Shown piece after piece: positions 1-61,170 of a DNA stretch of 61,170 nucleotides. The stretch lies in IMG/VR virus record IMGVR_UViG_3300025131_008672, positions 1 to 61,170 of that record; one strand, 5' to 3'. The notes below the pieces were generated by a model. The model saw only the letters and a program-made list of their open reading frames with translations. It was not told the origin of the DNA and did not search any database. The first letter of the stretch is position 1; each line of letters opens with the position of its first letter. Origin of the DNA: a virus. The translations under genes were made by a program, and so were the position numbers.

Positions 1-155
1 TAGACAGCCTCTATTAGGTCCCCCGAAGCGCCAACACCATATTCTACTTGTAGCCTCAGGCGAACAGCATGATAATCATCTTCATTCATTTCGGAGAGAA
101 CGTTCGAAAGTTCTTCCTTAATAATTTTTCTTAGTCTTTGTTTAGTGATTTTCAT
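1..155 (-). CDS. Partial small phage protein with basic N-terminal helix
   Basis: The start codon is at 155, preceded by an AAGGA ribosome site that overlaps the end of the upstream gene. The frame stays open to the window edge, so the C-terminus is missing. The visible 51 residues begin MKITKQRLRKIIKEEL, a lysine/arginine-rich amphipathic helix followed by an acidic stretch. As far as I recall, similar MKITK...IIKEEL openings occur on many otherwise unrelated proteins of large marine myoviruses. An LSE tripeptide follows at about residues 20-22, which resembles the (L/I)xE site cut by T4-type prohead proteases. Capsid targeting is only a guess. Function unknown. Confidence 0.7.
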   Translation of the reverse strand, partial: MKITKQRLRKIIKEELSNVLSEMNEDDYHAVRLRLQVEYGVGASGDLIEAV

Positions 156-165
156 AATATATTCC

Positions 166-306
166 TTAAAGCAGTGAGCCTACGATCATTCCTGCGACAA
201 GCGCACCAGCACTGTTAAGCGCCAAAAGAACATAAACCTCGCGGGATCCCTGCAGTAACAAAAGCTGCTTTGCTAAGACTACCGTCTCTAATAATAACTG
301 TTTCAT
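166..306 (-). CDS. Small putative membrane protein (46 aa)
   Basis: A 46-residue frame starting with ATG at 306, with an AGAGGA ribosome site about 8 bases upstream and a stop at 166. It sits just downstream of the primase with an 11-base gap and is followed after 10 bases by the next gene. The N-terminal half is leucine-rich and amphipathic. Residues 24-46 form a continuous hydrophobic, Gly/Ala-containing segment (VYVLLALNSAGALVAGMIVG) that would make one transmembrane helix. I recognise no family. Its tight placement and good ribosome site support it as a real gene. Confidence 0.6.
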   Translation of the reverse strand: MKQLLLETVVLAKQLLLLQGSREVYVLLALNSAGALVAGMIVGSLL

Positions 307-317
307 GTTTTATTCCT

Positions 318-1253
318 CTATACCGACATTGCAAGCGCCAACAATAAATAGTTGTCTGGAGTTATAAGGGTCGCATTTTTCAGGCATTTCTGAAATTGTT
401 CCTTGTTCATTGAGCCAACATCTTCGTTATCGCCTATATCAACCTTCCAAACTTCAATATCAAAATCTAGTAAAGTCTTGATAATCTCCAACTCTTTCTT
501 CTTGGCGTCTGGATCCAAAGCAACATATACACCAGCATCCTCTTTAATAATTTTACGAAGCAAAACAGAGTGTGCATTTAAAGTAGAACCGAGGATAGGG
601 ACCGCATTGCGCCCAGCAATAATCGCATCAAAAATGCCTTCGACCAAAATAATATCCGAAGTCCAATCAACAAACAAATCGTTAAATATAATGTTTTTAC
701 TTGCTGGAGGGTTCTTGTATTTTGGATACTGGACCTTATCATAAGATCTGGAAATGAAATAGTTCAGATCACCTTCGTCATCAAATGACGGAATAATGAT
801 TCTAGCCTCATATTCTCCTCCGCTGCAATAGCCCATCTTCCACCAGACTATATCTTGCTTGCTGATGCCTCTCTTGCGCAGGTAATTGCGTGCAGCGAAG
901 CCGGTAGGTGGCACCTCCTTATTTGCCAAGGAGACAAACCCTTCGGGCATCTCAAGTATTTGTTTTTCTTCTATTTTTTCGACAAACAAATCTTCGAGTT
1001 TATCAAAATTAATCTCAGATGTAAGCTCACGCCACTGGGATTTGTGATGGTGGGTCCCAAAGCGCCGGACAACTCGATACAAGTTCTTGCCGCGCGTGTC
1101 GCAGACCCAGCACTTATAATAACCTTTATCTAGATTTACAGAAAACTTACGTTTATGATGATCACAATAGGGGCACTTAAAAAGAAATTCATTGTTGGCC
1201 CGATAGGCGTTCCCCAACACACTAGTGAGTATCTTTAGCTTCTTCTCTTTCAT
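318..1253 (-). CDS. DNA primase, zinc-finger/Toprim type
   Basis: 311 residues, the size of a short phage primase such as T4 gp61. A zinc-binding domain is visible at the N-terminus (C27-x2-C30 and C48-x2-C51). A Toprim catalytic domain follows, with the acidic motif ILVEGIFDAI (E205) and the DPD motif in YVALDPDA (D247, D249). It should synthesise RNA primers for lagging-strand replication with a phage helicase that lies outside this window. The ATG at 1253 lies inside the end of the resolvase gene (32-base overlap), so the two are probably translationally coupled. The ribosome site at this start is weak, but it is the only ATG before the zinc ligands. Confidence 0.88.
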   Translation of the reverse strand: MKEKKLKILTSVLGNAYRANNEFLFKCPYCDHHKRKFSVNLDKGYYKCWVCDTRGKNLYRVVRRFGTHHHKSQWRELTSEINFDKLEDLFVEKIEEKQILEMPEGFVSLANKEVPPTGFAARNYLRKRGISKQDIVWWKMGYCSGGEYEARIIIPSFDDEGDLNYFISRSYDKVQYPKYKNPPASKNIIFNDLFVDWTSDIILVEGIFDAIIAGRNAVPILGSTLNAHSVLLRKIIKEDAGVYVALDPDAKKKELEIIKTLLDFDIEVWKVDIGDNEDVGSMNKEQFQKCLKNATLITPDNYLLLALAMSV

Positions 1254-1755
1254 TTAGCCAGCCTGCCCTTGCTATAACATAACTATCTGACCGGTCAGCA
1301 TAGCCGGCCTTTGGATTTCCATGTCTAGTATATTGTACCTCAAATCCGGGTACGCTGTCAACAACAAACTGCATCGAAACAGCTTTTGCTTTTTGGCCGC
1401 GAGGGACTTTAATCCCGCATGCTTTACGCGCCGAGGTAGCAGCCAGATAGAGGGGCTCCTTCCCAAACATATTATAGCATATCCATGAGACGATGCCATT
1501 AATTTTTGAAAGTAGCGATAGGGTCTGTGCCGACGAAAAACCCGAACGAAATGATTGAAGCGACTGCTCAATATATACCTGTTCTATCTCATATATATCG
1601 TCTAGGGTTTGTAAGTGCGAGTTGATAATGCGTACTTTTTTAAAAAAATTCTTTTCTTTGCGTAGATCGATATGGTCGCACGCAAGAATATTGCCTTCAT
1701 AATCCAGTATGGTATAGCCCGTAATGCTCGTTGATATGTCTAATCCTAAAATCAT
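1222..1755 (-). CDS. RuvC-like Holliday-junction resolvase / RNase H-fold nuclease
   Basis: 177 residues with the RuvC-type RNase H fold signature. The first beta strand carries the catalytic aspartate (ILGLDIS, D6), the second acidic site is E63 in VYIEQS, and a C-terminal helix carries D154 and D157 in YADRSDSYVIA. This arrangement is known from RuvC and phage resolvases that cut four-way junctions. The likely role is resolving recombination or replication intermediates before packaging, replacing T4 endonuclease VII. It starts by ATGA overlap with the DUF2061 gene and overlaps the primase start. A non-resolvase role for this fold cannot be excluded. Confidence 0.85.
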   Translation of the reverse strand: MILGLDISTSITGYTILDYEGNILACDHIDLRKEKNFFKKVRIINSHLQTLDDIYEIEQVYIEQSLQSFRSGFSSAQTLSLLSKINGIVSWICYNMFGKEPLYLAATSARKACGIKVPRGQKAKAVSMQFVVDSVPGFEVQYTRHGNPKAGYADRSDSYVIARAGWLNEREEAKDTH

Positions 1756-1970
1756 TCTCTTCTTATTCCAAAATCTATTCTGTACCAGGCGCGCTCATGT
1801 AAATAATATAATATCATTTTTGTAATCAACTCTAGAGACCCTATCGCCATTCCTACCTTGGGGTCTCCCGAGACGATCCATCCCAGCATTATAGTATCTA
1901 AAGTTCCGACGGCGCGCCATGTTACTGTTTTTAAGATATGGCGCATGCGATTGATGCTTGGTTTTGTCAT
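1752..1970 (-). CDS. DUF2061 small membrane protein
   Basis: 72 residues matching the DUF2061 pattern: an N-terminal RHILKTVTWRAVGTLDT segment, a hydrophobic stretch ending in the GDP turn, then ELITKMILYYLHERAWYRIDFG. The family is found in bacteria and in large phages as a short, probably inner-membrane protein with two helices. Its function is not known. It is joined by ATGA overlaps to both neighbours, so it is translated as part of the resolvase-primase string. Confidence 0.85.
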   Translation of the reverse strand: MTKPSINRMRHILKTVTWRAVGTLDTIMLGWIVSGDPKVGMAIGSLELITKMILYYLHERAWYRIDFGIRRE

Positions 1971-2152
1971 GGCATATAATCCTTAATCTTTGGGAGCGTA
2001 TTCTCTTCTATTTTAATACGGAAAGATACTGTTACTTTTTTATCTTTCTCATAATAAACCAAAACATTTTTGTTTCGTTCTACGTACCCAACATTATTAA
2101 AAGCATCGCGAAGAGATCGAAAGATTTGAAGAATAACATCTTCTCTTGTCAT
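1967..2152 (-). CDS. Small hypothetical protein (61 aa)
   Basis: 61 residues, soluble, with a helical N-terminus and a beta-rich middle (NVLVYYEKDKKVTVSFRIKI). The start lies two bases after the preceding stop and the end overlaps the DUF2061 start by ATGA. I recognise no family. Its charged, compact composition resembles the small DNA- or protein-binding accessory proteins common in large phages, but nothing in the sequence fixes a function. Confidence 0.6.
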   Translation of the reverse strand: MTREDVILQIFRSLRDAFNNVGYVERNKNVLVYYEKDKKVTVSFRIKIEENTLPKIKDYMP

Positions 2153-2154
2153 TG

Positions 2155-2340
2155 TTATATTTTTTCATTCATCGCCCATTTAGCTGATTGGGCGAACACA
2201 TATTCGTATTCGTCGGTGCCAGCCAGAGCAGTTTCCGCTCTGCGGAGAGCTGTTTGAAGAGTGTCCACGAGAGCGCGGAGATCTGCTGTTTGTGATTCTA
2301 GGTTTTTAATTCTTCGACGAGTTTGCTTATCAATTTCCAT
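2155..2340 (-). CDS. Small coiled-coil protein (61 aa)
   Basis: The frame extends further upstream, but the start is placed at ATG 2340 (MEIDKQTRRRIKN) because an AGAGGAAAT ribosome site lies directly before it and the upstream gene stops at 2348. Heptad-like spacing of leucine and alanine from about residue 10 to 42 (LESQTADLRALVDTLQTALR) predicts a short coiled coil. Function unknown. It closes the tail module and may still be a virion component. Confidence 0.65.
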   Translation of the reverse strand: MEIDKQTRRRIKNLESQTADLRALVDTLQTALRRAETALAGTDEYEYVFAQSAKWAMNEKI

Positions 2341-2347
2341 ATTTCCT

Positions 2348-3610
2348 CTATATATCGGTTTTGATCTTAAAAGTAAAACTACGATTTGCAGTTTTTTTAA
2401 CGGGCATCGCCAATTTAGCAATACCAATTAAATTTCTTTCATCGTCATAAACACCAACTCTAGAAATATACGTGGTCTTTTCAAAAGACCCAGTGGGGTC
2501 ATTATACGAGGAACTGACTACATTTTTAATCCTAATATTCTGATTTTCCATGTAGACAGTTGAACTCGTGGTAGCGTAACTCCCTGTGGAGTACTGACGG
2601 AAGGTGGGATTATTAGATTGATTGAGATCACCCTTGGGCGCCATGGCAAACATCGTAAGAGTTTGGGTAGTGCTGGTACCGCTCATGTCTAAAATCCACG
2701 TGGATTTTGGTGCGTGAATAGTGCCCGAGATCGATTGAGCAAAATATACCCATCTGGGGTTGTCGCCGGCGACCGTAGGTGGCCGGCCGGTCTGTAAATA
2801 TCCGTCCGTGTCCGATAGAGACCCCAAACGATAGGACGCGGTTAAAATTAAAAACCCCTCGCCATAGAGAACCAAGCCGATCGGGGAGCCTGTGCGAGAC
2901 CCTGTAGTTTCATACAGGACCCCATCCCTATTGGTATCTTGGGCTCTGCCAATCACAGAACCAGTATAGTAATATCGCAGATCTACAGTTCCTTTTTTAA
3001 TGGCAGAGCCATAAAATATAGTGGGAATACTCACTAAGCCCACCGCAACAGTATCTAAGTTGCGACTCACAGGGCCATCGGGGCCATAGGTAAAATTAGG
3101 ATTCAAATATTCATAACTATTAATAGTATTTTTAAGGCTTAAAAGATGAGACACCCATGCACGTTCGGCGACAGGAGTACTACTATATCGGGGAGTGGAG
3201 GCCCAATAATACTCTTTAGAGATTGAGGCCGTTAAAGGATATTCACCGAAGATTACGTCTCCATAATTCAGGGTGTTAAAACTAGCACCAGCAGTCGTGC
3301 GCATTCCGATTCTTGACCCATTTTTAACCACCCACGGATAAATTAATCCTTTATCTGGCGTCGTGGTGCCCTCTGGGCCAGATGGGCCTATTAATCGAAT
3401 CGAGGAGGCCGAATAGTGGCGATCTATATTGAGTTCGTATAAAGAAACATGACCTGCATTTGTTAGGCGAATTGGGTTAGAGTAAGCGCCGGAAAGATTT
3501 GGGGTATTATTATAAAAAACCGAACTGCTATAGATTATAAATTTAGCACTCGGATATGTTTTTAAAGTATTGATGTAGACATCATTACTGTTAAATTTGT
3601 AATAAGGCAT
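2348..3610 (-). CDS. Virion structural protein, tail/appendage type
   Basis: 420 residues, beta-rich and full of Ser, Thr, Gly, Tyr and Asn, as expected for an extracellular virion protein. The last ~100 residues resemble those of the next gene upstream: an NPTF/NPTY motif, a central YISRVGVYDDERNLIG segment, then IAKLAMPVKK and a short F-x-I/V-K terminal strand. The two genes are therefore partly duplicated, with different N-terminal bodies on a shared C-terminal module. No enzymatic motif is seen. The ribosome site is weak (AAGTGG). The context of adjacent baseplate-type genes supports a structural role. Confidence 0.7.
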   Translation of the reverse strand: MPYYKFNSNDVYINTLKTYPSAKFIIYSSSVFYNNTPNLSGAYSNPIRLTNAGHVSLYELNIDRHYSASSIRLIGPSGPEGTTTPDKGLIYPWVVKNGSRIGMRTTAGASFNTLNYGDVIFGEYPLTASISKEYYWASTPRYSSTPVAERAWVSHLLSLKNTINSYEYLNPNFTYGPDGPVSRNLDTVAVGLVSIPTIFYGSAIKKGTVDLRYYYTGSVIGRAQDTNRDGVLYETTGSRTGSPIGLVLYGEGFLILTASYRLGSLSDTDGYLQTGRPPTVAGDNPRWVYFAQSISGTIHAPKSTWILDMSGTSTTQTLTMFAMAPKGDLNQSNNPTFRQYSTGSYATTSSTVYMENQNIRIKNVVSSSYNDPTGSFEKTTYISRVGVYDDERNLIGIAKLAMPVKKTANRSFTFKIKTDI

Positions 3611-3628
3611 AGCATGACCACTTAACCA

Positions 3629-4732
3629 TTAATAATCTAAACGCACCCGTAACGTAAATTCTGTAGTGGGATCTTTTTTCAAGGGTTCGGACAACTTGGC
3701 CACAGCCAACATTTCATTATCTGCCGAATATAGGCCCACCGTTGTAGCATAGGTAACTGGTAAATCTTGTGCATTGTTCTTAACCACAAGCTTGCTGCTA
3801 CTCAAATATGTTGGGTTTCCTGAATAGTTAAAGTCGGTATTATTGATCCGACAGAAATACACCGAAGAGTTGAGTTCGGTCGTATTATTAAACGAAACAT
3901 TATACATCCGATGACGCAGGGCGTCGCAGTTAGCGTCAATTGTAGAGCCGGTTAAAACCGCTACCACACCATAATTTGCCGCGGAGGATCCGTCCTTCAA
4001 TTGGACTGCGCCTCCTACCAAAGGACCAAACACAGAAGCCGTAATAACTGCAATACCGGCCTGATAATAAAGGAGGCCGACCTTAGGAGTGCTTCCACTC
4101 AGGGGATCACCGGAGTTCGGTGCTGAATTTCCGCTTCCGGACGCGCGCAAAATACCATACTCGCCGGCCGGAGAATTAACTTTATAACTGGTGGAGCCAC
4201 TGCCATCTGTAATTAGGATGCGTTGCGTGAAACCTCCATCTGGGTATGTCTGTCCCACCCCAAGAGTGAGAGAGAAACTTCCCTTTTTAACTTCGTCTTT
4301 GGAAAGGAGGCGTGCAAAGTTAATGAAATAAGCTTCATCTATTTTATTGCCTCCCGTGAAATCCCCATCATCGTCAAAACGCCTGATCGCATTAGTCTCA
4401 TCAAACCCTACCAGAATCTGTGCCATCTGATTATAAATATTAATCTTCTTCGGCTGCATAGAATAATCAGCAGCAGAAGATTGTGATAAACTAGATTCGG
4501 CTGAGTACCCTGCTGTTAGATCAAAAATATGATTGGCGGACGAACTAAGGAAGGGGTAATCATATACCGACTCAAACATTCCATGACTATACGTCTTAAT
4601 ATTATACTCGGTGCCCGCCTTATTGGTGTACGTCCCTGATATAATCGTTCCTGTTATTGGAATTGCCTCGTGCAGCAAGTTTCTTGTTACAACCGAGTCT
4701 TTGTCATCAAATGTTTTAAACGAAGTAGCCAT
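3629..4732 (-). CDS. Virion structural protein with shared C-terminal module
   Basis: 367 residues, starting at ATG 4732 behind an AAGGAT ribosome site. The N-terminus (MATSFKTFDDKDSVVTRNLL) is a pattern I associate with structural proteins of marine myoviruses. The middle is Gly/Ser-rich and beta-like. The C-terminal ~90 residues (NPTYLSSSKLVVKN, TVGLYSADNEMLAVAKL, VRLDY) match the C-terminus of the neighbouring 420-residue protein. The probable role is a tail or baseplate appendage subunit. No peptidase or lyase motif is visible. Confidence 0.72.
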   Translation of the reverse strand: MATSFKTFDDKDSVVTRNLLHEAIPITGTIISGTYTNKAGTEYNIKTYSHGMFESVYDYPFLSSSANHIFDLTAGYSAESSLSQSSAADYSMQPKKINIYNQMAQILVGFDETNAIRRFDDDGDFTGGNKIDEAYFINFARLLSKDEVKKGSFSLTLGVGQTYPDGGFTQRILITDGSGSTSYKVNSPAGEYGILRASGSGNSAPNSGDPLSGSTPKVGLLYYQAGIAVITASVFGPLVGGAVQLKDGSSAANYGVVAVLTGSTIDANCDALRHRMYNVSFNNTTELNSSVYFCRINNTDFNYSGNPTYLSSSKLVVKNNAQDLPVTYATTVGLYSADNEMLAVAKLSEPLKKDPTTEFTLRVRLDY

Positions 4733-4747
4733 CTTTTAATCCTTATC

Positions 4748-5695
4748 CTAAACTTTCTTCACAAATCTAATCGGAACATCTAGCGTATACCCTGTACTAA
4801 CCCCAGAAATCCTTATCGTAGAGTCAATAAATCGATAGGACGCTGCAGCGATCGTTTTAGAGCCCTGGCCCGTTATAGTTGTAGTACCCAGAGATCCTAG
4901 CTGTGTGAATAAATATGTACTTGTTTTGAGATCCAAACTAGATGCGATCTTAAACGACACCTTTGTGCCGCGGGGGCCTTGAATCTGAGATGCATCCCCT
5001 TCAGCGATGCGCGTGACCACGTCTGAATCGTCGTTGAGGGTAAATATATAGGTAGCTATGTTATCATCATCAATAGCCGTGGGCGTGAAACTTAAAGAAC
5101 TATTAGTATTAGCATTCGTAGTTGGAGAAGCAACAAAGCCCAAACGATTATCTATTTGCAAAAAGTATTGAGTTTCAAGTAAGTCTTGACTAATAATACT
5201 GTTGGACGACAATTCAAGTGTATCTAGGCCTTGATCGGCCCGAATAAGCTTGGAACCTTGTTGAGGAATATCACCGTTAAGCTGTCCATTTATCAGAGTA
5301 TTTGTCCCCGAGCCCTTAAGATCATTAACGGTAGTCTCATCTGCGAGCACTAAATAGTTATTGAATTGAGAATTAAGCGTGGAACTGTCTTCATTAAAGA
5401 GTTTAATGACCGGAAGATATAAGAGGTCGTTCCGGGCAATTGAAAGAAGTCGCGACTTCATGCTGGACATATTATTGGTAAACGCCTCCAAAACTGGGGT
5501 TTGAAGTATGTTAAGATCGTAGTACGCCGATCCACTCGTATTATTTTTGTCGTAGAGGCCGTAGTCGATTTCGTCATCTGCCAAAGCAAACTTTGAAACC
5601 TTAAAGCTCCCATTCCCCTCCGCTAGCCGCTTTCGGCCCAAGTCGGTTAAAACAGCGTCCAAAATAATGTCGCCAGAATTATCTAGAAATCCCAT
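4748..5695 (-). CDS. Virion structural protein, LTxxGR/DDEIDY N-terminal domain
   Basis: 315 residues. The N-terminus carries ILDAVLTDLGRKRLAEG followed by FKVSKFALADDEIDY. The same layout appears at the N-terminus of the 338-residue protein at 11405-12421 (LTEYGKYLLSLG, then FFDDDILYD), so the two share a domain. The rest is beta-rich and Thr/Ser-rich. It starts behind a GAGGA ribosome site in the largest intergenic gap of the window. I infer a baseplate or tail-sheath-associated structural role from context; no catalytic motif is seen. Confidence 0.72.
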   Translation of the reverse strand: MGFLDNSGDIILDAVLTDLGRKRLAEGNGSFKVSKFALADDEIDYGLYDKNNTSGSAYYDLNILQTPVLEAFTNNMSSMKSRLLSIARNDLLYLPVIKLFNEDSSTLNSQFNNYLVLADETTVNDLKGSGTNTLINGQLNGDIPQQGSKLIRADQGLDTLELSSNSIISQDLLETQYFLQIDNRLGFVASPTTNANTNSSLSFTPTAIDDDNIATYIFTLNDDSDVVTRIAEGDASQIQGPRGTKVSFKIASSLDLKTSTYLFTQLGSLGTTTITGQGSKTIAAASYRFIDSTIRISGVSTGYTLDVPIRFVKKV

Positions 5696-5710
5696 AGTAT
5701 CGTCCTCTTC

Positions 5711-5720
5711 ATATAAATAG
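5711..5720. promoter_or_regulatory. Candidate late-promoter-like box (weak)
   Basis: The 46-base gap before the 315-residue gene contains ATATAAATAG on the plus strand, which reads CTATTTATAT on the minus strand. The plus reading contains the exact T4 late-promoter octamer TATAAATA, but it points away from the minus-strand genes. On the minus strand the box lies 25 bases before the ATG at 5695. A similar box (CTATTTAGTA) lies 26 bases before the PhoH start. Which strand it acts on, if any, is unresolved. Confidence 0.25.
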
Positions 5721-5741
5721 TCTTAAATATCATTATTCGCT

Positions 5742-8465
5742 TCATTTTACTATCCCTGAATTCTTAAACGTGATATTCAAATCAAGTTTTCTTCCTGTTT
5801 GTTTGCTCACCAAGCGCAATTTAAACTTTTTCTCCCACAAACTGTCCTGAAGATGTGAGGCACCTAATGGAACCACTGGTTTGAGGCCCAATTCAGGGCT
5901 TTGCATCGGTCCACCTTGGATGAGAGGGTCATAAGCTTTTTGCCACCCGGCTGGTTCTATAAGTATAAACCTTCTTGCGTTAGTTGTTAACGTTTGTTTT
6001 ACAGGATCTATACTAAATACTTTCTGTCTCAAAAATATCTGTCCGTTATTGTCTATCATTTCAATTTCGATGATAGTTGAAGGATTAGAAATATTCCCAT
6101 GTACATCGATTGCCCGGGCGCAATAATAATATTTTTTATTCGGTACTATGGTATCTATGTGAGAAGCGGGCGTCCCATACGTGGGGTTTAAATCAGGTGA
6201 TAAAATATGCTTATCAGTGAAAGCCGCATAGCTCTCCGGCGGAGTGTCCACCCGAAAAAGTTGATATGCGTCTACAGGGTCATCTGATTCAAACCGTATT
6301 TTTTTGCCTTGCTCCTGAATTTGATCAAAAGTAAGCGCCACCCCTTCTTGGGCCAAATATTCCTTTTCAAAAAAGTTACGATCAGTGCTTTGTATTACCA
6401 CCGGCTTTAAGGATTGGCGCCCGGTACCGGCATTTAATAAAACTTGAAGGCGATTGTTAACACCCCGATGTGGATAAAAAGAAACATCTGGAGCGACAGG
6501 GGGACTGTCTACAATCATTGCATCAATCCCATTAGGCATCAGATATGGAAGCAGTACAAGACGTATATTATAAGAATTGTGCACTTTAATAAATTTTATT
6601 CTAGCCTCTATTGGCGTTGTAGGCGTATCCTTTGATTTATCTTCATACGAATATTCATTACCAAATATAGCCACTACTTGGTTAATTTCATAGCGATATT
6701 TCTTTTCATATTTAACTTGTGAATCACAAAAAGTCAAAGGCAAATGAGCGTTTTTATAGTCAAACTTGTTAGAGAAATAAAATGTTTGGAGGAGGGACCC
6801 GCGGGAATCCTCATCAGTTAATTCATATTTGTTTACAACATACATTAAAGTCTCGGTGTGCGACCATTTATTATCTAACACTTCCATGTAGGTGCGGCAG
6901 AAGCTCTCTATTTTTTCCTCTATTTCTACCTGTGCATTTTCAATGTGACCTCCTTTGGCCACCAGCTTGCGTGCCCCATTGAAACCAGTGCGCCGATAAT
7001 CTTTTAGAAAACGATAAGGAGGATTAATGTAACTCGCGTCGGTTGCGGCGGGAGGAAGGGCTGGAGTACTATAATTGTTAATACATTTAAGAGCTTCTTC
7101 TAAAGAGTTGGGCACTAACTCAACGCTGCCGGGACGACGGGAGGCGGCATAGTCGCTAAAAGCCTCTTTTAAGTCTACCAAAACAGGAACAGTCACCGTT
7201 GTAGTTTGATAGTTATGATTCGGTTTCTTCACGCCTTGCGCTTCGCGCTGGGTGAAGCGAAAGGTTGCAGGTCCGGGCGGTTGGGCACTCCCCAATCCTA
7301 ACATCGTATTAATAGCAGCAACTTGAAGAATATCAATAAAATCCTTTGTATCCTTATCGTTGGCAAGCCGCTTAAGCAGGGAGTTACCGAGGCCACCCTT
7401 TATACTGCCCCCAACAGCGTCGGGGTCCGGCGGGATCACAAGTTTCATGCAAAACGGAACCATCTCCCCTTCTACATAGCCCTCGTTCAGTAGCCCCTCA
7501 TCAGTATGCAACACTACAAAATTAGTATTATTGGCCTCCATTGAGCCACCAATTGCCGGTGATGGCGGCTTAACCAGCGCAGCGGCCCATAATTGATATG
7601 TTTCCCCAATATTTCTTTCTGTTATAGTGGTGAGCGTACTTATAAAATAGGGAAGAGAGCCGCCCAATGTTAAATCGGTCTGATGGAACTCGGCCAACAA
7701 AAGGCTTCCGGTATTGCGTAACTCCGACTGAAGGATGTACATGTTTGGAAGCGAGTTTTCCGAAATGGCGGGGGGGCTGATAACGCTCTCATAGTTTGGA
7801 GACGTATCAGCATAATAATTATATTCCGATATTATGTCAAGAGAACTCCCCGCAGCATTTCGTAAGTTTTTATCCCCGGGAACTCCATAAACAAAGGAAG
7901 TATAATCTTTAACGGCGCCATGGCCTGACGCTGTTACCTCTATCTCGTTGATGAGCCCATCGTACCACTCGCCGGCCTTTTCAAACCTTCCATGAATATA
8001 TTGATAAAGATTTCGCGCCATGATCGGAGGAGGCTGGGGTGTTGGCCAAGCCAAGAATCCTGCGGATGCATTGCTTTTATTTTCAAACGCATTCCACGCT
8101 CCCTCATCACCAGCAATATTAAGAACAGGAGAGTATTGTTCGGCGCGGGGGGCCTTCCTAATCTCTCCTTCATTGAGAATTCGTAGGACAATATTCTCTG
8201 TTTGAAGATGAAGTCTCCCGAGGTTGCGCGAACTATGGTCCCAGGCGTTGCCAGGATTACTATAGGACCACATCATCTTACCGCGGGAGCCCTCATAAAC
8301 GGTATTATAATTACCCAACACGCCGCGGAGTCGATCGACGCAATTGCCCCAACTATGTCGTACCATGGGGTGGAATCCATCAAGATTATTAAGACGCTCT
8401 AGCGGACCAATGAGATTATTATCAACAAGACGCATTTGATACTTATAAGATTTGTCTTGAGTCAT
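5742..8465 (-). CDS. Large virion structural protein with fibronectin-III-like segment
   Basis: 907 residues, starting behind GGGAGGATATT, one of the better ribosome sites in the window. Most of the length has no recognisable motif. Around residues 730-800 there is a segment resembling a fibronectin-type-III repeat (YQLFRVDTPPESY, then PNKKYYYCARAIDVHGNISN), a fold common in tail and adhesion proteins. It lies between other beta-rich structural genes, so I infer a baseplate or fibre component. It could be a host-contact protein, but no carbohydrate-binding or hydrolase motif is visible. Confidence 0.68.
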   Translation of the reverse strand: MTQDKSYKYQMRLVDNNLIGPLERLNNLDGFHPMVRHSWGNCVDRLRGVLGNYNTVYEGSRGKMMWSYSNPGNAWDHSSRNLGRLHLQTENIVLRILNEGEIRKAPRAEQYSPVLNIAGDEGAWNAFENKSNASAGFLAWPTPQPPPIMARNLYQYIHGRFEKAGEWYDGLINEIEVTASGHGAVKDYTSFVYGVPGDKNLRNAAGSSLDIISEYNYYADTSPNYESVISPPAISENSLPNMYILQSELRNTGSLLLAEFHQTDLTLGGSLPYFISTLTTITERNIGETYQLWAAALVKPPSPAIGGSMEANNTNFVVLHTDEGLLNEGYVEGEMVPFCMKLVIPPDPDAVGGSIKGGLGNSLLKRLANDKDTKDFIDILQVAAINTMLGLGSAQPPGPATFRFTQREAQGVKKPNHNYQTTTVTVPVLVDLKEAFSDYAASRRPGSVELVPNSLEEALKCINNYSTPALPPAATDASYINPPYRFLKDYRRTGFNGARKLVAKGGHIENAQVEIEEKIESFCRTYMEVLDNKWSHTETLMYVVNKYELTDEDSRGSLLQTFYFSNKFDYKNAHLPLTFCDSQVKYEKKYRYEINQVVAIFGNEYSYEDKSKDTPTTPIEARIKFIKVHNSYNIRLVLLPYLMPNGIDAMIVDSPPVAPDVSFYPHRGVNNRLQVLLNAGTGRQSLKPVVIQSTDRNFFEKEYLAQEGVALTFDQIQEQGKKIRFESDDPVDAYQLFRVDTPPESYAAFTDKHILSPDLNPTYGTPASHIDTIVPNKKYYYCARAIDVHGNISNPSTIIEIEMIDNNGQIFLRQKVFSIDPVKQTLTTNARRFILIEPAGWQKAYDPLIQGGPMQSPELGLKPVVPLGASHLQDSLWEKKFKLRLVSKQTGRKLDLNITFKNSGIVK

Positions 8466-8468
8466 CTT

Positions 8469-11405
8469 TTAATATCCTCCCAAGGGGCCTAGGGGGATCG
8501 GAGGCAGCACTGTCGGAGGCGCTGTGCCGGTCGTTGTTGATGTTGTCGAAGCGGGCGGTGACGGAGGCTGTCTTGATGAAGCGGCGGCCGGAGAAGTGAC
8601 CAGGGCTACGCGTTTACTATAAGACATTTTGACGGCATCAATCGAGCTAACTTTCATAAGACCTATTATATATCTGTGTGTGGCCCTCATCACCTCTTTA
8701 TAAGTAGCGCGTTTGGGTGCAAGGCGAGGAGCGCCTAGGCCGAAGAGTGTCCCGAGCGGCTGCATATCAAACATGCTCTGTAGATTAAGCGTTTGTTTTA
8801 CCTTAACAAGCCTACACACCAAAAATTGTTGTTTAAGTTGGACTTTTTGATATTTTTGAGGAGTGAGCATTACCCAATTGGGCTTTATCACTCCGAGATC
8901 ATCATCATATGATTCTAGATATTCTACCCTTACTAATGAATCAAAATTAAGTACATTAGAGAGTTCCCCTATTTGGGTATTAAGGAGCGGATTGGCATTG
9001 AAGGCCGCTGCGGCTAGCGACCCTTGGATAGTTTTAGTATTAGTAGGGATGGTTTTCCGACTAAAAGAGGCTATTTGTTTATTAAACAATTGGAGCGCTA
9101 ACGGCGATTTATATGCCATTTTGGCCTTGGACCGAGGATTTTTTACAATCGAATCAGAAGAACCCGAAAGAGCGGCGCGAGATGATGCATCATCCAGCAA
9201 GAACCCGGCGCCTACCGATATATAAGAGTCCGAATCTGTACTCTCGGATAGTTTTTTATCTCCCGGGAAGAGAATCTCTCGTAAGCTAGCCTGGAGAGGC
9301 TGAATATAGACTCCGGCTGTTGCAAGACTCTCGCGTATGTTATCAATATCGGACTTTTGATCTTGAGGTTGTAGCTGCATTTGTGGCTTAAGTTTCGCAT
9401 TTATGACTCCGCTAAATTTTGTAGTGTCAACCTGTAAGCCTGCGGTCTTAAGTCCTTTTTTAGGAATCCCGGTTTTGACCACGGCCGGGGAAAGGTAACC
9501 GTATATGTTAATCCCCGGGGCATTGGGGTTGGGAACGGCATACTTGTCTACTTCTTGCGAAACTCTGTCGCGCATATCTTCATAGCTCACGGAGGGCAGC
9601 ACAAGCGATGTTGGGGACATAAAATCTCCCATGTAATCAAACCCCACTTCTTTGCGTCCTTTAAGGTTGTATCGCTGCCTAAAAGTGAACTGTTCCAATA
9701 AGACGGAAGTTTTCCGCCTATTGGCTATTCGCGAATAGATACGAGCCGATCCACCACTTCCAGCAGTTCCCACTACCAACAAGTTAGAAATCGCACTGGC
9801 AAAGTTTTCTACTACCTGTGGAACCAGTAGTCGTTGGGATTCCTCCGGGTTTAATTTTGTCCCCAGAGCCAGGAGATTTTTTTGCCAACTCTCCACGGGA
9901 AATACTTCAAAGGGTTCTTTACCAAAAATAAAATTAACTGACATGAGGTACGAGGCTATCAGCGCGCGCAGCTTATCATCTGCATCCGTCCCCTTGGTGC
10001 TGTTTGTGGTATCGACAGCAATAGCACCAGAAGCTGTCCTGGATGATTCATTCTCCCGATACTGTTTAGCCACAAGAGAAAGATTTTTTTGGATATCTTT
10101 TAAGACTATTGGGGTTAAATCATTAACAAGTACCTCGACTCGATATTCAACAGTCCCCGAATCAAAAGCACGAGCCTTTTTATCGTCAAAGACTACACTT
10201 AACACGTTTTGATCATTAAGGCCTGGGAGGTCTAAGAGCCGCACTCGGCCGCGGGCGCGAGACATTTTCCCGAACGGACTGGGCTGCTGAAGGGATGCAA
10301 AATACTCAAAATCATTTTCAACGGGGGGCGCCGAATTTAAAGCGTGGCCAGGTGTAAGGTCGTTTCCTACAGAATCTACCTTGATTACCTTGCGATAAAG
10401 CTTTATGTCCTCTACTACTACAGAACTCAAGAGGGCATCTAAATTCTTGATGAGGCCGCCGAACTTTGCCTTCTGTAGAACATAACGCTTTAGGTCAAAG
10501 GAAAATAGCCCATGAATGCTTCCGTCGATATTTCTGGATAGTGTAACAGGGGAAAAATAGGGTTTTTTATCCGCCGGGAGCGGTGTATTATCAAAGTCTA
10601 GCGTTCGAGCCGTATTTAAAATACGCAAATCTTTAACTTTAAGGTTAGTGATTGGTGTGGCCGCCAGTACTGGATGCTGAGTGTCCGGGGTGTGATATGT
10701 GCCCGCCATGATTGCTTTGTTTTGAATATGGGTATCGCCAGGCCAGATATCTCCTGGCTCACCAAAAATAGTGGCGCCCGTATTAATTGTATAAAGATTG
10801 GTGGAAATGGCCGTCATCTCATTTTCCATCACCACTTCTTTAATAATATTTCCCACAAAACACCTATTTTTATAGGTCCGATATGATGCTACAAGTAAAT
10901 ATAGATTTACCACATCGCGATCACCGAGACCCAAAATTTCATCATCTTGCGTGTGGGCTGCCGTTATGAGGCCCGACAAGACAGAACCTCCTTTGGTGTC
11001 TTTTAGAGTGGTGGTCTGAGTATAAGTATTATTGTAGATAAATGCAGATTGTTCTTTATTTAAAGCTGCCTTCGTCTTAAAGTCTTTGCGAGTTAGGGAA
11101 AAATAATGATTTTGAGTTCGGGAGGTATTAGTTTTTGTACCCAAAATTAAATCTTTAAGGCGCGAATCGTCAGAAACTCCCTGCGCATTATATAAAAGAT
11201 CGCGTATATTGGTGACGTCTTGTGTAAGATAAACAAGATTTCCAAACTCCAAAGCCGTATCGAGAGGAGGAAGCTCATCTATTTCATTGGAGATATTGAG
11301 GGACACTACTAGTTCATTTTCCACGTTTAAGGATATACTAATACCTTCCACATTAACAAAAGGAACATCCGAACTGTATTCATAAACATAGGGGGAAACA
11401 GTCAT
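8469..11405 (-). CDS. Large virion structural protein with Pro/Thr-rich tail
   Basis: 978 residues; the start overlaps the stop of the previous gene by TAATG. It has a beta-rich N-terminus, several mixed charged stretches, and a C-terminal ~35 residues that are low-complexity Pro/Ser/Thr (PPSPPASTTSTTTGTAPP) ending in LGPLGGY. No enzymatic motif is seen. Coupled translation with the 338- and 3590-residue genes suggests all three join the same assembly. A baseplate or tail-fibre-network role is inferred from position only. Confidence 0.65.
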   Translation of the reverse strand: MTVSPYVYEYSSDVPFVNVEGISISLNVENELVVSLNISNEIDELPPLDTALEFGNLVYLTQDVTNIRDLLYNAQGVSDDSRLKDLILGTKTNTSRTQNHYFSLTRKDFKTKAALNKEQSAFIYNNTYTQTTTLKDTKGGSVLSGLITAAHTQDDEILGLGDRDVVNLYLLVASYRTYKNRCFVGNIIKEVVMENEMTAISTNLYTINTGATIFGEPGDIWPGDTHIQNKAIMAGTYHTPDTQHPVLAATPITNLKVKDLRILNTARTLDFDNTPLPADKKPYFSPVTLSRNIDGSIHGLFSFDLKRYVLQKAKFGGLIKNLDALLSSVVVEDIKLYRKVIKVDSVGNDLTPGHALNSAPPVENDFEYFASLQQPSPFGKMSRARGRVRLLDLPGLNDQNVLSVVFDDKKARAFDSGTVEYRVEVLVNDLTPIVLKDIQKNLSLVAKQYRENESSRTASGAIAVDTTNSTKGTDADDKLRALIASYLMSVNFIFGKEPFEVFPVESWQKNLLALGTKLNPEESQRLLVPQVVENFASAISNLLVVGTAGSGGSARIYSRIANRRKTSVLLEQFTFRQRYNLKGRKEVGFDYMGDFMSPTSLVLPSVSYEDMRDRVSQEVDKYAVPNPNAPGINIYGYLSPAVVKTGIPKKGLKTAGLQVDTTKFSGVINAKLKPQMQLQPQDQKSDIDNIRESLATAGVYIQPLQASLREILFPGDKKLSESTDSDSYISVGAGFLLDDASSRAALSGSSDSIVKNPRSKAKMAYKSPLALQLFNKQIASFSRKTIPTNTKTIQGSLAAAAFNANPLLNTQIGELSNVLNFDSLVRVEYLESYDDDLGVIKPNWVMLTPQKYQKVQLKQQFLVCRLVKVKQTLNLQSMFDMQPLGTLFGLGAPRLAPKRATYKEVMRATHRYIIGLMKVSSIDAVKMSYSKRVALVTSPAAASSRQPPSPPASTTSTTTGTAPPTVLPPIPLGPLGGY

Positions 11406-12421
11406 TAACAGGGCTCCTCGTCCTCGGATTCATAAATGTCCCGTGTAATAGGCTCTCGGACAGCGTTGGTCGCGACTTGGTGATGCGAGATATTGTGCTC
11501 TGCAAATATAAAATCTGGAATCTCCTCGTCTACAAATATATCCATATAATAACTCACATTCCCCGGAATATTTAACTCATTTTCAATAGGCCGGACTTGC
11601 CCAAAATTAGGATCCGTAGTCGGTGCATAAGCGAGTTGAACATATTTTCCGTCGGAGCCCGAATGGTACACCTCAATATCAAAATTTTCTTTTTCAAAAT
11701 CTGTGTTATGTTCGAGTATCTCTAGTAATATGTAGTTTTGTTCAATGCCGAGGGCCAAACTTGTTGCGGGAATTCCAAACACCTCTACCTGATCATCGTT
11801 TGATTCTAATTCCAGATCGTATACCCCGAAGTCTTCAGTTTCATTGTCGGGTTGAGCGTCAGGATCGACGGGGATTTCAAATTCACCCTCTCCCCAATCC
11901 ATAAAAAACATTTTATAATTCATATCAATATTAATTTGAGGAATATTTTCTATAAACCCCCCATCATCTAAATATGAAAGCGAAGAAGAGATTTGGGGGG
12001 TAGAAAGTAGTTGCACCGACCAAGCCGCATCATAAGGGGTATCCAATGAAGAGCGCCCCAAAGCATGTGCATTTATCTTTCCCTTATTTTCAAAAACTTC
12101 TACCTTACTAAAAACATCCACCTTATCAGCCGGATCAGAGTTAGAGCCGAGGAGGCCCGTAATCTGCTGAACAAATGAATTTACGCGAGTTTCTGCGCCG
12201 GTTCGGGTGGGAGACACTTTTATGCTTGGAGTTGAGCTTTGAATACGTCCCTCTATCATATTCTGATTTTCGGTGCTGCCAGCGGCTGACGCGTCATACA
12301 AGATGTCATCATCAAAAAAACAATAATAAGATGGCTTAAGACGACCCAAGGACAAAAGATATTTGCCATATTCAGTCAGCTGAAAGTCGAGAACTTCTTC
12401 TTTTTTATTAAAAAACGACAT
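11405..12421 (-). CDS. Virion structural protein, LTxxGR-domain paralogue with acidic C-terminus
   Basis: 338 residues. The N-terminal domain (LDFQLTEYGKYLLSLG followed by YYCFFDDDILYD) matches the arrangement in the 315-residue protein at 4748-5695. Similar openings occur, as I recall, in structural proteins of other marine T4-like phages. The rest is acidic. The C-terminus ends YESEDEEPC, a negatively charged tail with a terminal cysteine. It is translationally coupled (TAATG) to the giant protein upstream, whose own C-terminus is strongly basic. Confidence 0.72.
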   Translation of the reverse strand: MSFFNKKEEVLDFQLTEYGKYLLSLGRLKPSYYCFFDDDILYDASAAGSTENQNMIEGRIQSSTPSIKVSPTRTGAETRVNSFVQQITGLLGSNSDPADKVDVFSKVEVFENKGKINAHALGRSSLDTPYDAAWSVQLLSTPQISSSLSYLDDGGFIENIPQINIDMNYKMFFMDWGEGEFEIPVDPDAQPDNETEDFGVYDLELESNDDQVEVFGIPATSLALGIEQNYILLEILEHNTDFEKENFDIEVYHSGSDGKYVQLAYAPTTDPNFGQVRPIENELNIPGNVSYYMDIFVDEEIPDFIFAEHNISHHQVATNAVREPITRDIYESEDEEPC

Positions 12422-15400
12422 TACCTAGAGCTTCCTTCGGGTGGGTCGAGGGGGGCCGGGCCGCCGCGGCGTCGCCTACGGGATGGGCGTCGTCGTCGTC
12501 GCGGCCGCTCATCATCAGTGGGGCGCGTTGAGCGGCGCAAGCCTTCGGAGCCTTCCTGCACCTCCGGCGGGCCGCGGCGATTTGACGCATTAGGATTGGA
12601 CGGGATTGCTGCGGCGATGGTTGGCGGAGGACGGCCATCTAGATCGCCTTCATCATTCTCGGAAATTTCAAATTGCATATCTGCGGATGTCCATTGTGCT
12701 GTGGCATCAATCTTAGCTAGTTCAACTATTGAGAAATAGTCATAAGGCCAGTTATAGGTATAAGGGCCGCGCAGCTCCGGGACTATAGCACTAGTATCAT
12801 CAGTTACTAACGATCTTCTATATTTATTATACTCTCTTTGGGCTTTCTTTTTAACTTTGAACACGAGCCATTCAATGGTATCGCCTTCGGTGGCCATTAA
12901 GTTGAGAAGCTCCCGGTCTTCAACAACGACTTCTTGTTCGTCGATGAGTTCTTCGACGTCGGGAGGCAGATTTTGCCACATATCTGCTATATCCTGTTGG
13001 GTAATGTCGGCAGAGAATTCAAATACATATGTCAACACAGGATTAACTGTCTTATGTCGCGTGAAATCAAATTTAGGCGGAAATACATATTTGTCCACCG
13101 CAGCCTCTAGATTCCGATACATCAAAGTATTACGCATACGCCTGTTAACCTTAAAGAACTGTCTCTTATTCTTCTTAATTTTATAGGGCACCACCACGAT
13201 TGCCTCTTCAAGCTTGTTCTCTTTCTTAACGTCCCCAACTCGGAAAGAGATGCCCTTTTGAAACCCAACCACGTCGGCAAGAGAATTGATGATTCCTCCG
13301 TCATCTGTAATTTCAGCAAAAACCCCAGCTGTTGATGAAGTAATAACCGATCCATATTGGTGCCACATTCCGCGGGTTACTAACGACCCCGCTGAAGTTT
13401 GGGTACCTTCGAGACAGACGGAGGCTGGTGGCGAATCATAGGATGCGTTAGCAAAATTTAAAATGGGAGTTTCAAATTTGGATTGAATAAGCCAATAATT
13501 CTGTTGTGTATTGGTGCCGCGCGGGACCTCGCTAACCTTTTCGGTTAGATTAAAGCTGCTATCAAGTTGCATGCGAGGATCATTGAGGCGCCCCGCGGTA
13601 CGATCAGCAGGGATTATTGAGTCGAGGCCGGGAAGCGGGATAGCCAGGGAAGCACTTTGATTAATATAGGTGACCTCTCGCTGATATCGAATGCGTAAGT
13701 TGGCCAAAACCTCATCTACCGTTGGCACCCCATCATAAGATGCCGTATAAATAAGTTCCGCTATTGCTTCCCCGCTATAGTATGGAGGCAAGACGTGTGA
13801 GAACGTCGGGTAGACCTGTTTCTTGTAGGAGACGCCAAACTGGGCATATGTCGCTAGAGGAAACCCAAAAGCACTAGCCCTGCTATACATATCCCACTTC
13901 GAAGAATCCCTCGCATTCGCAGCGCTGCGGAAGAGCCGCAATGTGCTCCTATAAACCGATCCGCTCTTCACAGACTTAAACTGATCTTCACGATTAGACC
14001 GGATGCTGGTTATTCCATTGAGGAAAAAGTTTGAACTCTCACATAAGAAATTATCGATAGCATACCGATACCCTCCTTCTGGATCTTTTAGCTTAACTAT
14101 AATTTCCTCTCTTCGGCGCTTGGTCACATAATGCTCGGCGAACTGGATATTAGCGATTGTGGCGAACGTCGACGACCCGGAATCCATGGACTGCCCCGGT
14201 AAGGTGGCCGCAGTATCGAAGACTGCAGTATCAAAAAGCCGCGGTGCTGCGCGGAGGTAGGTATTAAACCCGGCGGAGGAAGCCCCCATTCCTAGTGTAG
14301 CTTGGGTATTTCCTATCTTCCGCAAATTATTATAATTAAAGAAAGTAGAAGGATCCCGGATAGCATCAAAAGGCACTTTAGCAATATGATACCCGTTGCT
14401 ATCGACTGATCCGGTCCCCATATCAAGTAGCCATTTATACCACAGAGTACCCTCGGGGTACCCGTTGGCAAAAGCAGTGTTGGACTGGCCTTCCCTTGGA
14501 AGGGCTCGGAAATTTACTGAGGACGTATTAAGAAGCACACAACTTCCCACCGCAATCCCTGATTTTATCGTGTTGAACAAAATCCCCGGGGACATCATGG
14601 GCTCCAACGCAATTCGGAACGCGTCGGCGCCGGAGTCCACGTCGGTGGCGCCTCGTAAAAATGAGCCTCCATACGACTGGGAAAATAATGTCGCTAGTTC
14701 TAGAGTTCGTTCGGCAGGATAAAAGCCCTTATAGGGAAGAAACTTGATAAGGCCGCTTGCCTTTAGCTTGATACGATCTCTGGTAATTTTTAAATCGCCG
14801 GCGCGCGTATCATTTAGATCTTCATCTATTGCAGCAAAATACTTCATAAAGTCTGTGTTGCTGTAAGTTCGGAAGAAGGTGCGCTGTGCGCTGGAAGCTG
14901 GAGATGCACCGGTGATTTCATACAAATTATTAATTTTGTCGGTAAGAAAGTCTCCATTATGTGTAGTATAATAGGTTTGTAGATGTTCACTTATTCGGAA
15001 CTCCGGAATAATTGAATGATCTTTGCCCACTAAACGAATTTGATCAGCCCATGTGGAATAATTTTGATATGGGTTTTTACCTGATTGTTCTGCGGCCTGC
15101 CACCGTACATCTCCAGCCAACACTTCAAAGCTATATCCACTTATTGACGTCCGTCCCGTAGGCAGACGCCACGCATATGTGGGCGCTGCCACTTGTGTAC
15201 CAATCTGCGCGGGGAGTTTCGAAGAACATCCATTGGTATCATATGAGGCAGAGAATCTAGAGTAGGAGTTCATCAGTTCCCCGGCGCCGTCGGTCGGTCT
15301 TACCGAAGATGTCGTAGTAAAATTAAGGTGAGCGTCAAGAGGCCAGATACTAGAGGTGGTGATAGTCTGCCCCATGGTTCCCACACGGCCTCCAAGCGCT

Positions 15401-18400
15401 GATCGCTTTGCCCGGCTGTCATTCCAGATATTATCAATAGTATATGCAGTGCGGCCGCGTACGGTGTTCCGGTACATGTTGCGTGCCGAAGGATACATAG
15501 TTTCACTATATTCAACAACTGTACTTAAGTCGCTCTCAACCACAAAGTCCCTAACTGTGTCAAAAACCATAGGCTTGTCGAGATCAATTTTGAGACCCAA
15601 CCGATTATTAAGCCCCTCACTATTGAAATATTCTAAATTATTCCCGTAGGGAACCCGAAGGGTGATATTATTATCGAAGCGCGTCATACTGGCGAAGGGA
15701 GCGGGAGGTGGTGTTGTATTGTCCTCCAAATAAAATTGCACAGTACCACAACGACTATTAATGGGGGGCTCATAATAGAGGGCTGCTGTGTTAGGACGCG
15801 TTGGAGAAGTAAACCCTATTACTTTATTATTTATAATGTCAGGAATGGCATGTGGTGGCCGCACCTGACCCAAAATATTTTGCTGACGCAGTCCCCGAGC
15901 CACCGGGGAGTCCCCCGCTCTTATCTGTTTCCATGTGGGATAACCATAAGGACCATTGCGATTCAATAGAAGCGCATTTAAATAATCATTAGTATTTGTC
16001 AGAGTGGGCGCGTCCCAATAATGGTCTGAATTAATATAGTTGCTCGAATATGCTGGGCTCGTATTGTCGTTTAGCGCAATCTGTGAGATTGTGGTATTTG
16101 TTCCGGTGCCACTATCAGGAATGCCTGTGGAGGTCTCGCCCGAACGATTGACAATAGAGGTATCTGTATCTCCCAAATCACTGGAGAACCTGAACCAAGT
16201 CAACAGTTCATCTAACAAAGGGGTCACGCCGGCCATATTTACCCTGCCACCATTATTGTAAAGCATTTTTACTTCATTAGCACTCAATTCGCGACCCCAA
16301 ATAGCTGCGTTAGCCATTTGACCATCGAAGCCGCGGTTCGCATCGTCGTTATTTCCCAGGACACAAGTATCTGTGGCAATAATCACAGGATCGGTGACAA
16401 CAGATGTGGATGTATTCTGGACGCCCTGGAGATAAATGCGCATTGTGCCACCGGACCCCCCAGCATATGTAAAAACTGCATGCGTCCACCTATTGAAAGG
16501 AACAGTGCCGACGCCCGAATTGAGTGTCGTGTTGCCCAAGGCCGTCACGATCTTGAAATTGACCCTCGTCGTACTTAGGTAAGCCATTCGACGATCGGAG
16601 GCATCACCAAATTCACAAAGACGCGAATCGGCGGATCCATAAGAAAGGGGATAAATCCACATTGAAACAGAAAAGGCTTTGGCAGCCGCTCCCGAACCAC
16701 CAATCAAATCATTCCAAGTATTGGCTGGCCCGATGTCCAACCTCGAGTTGGTGCCATTAAACGTCATGACATCCAAGGGTAGAGTGGGGTCAGCAAAGCC
16801 CAAGGTCCGACCGTGAACATTCACATCATCGAGAATCTGCGATCGCAGCCCAACGAAATCACCCTCACCATAGGCCACCGATGCAGTCACTAGTTGGTAA
16901 AGGGCTGACGCGGTCACCGAAGCAGGGGAGTCTAGAGTTAGAATAGACCGACCAGCAGCCATCGACGAAGAAATCCATGCATATTGGCCTTCAGACTGGG
17001 GGATGGCGTGCTGGACAAACAGATTGTCATAAATCGAGGCCGTTATATTGGCATGGGTAGCCTCTGTGGGCCTTCTCTTGCGGTTTCGATTGGTTTTGTG
17101 CCACGATGGAACTGTCACATAAGTTAGCTCCGGCACAGAACCATAGGCGGCGTCTGAGCCAAAGGGGCCGCAGTGCAAACTGGCGCGCTGATCGAGGCCG
17201 CGATTCTTATTAATCTGATCCACCACCGTGATTGTCCGGGCAGCAACCGGATCAACAGAGGCTGAGCCCGACAGTCCGTAATCGATAATTGAGAGATTAT
17301 GGTATGGGGCTGCATTATAAACTGAAAGTTCTTCGTGTGCTGGGTTCATATACCCCAACGACATGACTTCATAACCACTCCCAGCATAACGGTTAACAAT
17401 AATAGTCTGATTAGAATCCGATCCTGTACGCTGGGGTATAAGGTAGTCTAGGTTGCCTCCACAGTTCGCGGTGCCATGGCCATAGGATGCCGTGGTTTGG
17501 CCTCCACGAATATTAAAGTTCGTGGTGGCGTCGTTCGCAAAAGCTCTAGCGCTGGATGACAACCTCAAGACACTAATAACAGCCTTCGGAGAGTCCGGGG
17601 CAGTCGCCTCGGCCCACCGGAGGGTGCCTCCGAAATTACCATCATTCTTCCAAGGTATGTGGTCCTGGCCCACGTTTGGAGGACGGTACCACGCTGCCAA
17701 TTGGTATCCCCCGGAGACGGCAGCAATGGCAGCATCGGTAACTAGAGTGCCCGTTAAACTAGCCGCTCCTTGGTGTGTCCAGTCGAGAGGAAGATTACGG
17801 AAGCTACAGTTAGTCCGAGTACCGGTGGACCCAGTCCTCGTCGTTGTAGCATATAAGGCGTCCCTAAAAGTGTCGCTAGAAATTAACTTTTGGGGCCCAT
17901 AGGAGGCACTCATGTGTTTGGTTGACCAAAATGATATTTCTGCGATTGAGGCGGAGTGGAATGATTCGGCATATATCCACGCGCCGTCCCACGGCATAAA
18001 GATGGCGCCGACCTGATCATCACTAGAGCCGCTCATGGCTGCCATGACCGTGGACACGTAGGATCCTTGTCGGTAATAGGATGCGGAGCGCACCGTCCCA
18101 TTAACATAAATGTTATGATTGCTGGCAAAGAAATCAGTTGTCTTCACTTGACTTCCTAGATCGCATACACCAAATAAAATATGATACCAGCCCGGACCGG
18201 TAAAAATATCATTTGCTGATTCCCAATATGTATTTTCTGGGTTGGTACCAGCACCACGCATTATCTCGATACACAAGGTTGGGCGCGTCGATCCGGATTT
18301 TAAGAAGAGGCGTCTAGGAGTAAAGTTCATCCCTCCGTCATAACCACCCCAGGAGACTATAACGCGCTCTTCTCCGTCACCAGAATAGCCGGCTGCATCC

Positions 18401-21400
18401 CACGCGGGCCCGGCAAGCTGACACGTGTTTTTAGAGGCAGAAAGCCAAACTCCCATCGTAAAGGCCTTAGCTTGGAGCATGGCGGGGGTCGCAGATATCG
18501 CCGATTCATCAAAGATATACGTATTATTGTTGGCTAAGCCATCATTTTTCATATAAAGAGTGCTTTTAAGATTATAGGTGCTTGTTTCAGTATCGGCAGC
18601 CGGAAGATAAAGAGGGAAACGTCCACGAGTAGCCAGTGTTTCGGGATAAAGAGCAAAGTTAAATGACTGATCATTAAAGAATGGATCATTCTTCATGCGC
18701 GAATTCGAATTGACAACTTGATAGTTCTTCTCATAGTTACCAATAACTGTGGATCCAGTCCGCATTCGAATGTTACGAATATTTACCGGCCGCTTAGTTG
18801 TTTCATCTCGGAACCTAAATGCCGTGGGAAGGGAAGTGTCCTCACTCCCATGAGGAGCATTGGGGGGAAGGATTGCTAGAGACTTGGGTGCGACGCCCAC
18901 AACATTCTGGGTTCCTCCATTATCAAAATTAATACGGAACCCTTCCCCGCGAGTTTTATTACTGTCGGTTCCCTTATTAAGCGCTGTGTGGCGATAATAG
19001 CGCCCCCCTACATATTTTTCAGGAAACGGACCCTGCATAGGGATGTCAGTATCGATCACAAAATCATTATGTAGATTAGTGAGAAGGACGCCAGAGGCGT
19101 AATTGGCCACAACTTCAGCATTGTAGCCGCCAACAACAGAAGAACTATACAAACTAAATGGCGCATGGCGTGGTCCGGAGATCGACCCAGCAGTCGCGCT
19201 TCCCGATAAATCAAAACCCAAACGTTGCTTAAAGGGAGGATAAAAAACATCTGGACTCTCGATTAGTTGTTCTACAGTGCTTCCCGAGGAAACCAATATA
19301 TTTTTTAAGGCAGCTGACCCGGCGATCGAACCTCCCCAAGCCGCGGCCGCGCGGAAAACATAATTAACTACTGAATTGTGGTGACGAGCCACACCACCGG
19401 GGGCGGTTGCGCCCTCTATAGAGAACTTAGCAGGACTCAAGGTGCGGCGGTCGAAGGTTTTTTTGACCGACGCAAAGGCCGTCGCGCGGTTTGAAGCGGG
19501 TGTGCGCTCTTCCATATAGCGGTGCCAGTATATATTTTTTTGTTCAGGCGGATCGCCCCATACAGTAGCGGGGACAGGAGCGTGGAAAAGGGCCCACGGG
19601 CGTATTTGTGATGTATTAGATGATCCAATTTGACGCTTGGTAAAAGCTGTATTTGTGAAAAAGGCACTTCCTTGTGGATACTCGTCTGGAGAACCTTGCG
19701 CAGAACTGTCTCCACCCATAAAACCCTGAAGGGTTCCCGTGATATCGGTAGCTCCGTTTTTCTCTAAGAATGGAAACTTTCTCTGATACTTAGGCCGCTC
19801 TAGAATATGATTTTCTATAACGGTGCGCACGTTTTCTGCCACATCTGCCGAAGCAGGGACAAGTTGACGCAACATCACAGAAAGAGAGGCATCTAGCCAT
19901 TTATAAAACTCATAAAACTTATCAAAATCCAGTTCTTTATTCTGAACTTTTTCAAAAAACTTCTGACGCATAAAGTTGAGGTCTTTATATTCTGGGCGCC
20001 ACTGGTTAACGGGGTCACCAATGAGATTATGAAAGTCTCGTAACCCACCGAAATAATTAACCATTTCTTCCGAAATTACCTGATACATGCTTTTTTCAAA
20101 AGCAAAGAAATAGTTGGTAGGACGGCTGTTGGGTCCGAAGACATTCTGATCTAGGGCTCCCAGGACCGTTACCATATCGTGGGAATATAGATTTTCAGGT
20201 AAATTTAGTTTGGAAGAAACTATAAAATCTTTATCGATAGGAGTTGTAGAGGAAACTGCAAAGTTGCTCCCACTGGCGGTATACTGTCGATTTAAAATAG
20301 TACTAAGTGCATCGAAACTTGAATTAATTCGATTACGATAGGCTGACCCCGAACTTAAATCTGCAACCTGAAATTGGCCCTGCGCATTCGAGCCCGTATT
20401 TGTAAGGAACTCCCAATTAAATACGAGGGTATCAAATTTAGTCACATCTCCATAGGATGAACTGGGCTTAAAGGGATACGCATAATAATGAGGATGGAGG
20501 GCGCCGTAACTCTCTGTGTCAAGAGCGTGAGCACCTAGAGCCGAATCCTGTAAATAATCGAGCCAGAATCGGCAGGCATTTACTTTAACATCGGATGTTT
20601 GAAGAACGCTGCCCGTAAAATTCACACGATGGGCGCCTACGTACACACGACGCGAACTTGTCATAAAGGTAACTGGTACACTATCCACCGTCTTTGCTGC
20701 AGTAAACGTGTTGACTATTTCCCCGGCGTCGGCCTCAACACCATGAAGCTCTATTGTATAGCTCCCCGTAGTGCGCAGAGGATCCAAATCCGCGCCCTCG
20801 ACAAACGCGGAAAGAGGATATTTTTCTGGTTTAATCCTTACGGCGAGATTCCAGCGACTATTGTCATAAACCTCTTCAAATAAGGGAGAAGTTAAATAAG
20901 GAACTTTACCGTTGGTGGAGCTGGTTAGAACAAAACGAACACTAGTGGAGTTTATCTCGTCACGAACTGCATAAACTTGAAAATTAACACGATCGGTGGA
21001 GGGCCACGTAGGATTCGTTCCGGGGTTGCGTTTTCCTACCCCGTGTATCCCGAAAAGAGAAGAACTAATAGTATCAGTGTTAACATAAGCTACACTTGCC
21101 TGATCGCTCTTCAGAGGAAAAAGTATTTCGCTTTCTAGCGTTATCGCGTGGCCGTCGAGGAGTGCCGCACTTGATGTAATAAACCCAACCGAAGCTGTAT
21201 TGGTCGTATCAACAGCGTTACACACCACGCCGGCCTTGTTGGCACCTGTATTAAAGTCTACAAAGCGATCTGCCACCACGATATTGCGGCGATCGTTGCG
21301 GAGTTCGAACTCCACATTATTGGCATACATATTGAATTTAATAAGCTCATCATCAACGCCGAAACATCTAATAAGATTGCGAAAACTTTTCTCCGTTCCC

Positions 21401-23193
21401 TTGGACTTATAAATATAAGAAAGATTATTATAGATATTCTTGTAAATAACATTCTTTATCTCATGCAGAGACTTTTCATATATACGTTTTTCACTACGAT
21501 CGGCCAGCTTTTCTATAACATCAGCCTCGATAAAGAGATCTGGAGCAACAAACCCATGAGATTGCAGAAGATGTTCCGCAAAAGGCAGCGGCTTATCGCT
21601 CCCACTTACATATGATATTTCTTTAAGACGACTTAGGTCACTGATTTGCATATGCAGCGTATCAAAATAGCTGCCCAGTATTTGAGTCAGCTTCTTCAGT
21701 TCGCCGGTTCCGTCGGCGTCGTCATCAATAACCCAGGACGGCATCGTATGGTAAATGGCGGCATTATTATTAACATCATAGTTAGAACCACTTAATTGCA
21801 GCCCATCAAGGAGGCTCACAACCGAAGGATGCTTGGGATATATAATGGGATCCTTAAATTCTTTAATGGCCGCGTTTGACAACACGATGGCAGATCCAGT
21901 GTTTCGAGAGTTTGAAGTATAACCAGTCCACGAACCATTAGAAAAGCGACCAGAAAAATCTAGTACCGTACTATCCGTAGTGCTATTTCCTGTGATGCCT
22001 TCGTTGAACTTAAAATAAACACCCAAATCTAAATTGGCACTTACTTCGGTCTGGATGAAGGGTGCGGGATCCGTATTAACGCCGCCGCCCACTTGAGTAA
22101 ACCAGTGACGCCCAATCTGTTGAGAGGTGCGTTGAGTCTTCCAGAAACGAAATTCATCTAAAGAAGCAGATAATTTGCCGGCATAGGCAGGCGTCGTCAG
22201 CTTACGCGGGGCTGTTACGAGGGCACCGAGTGTGGCGCGGAGATCATAACCCGATATATCGCTTAATGATCCCATTCCGCTAGCGGAGAGCTGTGTTTCT
22301 CTACGGAACTGCCCATCCATATAAAAGCGCGTAGTAACGTTTGTGTCTTGCTTCAGTGTGACCGCATAATGATGCCAGTTTCCATCAGCAACAGAGCCCG
22401 TAGTCGTGACGGAGGTGGGAGCGATGCTTGCCTCTGAGAAGCCGGTAGATCCAGAATATAGGGTGAGCAAGAAGGGCTGGGCGCCCAAAGGGAGACCGTC
22501 GCGTCGAGCGGCGCCTGTTAATTCCAATCGAAGACGTGCATAATTTGTAGCAGAAGAGGTTACTCCATTCCATATATCCAGAATAACTTCTTTCTCGGTG
22601 TTGGCAACGTTAAAAGCATCCTTCTTTAGCCAAAATTCGACCGATGCGCCTTCACTATTAACATTGAGGGCCAAGTTCGATCCTCGGTTCTTCGAGGGTT
22701 CATAATAATTGGATCCAGTGAACTGGGTCCGTGTAGGAGTGGCGCCGAGGGGGTTTCCCGAAGGGCCCCCTTTGACCGCAACATATTCTGGAAGCGATGA
22801 AGCTCCATAACCATTAGGGTATGTAGTGGGCGTCCCCCACCCATCAGCCGAAAAAATAATATAGCCATTAGTGCGGGGATATTTAGTGTCAAAAATATGA
22901 AGATCTATGTAGCTAGATTCATTCTCCCATTCTAGACGCTCTTGTAACGACCCATCATAGGGATAAGTCTGGTAAATGCGCTTGATAGCCTGGGTATAAT
23001 ATTCTTCCGCACTTCCGTAGCGCGCAAAATTAGCCGGCTTAGATAGATCGATTTGAGGAAGGTAGCGCTCCTCTTTGATAATATCTTGTTCATGATAGCC
23101 TACAGACTCAACCTGATCTGCGATCTCCGCGGCCGATTTATTCGAGAGGGCTTGAGTATCTGCTCCTATCTCAAAGTATTTCTTAAGACTCAT
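12421..23193 (-). CDS. Giant tail/baseplate protein with three LamG-like domains (3590 aa)
   Basis: One uninterrupted frame of 3590 residues. Residues ~500-630 are helical and include YKSKGTEKSFRNLIRCFG, a stretch of the kind seen near P2-gpI-like baseplate proteins, so the N-terminal third probably anchors in the baseplate. Three concanavalin/LamG-like modules follow the pattern of a W-x-H-Y/A strand and a final W-x-R/T...L/I element: ~165-360 (GNWHHYAVTL), ~1565-1790 (GPGWYHILFG) and ~2145-2315 (NRWTHAVFTY, then AAIWGRELSANEV). Such modules bind glycans or proteins. The rest is Ser/Thr/Gly/Asn-rich. The last 25 residues are extremely Arg-rich. I infer a baseplate wedge extended into a receptor-binding or fibre-holding arm. 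Confidence 0.78.
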   Translation of the reverse strand: MSLKKYFEIGADTQALSNKSAAEIADQVESVGYHEQDIIKEERYLPQIDLSKPANFARYGSAEEYYTQAIKRIYQTYPYDGSLQERLEWENESSYIDLHIFDTKYPRTNGYIIFSADGWGTPTTYPNGYGASSLPEYVAVKGGPSGNPLGATPTRTQFTGSNYYEPSKNRGSNLALNVNSEGASVEFWLKKDAFNVANTEKEVILDIWNGVTSSATNYARLRLELTGAARRDGLPLGAQPFLLTLYSGSTGFSEASIAPTSVTTTGSVADGNWHHYAVTLKQDTNVTTRFYMDGQFRRETQLSASGMGSLSDISGYDLRATLGALVTAPRKLTTPAYAGKLSASLDEFRFWKTQRTSQQIGRHWFTQVGGGVNTDPAPFIQTEVSANLDLGVYFKFNEGITGNSTTDSTVLDFSGRFSNGSWTGYTSNSRNTGSAIVLSNAAIKEFKDPIIYPKHPSVVSLLDGLQLSGSNYDVNNNAAIYHTMPSWVIDDDADGTGELKKLTQILGSYFDTLHMQISDLSRLKEISYVSGSDKPLPFAEHLLQSHGFVAPDLFIEADVIEKLADRSEKRIYEKSLHEIKNVIYKNIYNNLSYIYKSKGTEKSFRNLIRCFGVDDELIKFNMYANNVEFELRNDRRNIVVADRFVDFNTGANKAGVVCNAVDTTNTASVGFITSSAALLDGHAITLESEILFPLKSDQASVAYVNTDTISSSLFGIHGVGKRNPGTNPTWPSTDRVNFQVYAVRDEINSTSVRFVLTSSTNGKVPYLTSPLFEEVYDNSRWNLAVRIKPEKYPLSAFVEGADLDPLRTTGSYTIELHGVEADAGEIVNTFTAAKTVDSVPVTFMTSSRRVYVGAHRVNFTGSVLQTSDVKVNACRFWLDYLQDSALGAHALDTESYGALHPHYYAYPFKPSSSYGDVTKFDTLVFNWEFLTNTGSNAQGQFQVADLSSGSAYRNRINSSFDALSTILNRQYTASGSNFAVSSTTPIDKDFIVSSKLNLPENLYSHDMVTVLGALDQNVFGPNSRPTNYFFAFEKSMYQVISEEMVNYFGGLRDFHNLIGDPVNQWRPEYKDLNFMRQKFFEKVQNKELDFDKFYEFYKWLDASLSVMLRQLVPASADVAENVRTVIENHILERPKYQRKFPFLEKNGATDITGTLQGFMGGDSSAQGSPDEYPQGSAFFTNTAFTKRQIGSSNTSQIRPWALFHAPVPATVWGDPPEQKNIYWHRYMEERTPASNRATAFASVKKTFDRRTLSPAKFSIEGATAPGGVARHHNSVVNYVFRAAAAWGGSIAGSAALKNILVSSGSTVEQLIESPDVFYPPFKQRLGFDLSGSATAGSISGPRHAPFSLYSSSVVGGYNAEVVANYASGVLLTNLHNDFVIDTDIPMQGPFPEKYVGGRYYRHTALNKGTDSNKTRGEGFRINFDNGGTQNVVGVAPKSLAILPPNAPHGSEDTSLPTAFRFRDETTKRPVNIRNIRMRTGSTVIGNYEKNYQVVNSNSRMKNDPFFNDQSFNFALYPETLATRGRFPLYLPAADTETSTYNLKSTLYMKNDGLANNNTYIFDESAISATPAMLQAKAFTMGVWLSASKNTCQLAGPAWDAAGYSGDGEERVIVSWGGYDGGMNFTPRRLFLKSGSTRPTLCIEIMRGAGTNPENTYWESANDIFTGPGWYHILFGVCDLGSQVKTTDFFASNHNIYVNGTVRSASYYRQGSYVSTVMAAMSGSSDDQVGAIFMPWDGAWIYAESFHSASIAEISFWSTKHMSASYGPQKLISSDTFRDALYATTTRTGSTGTRTNCSFRNLPLDWTHQGAASLTGTLVTDAAIAAVSGGYQLAAWYRPPNVGQDHIPWKNDGNFGGTLRWAEATAPDSPKAVISVLRLSSSARAFANDATTNFNIRGGQTTASYGHGTANCGGNLDYLIPQRTGSDSNQTIIVNRYAGSGYEVMSLGYMNPAHEELSVYNAAPYHNLSIIDYGLSGSASVDPVAARTITVVDQINKNRGLDQRASLHCGPFGSDAAYGSVPELTYVTVPSWHKTNRNRKRRPTEATHANITASIYDNLFVQHAIPQSEGQYAWISSSMAAGRSILTLDSPASVTASALYQLVTASVAYGEGDFVGLRSQILDDVNVHGRTLGFADPTLPLDVMTFNGTNSRLDIGPANTWNDLIGGSGAAAKAFSVSMWIYPLSYGSADSRLCEFGDASDRRMAYLSTTRVNFKIVTALGNTTLNSGVGTVPFNRWTHAVFTYAGGSGGTMRIYLQGVQNTSTSVVTDPVIIATDTCVLGNNDDANRGFDGQMANAAIWGRELSANEVKMLYNNGGRVNMAGVTPLLDELLTWFRFSSDLGDTDTSIVNRSGETSTGIPDSGTGTNTTISQIALNDNTSPAYSSNYINSDHYWDAPTLTNTNDYLNALLLNRNGPYGYPTWKQIRAGDSPVARGLRQQNILGQVRPPHAIPDIINNKVIGFTSPTRPNTAALYYEPPINSRCGTVQFYLEDNTTPPPAPFASMTRFDNNITLRVPYGNNLEYFNSEGLNNRLGLKIDLDKPMVFDTVRDFVVESDLSTVVEYSETMYPSARNMYRNTVRGRTAYTIDNIWNDSRAKRSALGGRVGTMGQTITTSSIWPLDAHLNFTTTSSVRPTDGAGELMNSYSRFSASYDTNGCSSKLPAQIGTQVAAPTYAWRLPTGRTSISGYSFEVLAGDVRWQAAEQSGKNPYQNYSTWADQIRLVGKDHSIIPEFRISEHLQTYYTTHNGDFLTDKINNLYEITGASPASSAQRTFFRTYSNTDFMKYFAAIDEDLNDTRAGDLKITRDRIKLKASGLIKFLPYKGFYPAERTLELATLFSQSYGGSFLRGATDVDSGADAFRIALEPMMSPGILFNTIKSGIAVGSCVLLNTSSVNFRALPREGQSNTAFANGYPEGTLWYKWLLDMGTGSVDSNGYHIAKVPFDAIRDPSTFFNYNNLRKIGNTQATLGMGASSAGFNTYLRAAPRLFDTAVFDTAATLPGQSMDSGSSTFATIANIQFAEHYVTKRRREEIIVKLKDPEGGYRYAIDNFLCESSNFFLNGITSIRSNREDQFKSVKSGSVYRSTLRLFRSAANARDSSKWDMYSRASAFGFPLATYAQFGVSYKKQVYPTFSHVLPPYYSGEAIAELIYTASYDGVPTVDEVLANLRIRYQREVTYINQSASLAIPLPGLDSIIPADRTAGRLNDPRMQLDSSFNLTEKVSEVPRGTNTQQNYWLIQSKFETPILNFANASYDSPPASVCLEGTQTSAGSLVTRGMWHQYGSVITSSTAGVFAEITDDGGIINSLADVVGFQKGISFRVGDVKKENKLEEAIVVVPYKIKKNKRQFFKVNRRMRNTLMYRNLEAAVDKYVFPPKFDFTRHKTVNPVLTYVFEFSADITQQDIADMWQNLPPDVEELIDEQEVVVEDRELLNLMATEGDTIEWLVFKVKKKAQREYNKYRRSLVTDDTSAIVPELRGPYTYNWPYDYFSIVELAKIDATAQWTSADMQFEISENDEGDLDGRPPPTIAAAIPSNPNASNRRGPPEVQEGSEGLRRSTRPTDDERPRRRRRPSRRRRRGGPAPLDPPEGSSR

Positions 23194-23203
23194 AGCATCC
23201 TAA

Positions 23204-24703
23204 TTATTCTTCAACTCTAAATTTGAAGGTTTGTGGCTGTTCTTGCCAGTCTCCTATACTATCATTATAGTAGGATAATCCAACGGCATACATGTAGCCT
23301 GACTCCAAAAGGGCCATGTCCAGATCAAAATAGTTACCGTCCTTGTCATAGGACAAATAGGTACTATAGCGAGATCCCGTTCCATATGGTATAGCGTTAT
23401 AGTTATCTGTTACTCTACGGATATTATAGGAAGCACTCGGTATAATTTGAGTTGGACTATTCGTCGTAGAAACAACGTATAATGTGGGGCTCCAATTTTT
23501 ATCTCTTACGAAAAAGCGGAATCGAGCTTTATCTTGCCGTGAATATTTCTTCTTAAGGTTGGTGCAGCTTGTGACTCGATTAAAAGTGGGGGCAGCCTCA
23601 TATGTGGGCATCGCTTGAGGATAAAAGGAGCCCGTAAAATATTGGAGGGATGAGCCGCTATGCCAGACATCGTAAACCTTCTGTAGGGGTGTGGCTGCCG
23701 AAGTAAGCGCTACCTGGCATGTGTAAATACCTGTGCTAACATTGCTCGCTGTGGCATTAATTATGCCATTCTGTATTAGAAGTTTTGCGTCTGTTGGTGT
23801 AGTGGCGGACCCAGAATAAAAAGATACACGAATACTCCCCGTACCAACGTTGGGAATATTAACAAGACGTCCACGAATATAATTGTAAAGGTAAAGACGA
23901 TTTAAATTATCTTCTGCTGGGGCTAACGAACTAGAATAGAAAAAGTTTTCTCTATCATCTGAAAGGCGCGAATCCCAGCGAGCTTCCAGAACGGGACGCT
24001 TAAAGAAGAATTCAGTAGAGCGTGCGAAGAACATCTTCGTATAATAAGACTGTGTGGCGCCTACCGTATTTTGAATAACACTTCCGCTATCAGTTCCAAG
24101 AGAACTGGAGAAGTATGCTTCTTGGCTTGCGGTAAGTCGAATTCCTACCCCGTAATTCGTTTGCGTCCCATTAATCCACCGCTCCACCAGGTTTGTAACA
24201 TTTAATTCGATGTTTTCAAATCCTTGTGGGAAATTAATATTATAGTTGTTCACCGTTCTATAGTCGCCCCCTACGGTGGTCCAGGAGGACGTACTGTTGG
24301 GTTTAATCCAATTAGCGCTTCCCAAATCTTGGTAGTTGGCCAGGTCCAGGCCGGTACCTTCGCTCCATGGGCGAGAAACCGGCGCCACAATAAGATTAAA
24401 ATTTTGAGGCAATGTATAGGGAGTCCGAGCATTATGCATCTTAAGAAAAAAGGAAACACTTCCACTGGCCCCCAATCGGCCGGCGGTGCGGTCTGCGGAA
24501 ATCTGTGTCACAGGAAAGTCGATCAGAATACGAGATAACTCCTGCGATTGTCCGTTGGAGCCTGAATCTTGCCCATATATAGAAAATACTTCTAGCGCGT
24601 CCGCATACCCCATATTAGAACCAGTACCGCGGGTCGTCAGATTGCTTTCAAATGCGCTCGCAATTGTAGTATCAGCGCTAGCAGTATAACGAAGAATAGC
24701 CAT
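23204..24703 (-). CDS. Virion structural protein, DNRLRE-like N-terminal domain
   Basis: 499 residues. The first ~220 resemble the DNRLRE/CBM96-type beta fold: DTTIASAFESNLTTRGTG, then a conserved RILIDFPV strand, a Y-x-LG-like ASGSVSFFLKM strand, and an NVTNLVERWINGTQTNYGVGI closing strand. This fold is common in secreted and adhesive proteins. The C-terminal half is beta-rich without a named motif. It is coupled by TAATG to the gp6-like wedge gene, so it is probably part of the baseplate periphery, linking the wedge to the giant protein encoded next. Confidence 0.72.
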   Translation of the reverse strand: MAILRYTASADTTIASAFESNLTTRGTGSNMGYADALEVFSIYGQDSGSNGQSQELSRILIDFPVTQISADRTAGRLGASGSVSFFLKMHNARTPYTLPQNFNLIVAPVSRPWSEGTGLDLANYQDLGSANWIKPNSTSSWTTVGGDYRTVNNYNINFPQGFENIELNVTNLVERWINGTQTNYGVGIRLTASQEAYFSSSLGTDSGSVIQNTVGATQSYYTKMFFARSTEFFFKRPVLEARWDSRLSDDRENFFYSSSLAPAEDNLNRLYLYNYIRGRLVNIPNVGTGSIRVSFYSGSATTPTDAKLLIQNGIINATASNVSTGIYTCQVALTSAATPLQKVYDVWHSGSSLQYFTGSFYPQAMPTYEAAPTFNRVTSCTNLKKKYSRQDKARFRFFVRDKNWSPTLYVVSTTNSPTQIIPSASYNIRRVTDNYNAIPYGTGSRYSTYLSYDKDGNYFDLDMALLESGYMYAVGLSYYNDSIGDWQEQPQTFKFRVEE

Positions 24704-26505
24704 TAGCGGATAGAACCTTTAATGTCAACATTAGGAAACTTAAGTTCAAAAATCATATTTTTCTCGGCAATAATGCGCATCCCATCAGCAGATAAATTTT
24801 TGACAAAATCATAACTTACATCTGAATAGGAGGCGCCCATTTGTCGCACCACACGCAAATCTCGTACATCAATTATTCCGTCTACTTTTTGGAGGATTTT
24901 ATGAAAGGCTGTTATATGAATACTTTCGCCAATAGAGTATTGGTGTCTCAACAAAAAATCGGACAAGGCCTTGTTTGCCTTATTAATAACCGTAAATCTA
25001 TTACTGCCAGGATCTATACTTATACTATATCTCAGTCCAAAGTTTACTATAGCACCATCTAAAATATCTACATTATCATTAATCATTCTATATTGTGCAA
25101 GCCACGTTTTTAAATTATTTTTGAGAGTAACGTTTGCCGCCACGAGCTTACCGCTTGTGCTCTCTGAGACTACATAAATGTTGAGGTTTCGCTTGAGTTC
25201 ATCAAAATCCCTGACAACCGTGGCGCGCTTAATGGCTCCAAATTTGGCCGGGAGTCCATAGCACAGGGCTTCATAATCTTGTGCAGTTACTGCGCGATTT
25301 TGGGTAGCGAAGAAGCCAAATACTCGCTGTTTAATTTCGTCCGCGGAAGGAAGCGATACATCTCCCACGAAAGGCGCCTCATTGGTTACCTCTAAGGAGC
25401 CCATCACAGTCGTCCGAGAGCCGGCATCTAGAGCTCCCTGATTTGGAAATTTAAATATCGGCTTACTCAAATTAATTATTGAGTTGACGCCTGCATTAGC
25501 ATCGCGCGTAGTGTTCACTCGATACCCAATTCGTAGTAGAGTATTAGCCGGAGCAATTCCAAATTTATCACTACTAATAAGCTTCGTAGGATCAAAACCA
25601 GTATCTGTGGTATAATTTCGCCCGGTAAGATCTAAAACCAAATTCGAAGGATCCAGAACAGCTTCGGAGAGAAGCTCTGAGTCCGATCCATAACCAAATT
25701 GCAAATATGTTCGATCTCCTTGGTGCTCCACCACAAAGCGCCGAGATACCGGATATGCCTTCATTATATTCTTAACAGTATTGTTAGTCGCGGTATCACT
25801 ATTGCGTACGGCTTTATAGATAGTATTCTGTGATAAATTGTCTACCTCATAATATTCGTGCCCCTCACTATCAGTCACGGTGGTCACTTCTGCAATATTA
25901 GCGGTTTCCAAATCAACTCGCAAAAAACGCTGAAAGGATCCCACCGTCGTCTCCTGAAAGCCGGCGCGGCCAGAGACAGCGCGACCTTGGGCGCGGACTA
26001 CATATGTGGTAGGTGCACCACCAAGACCTGCAGCAATCGTCCCGGCTACCACTTGATTGGTCGTTTGCGCGAAGTCCACATCATCAACTAAGGTATAAGA
26101 GCCCCCGTCCACAGAAGAAAATGTTGAGCCGGCGCGCAGAACGGGGGCGTATGCAAGATCCGGCCCTAAAGCGCTCCCATCTGCGGGAAGTTCAATATAA
26201 AAAGTCAAAGCACCATAAGAAGAAGGGCTGGCATCTATTTTAAACCCCATCTGTCGGGCTAAACGTACTACATTTGTATATTCAATAGCACTATCTAAAA
26301 AGCTTTCATTAGTTTGATAATCAAGATAAAATGAAAGGATATCGCCGATATAGGCTACTGTATCCAACATTAGAGAACCAAAAGATGCTTCATTAAAATC
26401 CCGATAAGTGTTGGGATAATAACGTTTAGCATAATTCTCTAGATCTTTGCGAATTGAATCAAAATCGCGGCTTGTATAATCAATAGGTATTAATTTTTTA
26501 CTCAT
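24703..26505 (-). CDS. 6: Baseplate wedge protein, gp6-like / baseplate J family
   Basis: 600 residues, about the size of T4 gp6. The N-terminus IPIDYTSRDFDSIRKDLENY and the following DFNEASFGSLMLDTVAYIGD and YLDYQTNESFLDSA segments are typical of T4-superfamily gp6. A baseplate-J-like region continues through AVTAQDYEALCYGLP. In T4, gp6 dimers form the continuous ring of the baseplate wedge and clamp onto gp25 and gp7. Here it lies directly downstream of gp25, as expected, and upstream of large appendage proteins. Confidence 0.88.
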   Translation of the reverse strand: MSKKLIPIDYTSRDFDSIRKDLENYAKRYYPNTYRDFNEASFGSLMLDTVAYIGDILSFYLDYQTNESFLDSAIEYTNVVRLARQMGFKIDASPSSYGALTFYIELPADGSALGPDLAYAPVLRAGSTFSSVDGGSYTLVDDVDFAQTTNQVVAGTIAAGLGGAPTTYVVRAQGRAVSGRAGFQETTVGSFQRFLRVDLETANIAEVTTVTDSEGHEYYEVDNLSQNTIYKAVRNSDTATNNTVKNIMKAYPVSRRFVVEHQGDRTYLQFGYGSDSELLSEAVLDPSNLVLDLTGRNYTTDTGFDPTKLISSDKFGIAPANTLLRIGYRVNTTRDANAGVNSIINLSKPIFKFPNQGALDAGSRTTVMGSLEVTNEAPFVGDVSLPSADEIKQRVFGFFATQNRAVTAQDYEALCYGLPAKFGAIKRATVVRDFDELKRNLNIYVVSESTSGKLVAANVTLKNNLKTWLAQYRMINDNVDILDGAIVNFGLRYSISIDPGSNRFTVINKANKALSDFLLRHQYSIGESIHITAFHKILQKVDGIIDVRDLRVVRQMGASYSDVSYDFVKNLSADGMRIIAEKNMIFELKFPNVDIKGSIR

Positions 26506-26522
26506 CCTCTTTTCTCACTTAT

Positions 26523-26915
26523 CTAAATTTTCTTACTTAAATCCAATATAACAGACATATGCAGCGGCTTTATAGTAAACTTAACTTTCATAGTCAGATC
26601 ATAGGGGAAGAAGTCAGGATTATTCTCTGGAATCCCATAGTCGATATCTGTTACGGAAAGATAGGGCAAATAAGTTGCTACTTGGGACAAAATTTTATCC
26701 GTTAGCCTTGAATATGTAACAGAATCTTGCTGTTCAAATAAAAATGTCTTAAGCCCTACTCCAAAATGGGGATCCATAATCCTTTCCCCGGGGACCGTAA
26801 GTATCAACATTTTTAAATTCTGTTTGGCCACTTCGGCAAAGGTGGTATTCAAGTGGTAGGCCCCAAATGTTGGGCTCATCACCAGAGGGAGAGATACTGA
26901 TAATCCAGTACTCAT
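26523..26915 (-). CDS. 25: Baseplate wedge protein gp25-like (GPW/gp25 family)
   Basis: 130 residues, the usual gp25 length. The family signature EPR-type core motif is present as VPGERIMDPHFGVGL, followed by KTFLFEQ and a C-terminal amphipathic strand pair. Gp25 connects the baseplate wedge to the first sheath ring and primes sheath contraction. It starts at ATG 26915 four bases after the previous stop, with GAGGA in front, and is followed by gp6 after 17 bases. The pairing confirms a contractile (myovirus) tail. Confidence 0.92.
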   Translation of the reverse strand: MSTGLSVSLPLVMSPTFGAYHLNTTFAEVAKQNLKMLILTVPGERIMDPHFGVGLKTFLFEQQDSVTYSRLTDKILSQVATYLPYLSVTDIDYGIPENNPDFFPYDLTMKVKFTIKPLHMSVILDLSKKI

Positions 26916-26918
26916 TGC

Positions 26919-28571
26919 TTAATCCTCGTCTTCTTCTGATCCAGGCTCATTGTCATCGCAGTCATCCTCCGCCGTAACGTCTATAACATCTTGGGTTGTA
27001 CCCATTTCATCCGGCGGTATTTTAATTAGTCCCAATAATAAATAAATTATCCCTAATGGCGACGGCGGGATCATTAACATTCCCGAGATTGTCCCGGTAA
27101 AATCTACCCCCATTTCAGTAATACGCGGATGGAAATTTTCCGGCGGGGGTTCGCCGGTGGCGGGATTCGGCAGCTGCTTCATGGCCAAATCCAGTACACA
27201 TAGGATAAGTTTAAGGAGATCGTTGCCGGAGAGACCCACAAAAGCCTCCTTTTCTTCTTCGGTGATCAACATTTCTTTGCGCGCTGTATTAATCCCTGCG
27301 GCGGCAACTCCCAGCGGCGTCTCTAATTGGTTAAAAGCAAAACCAGTACCCGTTTTAATAAGCTTGGCGATCGCAACATGAGGGTCTATCAGCTCGACTA
27401 TCCCCTTAAGAATATTAATGGGCGTCATAATAAGCATCTTCAAAATAAAATCTTTGGCGGCGCCAGACAGGTTTCGATCATCTGGTATCGCACCAGTATT
27501 GTTGGCCGGTACGGTGCTCGGAGGGCCGGCCGTTGACGGCTCCGCTTTCCATCCGTCAGCATTACGAATCGTAGAGATTAATATTTCTGATGTTAGTTGG
27601 TTAGTGGTGGCAAATGCATCCCCAATATTTTGAAAATGTTTGGCGGTTAAAAAGAAATTTTGTACTAGAGGAAGGCTAGTAATTACTTCTTTATTAAAGG
27701 TAGTAGAAAAATAGGTTTTATAGTCCTTTTTTTCAATGATTTGCTCACGCTCGGTAGGAGTTAGGGCTTCTAATATAAAATCCGTTACCCCCTCTTCTAA
27801 TTCCGCTTCTTCCGTGAGATCTTCTATTTCTTCGAGAGCCTCTTCATCCGTAGGTCCAGGGGGATATGCAAATTCAATTAAATATTCTAGCGCAGCAAGG
27901 CCTGCTCGCACATTATCTAAAATCCATCGGTAGATTGTGTTATCGGTGCGCAAAACACTTCGATCCGGCGTGGTAGCCTTCAGCGACGTTCCATAGAGTT
28001 TATTATGAAGAGATACAATCTTTACGACTATACTATACGGAACAAATGCTATTCCACTATCTTCGTGTATAACAAAAAGATCGGGAGTATGATTGTCGTT
28101 ATATTTAAGGTCAGGCCGGGAGCCGCGGTTATATGAGAGAAAATCAGTTTTACTCCATGAATCAAGCTCGGTCCGAGGTCGATAAGTAGAGGTCCCCCAC
28201 TCCTCCGACGTCAAACCAACATTCCGGGCCCAATTTAATACTCTATTGGACTCCTTAAGACGCCAGAACCACGTAGAGCGTAGATTAACTCCAACCTCGA
28301 AGTTAACGTCTCCAATATCAGCAACCTTGCCGTCCAAAACCTGATCTGGGTCGCCAGATTCCGCTCCCGATAACTTCAGACGTTTCTTCAGGGCCCTGGG
28401 ATTATCGCCGACGACATTTTCACGGTAATCCATTGTGTCTACACCGGGGTCAGTGTCGCCATAAAGGACCAGATTATAAGCCTGCCATCGAGAACTCAGA
28501 CCCTGTGCGTCGGCAATAGGCTCCCAGTGAGGCGAGTCGTACAGAGGTAACAAAGTGCTTACGTCAACCAT
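26919..28571 (-). CDS. Baseplate/tail structural protein with acidic C-terminus
   Basis: 550 residues. There is a glutamate-rich stretch near residues 245-270 and a helical C-terminal half with hydrophobic segments, including one near residue 510 (PSPLGIIYLLLGLIKIPP) that could be membrane-interacting or buried. The protein ends with DDCDDNEPGSEEDED, a strongly acidic tail. The start overlaps the stop of the 1619-residue gene (TAATG), so the two products are probably made in step. Position next to gp25 suggests a baseplate component. No family recognised. Confidence 0.65.
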   Translation of the reverse strand: MVDVSTLLPLYDSPHWEPIADAQGLSSRWQAYNLVLYGDTDPGVDTMDYRENVVGDNPRALKKRLKLSGAESGDPDQVLDGKVADIGDVNFEVGVNLRSTWFWRLKESNRVLNWARNVGLTSEEWGTSTYRPRTELDSWSKTDFLSYNRGSRPDLKYNDNHTPDLFVIHEDSGIAFVPYSIVVKIVSLHNKLYGTSLKATTPDRSVLRTDNTIYRWILDNVRAGLAALEYLIEFAYPPGPTDEEALEEIEDLTEEAELEEGVTDFILEALTPTEREQIIEKKDYKTYFSTTFNKEVITSLPLVQNFFLTAKHFQNIGDAFATTNQLTSEILISTIRNADGWKAEPSTAGPPSTVPANNTGAIPDDRNLSGAAKDFILKMLIMTPINILKGIVELIDPHVAIAKLIKTGTGFAFNQLETPLGVAAAGINTARKEMLITEEEKEAFVGLSGNDLLKLILCVLDLAMKQLPNPATGEPPPENFHPRITEMGVDFTGTISGMLMIPPSPLGIIYLLLGLIKIPPDEMGTTQDVIDVTAEDDCDDNEPGSEEDED

Positions 28572-31500
28572 TAGACTCCCACCCCTGGAACTCCAGCGGG
28601 GGCGCCTGGGCCCTCTGCGGGCGGGTCGTCAAATCCGCCCGGACCAGGACCCGAGGACACCGAGGCCACAATATCGCCATCTCGCAACGCATCAATAAGT
28701 CCCTTCGGCTCGTCTCCTGATGTAATTGAACCAGCTAACTGGAATATCTTGACAGCGCGAGGATCTTCTCCACCGTAGTAATACCACAACTTTATACGTG
28801 CGCGCGGGCGACTAAGTACTCCCTCCGTTTGGCGTCTGCGCGTGAAAAACACCTCATACACACCTTCTTCTTCCCCAAAAATAGATTTAGCACGTGACGT
28901 AACAAAATTACGCCCATCTTCGGGCACCGTATAGGTCGGGATACTAGCCAAAAATGCTTCATTTAGAGAAACCGGGTCGTTGTCCGGAAGAGCGAAGCGC
29001 AATATATTATTAATGGCCGTTCCACCAATAATTAATCTATCCTCTAACATATAGTCTATAATGTCCTCAAAAGTGGCGGTGCCGGTGGCGGAAGCTTGAC
29101 GAGCATTCGCGGCCGCGTTCTCTTCTTCGGATACAGGGGGGGTGGCTGGATATGAGTGGTTCGCAAAAAGAGTATTATTAGGAAAGGCGATTCTATTATC
29201 TCCATAAGTAATGCCCCCCTGATTTGATACCAGGTCGCGGCTAATCTTGCGATTGAAGTAGGCGACCAGATCTTCCCGCATGGTTATCGTTCCCGATGCT
29301 TCCAAAGTATCGAGGAATCGCGTAATTGAAAGCCTAATTTGACTCTTAATATATTTGAACACAAAGCCCTCTTTGTCCCGCATTATCTCCCCCACCTTAA
29401 ATGCAGAGAGAACAAAAATATTTTTAACGACGACCTCGGCCACATGAGTTTGGAACAACAAGAGATACAGTCCATATTTAATAATATCCCGAACGATCAC
29501 GCGGAGGGGCATCCCTTCTCGATTTCTGCTACACGCGGCCTCCACATATTCTTCACGCATTTGTTGAAAAATTCCTTTAATATCTAATAGGTCGCCAGAT
29601 TGATGCGGAGGACAATCAGGATTCGGGAACAGGCTTAAAGATTGCAGTGTCCCCGCGTCGAATATTCCATTACGAACTACATAATCAAACATCCCATCTA
29701 CCAGAAGGGCATACACAATAGGAAAATGTTTGCTCTCCACCTCGCGCTTCTGGGATGCCGACAAACCAAGAGAAGCTTTGTCTCCAGACCCGGTGGGGCG
29801 TGGGGATGGGTTCCTGCTGGGGTCTGCCTCAAATAAAGCGTACTTAAACTTGTCTACAAATGGTTTCAAATAAACATTCTGTTCATTTAATGTTGGTGTT
29901 TCAAAGGCCTGTTCTGTGGCACTTGAACTAATATATGTAGAAAAAGATTCCTCGGGAATTAGGTCCCCTGACGAATGAAAATTCATAATTAAATTAGGAG
30001 TCTCTGGTAGCTCGCGCGGGTATATCAATTCTAGATAGCTGCGGCTCGTTTCAAGTTCCGAAGGCGAAAAAGATTCTATCGCTTCATTAACATACTGTAC
30101 ATATTGAATTTCAAGTGCGTCGGGGCCCAAAAATGTTAAAGCACAATTATTCTCTTCTTCATAATCTCTTTTGATCATCACATATATGCCGGCGTTCAGA
30201 AGTTCTGGCCCATAGATAGCAAAATATGCTTTAATTGCGTCTAGTAGAACGGGAGTTAGTTTCTTTAAGGGTATTGTATGAGTGGCCTGCGATGCAAAAC
30301 GTAACTCCTTAAAGGCTTGAGGGGATATAGTTTCAAAATTGGGTATTGTAATATTGGGATTGTCCGCATATTCCCCAAAACCATAACTCGATCCTTGGCC
30401 AACACTAATCATCAACACGCGATATATCAGTGATGCTATAAATTGTTCTGTTCGGGTACAACTGGCTGGGCCGACTGGGATACCCGTAATGGGGTCGACT
30501 TGGCCGACGCCGCTAACTTCGGCTCCTGAAACCATCGAAGGAGGCCGAACACCAAAACTATATGGCGCCAGAAATGGAAAGCTAAAATTCAAATGAATGG
30601 GCTGGAACTGTGTTAGGTCGGCTTCCATGGCTTGGAACTCGCCCTCTTCGGGGGGAGGGTCCCCCACGCTGGAGCCAAAATGTAAGGGAATCGCAACACG
30701 CCCGTTGGCATAGGTCGTCTCGCCTATATTAATATAATTGATAAACTCTCTCAAATAGTTTACATTAAATCGATAGGAAGCAAAAGGTGTTAAGCCCCCG
30801 CCGCCGGGGCCTCCAGCTACAATATCTTCGGGCTTCATGCTTTCCAGTTGATCCCGGACACCTTCAATACTATCTAAAAATTCCGGATCTGATAAAACAC
30901 CAGCAATGACGTTAGTAATATTTGCTGCAAATTCGGCAGCCGACGCAACATCAAATCCAGCAATGGTGGATAAATCTATCTCACACTGTTCAAGATCCAG
31001 GGAAGCGATCGTGTCGAGAACCTTTACAATATTCTCCAAAAATCTAGGATCCAATTCGCCAAGACTACTTGTGTCAACTTCGGCATCGACTAAATTAGAA
31101 AAAATATTGGAGCCGCCGGTACCAGTCACCATACGTGGCTCCAATAATATATTTTTAACGGAGCCCACAGATTCGTTAAACTGTGTTGCAACAGTGTGAG
31201 TCAACGTCGAAAAGACTTCCGGAATTGCCACCGTGATAGTGGGGTCATTAAGAAAATTATCGCGGTCCGGACAATCCAGATTAATCTCAGGCATTTGAAG
31301 CTGGAGTCCATTCTCGAAAATATCAACCAACTCTATCATATCTCCTGTAAGAGGATCTCGGGGCGCCAAACATATATCTATGCGTTCTTTGTTTAGCACA
31401 TATACCTCATTGGCAATTTCATTACAGAGTTCGGTAACGTCCACATATTGAGATACTTGTGCTATGAATGCCGTCATGGACGACCAACTTACAAGCTCAT

Positions 31501-33430
31501 GACGAATGTAAGGGTGAGGATATTCTTCATTAAACTCAATCATTTTATCCATCAAAGGACCAGACATATTAGAGCGCTCGCTAGCCTGAAACAAGATACA
31601 TATCTCGGTTGATGTAAGAATTCCAGAAAGGGCCCTTAAATAAATGGACAACTCTTCAGGAGTGATTGCTCGGGTGTTCGCAATCTGATCCAGGGGGGAA
31701 CCTGGCCCCCCAAGCAGCCCGGGGTTGATGGGGTTTATCATCGCCACAATATCTTGCGCGCCTTCATCTTGGGCACGTGGATTTGTAAATGGACACTCAA
31801 ACTTCAGAATCTCGGCCAACTTTTTAATTATTTCTATAGCAGCTTGCTGGAGTGTGTCGACAACGATTTGTAAAATTTCTTTCCAGATCTCTGGACCAAT
31901 CGAAAAAAGTTGAAACTGATCTGGATCAATCTTGGGCTTAGAAATCGAAGTGCGGGGGAGTGTTGGGGGGTAATAGAGCGACGATTTAATTTCAGATAAG
32001 GATTTCTGGACTGCTTGTGTTACTCGGCTGATGGAGATATTAAGCCCCATCATTAAACACATCACAGCTTCTTTAGCGAGTTCTTCAATCCCCAGTTCTC
32101 TAAACAATCGGTCAATTACAGGATTTTTTTCAACAAACGCAAAGGGGCCGTTCTGTAAGATATTGTCTAGCTTCTTGGAAATATCCACGGCGGCATCCAA
32201 AGCCTTCTCCACATTTGCCGCTTGCACGGCAGCAAAAACCTCCGGATTGTCCGCCACCCTTATCTTAAGAGACCGTAGTTCAGCTGAGTTAAAAGCAGTT
32301 TTAAATCCTTTTTCGAGTGCCTCGGTGTTGGTTATATCGATAAGCTCAAATTCTTTGGCCGCCTCCATAAAAAGATTTTCTGCTTCTTTGAAGAGGTTGG
32401 GGGGAGGAGTGTCGAAGATGCTACCCATCTGCCCCAAAGAACCAGTCACTTCGGGGTGAGTCAAAAATTCCATAAATGAAAAACCACTATTAGAACCCAT
32501 CCCCAATGGGCCGCTGGTATTCACAGCTTCAAGCATCAGCTCATAATTTTTGAGAACAGCAAGCGTGAGGGGATCGCGTAGTTTGTTGTTATATTTCATT
32601 TGAGAAATATAACCTATAGTCATTGGTCGCGATCCGAGAGAGTCTTCAACAAGAAGATAATCCATGCGCACAATTGCAAGACGATCGGGGGCGCCCTCTC
32701 GGGATTGCGTCCCAAACGAAATAGTGATGGTGTCGGCCTCACTAAAAGCATAGGAAGGTTTTCCCACATTTAGTTGCCTGGACAACATAGTTATAGCCTT
32801 ATTGAGAACGGCGTTTGTGCTTAATTGCAAAATATTAAAATCTACATTAATATTAAGTTGACCCTCAAAGCCCTGCATTTGTTGATTATAGGTCTTGAGG
32901 CCGTCGTTCAAAGATTTATTTGTTTTCCCCAAATGCGCTACATCAAATGTACTTGCTGACGACATTCCGGTATTGCCTTGTTGGGTATTAAAAAATGTTA
33001 ATGTTTCTTCATATGAAGGCATTTTTTCGGCAGCTATTAGCTGCTGCCGTTTTTTCTGTACCGGGTATAAAACAGTACAAATCATAAGCCATTTAGCGGG
33101 GTAGGCGCCCATACTGCCCACTCCCTCTACGTTCGTACGCTTCGTTAGATCTTCGATGAGCTCTTCAGCAACAGTGATATCTGCATTAGTCATTAATGCA
33201 AAAGCTGTTTCATCATACAAGTAAGCATAAAATTCAGGGAAAAAATACGTTACAAACCGGCGTACAGCACGTTTTTTAATATACTGCATGTCGGCCGACG
33301 TAAAATCACCTGGTTCCGTATTGTCCGGATCGTCAAGCTTATTTTTTTTAATACGTAATTTTACTCGGTACAGCTCTGATTTGGCTTCATAAAAAGGAAT
33401 ATTAAATATTTCGCCCTTGTATCGTTTCAT
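28571..33430 (-). CDS. Large baseplate/tail structural protein (1619 aa)
   Basis: One frame of 1619 residues starting behind AGGAAA. The N-terminal ~120 residues are basic and helical. Residues ~330-560 are Ala/Glu/Lys-rich amphipathic helices. The rest is mixed, with two Gly/Pro-rich linkers, and the C-terminus is a Gly/Pro/Ala tail (EGPGAPAGVPGVGV). No catalytic motif is visible. It sits between the hub-type proteins upstream and gp25/gp6 downstream, so I infer a baseplate hub or wedge scaffold. A tape-measure role is unlikely because helices are not continuous and it is not beside tube or sheath genes. Confidence 0.65.
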   Translation of the reverse strand: MKRYKGEIFNIPFYEAKSELYRVKLRIKKNKLDDPDNTEPGDFTSADMQYIKKRAVRRFVTYFFPEFYAYLYDETAFALMTNADITVAEELIEDLTKRTNVEGVGSMGAYPAKWLMICTVLYPVQKKRQQLIAAEKMPSYEETLTFFNTQQGNTGMSSASTFDVAHLGKTNKSLNDGLKTYNQQMQGFEGQLNINVDFNILQLSTNAVLNKAITMLSRQLNVGKPSYAFSEADTITISFGTQSREGAPDRLAIVRMDYLLVEDSLGSRPMTIGYISQMKYNNKLRDPLTLAVLKNYELMLEAVNTSGPLGMGSNSGFSFMEFLTHPEVTGSLGQMGSIFDTPPPNLFKEAENLFMEAAKEFELIDITNTEALEKGFKTAFNSAELRSLKIRVADNPEVFAAVQAANVEKALDAAVDISKKLDNILQNGPFAFVEKNPVIDRLFRELGIEELAKEAVMCLMMGLNISISRVTQAVQKSLSEIKSSLYYPPTLPRTSISKPKIDPDQFQLFSIGPEIWKEILQIVVDTLQQAAIEIIKKLAEILKFECPFTNPRAQDEGAQDIVAMINPINPGLLGGPGSPLDQIANTRAITPEELSIYLRALSGILTSTEICILFQASERSNMSGPLMDKMIEFNEEYPHPYIRHELVSWSSMTAFIAQVSQYVDVTELCNEIANEVYVLNKERIDICLAPRDPLTGDMIELVDIFENGLQLQMPEINLDCPDRDNFLNDPTITVAIPEVFSTLTHTVATQFNESVGSVKNILLEPRMVTGTGGSNIFSNLVDAEVDTSSLGELDPRFLENIVKVLDTIASLDLEQCEIDLSTIAGFDVASAAEFAANITNVIAGVLSDPEFLDSIEGVRDQLESMKPEDIVAGGPGGGGLTPFASYRFNVNYLREFINYINIGETTYANGRVAIPLHFGSSVGDPPPEEGEFQAMEADLTQFQPIHLNFSFPFLAPYSFGVRPPSMVSGAEVSGVGQVDPITGIPVGPASCTRTEQFIASLIYRVLMISVGQGSSYGFGEYADNPNITIPNFETISPQAFKELRFASQATHTIPLKKLTPVLLDAIKAYFAIYGPELLNAGIYVMIKRDYEEENNCALTFLGPDALEIQYVQYVNEAIESFSPSELETSRSYLELIYPRELPETPNLIMNFHSSGDLIPEESFSTYISSSATEQAFETPTLNEQNVYLKPFVDKFKYALFEADPSRNPSPRPTGSGDKASLGLSASQKREVESKHFPIVYALLVDGMFDYVVRNGIFDAGTLQSLSLFPNPDCPPHQSGDLLDIKGIFQQMREEYVEAACSRNREGMPLRVIVRDIIKYGLYLLLFQTHVAEVVVKNIFVLSAFKVGEIMRDKEGFVFKYIKSQIRLSITRFLDTLEASGTITMREDLVAYFNRKISRDLVSNQGGITYGDNRIAFPNNTLFANHSYPATPPVSEEENAAANARQASATGTATFEDIIDYMLEDRLIIGGTAINNILRFALPDNDPVSLNEAFLASIPTYTVPEDGRNFVTSRAKSIFGEEEGVYEVFFTRRRQTEGVLSRPRARIKLWYYYGGEDPRAVKIFQLAGSITSGDEPKGLIDALRDGDIVASVSSGPGPGGFDDPPAEGPGAPAGVPGVGV

Positions 33431-33466
33431 AATGTTTCCTAGTTTACCCTCTTAAACAACCTTATC

Positions 33467-34465
33467 TTAATTGGTGTGGTTGTACTTACTTAAAATAAAT
33501 AAACTTTGTCCCCCGCCCCCGATGTCGACCGTTTCGGCCCCCCCCGGTGCTTCTAGATAATTTTGCTGAACTCCTACTAAAGATGTACCGTGAGTTTCCA
33601 GTTGGACTTCAACATTAGTAATCTTATTAATCAATACTTCTACTCCCTTTGGCACCAATTCATCCAAGCTGGGTGAAGTAGGAATTCCAAAAAAGGGAGA
33701 ATAGTGTTTATGAGTTAAAAGTGTTTGAGTGAGTTCTCTATCATATGTAACAAAATTTTTAAACAGCCCGCGGAGGGTATGGATAGACGCCACGATTTCT
33801 TTTAGGCACTCATTAAGATTGTTTCCTTTAACAAGTGGTTGTAGGGCGCCCGGTCGGTCATCGTTCATGGCTATCAGATTAATCCCGAATAACGACTTAT
33901 CCAGATCAGTGAGGTCCCCTCCTTGAGAATTCTTACGATCTGTTTTCGTAACAAGTTTAATGTTCTCTCTTGCGATAAAACGTAAAGTATCAGCTTTCAT
34001 GGCCACCGTACTTCGCGGGCTTTTCAAAGTTGTGTTTCCGACGGTGCCTGCAGCAAGTCCAAAATGATAATCGGGATTAGATCTTTGAGAAAGATATATC
34101 CGGGCTGCGTCTAATTTAAAATTCGGATCCACCAAATTAAGTTTGCCGGCGCCATCTTGTTTAGCTGCCAGGTTGCCCAAACGGCCCGCTACAATATCGA
34201 TCGCCGCGCAATGACTATTGCGCTGACCTCCAAAGCCAGATAAAATATTATTAGGGCGGTCAAGGCCCAATACTATGAAAGAGTTCCCTTTGCTTCTTAC
34301 GTCCTCTACGTTTGTAGTAATATAATCGGGCACATCGAAATCTGAGCGCGAGCCATCGCCGAATCCAAAAAAGTGTGCCTTGCCTACCGCATCGAGCCCA
34401 TCATAAAAAGCACGAGTGGTGGGTGGCAGTTTGCTAAGATTAATTGCGCGTGTAGTTTTTCCCAT
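33467..34465 (-). CDS. Virion structural protein, probably baseplate hub-associated
   Basis: 332 residues, starting behind a long purine-rich ribosome site (AGAAGGAG, 15 bases upstream). Recognisable stretches include FIVLGLDRPNNILSGFGG and a beta-rich central part with AMKADTLRFIARENIKLVT, which resembles the repeated strands of gp5/VgrG-type needle proteins. It lies immediately downstream of the peptidase-bearing hub protein. The two may together replace T4 gp5, with one supplying the OB/peptidase part and the other the needle-like part. That division is inference. Confidence 0.6.
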   Translation of the reverse strand: MGKTTRAINLSKLPPTTRAFYDGLDAVGKAHFFGFGDGSRSDFDVPDYITTNVEDVRSKGNSFIVLGLDRPNNILSGFGGQRNSHCAAIDIVAGRLGNLAAKQDGAGKLNLVDPNFKLDAARIYLSQRSNPDYHFGLAAGTVGNTTLKSPRSTVAMKADTLRFIARENIKLVTKTDRKNSQGGDLTDLDKSLFGINLIAMNDDRPGALQPLVKGNNLNECLKEIVASIHTLRGLFKNFVTYDRELTQTLLTHKHYSPFFGIPTSPSLDELVPKGVEVLINKITNVEVQLETHGTSLVGVQQNYLEAPGGAETVDIGGGGQSLFILSKYNHTN

Positions 34466-34492
34466 TTGTTATTTCCTAAACTCCTTCTAGGT

Positions 34493-36157
34493 CTATGTCC
34501 AGGCCATCTCGCGGTCGTACCGGGCCCTGGCCTTGTCGGTGGAACGGAAAGTGTCTCCCGGGCTGACACCCGTGGCTGCGAAAACATGATCTCTGTGGTG
34601 GTTTCTAATCTCCTTGTTAAGGTACGGCGCCTTGAGGGTGGTCTTGGGGGGGCCCGTTTTGCCGGGATTTGTCGGGCCAACGCCCCAGTGCCAGAACTCG
34701 CGGAACAGCCGGCGCATCCCCGCATCATATAAACCCTGATAAATTGGGCCATGGGCTAAAACATCGGCTTTTATTTGGCCTTGGTTTAAATCGACGGCCT
34801 GTCCTTCTGTATGAAAACCATTACACGGGTGAGCTACGGAGGATTCACCTGGGAACAGGGCTCGGCCATGATAGTCCTTCTTCGTACTGTAGGTACCTTC
34901 CCCTTTGAGTGCCTTCTCCTTACCTGTGCCCCACGTCGCAGGGTCGTATCGCCAATGCTTGGATTTTTTTTTCCTCCCCCATTTGCAGCCCGGGCCGGGG
35001 CAACTGTACAGTTGCCTCCCCCTCGAATCGAACTTGCCGGGGCGGATCACTTTAGTTGCTGGGCCCGGGACCCCTTTTACTAAATAAGCTTTTCGTTGGC
35101 CCGCAAACGTTCGGCCACTATCGCCGAAGGGCTTAAATTTAAAATTAGCATATTGACCGCCATTCTTGCGTATATTTTTAGCAGCTTGGCGCAGTCGATT
35201 AATCAGATCCTGATGTACATTTCTCATTGCGGGAAGATACTCATCGCCGGGGAACTTTGCAACCTTTACGGAGCCCTTCTGGCTCAGGAGGCCCCATTTT
35301 TTGCCGATATGATGTTCTTTATCGCGAGTCAAACATTCTGCTTCCGTGACTGGTACAAGTCGGCCCTTATAATCCCGGACTTCCTGTTCCGGGTCATAAT
35401 TGTTGGGATCATAAGTTATAAGAGTCTCACCACCCACCGGCATCCCGGCGGAATTCCCAGATGGGCTACCATAATTTCCGCTTCCTGCGGCAAGTCCGCC
35501 GCCGCCGGACCCTCCCCCCACCCGTTTAGAAAAGGGCTCATCCTGAATTTGAATTCCTTCTTTGAGGATTCGAGTAATACGAGGGTTATACAGATTTTCA
35601 GCATTTTCATAAGTTACAACCACGAGAGTCCCGTTAGCTATGGCACCCATGCCGCCAGGTATGTCGGCCTGAACTTCGGGAAGCGACAGTGTAACGGGAT
35701 CCTTGATGTTTCCAAAGCCGGGGACTGGGCGAGGGTCAAGCTCAGGGATGAACACCTTATATATGTATCTTAAGCTCATTTCTTTCTGCGTCATGCTCAC
35801 GAAGTCCCCGGCGGCTTCGGTCGCGGCTTCTTGGGCGCCCTCTTGCTCATGGGCCGCACCGGCCGCGCGGTAGCGGTTGAGGTGATCATTCGCTGTAAGA
35901 TTATCCGTATATTGCTCCATGCGGGCGCCGATGTTTGTGGGACCAGGGGCGGTGCTGTCATAAGAGGCTACCACAATTCCATTATAACTATTGCGATGGC
36001 CGAGAGCATTAGGAGCATAGGCATCTTGAGTTGTGCGGCGAAGGGAGCGGAGATTAGTAGTACGTCGCGGATCGCCTGTCGTACCTCGATCACTGGAGTC
36101 ACCTACGTTGTTTAGGGTTCCCTGGTTTAAGTTTGCTAGTGTTAACGGATTAGCCAC
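34493..36157 (-). CDS. Baseplate hub/lytic protein with M15 (VanY-like) peptidase domain
   Basis: 554 residues from a GTG start at 36157 behind GAGGAGGATACG. Residues ~125-215 look like a gp5-type OB-fold (TQKEMSLRYIYKVFIPEL, GTLVVVTYENAENLYNPR). Residues ~215-245 are a Gly/Ser linker. The C-terminal third is an M15/VanY-type zinc peptidase: GFHTEGQAVDL gives H449 and D456, and REFWHW gives E487 and H490, matching the S-x-H-x2-G-x-A-x-D and E-x-x-H pattern. It should cleave peptidoglycan cross-links during tail penetration, the job done by the lysozyme domain of T4 gp5. A middle basic Cys-containing stretch (CPGPGCKWGRKKK) is unexplained. Confidence 0.83.
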   Translation of the reverse strand: MANPLTLANLNQGTLNNVGDSSDRGTTGDPRRTTNLRSLRRTTQDAYAPNALGHRNSYNGIVVASYDSTAPGPTNIGARMEQYTDNLTANDHLNRYRAAGAAHEQEGAQEAATEAAGDFVSMTQKEMSLRYIYKVFIPELDPRPVPGFGNIKDPVTLSLPEVQADIPGGMGAIANGTLVVVTYENAENLYNPRITRILKEGIQIQDEPFSKRVGGGSGGGGLAAGSGNYGSPSGNSAGMPVGGETLITYDPNNYDPEQEVRDYKGRLVPVTEAECLTRDKEHHIGKKWGLLSQKGSVKVAKFPGDEYLPAMRNVHQDLINRLRQAAKNIRKNGGQYANFKFKPFGDSGRTFAGQRKAYLVKGVPGPATKVIRPGKFDSRGRQLYSCPGPGCKWGRKKKSKHWRYDPATWGTGKEKALKGEGTYSTKKDYHGRALFPGESSVAHPCNGFHTEGQAVDLNQGQIKADVLAHGPIYQGLYDAGMRRLFREFWHWGVGPTNPGKTGPPKTTLKAPYLNKEIRNHHRDHVFAATGVSPGDTFRSTDKARARYDREMAWT

Positions 36158-36470
36158 TGTTCGTATCCTCCTCTGATCCTTCGTTTAAAAGATCGAATAA
36201 TTGTTCTTTATCATCAGATGTTAGGCCGAATTGGTGAGATGTTTGTTTTTGAAGGAGAGCCGCTAGCTTAACCAACTGTTCGTTGGATCGTTGTAGATTC
36301 TCTATATACTTCGCGGCGATGGGTCCCAATTCGCGTCGCGAAGAATCTGATAACTTCATATCATTAAGTGCATCCATTAGCAACGACTTTGCCATCGCCC
36401 GGTCCTCGCGGATATTGGTGGTCGTTTCTTCTATATACTCATCTAAATTTAGATTTCGCCGTTTTCCCAT
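36150..36470 (-). CDS. Hypothetical helical protein (106 aa)
   Basis: 106 residues, starting inside the end of the sigma-factor gene with AAGGA in front of the ATG. It is almost entirely helical and charged: MGKRRNLNLDEYIEE, then a heptad-like middle around IAAKYIENLQRSNEQLVKLA and an acidic C-terminus. I recognise no family. Its position, coupled to the late sigma factor and to the hub protein, would suit a small terminase-like, chaperone or transcription accessory protein. None of these can be shown from the sequence. Confidence 0.65.
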   Translation of the reverse strand: MGKRRNLNLDEYIEETTTNIREDRAMAKSLLMDALNDMKLSDSSRRELGPIAAKYIENLQRSNEQLVKLAALLQKQTSHQFGLTSDDKEQLFDLLNEGSEEDTNSG

Positions 36471-37147
36471 TTTTCCTTAAAAGCCCTATATCGTTTTCTC
36501 AATTTATTAAGGTTATTTACAACCTGTTTTGTATTAAGGCCGGTGATCTCCCTCAAGTATAAATAAATAGCTTTTTTATTAAAAATTTCGATTGTATCCG
36601 CCGAGTCCAACAAAATACGAACCGCCATAAGAACCTTTTTCTCATTTTCTTTAAGCATAAAAGCATCCCAAGTATGGATCTCCTTGTCCAAAGAGTTCCA
36701 AAACTCCATCTCTGATCGCTGCTGCAGATAGGTTGCTTCTCGCGAGACCAGGTTTTCATCAAGCTCGTTTAAGATATCCTCCATAAATATCTCTGTTTGG
36801 TTCCTTTTTTGGGTTCTTTTAACCTTATGAATGAACCAATTCTTTGTAACAACCGAAAAATAGGAAAAAGCTTTCGATCCCTTCGAAGGATCATATTTAT
36901 TTAAAATTGTAGTAAGCCACACTTTGCAGTCTGATTTTAAATAATCTATATTAGGAAGAGTTGTAAAACGATACGTATATATAATTTTATCAACCATCTG
37001 GTCAAAAGCCGGCTGAATATATTCAATATATAACTTGGATCTTAGCTCCCTATCGTCAGTGTTTGCGTATTTTACTATTGCATCTTCATGAACTTGTGTA
37101 AAATAATAATTTTTAGTTGACTTCTTGCGCTTCTTCGTCCGCGACAT
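36449..37147 (-). CDS. 55: Late-transcription sigma factor, gp55-like
   Basis: 232 residues. The N-terminus is very basic (SRTKKRKKSTKN). The body shows a sigma-70 region-2-like helix set: KLYIEYIQPAFDQMVDKIIY, then DCKVWLTTILNKYDPSKGSK and AFSYFSVVTKNWFIHKVKR, the -10-reading helix pattern of gp55-type factors. In T4, gp55 directs host polymerase to late promoters together with gp33 and the gp45 clamp. A C-terminal helix-turn-helix-like part (AIYLYLREITGLNTKQVVNN) extends beyond gp55. The ribosome site GAGGAGGAGC lies just before the ATG. It is placed upstream of the virion genes it would control. Confidence 0.8.
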   Translation of the reverse strand: MSRTKKRKKSTKNYYFTQVHEDAIVKYANTDDRELRSKLYIEYIQPAFDQMVDKIIYTYRFTTLPNIDYLKSDCKVWLTTILNKYDPSKGSKAFSYFSVVTKNWFIHKVKRTQKRNQTEIFMEDILNELDENLVSREATYLQQRSEMEFWNSLDKEIHTWDAFMLKENEKKVLMAVRILLDSADTIEIFNKKAIYLYLREITGLNTKQVVNNLNKLRKRYRAFKEKWENGEI

Positions 37148-37439
37148 TAAGCTCCTCCTCTAATTCTGTGTCTAAAGTATATTGAAATATGTCCCGAAAT
37201 TCTTCTACCTCTAAATTTACTTCTCTAATGCGCTGCAAGAGTTCTTGGATAATGGGCTCCCCACGAAAACTATCCATACTATAAAGAGAGCTCACAAAAA
37301 CTCGAAATGCCTTTGTGGTTAAAAAAAGATCTGCTAATGCACCAGATATAAAATAAAATTTCTTGAGTAACTTTAGTGCATACCACAATAAAAAGATATT
37401 AAGAACGAAAGAAAGTACTAATAGACTATAGGTTAACAT
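37113..37439 (-). CDS. Small membrane-anchored protein (108 aa)
   Basis: 108 residues. The first ~25 form one hydrophobic helix (LLVLSFVLNIFLLWYALKLL), followed by a helical charged body and a very acidic C-terminus (DTELEEELNVADEEAQEV). It probably has one transmembrane helix with the rest in the cytoplasm. The start shares the TAATG with the zinc-ribbon gene, and its end overlaps the sigma factor start by 35 bases. No family recognised. The acidic tail is reminiscent of adaptor tails but shows no clamp-binding motif that I can identify. Confidence 0.65.
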   Translation of the reverse strand: MLTYSLLVLSFVLNIFLLWYALKLLKKFYFISGALADLFLTTKAFRVFVSSLYSMDSFRGEPIIQELLQRIREVNLEVEEFRDIFQYTLDTELEEELNVADEEAQEVN

Positions 37440-37687
37440 TATCGCTCCTTATCTAGATCACTACGATGTTGTTTAAGGTCTTCACGCGCGTCTTGGATGA
37501 ACTCTTCCGTAACGGTGCCCACACGCGTCGTCGGTTTAGAACGGCGCGACGTAGTAAAAGTAGTTAACGACTTAACAAGAGTTCCCTCGTTCTCGCAGTG
37601 AGGACATGGCGGTGCTTTTTCTTCAGAGAGATGAAAAAGTACACTGAGGGCGTCGCACGAAGTGCATCGATATTCGTATCGAGGCAC
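37439..37687 (-). CDS. FmdB-like zinc-ribbon protein (82 aa)
   Basis: 82 residues from a GTG start. The N-terminus MPRYEYRCTSCDALS is the FmdB/CxxC regulatory family signature, with zinc ligands C8, C11, C28 and C31. The remainder is a charged helix. Small zinc ribbons of this type occur in bacterial regulatory operons and in many T4-like marine phages. Roles in transcription or translation have been proposed but not shown. It is encoded two genes before the late sigma factor, which makes a transcription link plausible but unproven. Confidence 0.8.
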   Translation of the reverse strand: MPRYEYRCTSCDALSVLFHLSEEKAPPCPHCENEGTLVKSLTTFTTSRRSKPTTRVGTVTEEFIQDAREDLKQHRSDLDKER

Positions 37688-37688
37688 C

Positions 37689-37880
37689 CTACCGTTTCTC
37701 TAGGGCCGTCAATCGCGTATCAATATCATTGAGATGTTTTTCTAATTCCCGCGCCTGCGTGCGTAGTGCGCCGCGTAAGACCTCTTCTACAAGATCACGG
37801 ACCGCGCCGCGGCCCATACTCTGCCCTCCGGGGGCGCTGCTCCCTTTAGTTTTCTTCTGTGTCTTTCGTGTGGTTGCCAT
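37689..37880 (-). CDS. Small basic/coiled-coil protein (63 aa)
   Basis: 63 residues: a Lys/Thr/Ser-rich basic N-terminus (MATTRKTQKKTKGSS) followed by an amphipathic helix ending LNDIDTRLTALEKR, which predicts a short coiled coil. The ATG at 37880 follows a GGAGG ribosome site inside the end of the preceding gene. Function unknown. The layout is that of small nucleic-acid- or virion-associated proteins. Confidence 0.65.
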   Translation of the reverse strand: MATTRKTQKKTKGSSAPGGQSMGRGAVRDLVEEVLRGALRTQARELEKHLNDIDTRLTALEKR

Positions 37881-37881
37881 C

Positions 37882-38103
37882 TTAATTTTCCTCCATGGTT
37901 AGATGTTCTTCATTGTCTTCTAGTGTGACTCCTTCGAGTGAAACCACCGGAGGATTTGTCACCACCAGCACTGACTGGCTGGCATCTTCAGGGTCAACCT
38001 GAAAATTCATCTCCTGTAGAACTGGCACTATATCGCTCTGTTCCATTAGAGATTTTTGAAGCGCCATCATCAGGGCGCCAACTGCTTGGTTAGATAATTT
38101 CAT
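37882..38103 (-). CDS. Conserved phage protein of the MKLSNQAVGALMMALQ type (73 aa)
   Basis: The frame is open further upstream, but the start is set at ATG 38103 because AAGGAG lies directly before it (38110-38115) and the previous gene ends at 38114. The N-terminus MKLSNQAVGALMMALQKSLM followed by an acidic helix is, as I recall, a conserved opening among short proteins of T4-like marine phages including cyanophages. Those are annotated only as hypothetical. C-terminal residues are acidic (LEDNEEHLTMEEN). Function unknown. Confidence 0.75.
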   Translation of the reverse strand: MKLSNQAVGALMMALQKSLMEQSDIVPVLQEMNFQVDPEDASQSVLVVTNPPVVSLEGVTLEDNEEHLTMEEN

Positions 38104-38113
38104 TTTTTTCTCC

Positions 38114-38959
38114 TTATTCTTCTGAGACTGCTCTTCCTTTAAGAAGTTCCCAGTCTTTCTCGGGCCTAACTTCAAGATTTTTTTCCCACACTCCTTGCAG
38201 AACTGTAGGATTTAGTTCGTTCATTCTAGCAAAATATAGTAATGCATTTAAGTCTTTAGGAAAACATGAGCCCCCGAAACCTTTGAGGCCGTCTGGGCCC
38301 GGAGTCGAAAGATGCGTTGGGCCGATCCGTTGATCATATAAAGCATACTCTACCACCTTATCATAATCCACCCCGATTGGCTCACAAATCTGTTTAAACT
38401 CATTCGCAAAACTTACCTTGGTCGCCAAAAAACAATTAATGAAATATTTTACTGATTCGGCTGTGTTGGATCCTGTTTTCACGATAGGGGTTTTCTGAAA
38501 TACTTTACGGAACATATTTTTAATGATGGTGGTGGCGGGACGAGGGCCTCCAATAATAATCCTATTTTGATTTTTAAAATCATCAATATAATTGGCTTCC
38601 GTGAGAAATTCTGGATTAAAAACAATGTCAACATTGGCGCACTCCTCATTAAGTCGCGCGGTCGTACCCGGTACCACTGTTGATTTAATGACCACGATAT
38701 TTCCTAAATCAAAGGAATTAATGGCGCGTACAGCCCCCTCCAAAATCGATAAATCGCAAGATCCATCTCGTTTCATCGGCGTAGGAAGACATGTGAAAAC
38801 AATATGGGCTTTCGCACAGACATCCTCTAGAGATGAACATGTAGATACATTGGCTTTAAACTTATCATACGTTTCAATAGTAAAATGATTCTTCATACCT
38901 TCACGAATAGCTGTTCCCACAAACCCTTGACCGATTATGCCAATTACTTCTTTAGTCAT
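38114..38959 (-). CDS. UDP-glucose/GDP-mannose dehydrogenase, short form
   Basis: 281 residues. The start is ATG 38959 behind a perfect AAGGAGG (38965-38971); a longer upstream reading is not needed. The NAD-binding motif IGIIGQGFVG is at residues 6-15. Active-site residues of the UDP-glucose dehydrogenase family are present: K171 and N175 in KYFINCFLA, and catalytic C232 in GFGGSCFPKD. These enzymes oxidise a nucleotide sugar to its uronate with two NAD+. The protein stops about 50 residues after C232, so the C-terminal UDP-binding domain of the usual ~390-450-residue enzyme is largely missing. It may act with a partner, such as the full-length copy at 46090-47250, or on another substrate. 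Confidence 0.85.
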   Translation of the reverse strand: MTKEVIGIIGQGFVGTAIREGMKNHFTIETYDKFKANVSTCSSLEDVCAKAHIVFTCLPTPMKRDGSCDLSILEGAVRAINSFDLGNIVVIKSTVVPGTTARLNEECANVDIVFNPEFLTEANYIDDFKNQNRIIIGGPRPATTIIKNMFRKVFQKTPIVKTGSNTAESVKYFINCFLATKVSFANEFKQICEPIGVDYDKVVEYALYDQRIGPTHLSTPGPDGLKGFGGSCFPKDLNALLYFARMNELNPTVLQGVWEKNLEVRPEKDWELLKGRAVSEE

Positions 38960-39836
38960 GGTGACCTCCTTCAATATTAAAACACCGGTGAATTCCGACC
39001 GGAATATCAATTGCAGCATCCCACCCATACTTTGACAATGACTCTGTATTAGCACGGGTTGTCGCCACCTCTCCGGGGCGTTCGGCCACATAATCAAACT
39101 CTACATCATGATATACTTGAACTATCTCTCTTACTTCATTAAGAGAAATGTTCTCTCCCGTTCCTACATCAAAAACAGCCCCATCAAAGCGGTCATTATA
39201 TTCCATACAATGAATATTCGCAGCTACTACGTCACTAACGTGAATCATATCACGTCGCTGTTCGCCATCGCCTGTAATAAACGGAGTGTCGCCCTCCAAA
39301 ATGGCGCGGCGCCAATTCGCGACTGCTGTAGCGTACGGTCCGTCAGCGCGCTGGTCTTCTGAATACACGTTGAAATATCTTAAACATACCGTATCTAGCC
39401 CATATACCTCGGAATATATGCCGCACTCTTTCTCGGTAATTAGCTTTTGTAGTGCATAGGGGTTTGTCGGACCATCACCGTTCCCCATCACCGACGATGA
39501 CGAAGAATAAATTACTCTTTTAACCGACTTACATTTGCGAGCGAAATTTAAAAGAACCGAGCCGGCCATTACATTGTTGTACATGGTCTCCACAGGACTT
39601 TCTAAACACAAGCCTATCCGTGGCCAACAAGCTAAATGAAAAACATACTCGGGCTCAAAGTTAATATAATGGGGATGAAATGAGCCGTCAGTTCCTTCCG
39701 CCAAAGATGTGATAACATCATGAGAAACGATATCCTTTAAATCTATTCCCATCACTTCATGACCTTGAGCAATCAATTCGCCGTAAAGGCGAGAGCCAAT
39801 ATATCCTTTATGTCCTGTTACTAAGCATTTAGCCAT
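38952..39836 (-). CDS. NAD-dependent nucleotide-sugar epimerase/dehydratase (SDR)
   Basis: 294 residues, starting behind AGGAGG. It is an extended short-chain dehydrogenase: nucleotide motif VTGHKGYIGS near the N-terminus, SSSSSVMG active-site strand, the Y-x3-K catalytic pair in NPYALQK, and RYFNVYSEDQRADGPYA in the substrate region. Family members epimerise or dehydrate UDP-, GDP- or dTDP-sugars. The exact substrate cannot be read. It overlaps the short dehydrogenase by eight bases, so the two may act in sequence, for example oxidation followed by C4 epimerisation of a uronate. Confidence 0.82.
   Translation of the reverse strand: MAKCLVTGHKGYIGSRLYGELIAQGHEVMGIDLKDIVSHDVITSLAEGTDGSFHPHYINFEPEYVFHLACWPRIGLCLESPVETMYNNVMAGSVLLNFARKCKSVKRVIYSSSSSVMGNGDGPTNPYALQKLITEKECGIYSEVYGLDTVCLRYFNVYSEDQRADGPYATAVANWRRAILEGDTPFITGDGEQRRDMIHVSDVVAANIHCMEYNDRFDGAVFDVGTGENISLNEVREIVQVYHDVEFDYVAERPGEVATTRANTESLSKYGWDAAIDIPVGIHRCFNIEGGHHD
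38965..38971 (-). promoter_or_regulatory. Ribosome binding site deciding the start of the short dehydrogenase
   Basis: The minus strand reads AAGGAGG, five bases before the ATG at 38959. It lies within the last codons of the epimerase gene upstream, whose stop (38952) falls eight bases inside the dehydrogenase gene. This fixes the start at 38959 rather than at a start codon further upstream. Confidence 0.8.
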
Positions 39837-39848
39837 ATTATTACCTCC

Positions 39849-40553
39849 TTATTTCTTTTTAATAATACAAATATTGTTTTTGCGGCCGCCGTCATCGAGA
39901 ATGGTCCAATCCTGAATATTTTCTACCAGGTAGGCACATTCTGTCGGGGTCAGCGTCTTCGATAACCACTGCTTGGCGCGGTCCAGGACAGTAAACGCCT
40001 CTTCCAGAGTGTGTTCTTGAACATGGCGCGCCTTCATTAATCCTTTAGAATCCAGTTTATCCAAATTAACGTTAGTCTCCTCCCAATTATGGCCGCGACG
40101 AGACGCGGTGGAAAGATCCTCGACGATATAGAATCCCCCAGAATTTAAAAAGGGAAAAAGCGTCCCCAAACTAATCTGAATTGCGTCGGGCATATGGGCG
40201 CCGTCGTCAATAATATAATCATATCCAGTCAGACATGCTTCACCGCACCGCAAAAGGTCTTCGCGATGTAACTGATTGCCCCGAATAACATGAATGTCTA
40301 GTCCCTCTAACTCCGAAAGAGTAACCTCCTGGTCGGGCAGAAAAAAGGGATCCATACAATAAATCTCCCCTTGAGTAAAATATTCTTTCCACATCTTAGA
40401 CGAGCCACCTACTTTACCGGCTCCTATCTCTAATAAGCTTATGGGCTTCTCTTTTATTTCCTCAAATAGGGGGCCATAAACACGCTCGGTAAAAGTGTGA
40501 GTTGTCGCTTTGTCGGTACCATATTTGCGCCCTAATTTGGTTAACTCATGCAT
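39849..40553 (-). CDS. SAM-dependent O-methyltransferase, macrocin-type
   Basis: 234 residues. The pattern KYGTDKATTHTFTERVYGPLF, the SAM loop LLEIGAGKVGGSSKMW, the acidic site DPFF and the DYIIDDGAHMPD motif match the demethylmacrocin/sugar O-methyltransferase group, which methylates sugar hydroxyls and uses the DDG(S/A)H motif. In this context it probably O-methylates a glycan or nucleotide sugar. It starts eight bases inside the end of the GME-like gene, so the two are co-translated. Confidence 0.78.
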   Translation of the reverse strand: MHELTKLGRKYGTDKATTHTFTERVYGPLFEEIKEKPISLLEIGAGKVGGSSKMWKEYFTQGEIYCMDPFFLPDQEVTLSELEGLDIHVIRGNQLHREDLLRCGEACLTGYDYIIDDGAHMPDAIQISLGTLFPFLNSGGFYIVEDLSTASRRGHNWEETNVNLDKLDSKGLMKARHVQEHTLEEAFTVLDRAKQWLSKTLTPTECAYLVENIQDWTILDDGGRKNNICIIKKK

Positions 40554-41550
40554 TTTCTACCTGCTCTGCAATCCAAGCATATGTCTTTTCCATTCCACAC
40601 CGTAGAGCCTGTTGATAATCCCATCCCAGCTTCTCACGAATAAGAGTATTGTCGGAATTACGCCCTCGTACGCCCACCGGGGTTGGGAATCCATATTTGG
40701 CTTTGAAGCGTTCTCCATCAATATTATCAATTGTAAGACTCTTTCCGGAAATGTCAATTGCCATCTCAGCAAACTTATTGATGGCGATCATCTCTTCGGA
40801 TCCGATGTTCACGGGGCCCTCAAATGTAGGGTGGTCCATAAGGCGCCTGGTGGCCTCTATACACTCATCAATGTAGAGGAAGGACCTAGTTTGTAGGCCA
40901 TCCCCCCAAACTTCAATCTCGGCGCCCTCACGAGCTCTCGCGACCTTTCTACAGAAGGCGGCAGGAGCCTTCTCGCGGCCGCCGTCCCACGTGCCCAGAG
41001 GGCCAAAAATATTATGATAACGAGCTACCCGTATCGTAAGGCCATAATTGCGAGCAAAAGCAAACCATAAACGCTCACTGAATAATTTCTCCCATCCGTA
41101 TTCAGAATCCGGCTGGGCCGGATAGGCTGAATTTTCCGTACAGTTGGGATTGTCGGGATCCATTTGGTTGTGTTCCGGATACATGCACGCCGAAGAAGAG
41201 TAAAAGATTCGATTAACCTTCTTTTTAACACACTGTTCGGCAATATTGAGATTAATCATTGCCGAATTGTGCATGATGTCAGCATCATTCTCGCCGGTAA
41301 ATACGAATCCCGCGCCGCCCATATCTGCCGCAAATTGGTATATCTCATCGAGATCCTCGGTTACCACGCGATCGCACACTACCGGATTGCGCAAGTCGCC
41401 CTGTACAAATTCGTCTATCACCGTGGTGATGTCAAAAAACTCATGATATTTAAGATCGACAGCACGTACCCAATGACCTTCTTCTTTTAACCTTTTTGCC
41501 ATAGCGCCGCCAATAAATCCTCCAGCGCCACAGACTAATATTCTCTTCAT
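40546..41550 (-). CDS. gme: GDP-mannose 3,5-epimerase-like SDR enzyme
   Basis: 334 residues, matching GDP-D-mannose 3,5-epimerase along its length: GAGGFIGG (8-15), AADMGGAGFVFT, SSSACMYPE, YGWEKL, RYHNIFGPLGTWDGGREKAP, WGDGLQTRSFLYIDE and RGRNSDNTLIREKLGW. The residues aligned with the plant catalytic set, C122, K155 and K194, have spacings of 33 and 39, the same as C145/K178/K217 of the Arabidopsis enzyme; Y151 completes Y-x3-K. The enzyme converts GDP-D-mannose to GDP-L-galactose (and GDP-L-gulose) with bound NAD+. No GDP-mannose 4,6-dehydratase is nearby, so L-galactose rather than L-fucose is the likely product. Confidence 0.88.
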   Translation of the reverse strand: MKRILVCGAGGFIGGAMAKRLKEEGHWVRAVDLKYHEFFDITTVIDEFVQGDLRNPVVCDRVVTEDLDEIYQFAADMGGAGFVFTGENDADIMHNSAMINLNIAEQCVKKKVNRIFYSSSACMYPEHNQMDPDNPNCTENSAYPAQPDSEYGWEKLFSERLWFAFARNYGLTIRVARYHNIFGPLGTWDGGREKAPAAFCRKVARAREGAEIEVWGDGLQTRSFLYIDECIEATRRLMDHPTFEGPVNIGSEEMIAINKFAEMAIDISGKSLTIDNIDGERFKAKYGFPTPVGVRGRNSDNTLIREKLGWDYQQALRCGMEKTYAWIAEQVENA

Positions 41551-41551
41551 C

Positions 41552-42178
41552 TTAATCCTTCATAATAAATAAACTAGCGGGTTTGGAATGCTTACCGTCG
41601 CTCGTTTTACGTTCCACCCATTCGTACGTAACATCTAGGGTATCTAAAAAATTCTCCAGGTATTTTCTGCTCCACTCTGCGTATATACAGTTGTCGTGCT
41701 TATGAACAAAGTTAACACAATCATGACCCGCCAAAAAGTCCCGGAAAAAAGACACGATAAGGAGCTTATTCGTTACGCGCAACATTTCCTGGAGCAACAG
41801 GCGCGGGTCTTCCTTTTGATGATTTAAAACATCCAAACAGAGTATGCAGTCAAACTCTTCGTCTGCAAAATTTCCAAGATCGCGAAGGTCGCGATCGACT
41901 ACAGGAATATTTTTAAGTTCGCAGAATTTAATCAACTTGGGGGTTATTTCGGTCCCCAGATATCTGGCATCCGACGGATACCCACGATTATCTAGAACCT
42001 CTTTCATGCTTCCTGTACCGCAGCCTATGTCCAATACTGATTTCAGGCCCAGCTCTACAATCAGTGCACCCAACTCCTCTTTCCAGGGTTCCGGAGTGCC
42101 GCACCACCTTTGAAAATCTTTAAAGTTGCACGACTCTTGCCAAAAACGCAAGTGGGCATTTGTCTCGTTATCTGTCAT
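41552..42178 (-). CDS. Class I SAM-dependent methyltransferase
   Basis: 208 residues. The SAM-binding motif SVLDIGCGTGSMKEV lies near residues 47-61, the acidic ribose-binding site is GTEI, and motif IV is CILCLDVLNHQKEDP. The C-terminal part (KYLENFLDTLDVTYEWVERK) is typical of sugar or small-molecule methyltransferases. The substrate is unknown; the neighbours suggest a sugar. It overlaps the NAD synthetase by 11 bases upstream and is followed after one base by the GME-like gene, preceded there by AAGGA. Confidence 0.8.
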   Translation of the reverse strand: MTDNETNAHLRFWQESCNFKDFQRWCGTPEPWKEELGALIVELGLKSVLDIGCGTGSMKEVLDNRGYPSDARYLGTEITPKLIKFCELKNIPVVDRDLRDLGNFADEEFDCILCLDVLNHQKEDPRLLLQEMLRVTNKLLIVSFFRDFLAGHDCVNFVHKHDNCIYAEWSRKYLENFLDTLDVTYEWVERKTSDGKHSKPASLFIMKD

Positions 42179-42953
42179 CCGGAGTGTCCTTTACTAGATA
42201 ACATACAGGAGGTACTTCCAACTTATGGCGACTGGCCAGGTGCCTGCTTACATAAATTTGTAGAACCTCCTGTTGTCTTTCCGAAAGCATTTCGAAATCA
42301 GGACCATTCTGATCGTAATAATCAAGAGCCCACTCTAATTCTTCATATGTTGCCCCAATTTGCTCCTCATCAGACCTGTCATCCTCCCAGAGGCCGTCGG
42401 TAGGAGTGGCACTGATTATCTCTCCACTAATTCCCAAATGGTTCGCTAATTGCCTCACCTCACTCTTTAAAAGATCAGCGATGGGGCTGACATCCACTCC
42501 GCCATCTCCATATTTGGTAAAGAACCCAATTCCATAATCTTCTATTTTATTACCCGTACCTCCCACTAATAAATTATGAGTGTTCGCTATAGAATACAAA
42601 AGAGTCATTCGTAATCTAGAACGCGTGTTTACGAGGGCAAGATCAGAAAACTCTACATCTAAAGATTGGAACGTTTCATAAAGCTGGCTAAGGTCTATGG
42701 TCATAGAGGTTACATTCTCAAAGTTGTTTTTCAGCCACTGTATGTGCTTTTCAGCGCGGCTTACATGAGAGGGGGGTTGGTGAATAGGAAGAGCGACCAC
42801 CACTAGTTTGAGTCCCGTTAAAGCGCACAATGTTGACGTTACTGCCGAATCAATTCCCCCCGATACCCCAACAACGTAGCCCTCGGCGGACGCTGCCAAG
42901 GCCCGGTTCCGAAGCCACGCTATAATTGTAATACTCCCCCTTATATAGTCCAT
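42168..42953 (-). CDS. nadE: NAD+ synthetase, NadE-type
   Basis: 261 residues, the size of ammonia-dependent NAD+ synthetases without the glutaminase domain. The PP-loop is VGVSGGIDSAV (28-38). GGTGNKIEDY (131-140) and FFTKYGDGGVDVSPIADL (144-161) are NadE signatures, as is the acidic loop TDGLWEDDRSDEEQIGATYE. It adenylates and amidates deamido-NAD+ to NAD+. Within this island it could supply NAD+ to the dehydrogenases and epimerases. A counter-defence role against NAD+-depleting host systems is also possible. Closely related sugar-amidating ligases exist, but the motifs fit NadE better. Confidence 0.88.
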   Translation of the reverse strand: MDYIRGSITIIAWLRNRALAASAEGYVVGVSGGIDSAVTSTLCALTGLKLVVVALPIHQPPSHVSRAEKHIQWLKNNFENVTSMTIDLSQLYETFQSLDVEFSDLALVNTRSRLRMTLLYSIANTHNLLVGGTGNKIEDYGIGFFTKYGDGGVDVSPIADLLKSEVRQLANHLGISGEIISATPTDGLWEDDRSDEEQIGATYEELEWALDYYDQNGPDFEMLSERQQEVLQIYVSRHLASRHKLEVPPVCYLVKDTPDDR

Positions 42954-42957
42954 CTCT

Positions 42958-43797
42958 TTAGTCCCATCTAAACCAGCCAGATAGTGGTATCTGACTTAAG
43001 TTCTTGTTTTTGGCACCCTTCCAGGGGCGCCATGGTCCATATACTCCCACCTTCTTGGCGTCACTTAAAGCCGCGGCCCACCAGGATAGTGTACCATGTT
43101 CAAACAAAATATTGTTGAAACTTCTGATAAAATTAAAATCTTCGCCTACGGTGCGTCGCGTAACCTGTGGATTATATGGAGCAAATCCCTCTACAAGCTC
43201 ATTAAAATATTTAACAGAATCTTCGATGGGGACGCGGTCATCGGGGAGAGTGTTTACATGAAATTTCATCGCTTGCAGCTCTTCCGGTGTCACAAGCTCC
43301 CATGTAGGCATATCGGTTACAATATGAAATTCACTAAACTCAAACTGATCAATAGCTCTTTTATAGCTGTCTACGCGCGGCTTCGAATAAAACTCATTTT
43401 TCATAAAGAGGCGGTCACCCGTACGCATATGTAAAACCAAGGCAGAATCTTCCCGGACAACTGGAAGAGGAAACCAAGACTTAATCTTTTCTATATGATT
43501 TATATAAAATCTATAATCTTCAAAATATCCATTAAGATGGAAGTGGGCCCCTTTATAAATAGGGTCAAACATTTTTGTATAATTAGCATCTGAAACAGAT
43601 TGAAGCATGGTGGGCAGTCGGCCGGGCCAAAATTCAATACCCAGTGCCTCTAGGTCGGGGATTCCGTAATAATCAGGCGTGGGGGGAACCGCGTACGCGG
43701 TGGCGTCGTGATATTCAGCCAGCAAACGCGCTGCGCAGTACTGAAAAAGGTTATTCCCAAAGCCGTTCGTAAATTGTGTAGTAACCTGTGCTGTCAT
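42958..43797 (-). CDS. GT11-like (alpha-1,2-fucosyltransferase family) glycosyltransferase
   Basis: 279 residues. Family GT11 hallmarks are visible: GFGNNLFQYCAARLLA at 12-27 (family GGLGNQLFQYA), HFHLNGYFEDYRFY in the middle, VLHMRTGDR at 122-130 (H-x-R-x-GD), and GTLSWWAAALSDAKKV near the end. GT11 enzymes transfer L-fucose from GDP-L-fucose. L-galactose differs from L-fucose only by the C6 hydroxyl, and fucosyltransferases can use GDP-L-galactose. With a GME-like enzyme two genes downstream and no fucose pathway, an L-galactosyl donor is a reasonable inference. Soluble, no membrane segment. Confidence 0.82.
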   Translation of the reverse strand: MTAQVTTQFTNGFGNNLFQYCAARLLAEYHDATAYAVPPTPDYYGIPDLEALGIEFWPGRLPTMLQSVSDANYTKMFDPIYKGAHFHLNGYFEDYRFYINHIEKIKSWFPLPVVREDSALVLHMRTGDRLFMKNEFYSKPRVDSYKRAIDQFEFSEFHIVTDMPTWELVTPEELQAMKFHVNTLPDDRVPIEDSVKYFNELVEGFAPYNPQVTRRTVGEDFNFIRSFNNILFEHGTLSWWAAALSDAKKVGVYGPWRPWKGAKNKNLSQIPLSGWFRWD

Positions 43798-44501
43798 GTG
43801 TCCACTTTTTCAAACTCATAGCCAAAAGCTTCAATGTCTGCCTGTGAGCGCTCGCGGACGATTTCGACAAGATCGGGGGTATAATGAGAAGTATAGTGAG
43901 GCTCTGGGGTGCGAGTCTTACCCTGATGGTATCCAACGTGATTCTGGTGTGGTAATTCTAACTCTCCCACCCCTATCTTATCACAGACAAATTGAAAGTC
44001 TTTTTGGATATTTTCTACTCGGCCCACAAAGTCGACCATTAAAGCACCACTCTGATCGCTAATGTGTTCAATTTGATTTCGCATGTGCCACTTATCGTGC
44101 TGATATCCACTAATAGGCATCTCATAAGCGGCCCCGATCTGGCGCACAAAGTCCTCAAAACTAATTTCTCCGTCTTGTCCCTGCCAACCACGATCGGCCC
44201 AGCCAGTTCGCTGTCCGGTGCGCGTAAGCCAATGCCAGTTAGAAACATAGCGGTCCCACGGATTACGCACGAAACAAAACTTAAAAGTATTATTCCAAGC
44301 ATGAGATCCAACGACATGGCGCATAATCTGGGCGCGTGAAATCTTAAAATCAAACATGGCAAAGAGCGGAAGCGGAAGAATCGGATTTTTTATCATACTT
44401 GTCTTCTCGGTAATAAGTCCGCTCTCTTGATAGGGCTCAAAAGCTGTCATCATACTAGTTCCAGCAGCCTTAGGAACATGGATAAAGATACCTTTATACA
44501 T
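43794..44501 (-). CDS. Sulfotransferase, Sulfotransfer_2 type
   Basis: 235 residues. The PAPS 5'-phosphosulfate loop is IHVPKAAGTSMM (7-18) and the 3'-phosphate site is FVRNPWDRYVSNW (77-89, R79 and S87). The C-terminal helices (DKWHMRNQIEHISDQ, FVGRVENIQKDFQFVC) fit the carbohydrate sulfotransferase group. It would move sulfate from PAPS to a sugar hydroxyl. Animal relatives are Golgi membrane proteins; this one lacks an anchor and should be cytosolic. It overlaps both neighbours by four and eight bases. Confidence 0.87.
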   Translation of the reverse strand: MYKGIFIHVPKAAGTSMMTAFEPYQESGLITEKTSMIKNPILPLPLFAMFDFKISRAQIMRHVVGSHAWNNTFKFCFVRNPWDRYVSNWHWLTRTGQRTGWADRGWQGQDGEISFEDFVRQIGAAYEMPISGYQHDKWHMRNQIEHISDQSGALMVDFVGRVENIQKDFQFVCDKIGVGELELPHQNHVGYHQGKTRTPEPHYTSHYTPDLVEIVRERSQADIEAFGYEFEKVDT

Positions 44502-45198
44502 TTTCTCTCCTCAAAAATAGTAAATCGCCGGAGTTGCCGGGGCTCGACAGTTGTGGCACAGGACTGAAACCTTTAATATCAAAATAAGTGGTGGTTTCCT
44601 CTCGCGTCATGGAACCTTCATACATCATCTCCCCATATTCAATCCAAACAAGACGAATGCGGCGAAGATCTGCACCCATCCCGTCGAGGACATTCTTCTC
44701 GGCGCCTTGTACATCTATCCACGCCAAATCAATTTCTTTGGGGCCCCCTTTCATGCGGAGCCACGAATCAAATCGTTGAGTGGAGACTTCAATCGTTTCC
44801 TCTTTATTAAGGTGATATCCTTTTTTCAACGACGAAGACCCCGAATTACTTAATTCTTCTTCGTTATAAAGGGCACGATCGATCCAGTCGTATTTCTCTG
44901 GGGGTGCACCACCATCTGTCGCTTGATAGCTTTGATAGAAGCTCGCTGTTCCGTCGACGTCCGAAAGGGCCACTTCATATAAAAAAGCGCGCGGATCCTG
45001 AACATACCGCCGGAATGTCTTAATACACCGCGGATCAGGCTCAAAACAGTGTAGTTCCACCCCGGGAAAGGTTTCGAGAAAGCGAAGAGAATCTTCTCCG
45101 AAATGTGCACCGATTTCCACAATAACTGGATTATCCTTGCCTACAATCCGCTTGAACACGTCAAACTTGGGCCCATAATGTTTCATTACGCTCTGCAT
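44494..45198 (-). CDS. FkbM-family methyltransferase
   Basis: 234 residues. The SAM loop is NPVIVEIGAHFGEDSLRF (23-40) followed by ELHCFEPDPRCIKTFRRY. The FkbM signature LAWIDVQGAEKNVLDGM and the closing segment VWIEYGEMMYEG are present. FkbM enzymes O-methylate sugars and polyketides, and occur in capsule, LPS and flagellin glycan clusters. It starts at TAATG on the stop of the second FkbM-like gene, so the two are made together and may methylate different positions. Confidence 0.85.
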   Translation of the reverse strand: MQSVMKHYGPKFDVFKRIVGKDNPVIVEIGAHFGEDSLRFLETFPGVELHCFEPDPRCIKTFRRYVQDPRAFLYEVALSDVDGTASFYQSYQATDGGAPPEKYDWIDRALYNEEELSNSGSSSLKKGYHLNKEETIEVSTQRFDSWLRMKGGPKEIDLAWIDVQGAEKNVLDGMGADLRRIRLVWIEYGEMMYEGSMTREETTTYFDIKGFSPVPQLSSPGNSGDLLFLRRENV

Positions 45199-46085
45199 TA
45201 GTGCGTCTCGGGCTCACGTAAGCTAGTAATGGTGGATAAAATACTATCATAATTTTGGTCCACCCAAGCCATTTTGTGAGCCTTGGTTCCCCTCCGCTTC
45301 ACAAACTCCAATATAGGAGCCGACAAAGGGGCCGCGATGGCGTCTAAAATCGCATTCGAAAGGCCCACTTCCTCTAACTTCTTTTGTATCCATGGTATCT
45401 TCGGGAAAGCCTCAAGACCATCCAGATATAAATTCAACACATTTTCACTCACGTCAAAAAGGTGATAAAACTCTTCCTTCACAAAAAAACTGTCCTGATA
45501 GGAGCAAACCACTCGATATCCCTTGCGCAAGAAAACTTCATTCATGGTGGTTAAGCTTTGTTGGATATTGTTCTGGGCTATCTTGGGCGGGACGCGGGGG
45601 TGCAAAGGGTGGAGCATCTGACCGCCTTCAATGCATACTACACTGGGAAGGTTTTTTTCAAAGGTCTCAAAAACTTCAACGTCTAGGCCGTCGATATCGA
45701 CAGAACAGAAGTCAATATGGCGATCGTGAGGAATTATAGGAGGACTTACGACGTCATCAAATAAGCTATCACTTGTATTAATGAATTTATTTAAACAAAT
45801 TACGCGGTCATGGTTTCCATAGGTGCGGCATAGTTCCTGATATTTGCCATCGTGTGGCTCGATTTGAACGGAGTACCATCCTTCGTCTATAAGATTTTTG
45901 GTGTTGGAATTATAGAGACCATCCCATGCACCAAATTCCACACACACCCCTTCCTTTATCCCCATTCGACGGAAGATCTCGCGAATTAAGTGATCATTCT
46001 GGTTGTAATCATAGGGCGTACGGCTGTTTTGAACTGTGCCGTGCCACTTATCATGGTAGCCAATAAAATCTAATAAATTTTCCAT
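45198..46085 (-). CDS. FkbM-like methyltransferase, divergent
   Basis: 295 residues. The SAM-binding part is recognisable as GVCVEFGAWDGLYNSNTKNL (46-65), with SVQIEPHDGKYQELC and HIDFCSVDIDGLDVEVFETF corresponding to FkbM motifs. The C-terminal ~100 residues are not typical: a charged helical extension (LPSVVCIEGGQ onward) that may recognise the acceptor. It probably also methylates sugar hydroxyls. Start at ATG 46085 with AAGGA directly upstream, close to the previous stop. Confidence 0.75.
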   Translation of the reverse strand: MENLLDFIGYHDKWHGTVQNSRTPYDYNQNDHLIREIFRRMGIKEGVCVEFGAWDGLYNSNTKNLIDEGWYSVQIEPHDGKYQELCRTYGNHDRVICLNKFINTSDSLFDDVVSPPIIPHDRHIDFCSVDIDGLDVEVFETFEKNLPSVVCIEGGQMLHPLHPRVPPKIAQNNIQQSLTTMNEVFLRKGYRVVCSYQDSFFVKEEFYHLFDVSENVLNLYLDGLEAFPKIPWIQKKLEEVGLSNAILDAIAAPLSAPILEFVKRRGTKAHKMAWVDQNYDSILSTITSLREPETH

Positions 46086-46089
46086 GTCC

Positions 46090-47250
46090 TTACGGGCGCC
46101 TTACTTCGTATAAGAACAGGTCACCATAAAGGGCCTGAACAGTTTCAATCACTTCTTGTACATCGGATATCAACACCTCATATCCCCCATAGGCAAGACC
46201 TACAGCAAACTCCAGCTGCTGCGACTCCTCGATCATGGTTGATCCTTCTTTATATGTGACGGATTCAAACCACACAGCAATTTTTTCACTATACGCGGTT
46301 TTATCATGACGCCCAAAAGCCACCACAGCTCCTTCGGGGGCTGGGTTGTTCTTAATATAGTCCTTCAGCTGAAACTGCAGGTGTTTCTTGTTCATCTCAT
46401 CGGTGGCCACAGAGATGTCAGCAGCCACATTGATATCAGATGCAAATATTCCTAACGCCCGATTATCGCGCGGGAAGCATGGACCACCATAACCAAAACC
46501 ATAACGCGTGAGCTTCTTACCGACCCGGCTATCTGCGCCGATGGCATCAAGAACTACCTGTGGTGATCCGCCTGCTTTCTTAACAATGTCGCCAACCATG
46601 TTGGTATACGCAATCTTGGTCGTCAAAAAACAGTTAAGAGAAATCTTTGTGATCTCAGCCTCTGTGGGACTCATGCGGCACACGCGCGGATTATTGTCAG
46701 TCATGCGCTCGTAAAGCTCTTCGAGGAGGTTACCAACCATTGGGTTGGCCTCTCCGATCAATATCATGTCGGGATTTTCTTGGTCGCGGATAATCGTTCC
46801 TTGGGCAATGAATTCTGGGTTGTAAGTGACTGTCCAATTGTACTCCTCAAGTCTCTTCCCAAGTTCTTCACAATATCCCGGCATAGTTGTGCAGTTCATT
46901 ACTAAATGCTTGGTTTCGTTTTGGGGACCCCGTTGCATCAAGTTGTCCACCAGCCCTTCAATCTGTGAATGATCGTATCGGCCATTCACGAGAGAGGGGG
47001 TCGCCACAATCACAAACACGATATTGGAGTGGGCAAGAGCTTTATCCAAATCTGTAGTGGCTTCGAAGTTCTTGCTCGCGGCAAGTCGGTTATTTACTCG
47101 CGCCTCCGAACTATTAAAACTTTTGTCATTGATGCTTTTAACATATGACTCGTCGATGTCTACTCCCACCACACGATAGCCAGCGCGGTCTAAGCTTAAG
47201 CTAAAACACAGCCCTAATTTACCAATCCCTATAACACCAATATTATCCAT
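46090..47250 (-). CDS. ugd: UDP-glucose/GDP-mannose dehydrogenase, full length
   Basis: 386 residues. The NAD motif is IGVIGIGKLG (4-13). Catalytic residues are K202 and N206 in TKISLNCFLT and C258 in GYGGPCFPRDN, and a C-terminal substrate-binding domain follows, unlike in the short paralogue at 38114-38959. It oxidises UDP-glucose to UDP-glucuronate, or GDP-mannose to GDP-mannuronate, using two NAD+. Either would give an acidic sugar for the island product. The middle and C-terminal sequence are divergent, so the substrate is uncertain. It overlaps the sulfotransferase-like gene upstream by eight bases. Confidence 0.86.
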   Translation of the reverse strand: MDNIGVIGIGKLGLCFSLSLDRAGYRVVGVDIDESYVKSINDKSFNSSEARVNNRLAASKNFEATTDLDKALAHSNIVFVIVATPSLVNGRYDHSQIEGLVDNLMQRGPQNETKHLVMNCTTMPGYCEELGKRLEEYNWTVTYNPEFIAQGTIIRDQENPDMILIGEANPMVGNLLEELYERMTDNNPRVCRMSPTEAEITKISLNCFLTTKIAYTNMVGDIVKKAGGSPQVVLDAIGADSRVGKKLTRYGFGYGGPCFPRDNRALGIFASDINVAADISVATDEMNKKHLQFQLKDYIKNNPAPEGAVVAFGRHDKTAYSEKIAVWFESVTYKEGSTMIEESQQLEFAVGLAYGGYEVLISDVQEVIETVQALYGDLFLYEVRRP

Positions 47251-48022
47251 TGTTTTTCTCCAAAATATAAAAAGGGGGCAACTGGTCCTGTATCTCTAGT
47301 AAATCCTCAAAGTGGGTATTTAAAAATTGCTGCTTTTCGTTATCTAGATGGTCAAGGTTGCTTTTCCTGGGTTTCCATTCAAGCTCGATAAGACGATGTA
47401 CGGCTTCCGCTAATGTGTTATCCCACTCCAAAAATTTTCCTAGTTGATGAATGGTAGCCGCTGACGTCATCGACTCATATTTTAAGAAACCTATATCACA
47501 AGGCCGGCGCTGAGACATTAACCAGGATCTAAAAAACACATGCAGCCCGTCGAACTGGGACCAGAGCCGAAAGAAATTCGGTGTGGGAGTACCTGCGTCG
47601 AATGGCGTACGCTCGAATTTTGCAATTAAAGAAGGGCAAATTCTCAAATGAGACATTCCCTTCGCGCGACGAGTTACTACATCCTGAAGTCCCTTCTGGC
47701 CGACGGCCATGAGGTTCCCGATGGGAAGTTCGGAGGCCGAGTGGATGGACGCGTGGAGGTCCGGGCTGCCGTCATCGGTGATTGCCGGAGCGGACTTACT
47801 CATCAGCGAAATAAATGTATAACGGGGATCCCCATATATCAGGAGTGGCTTATCCTCACTTCTCAGAGGAAAGAGAGAATGTTGTTGAAACTCATAAGGT
47901 GCATGGGTGGGCCCACGCGTGTCTATGGACACCCGCGCGGCTCCGAGGAGTCTTTGCAAAAAGCGAGTACCCGATGAAGTATAACTAAATAACCGGATAC
48001 TCTCTGTCTTCTTCTTATTCAT
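47243..48022 (-). CDS. Sulfotransferase-like P-loop protein
   Basis: 259 residues. The 5'-phosphosulfate loop is SYTSSGTRFLQRLL (13-26), a variant of the TxRSGTxxL loop. YGDPRYTFISL (63-73) resembles the 3'-phosphate RDPRDxxxS site. FLKYESM (179-185) is the x-x-Y-E-x-L element of the family. This supports a sulfotransferase fold, more like the bacterial Sulfotransfer_3 group than the two Sulfotransfer_2 copies. The first loop arginine is displaced, so activity needs testing. It starts inside the end of the CgeB-like glycosyltransferase gene. Confidence 0.68.
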   Translation of the reverse strand: MNKKKTESIRLFSYTSSGTRFLQRLLGAARVSIDTRGPTHAPYEFQQHSLFPLRSEDKPLLIYGDPRYTFISLMSKSAPAITDDGSPDLHASIHSASELPIGNLMAVGQKGLQDVVTRRAKGMSHLRICPSLIAKFERTPFDAGTPTPNFFRLWSQFDGLHVFFRSWLMSQRRPCDIGFLKYESMTSAATIHQLGKFLEWDNTLAEAVHRLIELEWKPRKSNLDHLDNEKQQFLNTHFEDLLEIQDQLPPFYILEKNNG

Positions 48023-48977
48023 CTATCAATTCTTCCATATAAGAGTACAATAATTTTGCACGATTTTCCCATGTATGCTTCTGGTGAAAATCATCGTGAG
48101 CTGTTTGAATGATCTTTTCAGACTCTTCCCAGTTATTTAAGTAGTAATAAAACTTCTCCAAGAAATCACTCAAATCATCCTTGAACTCTACACAGTTTAC
48201 ACCATCTTGAAGATCATTTTTATACTCTTCTTTAATTTCGCTACATAATAATAAAGTTTTGGACATCCCAATCTCATAATAGCGGCCAGTGACCTCTTCA
48301 AACGGTGCTGGTGTAGCTAGCCACATACGACACTGATGAATCTTGCGAGCGTACTCGTCATAACTGGGGATACGGGGGGCTATTGCGTCGGAACCATTTA
48401 AAAAGGTCGTAATATCTTTTTCTTCTTTGAGGAGATTTTGGAGACGCGAACGGATATTCACTGTTTTAAAAGCGCCCTCAACATACAACTTATTATCATG
48501 AAGGGCGCCGCTGAATCCTACGTCGTATACCTTTGGCTCTTGGCGGTCATAAAAGACCGCTGGGTCGGCTGCTTGAGGCAAAAGACGACATGAAATTCCT
48601 GTAGCTGCAGAGTACTGCTCTGTTAAGGGAACTGACGTCACAATCTGTGTGAACCTGTTCCGTTTGAGGAAGCCGAGCTTCTCCTCTAGGAGGTTTTGAG
48701 GCTTAAACAAATATCCCATCGATGGGATATCTGTTTGATCTAGACCCATGTTCTTAACGAAGGCCTCCTCCTTCAGAGCAAACCATCCCATTCCAAAATA
48801 AATGAGATCTGGCTTCTCCGGACAAAGACTTAAAGCGTCCGAAATAGACCCGAGGTTAGAATCGCCATAGTGATAGCACGTCGCCAATTGCGCAAACTGA
48901 TCAAACAAATAATTATAGTGTTGATAGGTTTGGCTTTTGGGGGAATGGGCGCCTGGGTCTATAAATAGAACTTTCAT
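48015..48977 (-). CDS. Glycosyltransferase, GT-B fold, CgeB-like
   Basis: 320 residues beginning KVLFIDPGAHSPKS. The N-terminal half is a Rossmann-like domain ending DLIYFGMGWF. The C-terminal half shows the Glyco_trans_1_2 pattern: YDVGFSGALHDNKLYVEG, a middle PSYDEYARKIHQCRMWLATPA segment, then FEEVTGRYYEIGMSKTLLLC containing the E-x-x-x-x-Y-Y-E acceptor region, and EEYKNDLQDGVNCVEFKD. CgeB-like enzymes glycosylate spore or cell-surface material. Donor and acceptor unknown. No membrane segment. Confidence 0.78.
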   Translation of the reverse strand: MKVLFIDPGAHSPKSQTYQHYNYLFDQFAQLATCYHYGDSNLGSISDALSLCPEKPDLIYFGMGWFALKEEAFVKNMGLDQTDIPSMGYLFKPQNLLEEKLGFLKRNRFTQIVTSVPLTEQYSAATGISCRLLPQAADPAVFYDRQEPKVYDVGFSGALHDNKLYVEGAFKTVNIRSRLQNLLKEEKDITTFLNGSDAIAPRIPSYDEYARKIHQCRMWLATPAPFEEVTGRYYEIGMSKTLLLCSEIKEEYKNDLQDGVNCVEFKDDLSDFLEKFYYYLNNWEESEKIIQTAHDDFHQKHTWENRAKLLYSYMEELIDE

Positions 48978-49010
48978 ACTATGGGCACACCTTGTGGTCC
49001 TGATCTCCCA

Positions 49011-49676
49011 TTATTGCCACCCAAAATATGCAAATTCTTTGGGAAACTTAGTACGCAAGTCTCTTTTAAGTTCATCAGTATAATATTCAGATTTCTTATC
49101 TCGGTTATAATTCCCCTCGTTAACGCGGATTTCGGTATTGACAATTTCTAGATGCGCGCAGACTTTATTGAGATCCTCTGTATAGGTAGCATACTGACCA
49201 ACGAAGTCAAACAGCGGCCGATCCTCTAAATGAGTAAGATAATATTGATCAATCAATTGATTATATTGGATTCTCTGTGTGAGGGTCTCTTTGCCTCCAA
49301 CATGGGTGGTAATAAAGTCTTCAAAACTAACATTAGTATCTAACGACCAGCGGCCGTTGAGTTGGCGATCGTAATTATATAATGAAATCAATAGATCATA
49401 TTTGTTGCGCACAAAAGTAAACTTATAATAATCATCCCAATTTTCTGCCACCTCTTTAAAATATTTAATCTTCTCATCTAGTGGGGCGCGCTTGTTGGAC
49501 AAGACTCCATCATCCAAGCCATTATTTTTTAGAAGTCTTACAATGGAGGACCCTCCTGTTTTGGCTACGTGCAAATAAAGAACTTTTTTTTCTTTAGAAA
49601 CAGTGAGAGGAGTCATTAGGTTAAGCCCACCTTCGTCCGGGGTGGTAAATCTTTTCATCAATTCTTCTTTGTTCAT
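49011..49676 (-). CDS. Sulfotransferase, Sulfotransfer_2 type
   Basis: 221 residues. The PAPS loop is LYLHVAKTGGSSIVRLL (33-49) and the 3'-phosphate site is FTFVRNKYDLLISLYNY (87-103, R90 and S98). Helical segments QRIQYNQLIDQYYL and DLNKVCAHLEIV follow, as in carbohydrate sulfotransferases. It is a second clear PAPS-dependent enzyme, so the glycan may be sulfated at more than one position. It is separated from the CgeB-like gene by a 33-base gap. It should be cytosolic. Confidence 0.85.
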   Translation of the reverse strand: MNKEELMKRFTTPDEGGLNLMTPLTVSKEKKVLYLHVAKTGGSSIVRLLKNNGLDDGVLSNKRAPLDEKIKYFKEVAENWDDYYKFTFVRNKYDLLISLYNYDRQLNGRWSLDTNVSFEDFITTHVGGKETLTQRIQYNQLIDQYYLTHLEDRPLFDFVGQYATYTEDLNKVCAHLEIVNTEIRVNEGNYNRDKKSEYYTDELKRDLRTKFPKEFAYFGWQ

Positions 49677-49680
49677 TAGC

Positions 49681-50577
49681 TTATTTCCTCATATTTTTAA
49701 CGCCCGGGGCATATTCTTGGATATGTCTTAAGGCGCCCTGGTCATGGTATCCTTCAACAACTGTTTTAAAGTCGTAAACAGTATATCCATAATGTATGAG
49801 AAAGAAAAGACTATTCAAGATATGGTCTCCCCACCTATACTTATAGATCCCTCCCGACTCGTTAAGGTCGTGATTCCACTGGATCCATTCAGGAGTTTTG
49901 AACAAACTAGTTTTAAACACATACGAGTCTGCGTACGTAAAGTTATGAAAATTTTTATCTGCTTCAGGATCGGTTAACAAATCTTGAATAAACTGGGCTT
50001 GGGGTGTAATATCGTGCCGGAGCAGGTAGGCCTTCAGGTAGTCCCATAAGCCGACCCGACAATCAAAGTTTCCTTGTGTAGGGGGCTTATCTTTAGTATA
50101 TGTAACCTTTAGGGCGCCGGCAGCTTTTTCCTGGTTCGCCATTACTTCAAAGAAATCGTAGGGAACTTCTTTAGTGAACCGAGCTTCATCATCAATAGTC
50201 ATGATATAGTCATATTTGTGCAACTCGGTGTTCGGGTACTTATAGAGGTTGTTAAAATAGTGACACATATGAAGATATCCTTTTCGTTGAATAGGAAAAC
50301 GATTGCGGACATACCATAACTCGTGTCGATTATAAAAAAGCTCATCCTCCTTCAAAAAGGGGGGTGTTTCATAGGGTATGGAACGAAAATGAATATTTGT
50401 GCTAATATTTGTCCAAATAAGTTGTCGATATTTCTCGGAATCGTAAATATCGTCAAAATAATGTACATACACAGGATAATCGTATCGATAATTCCATTTC
50501 TGCCATAGCGAATCCAAGCAAATAGGAAGACACTTGTTTCGTGACGATAGAATATTAATACATCCCTTGAGGCTCAT
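49681..50577 (-). CDS. GT15 (KRE2/MNT1)-like glycosyltransferase
   Basis: 298 residues resembling fungal alpha-1,2-mannosyltransferases of family GT15. Matching elements in order are RKGYLHMCHYFNN (family Y-x-x-MC-x-F), KYDYIMTIDDEARFTKEVPYD around D129-D130-E131 (fungal YDWYWRVEPDVKF), NFTYADSYVFKTSLF, and NESGGIYKYRWGDHILNSLF (fungal GGFYYERWGDAPVHS). The fungal ER/E before RWGD is replaced by Y here. GT15 enzymes use GDP-mannose. The fungal enzymes are Golgi membrane proteins, but this copy has no signal anchor. Assignment to the family is by pattern; the donor is inferred. Confidence 0.78.
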   Translation of the reverse strand: MSLKGCINILSSRNKCLPICLDSLWQKWNYRYDYPVYVHYFDDIYDSEKYRQLIWTNISTNIHFRSIPYETPPFLKEDELFYNRHELWYVRNRFPIQRKGYLHMCHYFNNLYKYPNTELHKYDYIMTIDDEARFTKEVPYDFFEVMANQEKAAGALKVTYTKDKPPTQGNFDCRVGLWDYLKAYLLRHDITPQAQFIQDLLTDPEADKNFHNFTYADSYVFKTSLFKTPEWIQWNHDLNESGGIYKYRWGDHILNSLFFLIHYGYTVYDFKTVVEGYHDQGALRHIQEYAPGVKNMRK

Positions 50578-51524
50578 TTCATAACCCCCAAACTATCAAG
50601 ATCATACTTGCTCACCCACTTAATATATTTTTCTAGGCCGCTGCGCAGAGAAAAGGCGTTTACGTGACCATAGTTCTTGATTTTGTCTACATTGCTCAAG
50701 AGCTTTTTCACCTCACCAGGGCGCGGGTCCATATGAACTATTGTAGAGCTTGATTTGGAAATGTCAATAATTTCTTGAGCAATAGCGTTAATAGTATGAT
50801 CTTGACCAAACCCGGTATTAACAATTTCACCAGATGGTATGTTCCGTGCAACCACATAGCCATTGACCGCATCCTCAATATATTGATAGTCGCGCGTCTG
50901 ATCCCCGTCGCCATAAACAATAAGAGGCTTTCCATCCAAGGCGCGGCGGACAAAGATGGCGATCACCGATCCATAACCGGAGGATTTCTGTCTAGGACCA
51001 AAAGTGTTAAAGTTACGAACTACGCGAACATCTGTGCGATACGTATGGTGGTAAGCAACACACAATGATTCGGCTGCTACCTTAGATGCTGCATAAGGAG
51101 ATTGAGGATTGACCGGAGAGCGTTCTGTGTGCTCTCCTGGGGATTCTCCATAAACCTCCGCCGAAGAAGCCATTGTCATGGACAGTTTACGATTTTGAGT
51201 GCACAAATCAAGGAGATTTTTGGTCCCCGTTAAATTAATTTTGAGTGTTTCGTCGGGGCGAATGATAGATTTTTCAACATGAATTTGTGCAGCTAAATGG
51301 AAAATATGGTCACAATCCCCGGTTAATTCTTTGAGACGATTGACATTTAAAATACTATCCTCCACAAAATAGAAATTTTTATTATTAAAGAGGCCTCGGA
51401 TATTATTAAGATTACCATTATAGAAATTGTCTAAGCAGACAACATCGTGGCCCTCTTTCACCAAACGCTCACATAAATGGGAGCCGATAAAACCAGCCCC
51501 TCCTGTTACAAGATATTTACTCAT
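50574..51524 (-). CDS. NAD-dependent nucleotide-sugar epimerase (SDR, GalE/WbpP-like)
   Basis: 316 residues. The start is set at ATG 51524 (MSKYLVTGGAG) because a GAGAAAAAG purine stretch precedes it and the N-terminal glycine motif follows at once; a longer frame upstream lacks support. GGAGFIGSHLCERL, the SSAEVYGESPGEH active-site strand and the YAASK pair (Y-x3-K) are clear, followed by RNFNTFGPRQKS and YGDGDQTRDYQYIEDAVNG. Typical products are UDP-galactose, UDP-galacturonate or related epimers. It overlaps the GT15-like gene by ATGA. Confidence 0.86.
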   Translation of the reverse strand: MSKYLVTGGAGFIGSHLCERLVKEGHDVVCLDNFYNGNLNNIRGLFNNKNFYFVEDSILNVNRLKELTGDCDHIFHLAAQIHVEKSIIRPDETLKINLTGTKNLLDLCTQNRKLSMTMASSAEVYGESPGEHTERSPVNPQSPYAASKVAAESLCVAYHHTYRTDVRVVRNFNTFGPRQKSSGYGSVIAIFVRRALDGKPLIVYGDGDQTRDYQYIEDAVNGYVVARNIPSGEIVNTGFGQDHTINAIAQEIIDISKSSSTIVHMDPRPGEVKKLLSNVDKIKNYGHVNAFSLRSGLEKYIKWVSKYDLDSLGVMK

Positions 51525-51553
51525 ACTTTTTCTCTTTTTCCTTTCCGGGCATC

Positions 51554-52261
51554 TCAATAACTCCAACAATGCTTATGAATCATCTGTGCCATTTCCACAG
51601 CTTGGGCATCCTTCATTTCACGTGTGAGACCATTATCCCCTTCAAATTCGCGGTGATGATATATCATAGCTTCTGGATTAAATTGATACTGGAATCCTTG
51701 ATGTGCAAGTCGAGCGATAAGCTCTTGACCACACCCACCATATCCCTCAAATCTTTCGGAGAACATCCCACATCCTAGCCAGTCTTTTCGATACATCGAA
51801 GTATTGTTCTCTACCAGGCGTTCGGTGATAGGGTGGAGTTTTCGGATGCCATATTTTAATAGCGTGTGCTTCATTTTAGGATGAAGCGAATCTTTGGGGT
51901 CATGGGAATTCCTATAGCCCCCAGTAAGGACGCCCCGTGTGGCTGATGCTTTGTGTGCGGCCACATATCCGGGCACCGGGAAGGAGTCGTCGTCCAAGAT
52001 GGCTATAATGGGCCGTGTGGTCTCTACAATCCCCATATTGCGTGCCTTTGCCAAACAATATTTCTCGTGTTCCAAGGTGTCGATCCATTTGATGGGGAAA
52101 GGCGCTTGATAAGAAGCTAACATTTCAACTGTATTGTCCGTTCCTCCGTCAATGGCGACAACCACTTCAAAATCCATATCAGTTTGTTTCTTAAAACAAT
52201 CTAAATTAAGCTTCAAAACGTCGCTTCGATTGTAAGTGGTGATAATAACCGAAAGAGACAC
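51554..52261 (-). CDS. GT2-family glycosyltransferase
   Basis: 235 residues from a GTG start at 52261 that overlaps the previous stop as TAGTG, with AGAGG eight bases upstream. An alternative TTG start 18 bases earlier is less likely. The GT-A fold signature VIITTYNRSDVLKLNL, VVVAIDGGTDNT and the DDD metal site (AILDDDSFPVPG) are present. The C-terminal GYGGCGQELIARLAHQGF matches the GalT-like acceptor element of GT2 enzymes with a GxE motif. It transfers a UDP- or GDP-sugar; donor unknown. Confidence 0.86.
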   Translation of the reverse strand: MSLSVIITTYNRSDVLKLNLDCFKKQTDMDFEVVVAIDGGTDNTVEMLASYQAPFPIKWIDTLEHEKYCLAKARNMGIVETTRPIIAILDDDSFPVPGYVAAHKASATRGVLTGGYRNSHDPKDSLHPKMKHTLLKYGIRKLHPITERLVENNTSMYRKDWLGCGMFSERFEGYGGCGQELIARLAHQGFQYQFNPEAMIYHHREFEGDNGLTREMKDAQAVEMAQMIHKHCWSY

Positions 52262-52965
52262 TAGAAATACCTCTGGCAAAAGGGCGCTGCGTGGGGGAGT
52301 GATAATCTCTGTTCTATACTAACAGCATAGTGATCAGACTTTAAATGATAGATCAAAGAAGAGGCATCGGGGAATACAGCCGATATAGCTTGTTCAGGAA
52401 GCTCTTGCACCATGAACTGCTCTTCCTCTATAGTTTTGGAGAGCGCCGGGCTCTCACAGTGCTTCAAGTCCGTTGTTTCCTGCAGGCGCTCAATGTTGGC
52501 TATCCACTTGTGTAGAAACTGTTGGGCTTTTTCAACATTTATAGCGCCGAAAAAGGAACCAATGTGACGTGAGAATCCCGGTCGGGTTCGGCTACATGCC
52601 ACCACATCCGCGTCCTTATCGATAAGCTGCTCAAAAGGGGCCACAAAAATACAATCGGAATCTATCATCAAAGTGGGCAACCCTGTGGCCTCTAAACAAC
52701 CCAGCAAGTATTTGGTTTTAGAGTAGGTATTAGCTTTCCAGCCGCTATCGTGAATTTGCGACGACTTAAAGTCTGCCCCTGTAGTTACTACCTCAACTTT
52801 GGGGAAATAATTAAAGTATTCAACAGTTTCCGACTGAAGTCCTGTGTCATAAACGTAAATCTTTTCTACATTTGAAAGATTAATATGCTCAAACAGCGAG
52901 TTAAGAAACAGTTTTCCAAATTGTGCGTACCCTTCGTTAATGACTGTTAATAAATTATACCTCAT
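52261..52965 (-). CDS. GT-A fold glycosyltransferase-like protein
   Basis: 234 residues. The N-terminus YNLLTVINEGYAQFGKLFLN and the metal-binding DSD motif in LMIDSDCIFVAPFEQL are those of GT8/GT-A nucleotide-diphospho-sugar transferases. SFFGAINVEKAQQFLHKW follows as in that fold, and E-E-E-QF in KTIEEEQFMV resembles the catalytic acid region. It is joined by ATGA to the next gene upstream and by TAGTG to the GT2 downstream. Sugar donor not determinable. Confidence 0.72.
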   Translation of the reverse strand: MRYNLLTVINEGYAQFGKLFLNSLFEHINLSNVEKIYVYDTGLQSETVEYFNYFPKVEVVTTGADFKSSQIHDSGWKANTYSKTKYLLGCLEATGLPTLMIDSDCIFVAPFEQLIDKDADVVACSRTRPGFSRHIGSFFGAINVEKAQQFLHKWIANIERLQETTDLKHCESPALSKTIEEEQFMVQELPEQAISAVFPDASSLIYHLKSDHYAVSIEQRLSLPHAAPFCQRYF

Positions 52966-53807
52966 AGCAACAATCCCTCTAACTTTTTACATGCTACATC
53001 TCGCATTGTTCGGACTTCTTCAATTAATTCGTCTCCATTAAGATGAAACCACTCCTCGTGGGCCACTCCGATTACTTCTTTTTGGGAGAGAAACTTACAA
53101 TTAAGCATTTTCGCTTCAACTGCAACGCGAGGAGTAGGTTCTGGATGTCCTGTCTGGAATACAAGCCCCTTATACTCTGCTAGAATCCGCAAAAACTCAT
53201 GATGAGTAGGGGCTTTGATTAAATCAAAAGGAAGATTGGCTTTTTTACAGAACTCCACTGTTTGGGGCGTTTTTTTGATCGCATTAGGAGAATCAATAAC
53301 AGCAAATTTCTCCTTTTTGGGTATCGAATTAAGAGACTTTAATAAATCCAAATCGGCGTCGTTCCACATACTGCAGTTAATATTATCGATATTCTTTAGA
53401 CCCAAGTTGGCTTCAAAGATTTGGCGATGCATTTTGCTTAAGCACATAACACTTACGGCATTTTGATAAAAGGTAAAATTGCATTTATGTCCTTCATCGG
53501 GGGCAAGAAAATTGGGATAACCGATGGGATTACGATTTTTTAAAAATTTATAATCGTGTTCATATATTAAATATTTACAATATTTGGCTATCAGAGCTTT
53601 ACAGACATTTTTCAAGCCAACAAAATTACTGATAAACCAAGCTTTATCGGTATTATCCAAGACATATTGAGGAGTTACATTAAATGTATTTATTTTATCA
53701 AATAATTTATCTTTGCTTTCAAAATAATCTATAACTACCTGATCATGAAGCTCAGCCCCTCCGAGATGTTGGTGGGCAAAAAAATCTTGTAAGAAGATTA
53801 CCTTCAT
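52962..53807 (-). CDS. GT-B fold glycosyltransferase-like protein
   Basis: 281 residues beginning KVIFLQDFFAHQHLGGAELH, the opening strand and glycine loop typical of GT4-like enzymes (GGAE). The region EHDYKFLKNRNPIGY and the C-terminal QTGHPEPTPRVAVEAKML segment (an E-x7-E-like acceptor loop, PRVAVEAKMLNCKF) support a glycosyltransferase. It is shorter than standard GT4 proteins (~350-400), so the first domain may be reduced. Donor and acceptor unknown. Confidence 0.68.
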   Translation of the reverse strand: MKVIFLQDFFAHQHLGGAELHDQVVIDYFESKDKLFDKINTFNVTPQYVLDNTDKAWFISNFVGLKNVCKALIAKYCKYLIYEHDYKFLKNRNPIGYPNFLAPDEGHKCNFTFYQNAVSVMCLSKMHRQIFEANLGLKNIDNINCSMWNDADLDLLKSLNSIPKKEKFAVIDSPNAIKKTPQTVEFCKKANLPFDLIKAPTHHEFLRILAEYKGLVFQTGHPEPTPRVAVEAKMLNCKFLSQKEVIGVAHEEWFHLNGDELIEEVRTMRDVACKKLEGLLL

Positions 53808-53821
53808 AAGTTTGGAGCCCC

Positions 53822-55105
53822 CTAGAGTTCAGAAATTTCTTCGATCTTTTTTAACCACTCTACCACTTCAGTGTCGGGCTCTTTGTGCACATAAGAAACG
53901 AACCTCTCCAATAGTTCATCTTCTTTAAAATTAGCAACGATTTCTTTTTTAAGGGCCCTGGCTCGCTGTCGATGATGTTTTTGCCGCGTAATCGTCTCGC
54001 GGAGGGCACGTTTATAGGATGCCTCCCGCGCATAAGCCCACATGGTATTTTCTTCGATGACTCCAGGCCAAATAGCACTTTTTTGTACCGGGGCGATACT
54101 ATAATCCACCGGGACTACATAAGGCACCCTTTTGCCTTTTTTGTTGGTCTTACAAATGAAATCCAACTGGCCTCCCCATGTCACGGTAATAAGAGGTAAG
54201 CTATTATAGGCAGCCTCGAAAAGGGGCAATCCGAAACCTTCACCATGAGCAATATTAATTAAGCCTTGCATTGTGGGATGCTGATAGAGCCACGCCAATT
54301 GTCCTTCCGTTAATTCCCCATGGAGTAAATAAATCTTACATTGGCGATTCTCTACACCCCACTGTTTTTCCTCGTTCAACAAACTTTTAAGACGGGTAAT
54401 CGTTTTCTCGCGATCAAGGATGCTATCATTCATGGTATTTGTCTTTAAAACCAATCCTACATCAGGATCATCCTGAAACTCTTCGACGAACCAGCGAATG
54501 GTGTTATCAAGATTTTTCCGCGGGCCCCATTGTGACACAACCATAAAATTCTTTGACGTGGAGAATTCTACATCTATTGGCTGAGACTCTATCTCGCGAA
54601 CTGGATATCCCACCACTTCGACTGGAACCTTAACCGACCATCCCTTTACAGTCTCACCTGTTGCTTGATTGAGAGCATCATATTGTGTATTTTTAAACAC
54701 GTTTTGGGAATGTTCGGAGATAGTAATAATCTTATCTACTGTTTCGTTGGTCTTTTCAATCCATTTGGGAGAAATTTTATTACACTCAATACCCGCCGTA
54801 TAGCCAATATTGGATATAGCCATTTTTTCGAACTCTAAAGGAATGGTGACTTGTACCGAGATATCAAAACCTGGCTGCCCTTGAGTCTGCTGAAGATATG
54901 TTGCTGTTTTGGCAAGAAGGCCGTGAATCCAGGTAGTCTCCTCAGTAGTCTGGGCTACATGGCCTGTCCCTCCCCATCGAATATTGATGATATAAATATC
55001 GAATATATCTTCCCGCGATCTTAATGCGCGGAGAGCGAATCGTGTTTGCTCGCCATATCCCGAGCGGGAGAGCGCGGGCCCCTTCACTACAATTTTTGTT
55101 AACAC
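53822..55105 (-). CDS. GT4-family glycosyltransferase
   Basis: 427 residues from a GTG start that shares its G with the previous stop (TAGTG). The N-terminal loop KGPALSRSGYGEQTRFAL and the C-terminal HGEGFGLPLFEAAYNSL (the E-x7-E donor-binding motif) identify a GT-B, GT4-type retaining enzyme. MVVSQWGPRKNLDNTIRWF (strand with R/K phosphate contacts) and DVGLVLKTNTM are also family-typical. It is probably a chain-extending transferase acting with the neighbouring 416-residue copy. Donor unknown. Confidence 0.86.
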   Translation of the reverse strand: MLTKIVVKGPALSRSGYGEQTRFALRALRSREDIFDIYIINIRWGGTGHVAQTTEETTWIHGLLAKTATYLQQTQGQPGFDISVQVTIPLEFEKMAISNIGYTAGIECNKISPKWIEKTNETVDKIITISEHSQNVFKNTQYDALNQATGETVKGWSVKVPVEVVGYPVREIESQPIDVEFSTSKNFMVVSQWGPRKNLDNTIRWFVEEFQDDPDVGLVLKTNTMNDSILDREKTITRLKSLLNEEKQWGVENRQCKIYLLHGELTEGQLAWLYQHPTMQGLINIAHGEGFGLPLFEAAYNSLPLITVTWGGQLDFICKTNKKGKRVPYVVPVDYSIAPVQKSAIWPGVIEENTMWAYAREASYKRALRETITRQKHHRQRARALKKEIVANFKEDELLERFVSYVHKEPDTEVVEWLKKIEEISEL

Positions 55106-56355
55106 TAAAACGTCCTCATTTCATACATATTATATTGCTCCCGAGTCTCCCAGGATCCCTTTTCTAACACTATTTTCTCAAAAAGAGCGTCCCATGTTTG
55201 AATAAACTCATCAAAATTAAAGTTACTCTCTGCCCACGTATGCGACGCGGCACCGAGTTCAGCGCGTTCTTCTGCGGGCATATTATACATCTTGTGCAAC
55301 GCAGCTAGGAAATCTTCTTTCGCAATACGATCTTCATAGATATAAGGAACTTCTTGCGAGCCAATAATTGCCCTGGATACTGGTTCAATACCAACCCCAA
55401 ACCAATTTGTACCGTCCGTTATTTGATCTTGAAGTCCTCCGGTCATCGTCGCAATCACCGGAGTTCCACAGGCCAAAGATTCTAGAGCCGATAGCCCGAA
55501 ACCCTCGGCGTCAGAAATATTAATAGTGACATCTGCCATATTATAAACCATAGCTAAGTCCTGAGGCAGCACCTTTTCTTGTGAAAAAAGAACCTGGCCG
55601 GCCGTGATACCGAGTTCGTGGACAATTACCTCTAGGTCTTGCCCATGAACATCTTTAATATCGGTGTGCATAATGAGGGCCGCTTTATCGTGGCCAACTT
55701 CATCAAGAAATTCCTTAAACCACCAGATTAGAGTACCTGATTGCTTACGCCGCGCATTGCGACTATTCCAAAAACATAAAAATTTGTCATTAATTTGCCT
55801 GTTTTTTCTGTGTTCTATAACCGTCTCCGCGCCTAGGGGCTTAAAGATCTCTGGATCCACCGCATGCGGGATATAGGAAGAATCCACCTCGGGGGTCACC
55901 GTCTGTAAAATATCATAGGTGAGTTTAGAAATACAGGCCACATGATCGTTGGAGAGGTAATAGGGTCGATTAAATCGGGGATAGGGGTAATTGTCCCATA
56001 CATGATAATATACCATAGGCACATGTGCCCTAATTTCATTTTCTATTCCCCACAGCCAGCCGTAGAAACGCGGGTCGGTCATAAACCATAAAATATCTGG
56101 TTTTTGTTGGTGAATCATCGCTCTCACCATGTCGGCGTTTCCATAGCCGTCGACGGGCCACACTACCCAGTCATGTCCCCACTCTTCTGTATGTTGGGGT
56201 TCATGCTTCTGGTGTTTGATTGCTCCGCCAAAGGAAACAAATTGATATTTTCCGGTGCGGAGCATTCCTTCAATAATGTATCGAGTTTGCCCCCCCACTC
56301 CAGACGGCGACAAAGGGTGATCACTAATAGTAAAAATCTTAATTTTTTTAGACAT
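55105..56355 (-). CDS. GT4-family glycosyltransferase
   Basis: 416 residues. The N-terminus FTISDHPLSPSGVGGQTRYI, the central CFWNSRNARRKQSGTLIWWF and the donor loop DAEGFGLSALESLACGTPVI (E-x7-E) are clear GT4 features. Its opening SGVGGQTRYI resembles SGYGEQTRFA of the next gene, so the two are probable paralogues. It is the first gene of the island in transcription order. AGGAACCC before the ATG is a modest ribosome site. Confidence 0.87.
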   Translation of the reverse strand: MSKKIKIFTISDHPLSPSGVGGQTRYIIEGMLRTGKYQFVSFGGAIKHQKHEPQHTEEWGHDWVVWPVDGYGNADMVRAMIHQQKPDILWFMTDPRFYGWLWGIENEIRAHVPMVYYHVWDNYPYPRFNRPYYLSNDHVACISKLTYDILQTVTPEVDSSYIPHAVDPEIFKPLGAETVIEHRKNRQINDKFLCFWNSRNARRKQSGTLIWWFKEFLDEVGHDKAALIMHTDIKDVHGQDLEVIVHELGITAGQVLFSQEKVLPQDLAMVYNMADVTINISDAEGFGLSALESLACGTPVIATMTGGLQDQITDGTNWFGVGIEPVSRAIIGSQEVPYIYEDRIAKEDFLAALHKMYNMPAEERAELGAASHTWAESNFNFDEFIQTWDALFEKIVLEKGSWETREQYNMYEMRTF

Positions 56356-56364
56356 ATGGGTTCC

Positions 56365-57144
56365 TTATGGACAGTGTTTAGTATTCAGCAACTTACAGGG
56401 ATAAGGCTTATGACACTTTAGACGGTTCTTAATACTAAATCTTTTAGTGATATTATAAATTGCTTGATAGAGAAGTTTAAGAGCATTTTCAGTTTTTCTT
56501 GGACCGGACGACACTTTAAATATTTCAACTCGATCTTTTTTGGCTGTTCTTTTTAACAATGCAAAATGGGTTTCTACGTTTTTTGGGTCAATTTTGTGTT
56601 TTTGACAAAAGAAATATTTGTATAGAGTTAACTGATACGTGATCAGCTTTTCTGCCTTCTTGCGAGAATCCCATCCCCAAGAACACGTTTTCCAATCAAA
56701 AAGATGATAAGTGTCGTCTACCTTAACAACGGCGTCAACAAAACCTTTAAAGAAGATATTAAAATTCTCGATTGGTACATAAAGCATCTCCTCTGAAGAG
56801 AATACTTCATAATCCCCGAAATAGGCTTGTAAAGCGTCGTCAACTTCATGGAGAATTGCCGGGCCCGCCGTTTTCATCTGTTCTATGTTTGTAGGGCTAA
56901 CTTCGATGTTTTTTTCTAAAAGCTCTTGAAGTCTCTTGGTAAAACCTAGCTGGAATACTTCTTTCTCGTCAATATTTTCCTTGAGGAGCTTCTTTTCACA
57001 CACATCATGAATAGCGCTCCCGAAGGCAGTATATTCGTTGCCCTCGAATGGAGCAACCCTCTCAACCCATGCTTTTTTGTGATAATGCGGGCATTTTGCC
57101 CAGTCTTTTAGTTCTGAATACGATATATGTTCACGTTTCGTCAT
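56365..57144 (-). CDS. PD-(D/E)XK nuclease, Cas4/RecB-like with four cysteines
   Basis: 259 residues. The fold is shown by SYSELKDWAKCPH at the N-terminus, GSAIHD (G-x2-x-H, H46), GFVDAVVKV (D137), LFDWKT (D150, K152) and ITYQLTLYKY (Q171). Cysteines C18, C244, C250 and C258 match the spacing logic of the Fe-S cluster in Cas4 and AddB nucleases (one near the start, three at the end). It is probably an exonuclease or recombination nuclease for phage DNA processing. It starts inside the zincin-like gene (14-base overlap). Confidence 0.85.
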   Translation of the reverse strand: MTKREHISYSELKDWAKCPHYHKKAWVERVAPFEGNEYTAFGSAIHDVCEKKLLKENIDEKEVFQLGFTKRLQELLEKNIEVSPTNIEQMKTAGPAILHEVDDALQAYFGDYEVFSSEEMLYVPIENFNIFFKGFVDAVVKVDDTYHLFDWKTCSWGWDSRKKAEKLITYQLTLYKYFFCQKHKIDPKNVETHFALLKRTAKKDRVEIFKVSSGPRKTENALKLLYQAIYNITKRFSIKNRLKCHKPYPCKLLNTKHCP

Positions 57145-57748
57145 TTATTATTTTTTCAATCTTTCTATATAGCACTGGACTTATCTTACGTAATGCTGTG
57201 GCATCACCCAAGAAATATTTCTCAAACCCATTAGCAAAATATTCCCCCATGGATGTCGCCCCATAAGGAGAAATAAAAAGGCCCATCGTTAGATTTAACA
57301 AAAGAGGATATCCTACCACATTGGCTAAAAAAGAATCAAATTCTTTATTATATTCTGTATTAGCATAAGCTTCCTGGTTAAGGTGATAGCCTTCATTGTT
57401 CAATAAATAATAGAGTTTGTGGCGTTTTCCTAGAAACTCTTGATGTAAATCGTTAGTATATATTTCCATACCGTATGTGGCTTCCAGAGAGTGGGCCACC
57501 TCGTGGATAAAGTTCTCTACCATATCAAAGTTAGCGGGCTCGGCAGAAGTCATATAAATACCTCCATTTGCAAAGGTTGCATTTCGATCGGCGAGTTCTT
57601 CAAATTTCCCAATATAAACCACGTCAACTCCCGCCAATAATTGAGGAGGCAAGATTTCTTCAACTTCTTGGCAGAAAACACCAACGTCCACCCCCTCCTG
57701 GGTGGGATCGGTGACGAAAACAGGAACATTGTAAATATAATATTCCAT
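57131..57748 (-). CDS. Putative zinc metallopeptidase (HExxH)
   Basis: 205 residues. FIHEVAHSLEATYG contains the HExxH zinc motif (H82, E83, H86). A downstream glutamate in GATSMGEYFANGFEKYF (E169, with E176 nearby) could be the third ligand of a gluzincin. GIYMTSAEPANFDM precedes the motif as a beta edge strand. No signal peptide is seen, so it should act in the infected cell. The substrate is unknown; host-protein cleavage or maturation of a phage protein are options. It starts one base inside the previous stop (TAATG). Confidence 0.72.
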   Translation of the reverse strand: MEYYIYNVPVFVTDPTQEGVDVGVFCQEVEEILPPQLLAGVDVVYIGKFEELADRNATFANGGIYMTSAEPANFDMVENFIHEVAHSLEATYGMEIYTNDLHQEFLGKRHKLYYLLNNEGYHLNQEAYANTEYNKEFDSFLANVVGYPLLLNLTMGLFISPYGATSMGEYFANGFEKYFLGDATALRKISPVLYRKIEKIINDET

Positions 57749-57990
57749 TATTTTTCTTGGGATTCTGCGGCTTCCACATCGTCCAGGGCCTGCTTATATC
57801 CGCGCAGAAAATTTTCTTCTGCCACGGCTAACAAAAACTCTGGGAATTCGGCAGCAAAAACTTGAACAGCCATATCTACTGTTATGTCTTCGGGGCCCTC
57901 CAAACGTTCACCAATATAATCCACTACCAACTGTTTAAGGCCCGTACCGGGTTCAACAATATTTTCTAACTGGGTATTCTCTAATTCCAT
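57748..57990 (-). CDS. Hypothetical protein (80 aa)
   Basis: A longer reading would overlap PhoH by 29 bases, so the start is placed at ATG 57990 (MELENTQLEN) with GAGAAG in front and the PhoH stop at 57998. The protein is acidic and helical, with a hydrophobic centre (ITVDMAVQVFAAEFPEFLL) and a charged C-terminus. I recognise no family. Coupling to both PhoH and the metallopeptidase gene suggests early or middle expression. Confidence 0.62.
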   Translation of the reverse strand: MELENTQLENIVEPGTGLKQLVVDYIGERLEGPEDITVDMAVQVFAAEFPEFLLAVAEENFLRGYKQALDDVEAAESQEK

Positions 57991-57997
57991 AATCTTC

Positions 57998-59314
57998 TCA
58001 CAAATTTTCTGCGGCGAAGGTTGCAACTTTCGAGCGTTCGCCCTTATGTAAAGTCACATGTGAAGCAAGCTCAAATTTCTTAAACTTTTCGACTGCGTGC
58101 GTCAGGCCGTTAGAGGTTGCATCAATATAAACATTATCAATTTGCTCGACATCACCAGTCAACACGATCTTTGTCCCTTCTCCCACTCTTGTTATTATAG
58201 TCTTTAATTCGTGAGTTGTCAAGTTTTGTGCTTCATCAATTATGATAAAAGCGTTTGAGATTGAGCGACCACGAATATAAGTCAATGCTTCTATCTCTAT
58301 TGTACCCTTTTGCATGTAAATGTCAAGGGTTACTTTGTCATTTCCCATTAAAAACTGTAAATTATCTTGGATGGGCATTAGCCAGGGTGTCATCTTCTCT
58401 TCTAGACTACCAGGGAGGAAGCCAATGTCCTTTCCTAGGGGCTGTACGGGCCGTGAGACGATTACGCGGGAGTATTCAGCGCTTGATTCGTCTATGGTCT
58501 GTGCTAGGCCTGCAGCGATGGCACAGATCGTCTTACCGCTGCCTGCTTTGCCGATGATAGTAACGATTTGAACTTGAGGATCCATTAAGGCGTCCATAAG
58601 AAATTGTTGTTCTTTATTGCGAGGCTTAATTCCCCAAATCTTTTTACTTTTAAGTAACTGTTGTAGGGGCATGGCTTTATTTATAAATTTCCCCAGCGCG
58701 GTCTTTTTCTCATTAGCGCTGGAAACTAACATAACATATTGATTGGGAAACAAACTAGAATCTTCTAGATATACACTTTGTTTTTCATAAAAGCGGTCTA
58801 CAAGTTGATCGTCGACAAGAACCGTTGTATATCCTTCAAATATACTTTCACTATTATCTACAACTTGATTGTTTTGAAAATCTTCAGATGTAAGACCCAC
58901 AGCATCAGCAATCACACGCATGTTGATATCGCGGGATACTAGTATTACTTTTCGAGAACTTTCTCGTTGGGCTTTTAAAGCAGTTGCTATAATTAAGTGA
59001 TCTGGTATTTTGATGTCTAAATCACACGGTAAATCTTCAGGCATGATGCCGGCCGCACTAATAGATTTAATAAGGCCCAGGCCCTTCCTAATGCGCACAC
59101 CCTTGTCTAGTGATCCTCCTGAACGTAACTCGTCCCAAATGCGAATAATTTTTCGAGCCTGTGCTCCGACGGCGTCCTGGCGTTTTTTGTGTTTATCAAT
59201 TTCCTCAAATACTTTTAGAGGCACATGAATATCATTGGTTTTAAAAGCATAAATACAGTCGGCATTTGTTAAATAAACGCTTGTGTCTAGCACATAGGTT
59301 TTTTTACGACTCAT
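57998..59314 (-). CDS. phoH: PIN-PhoH ATPase (PhoH2-type)
   Basis: 438 residues. The N-terminal PIN-like RNase domain has acidic residues D10 (VLDTSVYL), D105 (PDHLIIATA) and D129 (VSRDINMR). The C-terminal PhoH ATPase has Walker A GKAGSGKT (255-262), GFLPGSLEEKMTPW and Walker B IIIDEAQN (357-364), followed by VLTGDVEQID. The PIN-plus-PhoH architecture is the PhoH2/YlaK type, an RNA helicase/RNase in bacteria. PhoH is very common in marine phages, though its phage role is unsettled. It starts behind GGAG in a 36-base gap. Confidence 0.92.
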   Translation of the reverse strand: MSRKKTYVLDTSVYLTNADCIYAFKTNDIHVPLKVFEEIDKHKKRQDAVGAQARKIIRIWDELRSGGSLDKGVRIRKGLGLIKSISAAGIMPEDLPCDLDIKIPDHLIIATALKAQRESSRKVILVSRDINMRVIADAVGLTSEDFQNNQVVDNSESIFEGYTTVLVDDQLVDRFYEKQSVYLEDSSLFPNQYVMLVSSANEKKTALGKFINKAMPLQQLLKSKKIWGIKPRNKEQQFLMDALMDPQVQIVTIIGKAGSGKTICAIAAGLAQTIDESSAEYSRVIVSRPVQPLGKDIGFLPGSLEEKMTPWLMPIQDNLQFLMGNDKVTLDIYMQKGTIEIEALTYIRGRSISNAFIIIDEAQNLTTHELKTIITRVGEGTKIVLTGDVEQIDNVYIDATSNGLTHAVEKFKKFELASHVTLHKGERSKVATFAAENL

Positions 59315-59330
59315 AAGGCTCCTGACATTT

Positions 59331-59340
59331 TACTAAATAG
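59331..59340. promoter_or_regulatory. Candidate promoter-like box before phoH (weak)
   Basis: In the 36-base gap before phoH, the minus strand reads CTATTTAGTA, ending 17 bases before the ATG at 59314. It resembles the box in the gap before the 315-residue structural gene (CTATTTATAT). Two matches in the two gaps are suggestive only; its strand and activity are unknown. Confidence 0.2.
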
Positions 59341-59350
59341 CTCACATTCT

Positions 59351-59875
59351 TTAATAATTGTTCTTCTTCGTGACGTCGCCGGAGGCCAAGACCTCTACGC
59401 GGGATGGTTTAAGGTCTACTCCTTCAAACTCCTCAGTCGTCTGTGTTACCATCCCGGATGCGTCGACCAAATCAGAAGAACTTTGAATTTTTCCACCTCC
59501 GACGCCCCACAATAACTGAATGCCCAAGGCGTCGCAAATATCCATCTCGGGAGTATTATTGGTTTTACGATCTCCCCCATTAGCAAAATAGGTTGGTTTT
59601 ACGCGCTTCAGAGCGTCGCAGACGGTACCATCTTTATCATCGACGGCGACGGTTTCTCCCACCCCCGTAAATCCTCTCAATATTTCACACCTTTCTTTAA
59701 AAGGCATAAAAATATATCCTTTCTTCCTCATCAGCCATTCGTCCGAATTTACCACCACGATAACCTTTCCGTACAGCGCAGCTTCTTGAATCATCCGCAG
59801 ATGACCAATGTGCACAGGATCAAATCCTCCGGATACACAAATCGTAGCAGGGGGGGTGGGAGATGATTTAGGCAT
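59351..59875 (-). CDS. Cytidylyltransferase-like nucleotidyltransferase (HIGH motif)
   Basis: 174 residues. The start is ATG 59875 behind AAGGAG (59882-59887); an upstream start is rejected for lack of a ribosome site. GGFDPVHIGHLRMIQEA carries the HxGH motif (22-25), with VVVNSDEWLMRKKG and FKERCEILRG following, as in HldE/RfaE-C and Tag-D-type cytidylyltransferases. These activate sugars or alcohols as nucleotide derivatives such as ADP-heptose. It could feed the glycan island or host lipid metabolism. Substrate not assignable. Confidence 0.82.
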   Translation of the reverse strand: MPKSSPTPPATICVSGGFDPVHIGHLRMIQEAALYGKVIVVVNSDEWLMRKKGYIFMPFKERCEILRGFTGVGETVAVDDKDGTVCDALKRVKPTYFANGGDRKTNNTPEMDICDALGIQLLWGVGGGKIQSSSDLVDASGMVTQTTEEFEGVDLKPSRVEVLASGDVTKKNNY

Positions 59876-60143
59876 TTTTTTCTCCTTCTTCTGGTAAGTA
59901 TACAATATTTCCTTCTTGTTTAAAAGATTTTATATCTCTTACATAGTCCTCGACCTCTTCAACCTCCCATGGCATAGGGATCATTCCATGATAAGACATT
60001 CCTACCTCTACATAATTAAGGCGCGACCATATTTTTTTAACAACTTGCAACTGATCGTCTCGCATGCGAGTAATGGCCCACAAACTTATCAAATTAAATA
60101 ATAAAGCAATGAAGGATATAAAAAGGGCTAATTCTATAGGCAT
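59868..60143 (-). CDS. Small membrane-anchored protein (91 aa)
   Basis: The start is placed at ATG 60143 (MPIELALF) behind GGAAAG, rather than at a TTG fifteen bases upstream. The N-terminus is one hydrophobic helix (LALFISFIALLFNLISLWAI) followed by a charged region. Aromatic residues (YHGMIPMPWEVEEVEDY) and an acidic C-terminus follow. It probably has its N-terminus at the membrane. No family recognised. It overlaps the nucleotidyltransferase gene by eight bases. Confidence 0.65.
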   Translation of the reverse strand: MPIELALFISFIALLFNLISLWAITRMRDDQLQVVKKIWSRLNYVEVGMSYHGMIPMPWEVEEVEDYVRDIKSFKQEGNIVYLPEEGEKNA

Positions 60144-60171
60144 AATAATTCTTTCCAATTGTAAAAAATTT

Positions 60172-60402
60172 TCACTGTATAATAGAGGCTTCTTCCGGGG
60201 TTGCGCTACAGTAGATGACTATAACATAGAGGCCCTCCCATTTGAGGGGAATTTTAGCACGTGCAATATTGGCCTCTTTCTTGGTTCCCGCATCCACTAC
60301 AAGAGTGGGGCCCAGTCCTCCATTTTTGATTGTATAAAAATATTGTGATCCAAACTCAACTGCAGCCTTGAGCTTCAAGACATCTTCGCCTATTTCTCCC
60401 AC
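60172..60402 (-). CDS. Small hypothetical protein (76 aa)
   Basis: 76 residues from a GTG start at 60402 with AAGGA upstream. The sequence is a mixture of a helix (EDVLKLKAAVEFG) and strands (YFYTIKNGGLGPTLVV, GLYVIVIYCS). It overlaps the preceding gene by 13 bases. I recognise no family. The glycine-containing strand pattern is compatible with a small nucleotide- or protein-binding fold, but no defining motif is present. Confidence 0.58.
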   Translation of the reverse strand: MGEIGEDVLKLKAAVEFGSQYFYTIKNGGLGPTLVVDAGTKKEANIARAKIPLKWEGLYVIVIYCSATPEEASIIQ

Positions 60403-60596
60403 TTGTCCTTCTTTCTACGAGTTTTTTTGTGTAATTTTTCAAATAGAAGCTTTTTCCATACGGTACCCTGAACTTCTTCGGTGGGCATATTAAGAGAATA
60501 AAGGCCTGCTAAAATGAGACGTATTTCGCGATTAGACAAATAAACTGTCTTTAAAAAAGCCGGGATTTTCTTCTGATGGTTTTTTTCGTCGCTCAT
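60390..60596 (-). CDS. Small basic hypothetical protein (68 aa)
   Basis: 68 residues, starting by ATGA overlap with the methyltransferase gene. It has an N-terminal helix pair (LKTVYLSNREIRLILAGLYS) and a Lys/Arg-rich C-terminus (FEKLHKKTRRKKDKWEK), which suggests nucleic-acid or rRNA contact. Its place beside an RNA methyltransferase fits with an RNA-related role, but this is inference only. Confidence 0.6.
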   Translation of the reverse strand: MSDEKNHQKKIPAFLKTVYLSNREIRLILAGLYSLNMPTEEVQGTVWKKLLFEKLHKKTRRKKDKWEK

Positions 60597-61170
60597 TCGC
60601 CTTTCCTCTCTTTTATAACTAGTTGGGCGCCGCGGCTATTCACCGGCAGTATTGGATTATAAGATTCTAGGTCTTCGTATTGTCTCGCTGCTTCGTAGAG
60701 AAAAATATTTGCTGTATGGGAGGTATTTAAGCAAAAACCCACCCCTGGCATTTTTATATAAAGTATTTCGGCCGCGGCCATTATTTCAGGGGGTACCCCG
60801 GACTCTTCATTACCCACCACCAAACACAAGTGGCGATCAAAATTGAAATGATGAGAAGATAAGGGTCTTGCTCTTTCATCCAATTCCGCAGCCACCACAT
60901 GAAGGTCTTCTTTTTTTGCATGCTCTAGGAAATCTCGCGGATGAGAAAATTGAACAATTTCGACATAATCAATAAGGGTCCCCGAGGCGGCGCTTATGCG
61001 GCGCCGCTCAGGAACGTGTCCAACCACATAAAGCCGTTCTGCGCCAAAGCAAGCAGCACTCCTAATAAGATACCCAAGGTTATCATCAACGCGGAAATTG
61101 ATAGCGCAGAGACTAATCGGATACTTCTTGGCAGTTTTAAGTTTGCTATCATAGCGCTGGCGACGAGTTT
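60593..61170 (-). CDS. SpoU/TrmH-family RNA methyltransferase (partial at window edge)
   Basis: The frame runs beyond the right edge; about 190 residues are visible, and the true start lies outside. SPOUT/SpoU motif 1 is FRVDDNLGYLIRSAACFGA, upstream of an internal GTG. Motif 2 is CLVVGNEESGVPPEI and motif 3 is IKMPGVGFCLNTSHTANIF followed by LYE. These form the trefoil knot that binds SAM. The family 2'-O-methylates ribose in tRNA or rRNA. The canonical motif-3 N-x-S is NTS here, with an H after the serine. A phage copy may alter host translation or a phage RNA. Which RNA cannot be told. Confidence 0.87.
   Translation of the reverse strand, partial: TRRQRYDSKLKTAKKYPISLCAINFRVDDNLGYLIRSAACFGAERLYVVGHVPERRRISAASGTLIDYVEIVQFSHPRDFLEHAKKEDLHVVAAELDERARPLSSHHFNFDRHLCLVVGNEESGVPPEIMAAAEILYIKMPGVGFCLNTSHTANIFLYEAARQYEDLESYNPILPVNSRGAQLVIKERKGE

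What the first reader, a model, noticed from the sequence alone, without database searches (positions are those of the whole stretch)
42958..43797. GT11-like transferase next to GME but no fucose pathway: possible L-galactosyl transfer
GT11 enzymes normally use GDP-L-fucose. The window contains no GDP-mannose 4,6-dehydratase or GDP-fucose synthase, but does contain a GME-like enzyme. L-galactose is 6-hydroxy L-fucose, and plant fucosyltransferases are known to use GDP-L-galactose when fucose is missing (Arabidopsis mur1). A dedicated L-galactosyltransferase from the GT11 fold would be new. Together with sulfotransferases, this recalls sulfated L-galactans of marine organisms.
Basis: inference. 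Interest (0 to 1): 0.62.

Follow-up and report, generated by a model that had tools for sequence, protein, structure and literature searches.

The report
Phage enzyme likely transferring L-galactose
A marine phage carries a relative of fucose-attaching enzymes in a sugar-coat gene island that makes L-galactose instead of fucose, and related phages swap the two sugar-making modules around this same enzyme, so it probably attaches L-galactose, a reaction for which almost no dedicated enzyme is known.

Summary
The ORF is real (minus strand, 279 aa). It is a divergent GT-B enzyme of the fucosyltransferase superfamily. It falls below the Pfam GT11 cut-off, but its profile matches phage GT11 proteins at 99.5% (E 1e-22) and its fold matches GT11, AtFUT1, FUT8 and NodZ. 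The GME is confirmed (308 bits, catalytic residues kept), and no GMD or fucose synthase lies in the 61-kb fragment.

Relatives supply the decisive context. Among 45 viral contigs with this GT, 16 carry GME, 17 carry GDP-fucose synthase and none carries both. The two modules replace each other beside the same GT in a homologous island. A sulfotransferase just upstream of the GT follows GME (8/8) and not fucose synthase (0/14). In complete cyanophage genomes a GT11 occurs in 14/14 with GME. Among 14 without GME it occurs in 2, and these are the only two with fucose synthase.

So the GT most likely uses whichever GDP-L-sugar its neighbours make, here GDP-L-galactose. Donor strictness is untested. 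In-vitro promiscuity of fucosyltransferases is known; a phage GT dedicated to L-galactose would be a new variant.

The parts
42958..43797 (-). GT11/FUT-superfamily glycosyltransferase, 279 aa; proposed GDP-L-galactose-dependent transferase
43414..43431 (-). motif I of the GT, H123-M-R125-T126-G-D128 (variant of HxRRxD; first Arg kept, second replaced by Thr)
   Evidence: alignment; motif role from PMC4202792 and PMC8439653
43078..43098 (-). C-terminal motif HGTLSWW (residues 234-240), counterpart of NSTFSWW in GT11
40546..41550 (-). [quoted passage not shown]
   Evidence: 308 bits to Arabidopsis GME, next family 81 bits; catalytic Cys, YxxxK, Lys and VRGRNSDN kept
43794..44501 (-). PAPS-dependent carbohydrate sulfotransferase (Sulfotransfer_2; PHROG galactose-3-O-sulfotransferase), directly upstream of the GT; tracks GME
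44494..45198 (-). FkbM-type methyltransferase, part of the GME-type inner cassette
42168..42953 (-). NAD synthase family protein (NadE-like), only in GME-type cassettes here
41552..42178 (-). SAM methyltransferase between GT and GME
39849..40553 (-). methyltransferase-like protein (phrog_21658)
38952..39836 (-). SDR nucleotide-sugar epimerase (4-epimerase-like), follows GME or FCL-GMD in both cassette types
46090..47250 (-). UDP-sugar 6-dehydrogenase (UGDH-like)
50574..51569 (-). UDP-glucuronate decarboxylase-like SDR (UDP-xylose synthase-like); not GMD
49681..50577 (-). GT15-like mannosyltransferase, shared flank of GME- and FCL-type islands
49011..49676 (-). second sulfotransferase (Sulfotransfer_2)

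Best explanation
The gene encodes an inverting, metal-independent GT-B glycosyltransferase, a divergent relative of GT11 alpha-1,2-fucosyltransferases. It transfers an L-sugar from a GDP-L-sugar to a phage- or host-surface glycan assembled by the other transferases of the island. In this phage the GDP-L-sugar is GDP-L-galactose, made from GDP-mannose by the GME encoded nearby (two genes lie between). The sulfotransferase just upstream then probably sulfates the product, plausibly on the 6-OH that L-galactose has and L-fucose lacks. In sister phages the same GT sits beside GMD and GDP-fucose synthase and would transfer L-fucose. Shown: homology and fold of the GT, identity of GME and FCL, the module swap, the co-occurrence rule, the link of the sulfotransferase to GME. 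Inferred: donor identity, mechanism, acceptor, linkage, sulfation site.
For: GT homology: profile match to PF01531-positive phage GT11s, 99.5%, E 1e-22 over 233 columns; model pLDDT 93.5; best fold matches viral GT11 (E 7.5e-13) and AtFUT1, FUT8, NodZ, TibC. GME: 308 bits and catalytic residues conserved. Relatives: 45 contigs, GME 16, FCL 17, both 0 (nominal p 5e-5). GT directly abuts GME in L005 and L018, and FCL in L006, L012, L014, L068, L069. FCL identity: 270 bits to human GDP-L-fucose synthase. Tree: GME-linked GTs fall in three separate clades, so donor modules switched more than once. Complete cyanophages: GT11 in 14/14 with GME, 13 of these without FCL; in 14 GME-negative genomes GT11 in 2, which are the only 2 with FCL. 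Anchoring on GT11 instead gives the same picture. Sulfotransferase just upstream: 8/8 core GME contigs, 0/14 core FCL; any homologue within the held DNA: 8/8 v 1/14.
Against: No biochemical data. Viral contigs are fragments, so absence of a gene is weak there. Phages are related, so nominal p-values overstate independence, and only 2-3 independent pairs exist on the GT tree. Residues that differ between GME- and FCL-linked GTs (126 T/A, 132 M/Y, 233 E/Q) have exceptions: L012 and L014 carry the GME-type residues beside FCL, so one enzyme type may accept both donors. Another transferase that tracks GME (window 52261-52965, GT-A-like, 7 GME v 0 FCL contigs) could be the L-galactosyl enzyme. The second Arg of HxRRxD is absent.
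Confidence: 0.68

Rival explanations
1. The GT is an ordinary fucosyltransferase using GDP-L-fucose from the host or from fucose genes outside this fragment; GME serves another transferase.
For: All characterised GT11 enzymes known to me use GDP-L-fucose; close relatives (53-59% identity) sit beside GMD-FCL. The record is a fragment.
Against: GME and FCL never co-occur in 45 contigs. In complete cyanophages GT11 never occurs without a phage-encoded GME or FCL (0/12), so host-supplied donor does not seem to suffice.
Confidence: 0.13
2. The donor is another GME product or GDP sugar (GDP-L-gulose, GDP-D-altrose, or GDP-mannose itself).
For: GME yields GDP-L-gulose as by-product (PMC6678494); GDP-altrose is named as a GME product in a reference title in PMC8787198. 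An extra SDR follows GME (38952-39836).
Against: The same SDR also follows FCL-GMD, so it is not GME-specific. L-galactose is the direct 6-hydroxy analogue of L-fucose, and fucosyltransferases accept it (PMC8787198).
Confidence: 0.1
3. L-galactose is added by another island transferase (e.g. 52261-52965, GT-A-like), and the GT11-like enzyme does something unrelated to the GME/FCL module.
For: That gene is in 7 GME and 0 FCL contigs and has a DSDC motif.
Against: It is missing within the held DNA of several GME contigs (L002, L005, L018, L070), whereas the GT directly abuts GME or FCL in many; the GT belongs to a superfamily that uses GDP-L-sugars.
Confidence: 0.09

Closest known systems
GT11 alpha-1,2-fucosyltransferases (PF01531; FutC, WbsJ, FUT2)
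   Same: GT-B fold, FGNN/GNQMFQY N-terminal motif, HxR-x-GD motif with the critical first Arg, [NH]-[SG]-T-[FL]-x-WW C-terminal motif; profile match 99.5%
   Different: Below the Pfam cut-off; second Arg of HxRRxD lost; in the GME group no GDP-fucose synthase nearby
GT11 proteins next to GME in cyanophages (S-8S55, S-CAM9, S-PRM1, Bellamy)
   Same: GME and GT11 adjacent or in one island, no fucose synthase in the complete genome; annotated only as GT11, glycosyltransferase or alpha-1,2-fucosyltransferase
   Different: They are canonical PF01531 members with HxRRGD; only distantly related to the window GT (18% identity in the profile alignment)
Arabidopsis FUT1 (GT37) and FUT8 (GT23) acting on GDP-L-galactose
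   Same: Same superfamily and fold; transfer of L-galactose shown in mur1 and in vitro (PMC8787198)
   Different: There L-galactose is a substitute when fucose is missing; here GME appears to be the module that supplies the GT
Arabidopsis Cdi (RG-II L-galactosyltransferase, putative GT8)
   Same: Uses GDP-L-galactose as natural donor (PMC12168206)
   Different: Unrelated CAZy family; plant pectin acceptor

Membership tests
GT11 (Pfam PF01531) | Score above the curated cut-off (23.9 bits) | tested here: not met
   No hit up to E 0.1; 12.1 bits over 37 C-terminal positions
GT11 (Pfam PF01531) | Profile homology along the protein to accepted GT11 members | tested here: met
   hhalign 99.5%, E 1e-22, 233 columns against PF01531-positive phage GT11s
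GT11 (Pfam PF01531) | HxRRxD motif I | tested here: not met
   HMRTGD: first Arg and Asp kept, second Arg is Thr; Ala or Thr in FCL-linked relatives, so not donor-specific
Fucosyltransferase superfamily (GT11/23/37/65/68) | GT-B fold related to solved members | tested here: met
   pLDDT 93.5; Foldseek hits AtFUT1, FUT8, NodZ; viral GT11 E 7.5e-13
Fucosyltransferase superfamily (GT11/23/37/65/68) | Uses GDP-L-fucose | not testable with these tools
   Needs an enzyme assay
GDP-mannose 3,5-epimerase (neighbour) | Closest to GME, with catalytic Cys, YxxxK, Lys and the Arg-containing VRGRNSDN segment | tested here: met
Dedicated L-galactosyltransferase | GDP-L-galactose supply and no GDP-L-fucose supply in the genome | tested here: inconclusive
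   GME present, no GMD/FCL in the 61-kb fragment; full genome not available; complete genomes with GME and GT11: 13 of 14 without FCL
Dedicated L-galactosyltransferase | Prefers GDP-L-galactose over GDP-L-fucose | not testable with these tools
   Needs an enzyme assay

The most novel reading that the evidence does not exclude
Marine phages encode a widespread set of natural L-galactosyltransferases on the fucosyltransferase fold, carried as swappable donor-transferase modules (GME+GT+sulfotransferase v GMD-FCL+GT), which build sulfated L-galactose glycans in place of fucosylated ones.
Probability: 0.5. Interest if true: 0.75.

Novelty: new variant of a known kind. Interest (0 to 1): 0.62.

Why it matters
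Very few enzymes are known whose natural job is to transfer L-galactose, and I found none described for bacteria or phages in the library searched. The module swap gives matched pairs of close homologues with different predicted donors, an ideal set for working out how the fucosyltransferase fold distinguishes a 6-methyl from a 6-hydroxymethyl group. It also predicts L-galactose, possibly sulfated, in phage-made glycans of the ocean, and suggests that many cyanophage genes named 'alpha-1,2-fucosyltransferase' and 'UDP-glucose 4-epimerase' are misnamed.

Tried and rejected
PDB sequence search of the GT: nothing. Cellular genomes: only distant hits (29% identity or less over most of the query), so no host or donor lineage identified. 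UXS-anchored control loci: only three found. Specificity residues (126, 132, 233): correlated with GME/FCL but with exceptions and too few independent pairs to call. I considered that the swap might reflect misread FCL; rejected, because FCL matches human GDP-L-fucose synthase at 250-270 bits and only fucose synthases among solved structures at the limits used. GME-anchored viral loci as a test: only 35/80 have a GT11-superfamily gene within the held DNA, so GME does not always come with one nearby; the complete genomes were the better test. Cyanophage S-SCSM1 carries GMD, FCL and GME together, so exclusivity is not absolute across phages.

Full report
Observation. The ORF at 42958-43797 lies on the minus strand, starts with ATG and encodes 279 aa; it overlaps the upstream sulfotransferase gene by 4 bp in a packed operon. 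It has no Pfam, NCBIfam or PDB sequence hit, only PHROG 2644 'glycosyltransferase' (33.7 bits). PF01531 (GT11) reaches 12.1 bits against a cut-off of 23.9.

GME and the missing fucose pathway. The ORF 40546-41550 is GDP-mannose 3,5-epimerase: 308 bits to the Arabidopsis enzyme, 81 bits to the next family, with the catalytic Cys, YxxxK, Lys and VRGRNSDN segment conserved. The other SDRs are a UDP-glucuronate decarboxylase-like enzyme (50574-51569) and a 4-epimerase-like enzyme (38952-39836). Nothing in the window approaches the GMD or fucose synthase cut-offs.

Relatives of the same GT. Two scans gave 45 IMG/VR contigs with the GT. Searching the whole records, 16 carry GME (one of them, L019, as a partial gene at the contig end) and 17 carry GDP-fucose synthase; none carries both and 12 carry neither (hypergeometric p 5e-5, nominal). 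The fucose synthases are genuine: the L006 protein scores 270 bits to human GDP-L-fucose synthase and the L012 protein 250, and the neighbouring GMD of L006 scores 463 bits, over its cut-off.

Module swap. In related phages the island is homologous: GT15-like and other transferases upstream and the same small genes downstream are shared between GME-type and FCL-type contigs. Between them, typical GME contigs have FkbM methyltransferase, sulfotransferase, GT, [NadE, methyltransferases], GME, SDR; typical FCL contigs have SDR, C-methyltransferase, an unknown 262-aa protein, GT, FCL, GMD, SDR. The GT directly abuts GME in L005 and L018, and FCL in L006, L012, L014, L068 and L069. On the GT tree, GME-linked members form three separate clades ({window, L001, L067, L002, L003, L005}, {L018, L070} and a distant clade around L021-L028), so the exchange happened more than once, though the deep order is poorly resolved.

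Sulfotransferase. The gene immediately upstream of the GT in the window (43794-44501) has intact PAPS-binding segments (PKxxGTS and RNPWDRYxSNW; alignment). Its orthologue lies upstream of the GT (directly in seven contigs, one gene away in L018) in all 8 core GME contigs and in none of 14 core FCL contigs; any homologue within the held DNA is found in 8/8 v 1/14. L-galactose offers a 6-OH that L-fucose lacks, so a sulfotransferase tied to GME is what L-galactose transfer predicts; the sulfation site is inference.

Test in complete genomes. GME is common in marine cyanophages, mostly annotated 'UDP-glucose 4-epimerase' or 'nucleotide-sugar epimerase' (37 records). Of 14 such genomes, all 14 carry PF01531 GT11 genes above the cut-off and 13 lack fucose synthase; S-SCSM1 is the exception with GMD, FCL and GME. 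Bellamy and SynMITS9220M01 have a GMD-like SDR at 164 bits, well under the cut-off of 415. In S-8S55, S-CAM9, S-PRM1, Bellamy and SynMITS9220M01 the GT11 overlaps or directly follows GME. Of 14 cyanophage genomes without GME, 12 lack GT11 and fucose synthase; the two with GT11, P-SSM2 and ACG-2014f, are the only two with fucose synthase. Thus in this set GT11 is present if and only if GME or FCL is present (16/16 v 0/12; nominal p 3e-8). Starting from GT11 instead, the distinct phages in the first 60 records carry GME or FCL, except phage B23 and a 23-kb fragment, which I could not resolve. The controls were not matched for the size of the glycan island, and the genomes are not independent.

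Interpretation. The simplest reading is that these transferases use the GDP-L-sugar made by their own phage: GDP-L-fucose beside FCL, GDP-L-galactose beside GME. Fucosyltransferases of this superfamily accept GDP-L-galactose in vitro and in the mur1 plant (PMC8787198), so the chemistry is established. What is not shown is whether the window enzyme is specialised. Residues 126, 132 and 233, in or near motif I and the C-terminal motif, are Thr/Met/Glu in all eight core GME-linked enzymes and mostly Ala/Tyr/Gln in FCL-linked ones, but L012 and L014 carry the GME-type residues beside FCL, and phylogenetic pairs are too few for a test.

Membership. The GT meets fold and profile homology to GT11, but not the Pfam cut-off and not the full HxRRxD motif (HMRTGD; the first Arg, reported as the critical one in WbsJ, PMC4202792 is kept). 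I file it as a divergent member of the fucosyltransferase superfamily close to GT11, not as GT11 proper.

Novelty. GME in a cyanophage has been noted once in the library searched (PMC9602691), and a dedicated plant L-galactosyltransferase of another family is known (Cdi, PMC12168206). No phage or bacterial L-galactosyltransferase was found in the papers searched. This is a new variant of a known kind, with a clear experimental test.

Noticed in passing
window 42168-42953; S-SSM7 gp258, S-SCSM2R 242, Sf-FS3 222, P-TIM68 (L206, L207, L208, L210): A NAD synthase family gene recurs inside GME glycan islands of the window group and of several cyanophages, between or near the transferases. It may supply NAD to the SDR and UGDH enzymes or act as an amide-forming enzyme on a uronic acid; unexplained.
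   Followed up: partly
cyanophage records listed: GME of cyanophages is mostly annotated 'UDP-glucose 4-epimerase' or 'nucleotide-sugar epimerase', and some neighbouring GT11s as 'alpha-1,2-fucosyltransferase', although most of the complete genomes tested have no fucose synthase.
   Followed up: yes
L017:9213-9998 and orthologues: A 262-aa protein without a significant Pfam hit (MKVAVLITGQLRDYK...RPDNSMF) sits upstream of the GT in 15 of 17 FCL contigs, mostly in the place where GME contigs have the sulfotransferase; possibly a transferase acting on the fucosylated product.
   Followed up: partly
window 52261-52965: Unannotated GT-A-like protein (DSDC motif) in 7 GME and 0 FCL contigs; next to the GT in part of the distant clade (L024, L025, L079).
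   Followed up: partly
L207:8214-8311: A wcaG cis-regulatory RNA (Rfam RF01761, 82.5 bits) lies upstream of the GME island in S-SCSM2R; one is also annotated in S-SCSM1. None found in the window.
   Followed up: no
window 38114-39097 and 46090-47250: Two UGDH-like genes in one island; the first overlaps the SDR 38952-39836 and has an incomplete N-terminal NAD-binding match.
   Followed up: no
window 12421-23193: A single 3590-aa ORF in the region left of the glycan island, near a baseplate wedge protein (24703-26505); most large proteins of that region that were tested have no PHROG hit, so the phage is far from described myoviruses.
   Followed up: no
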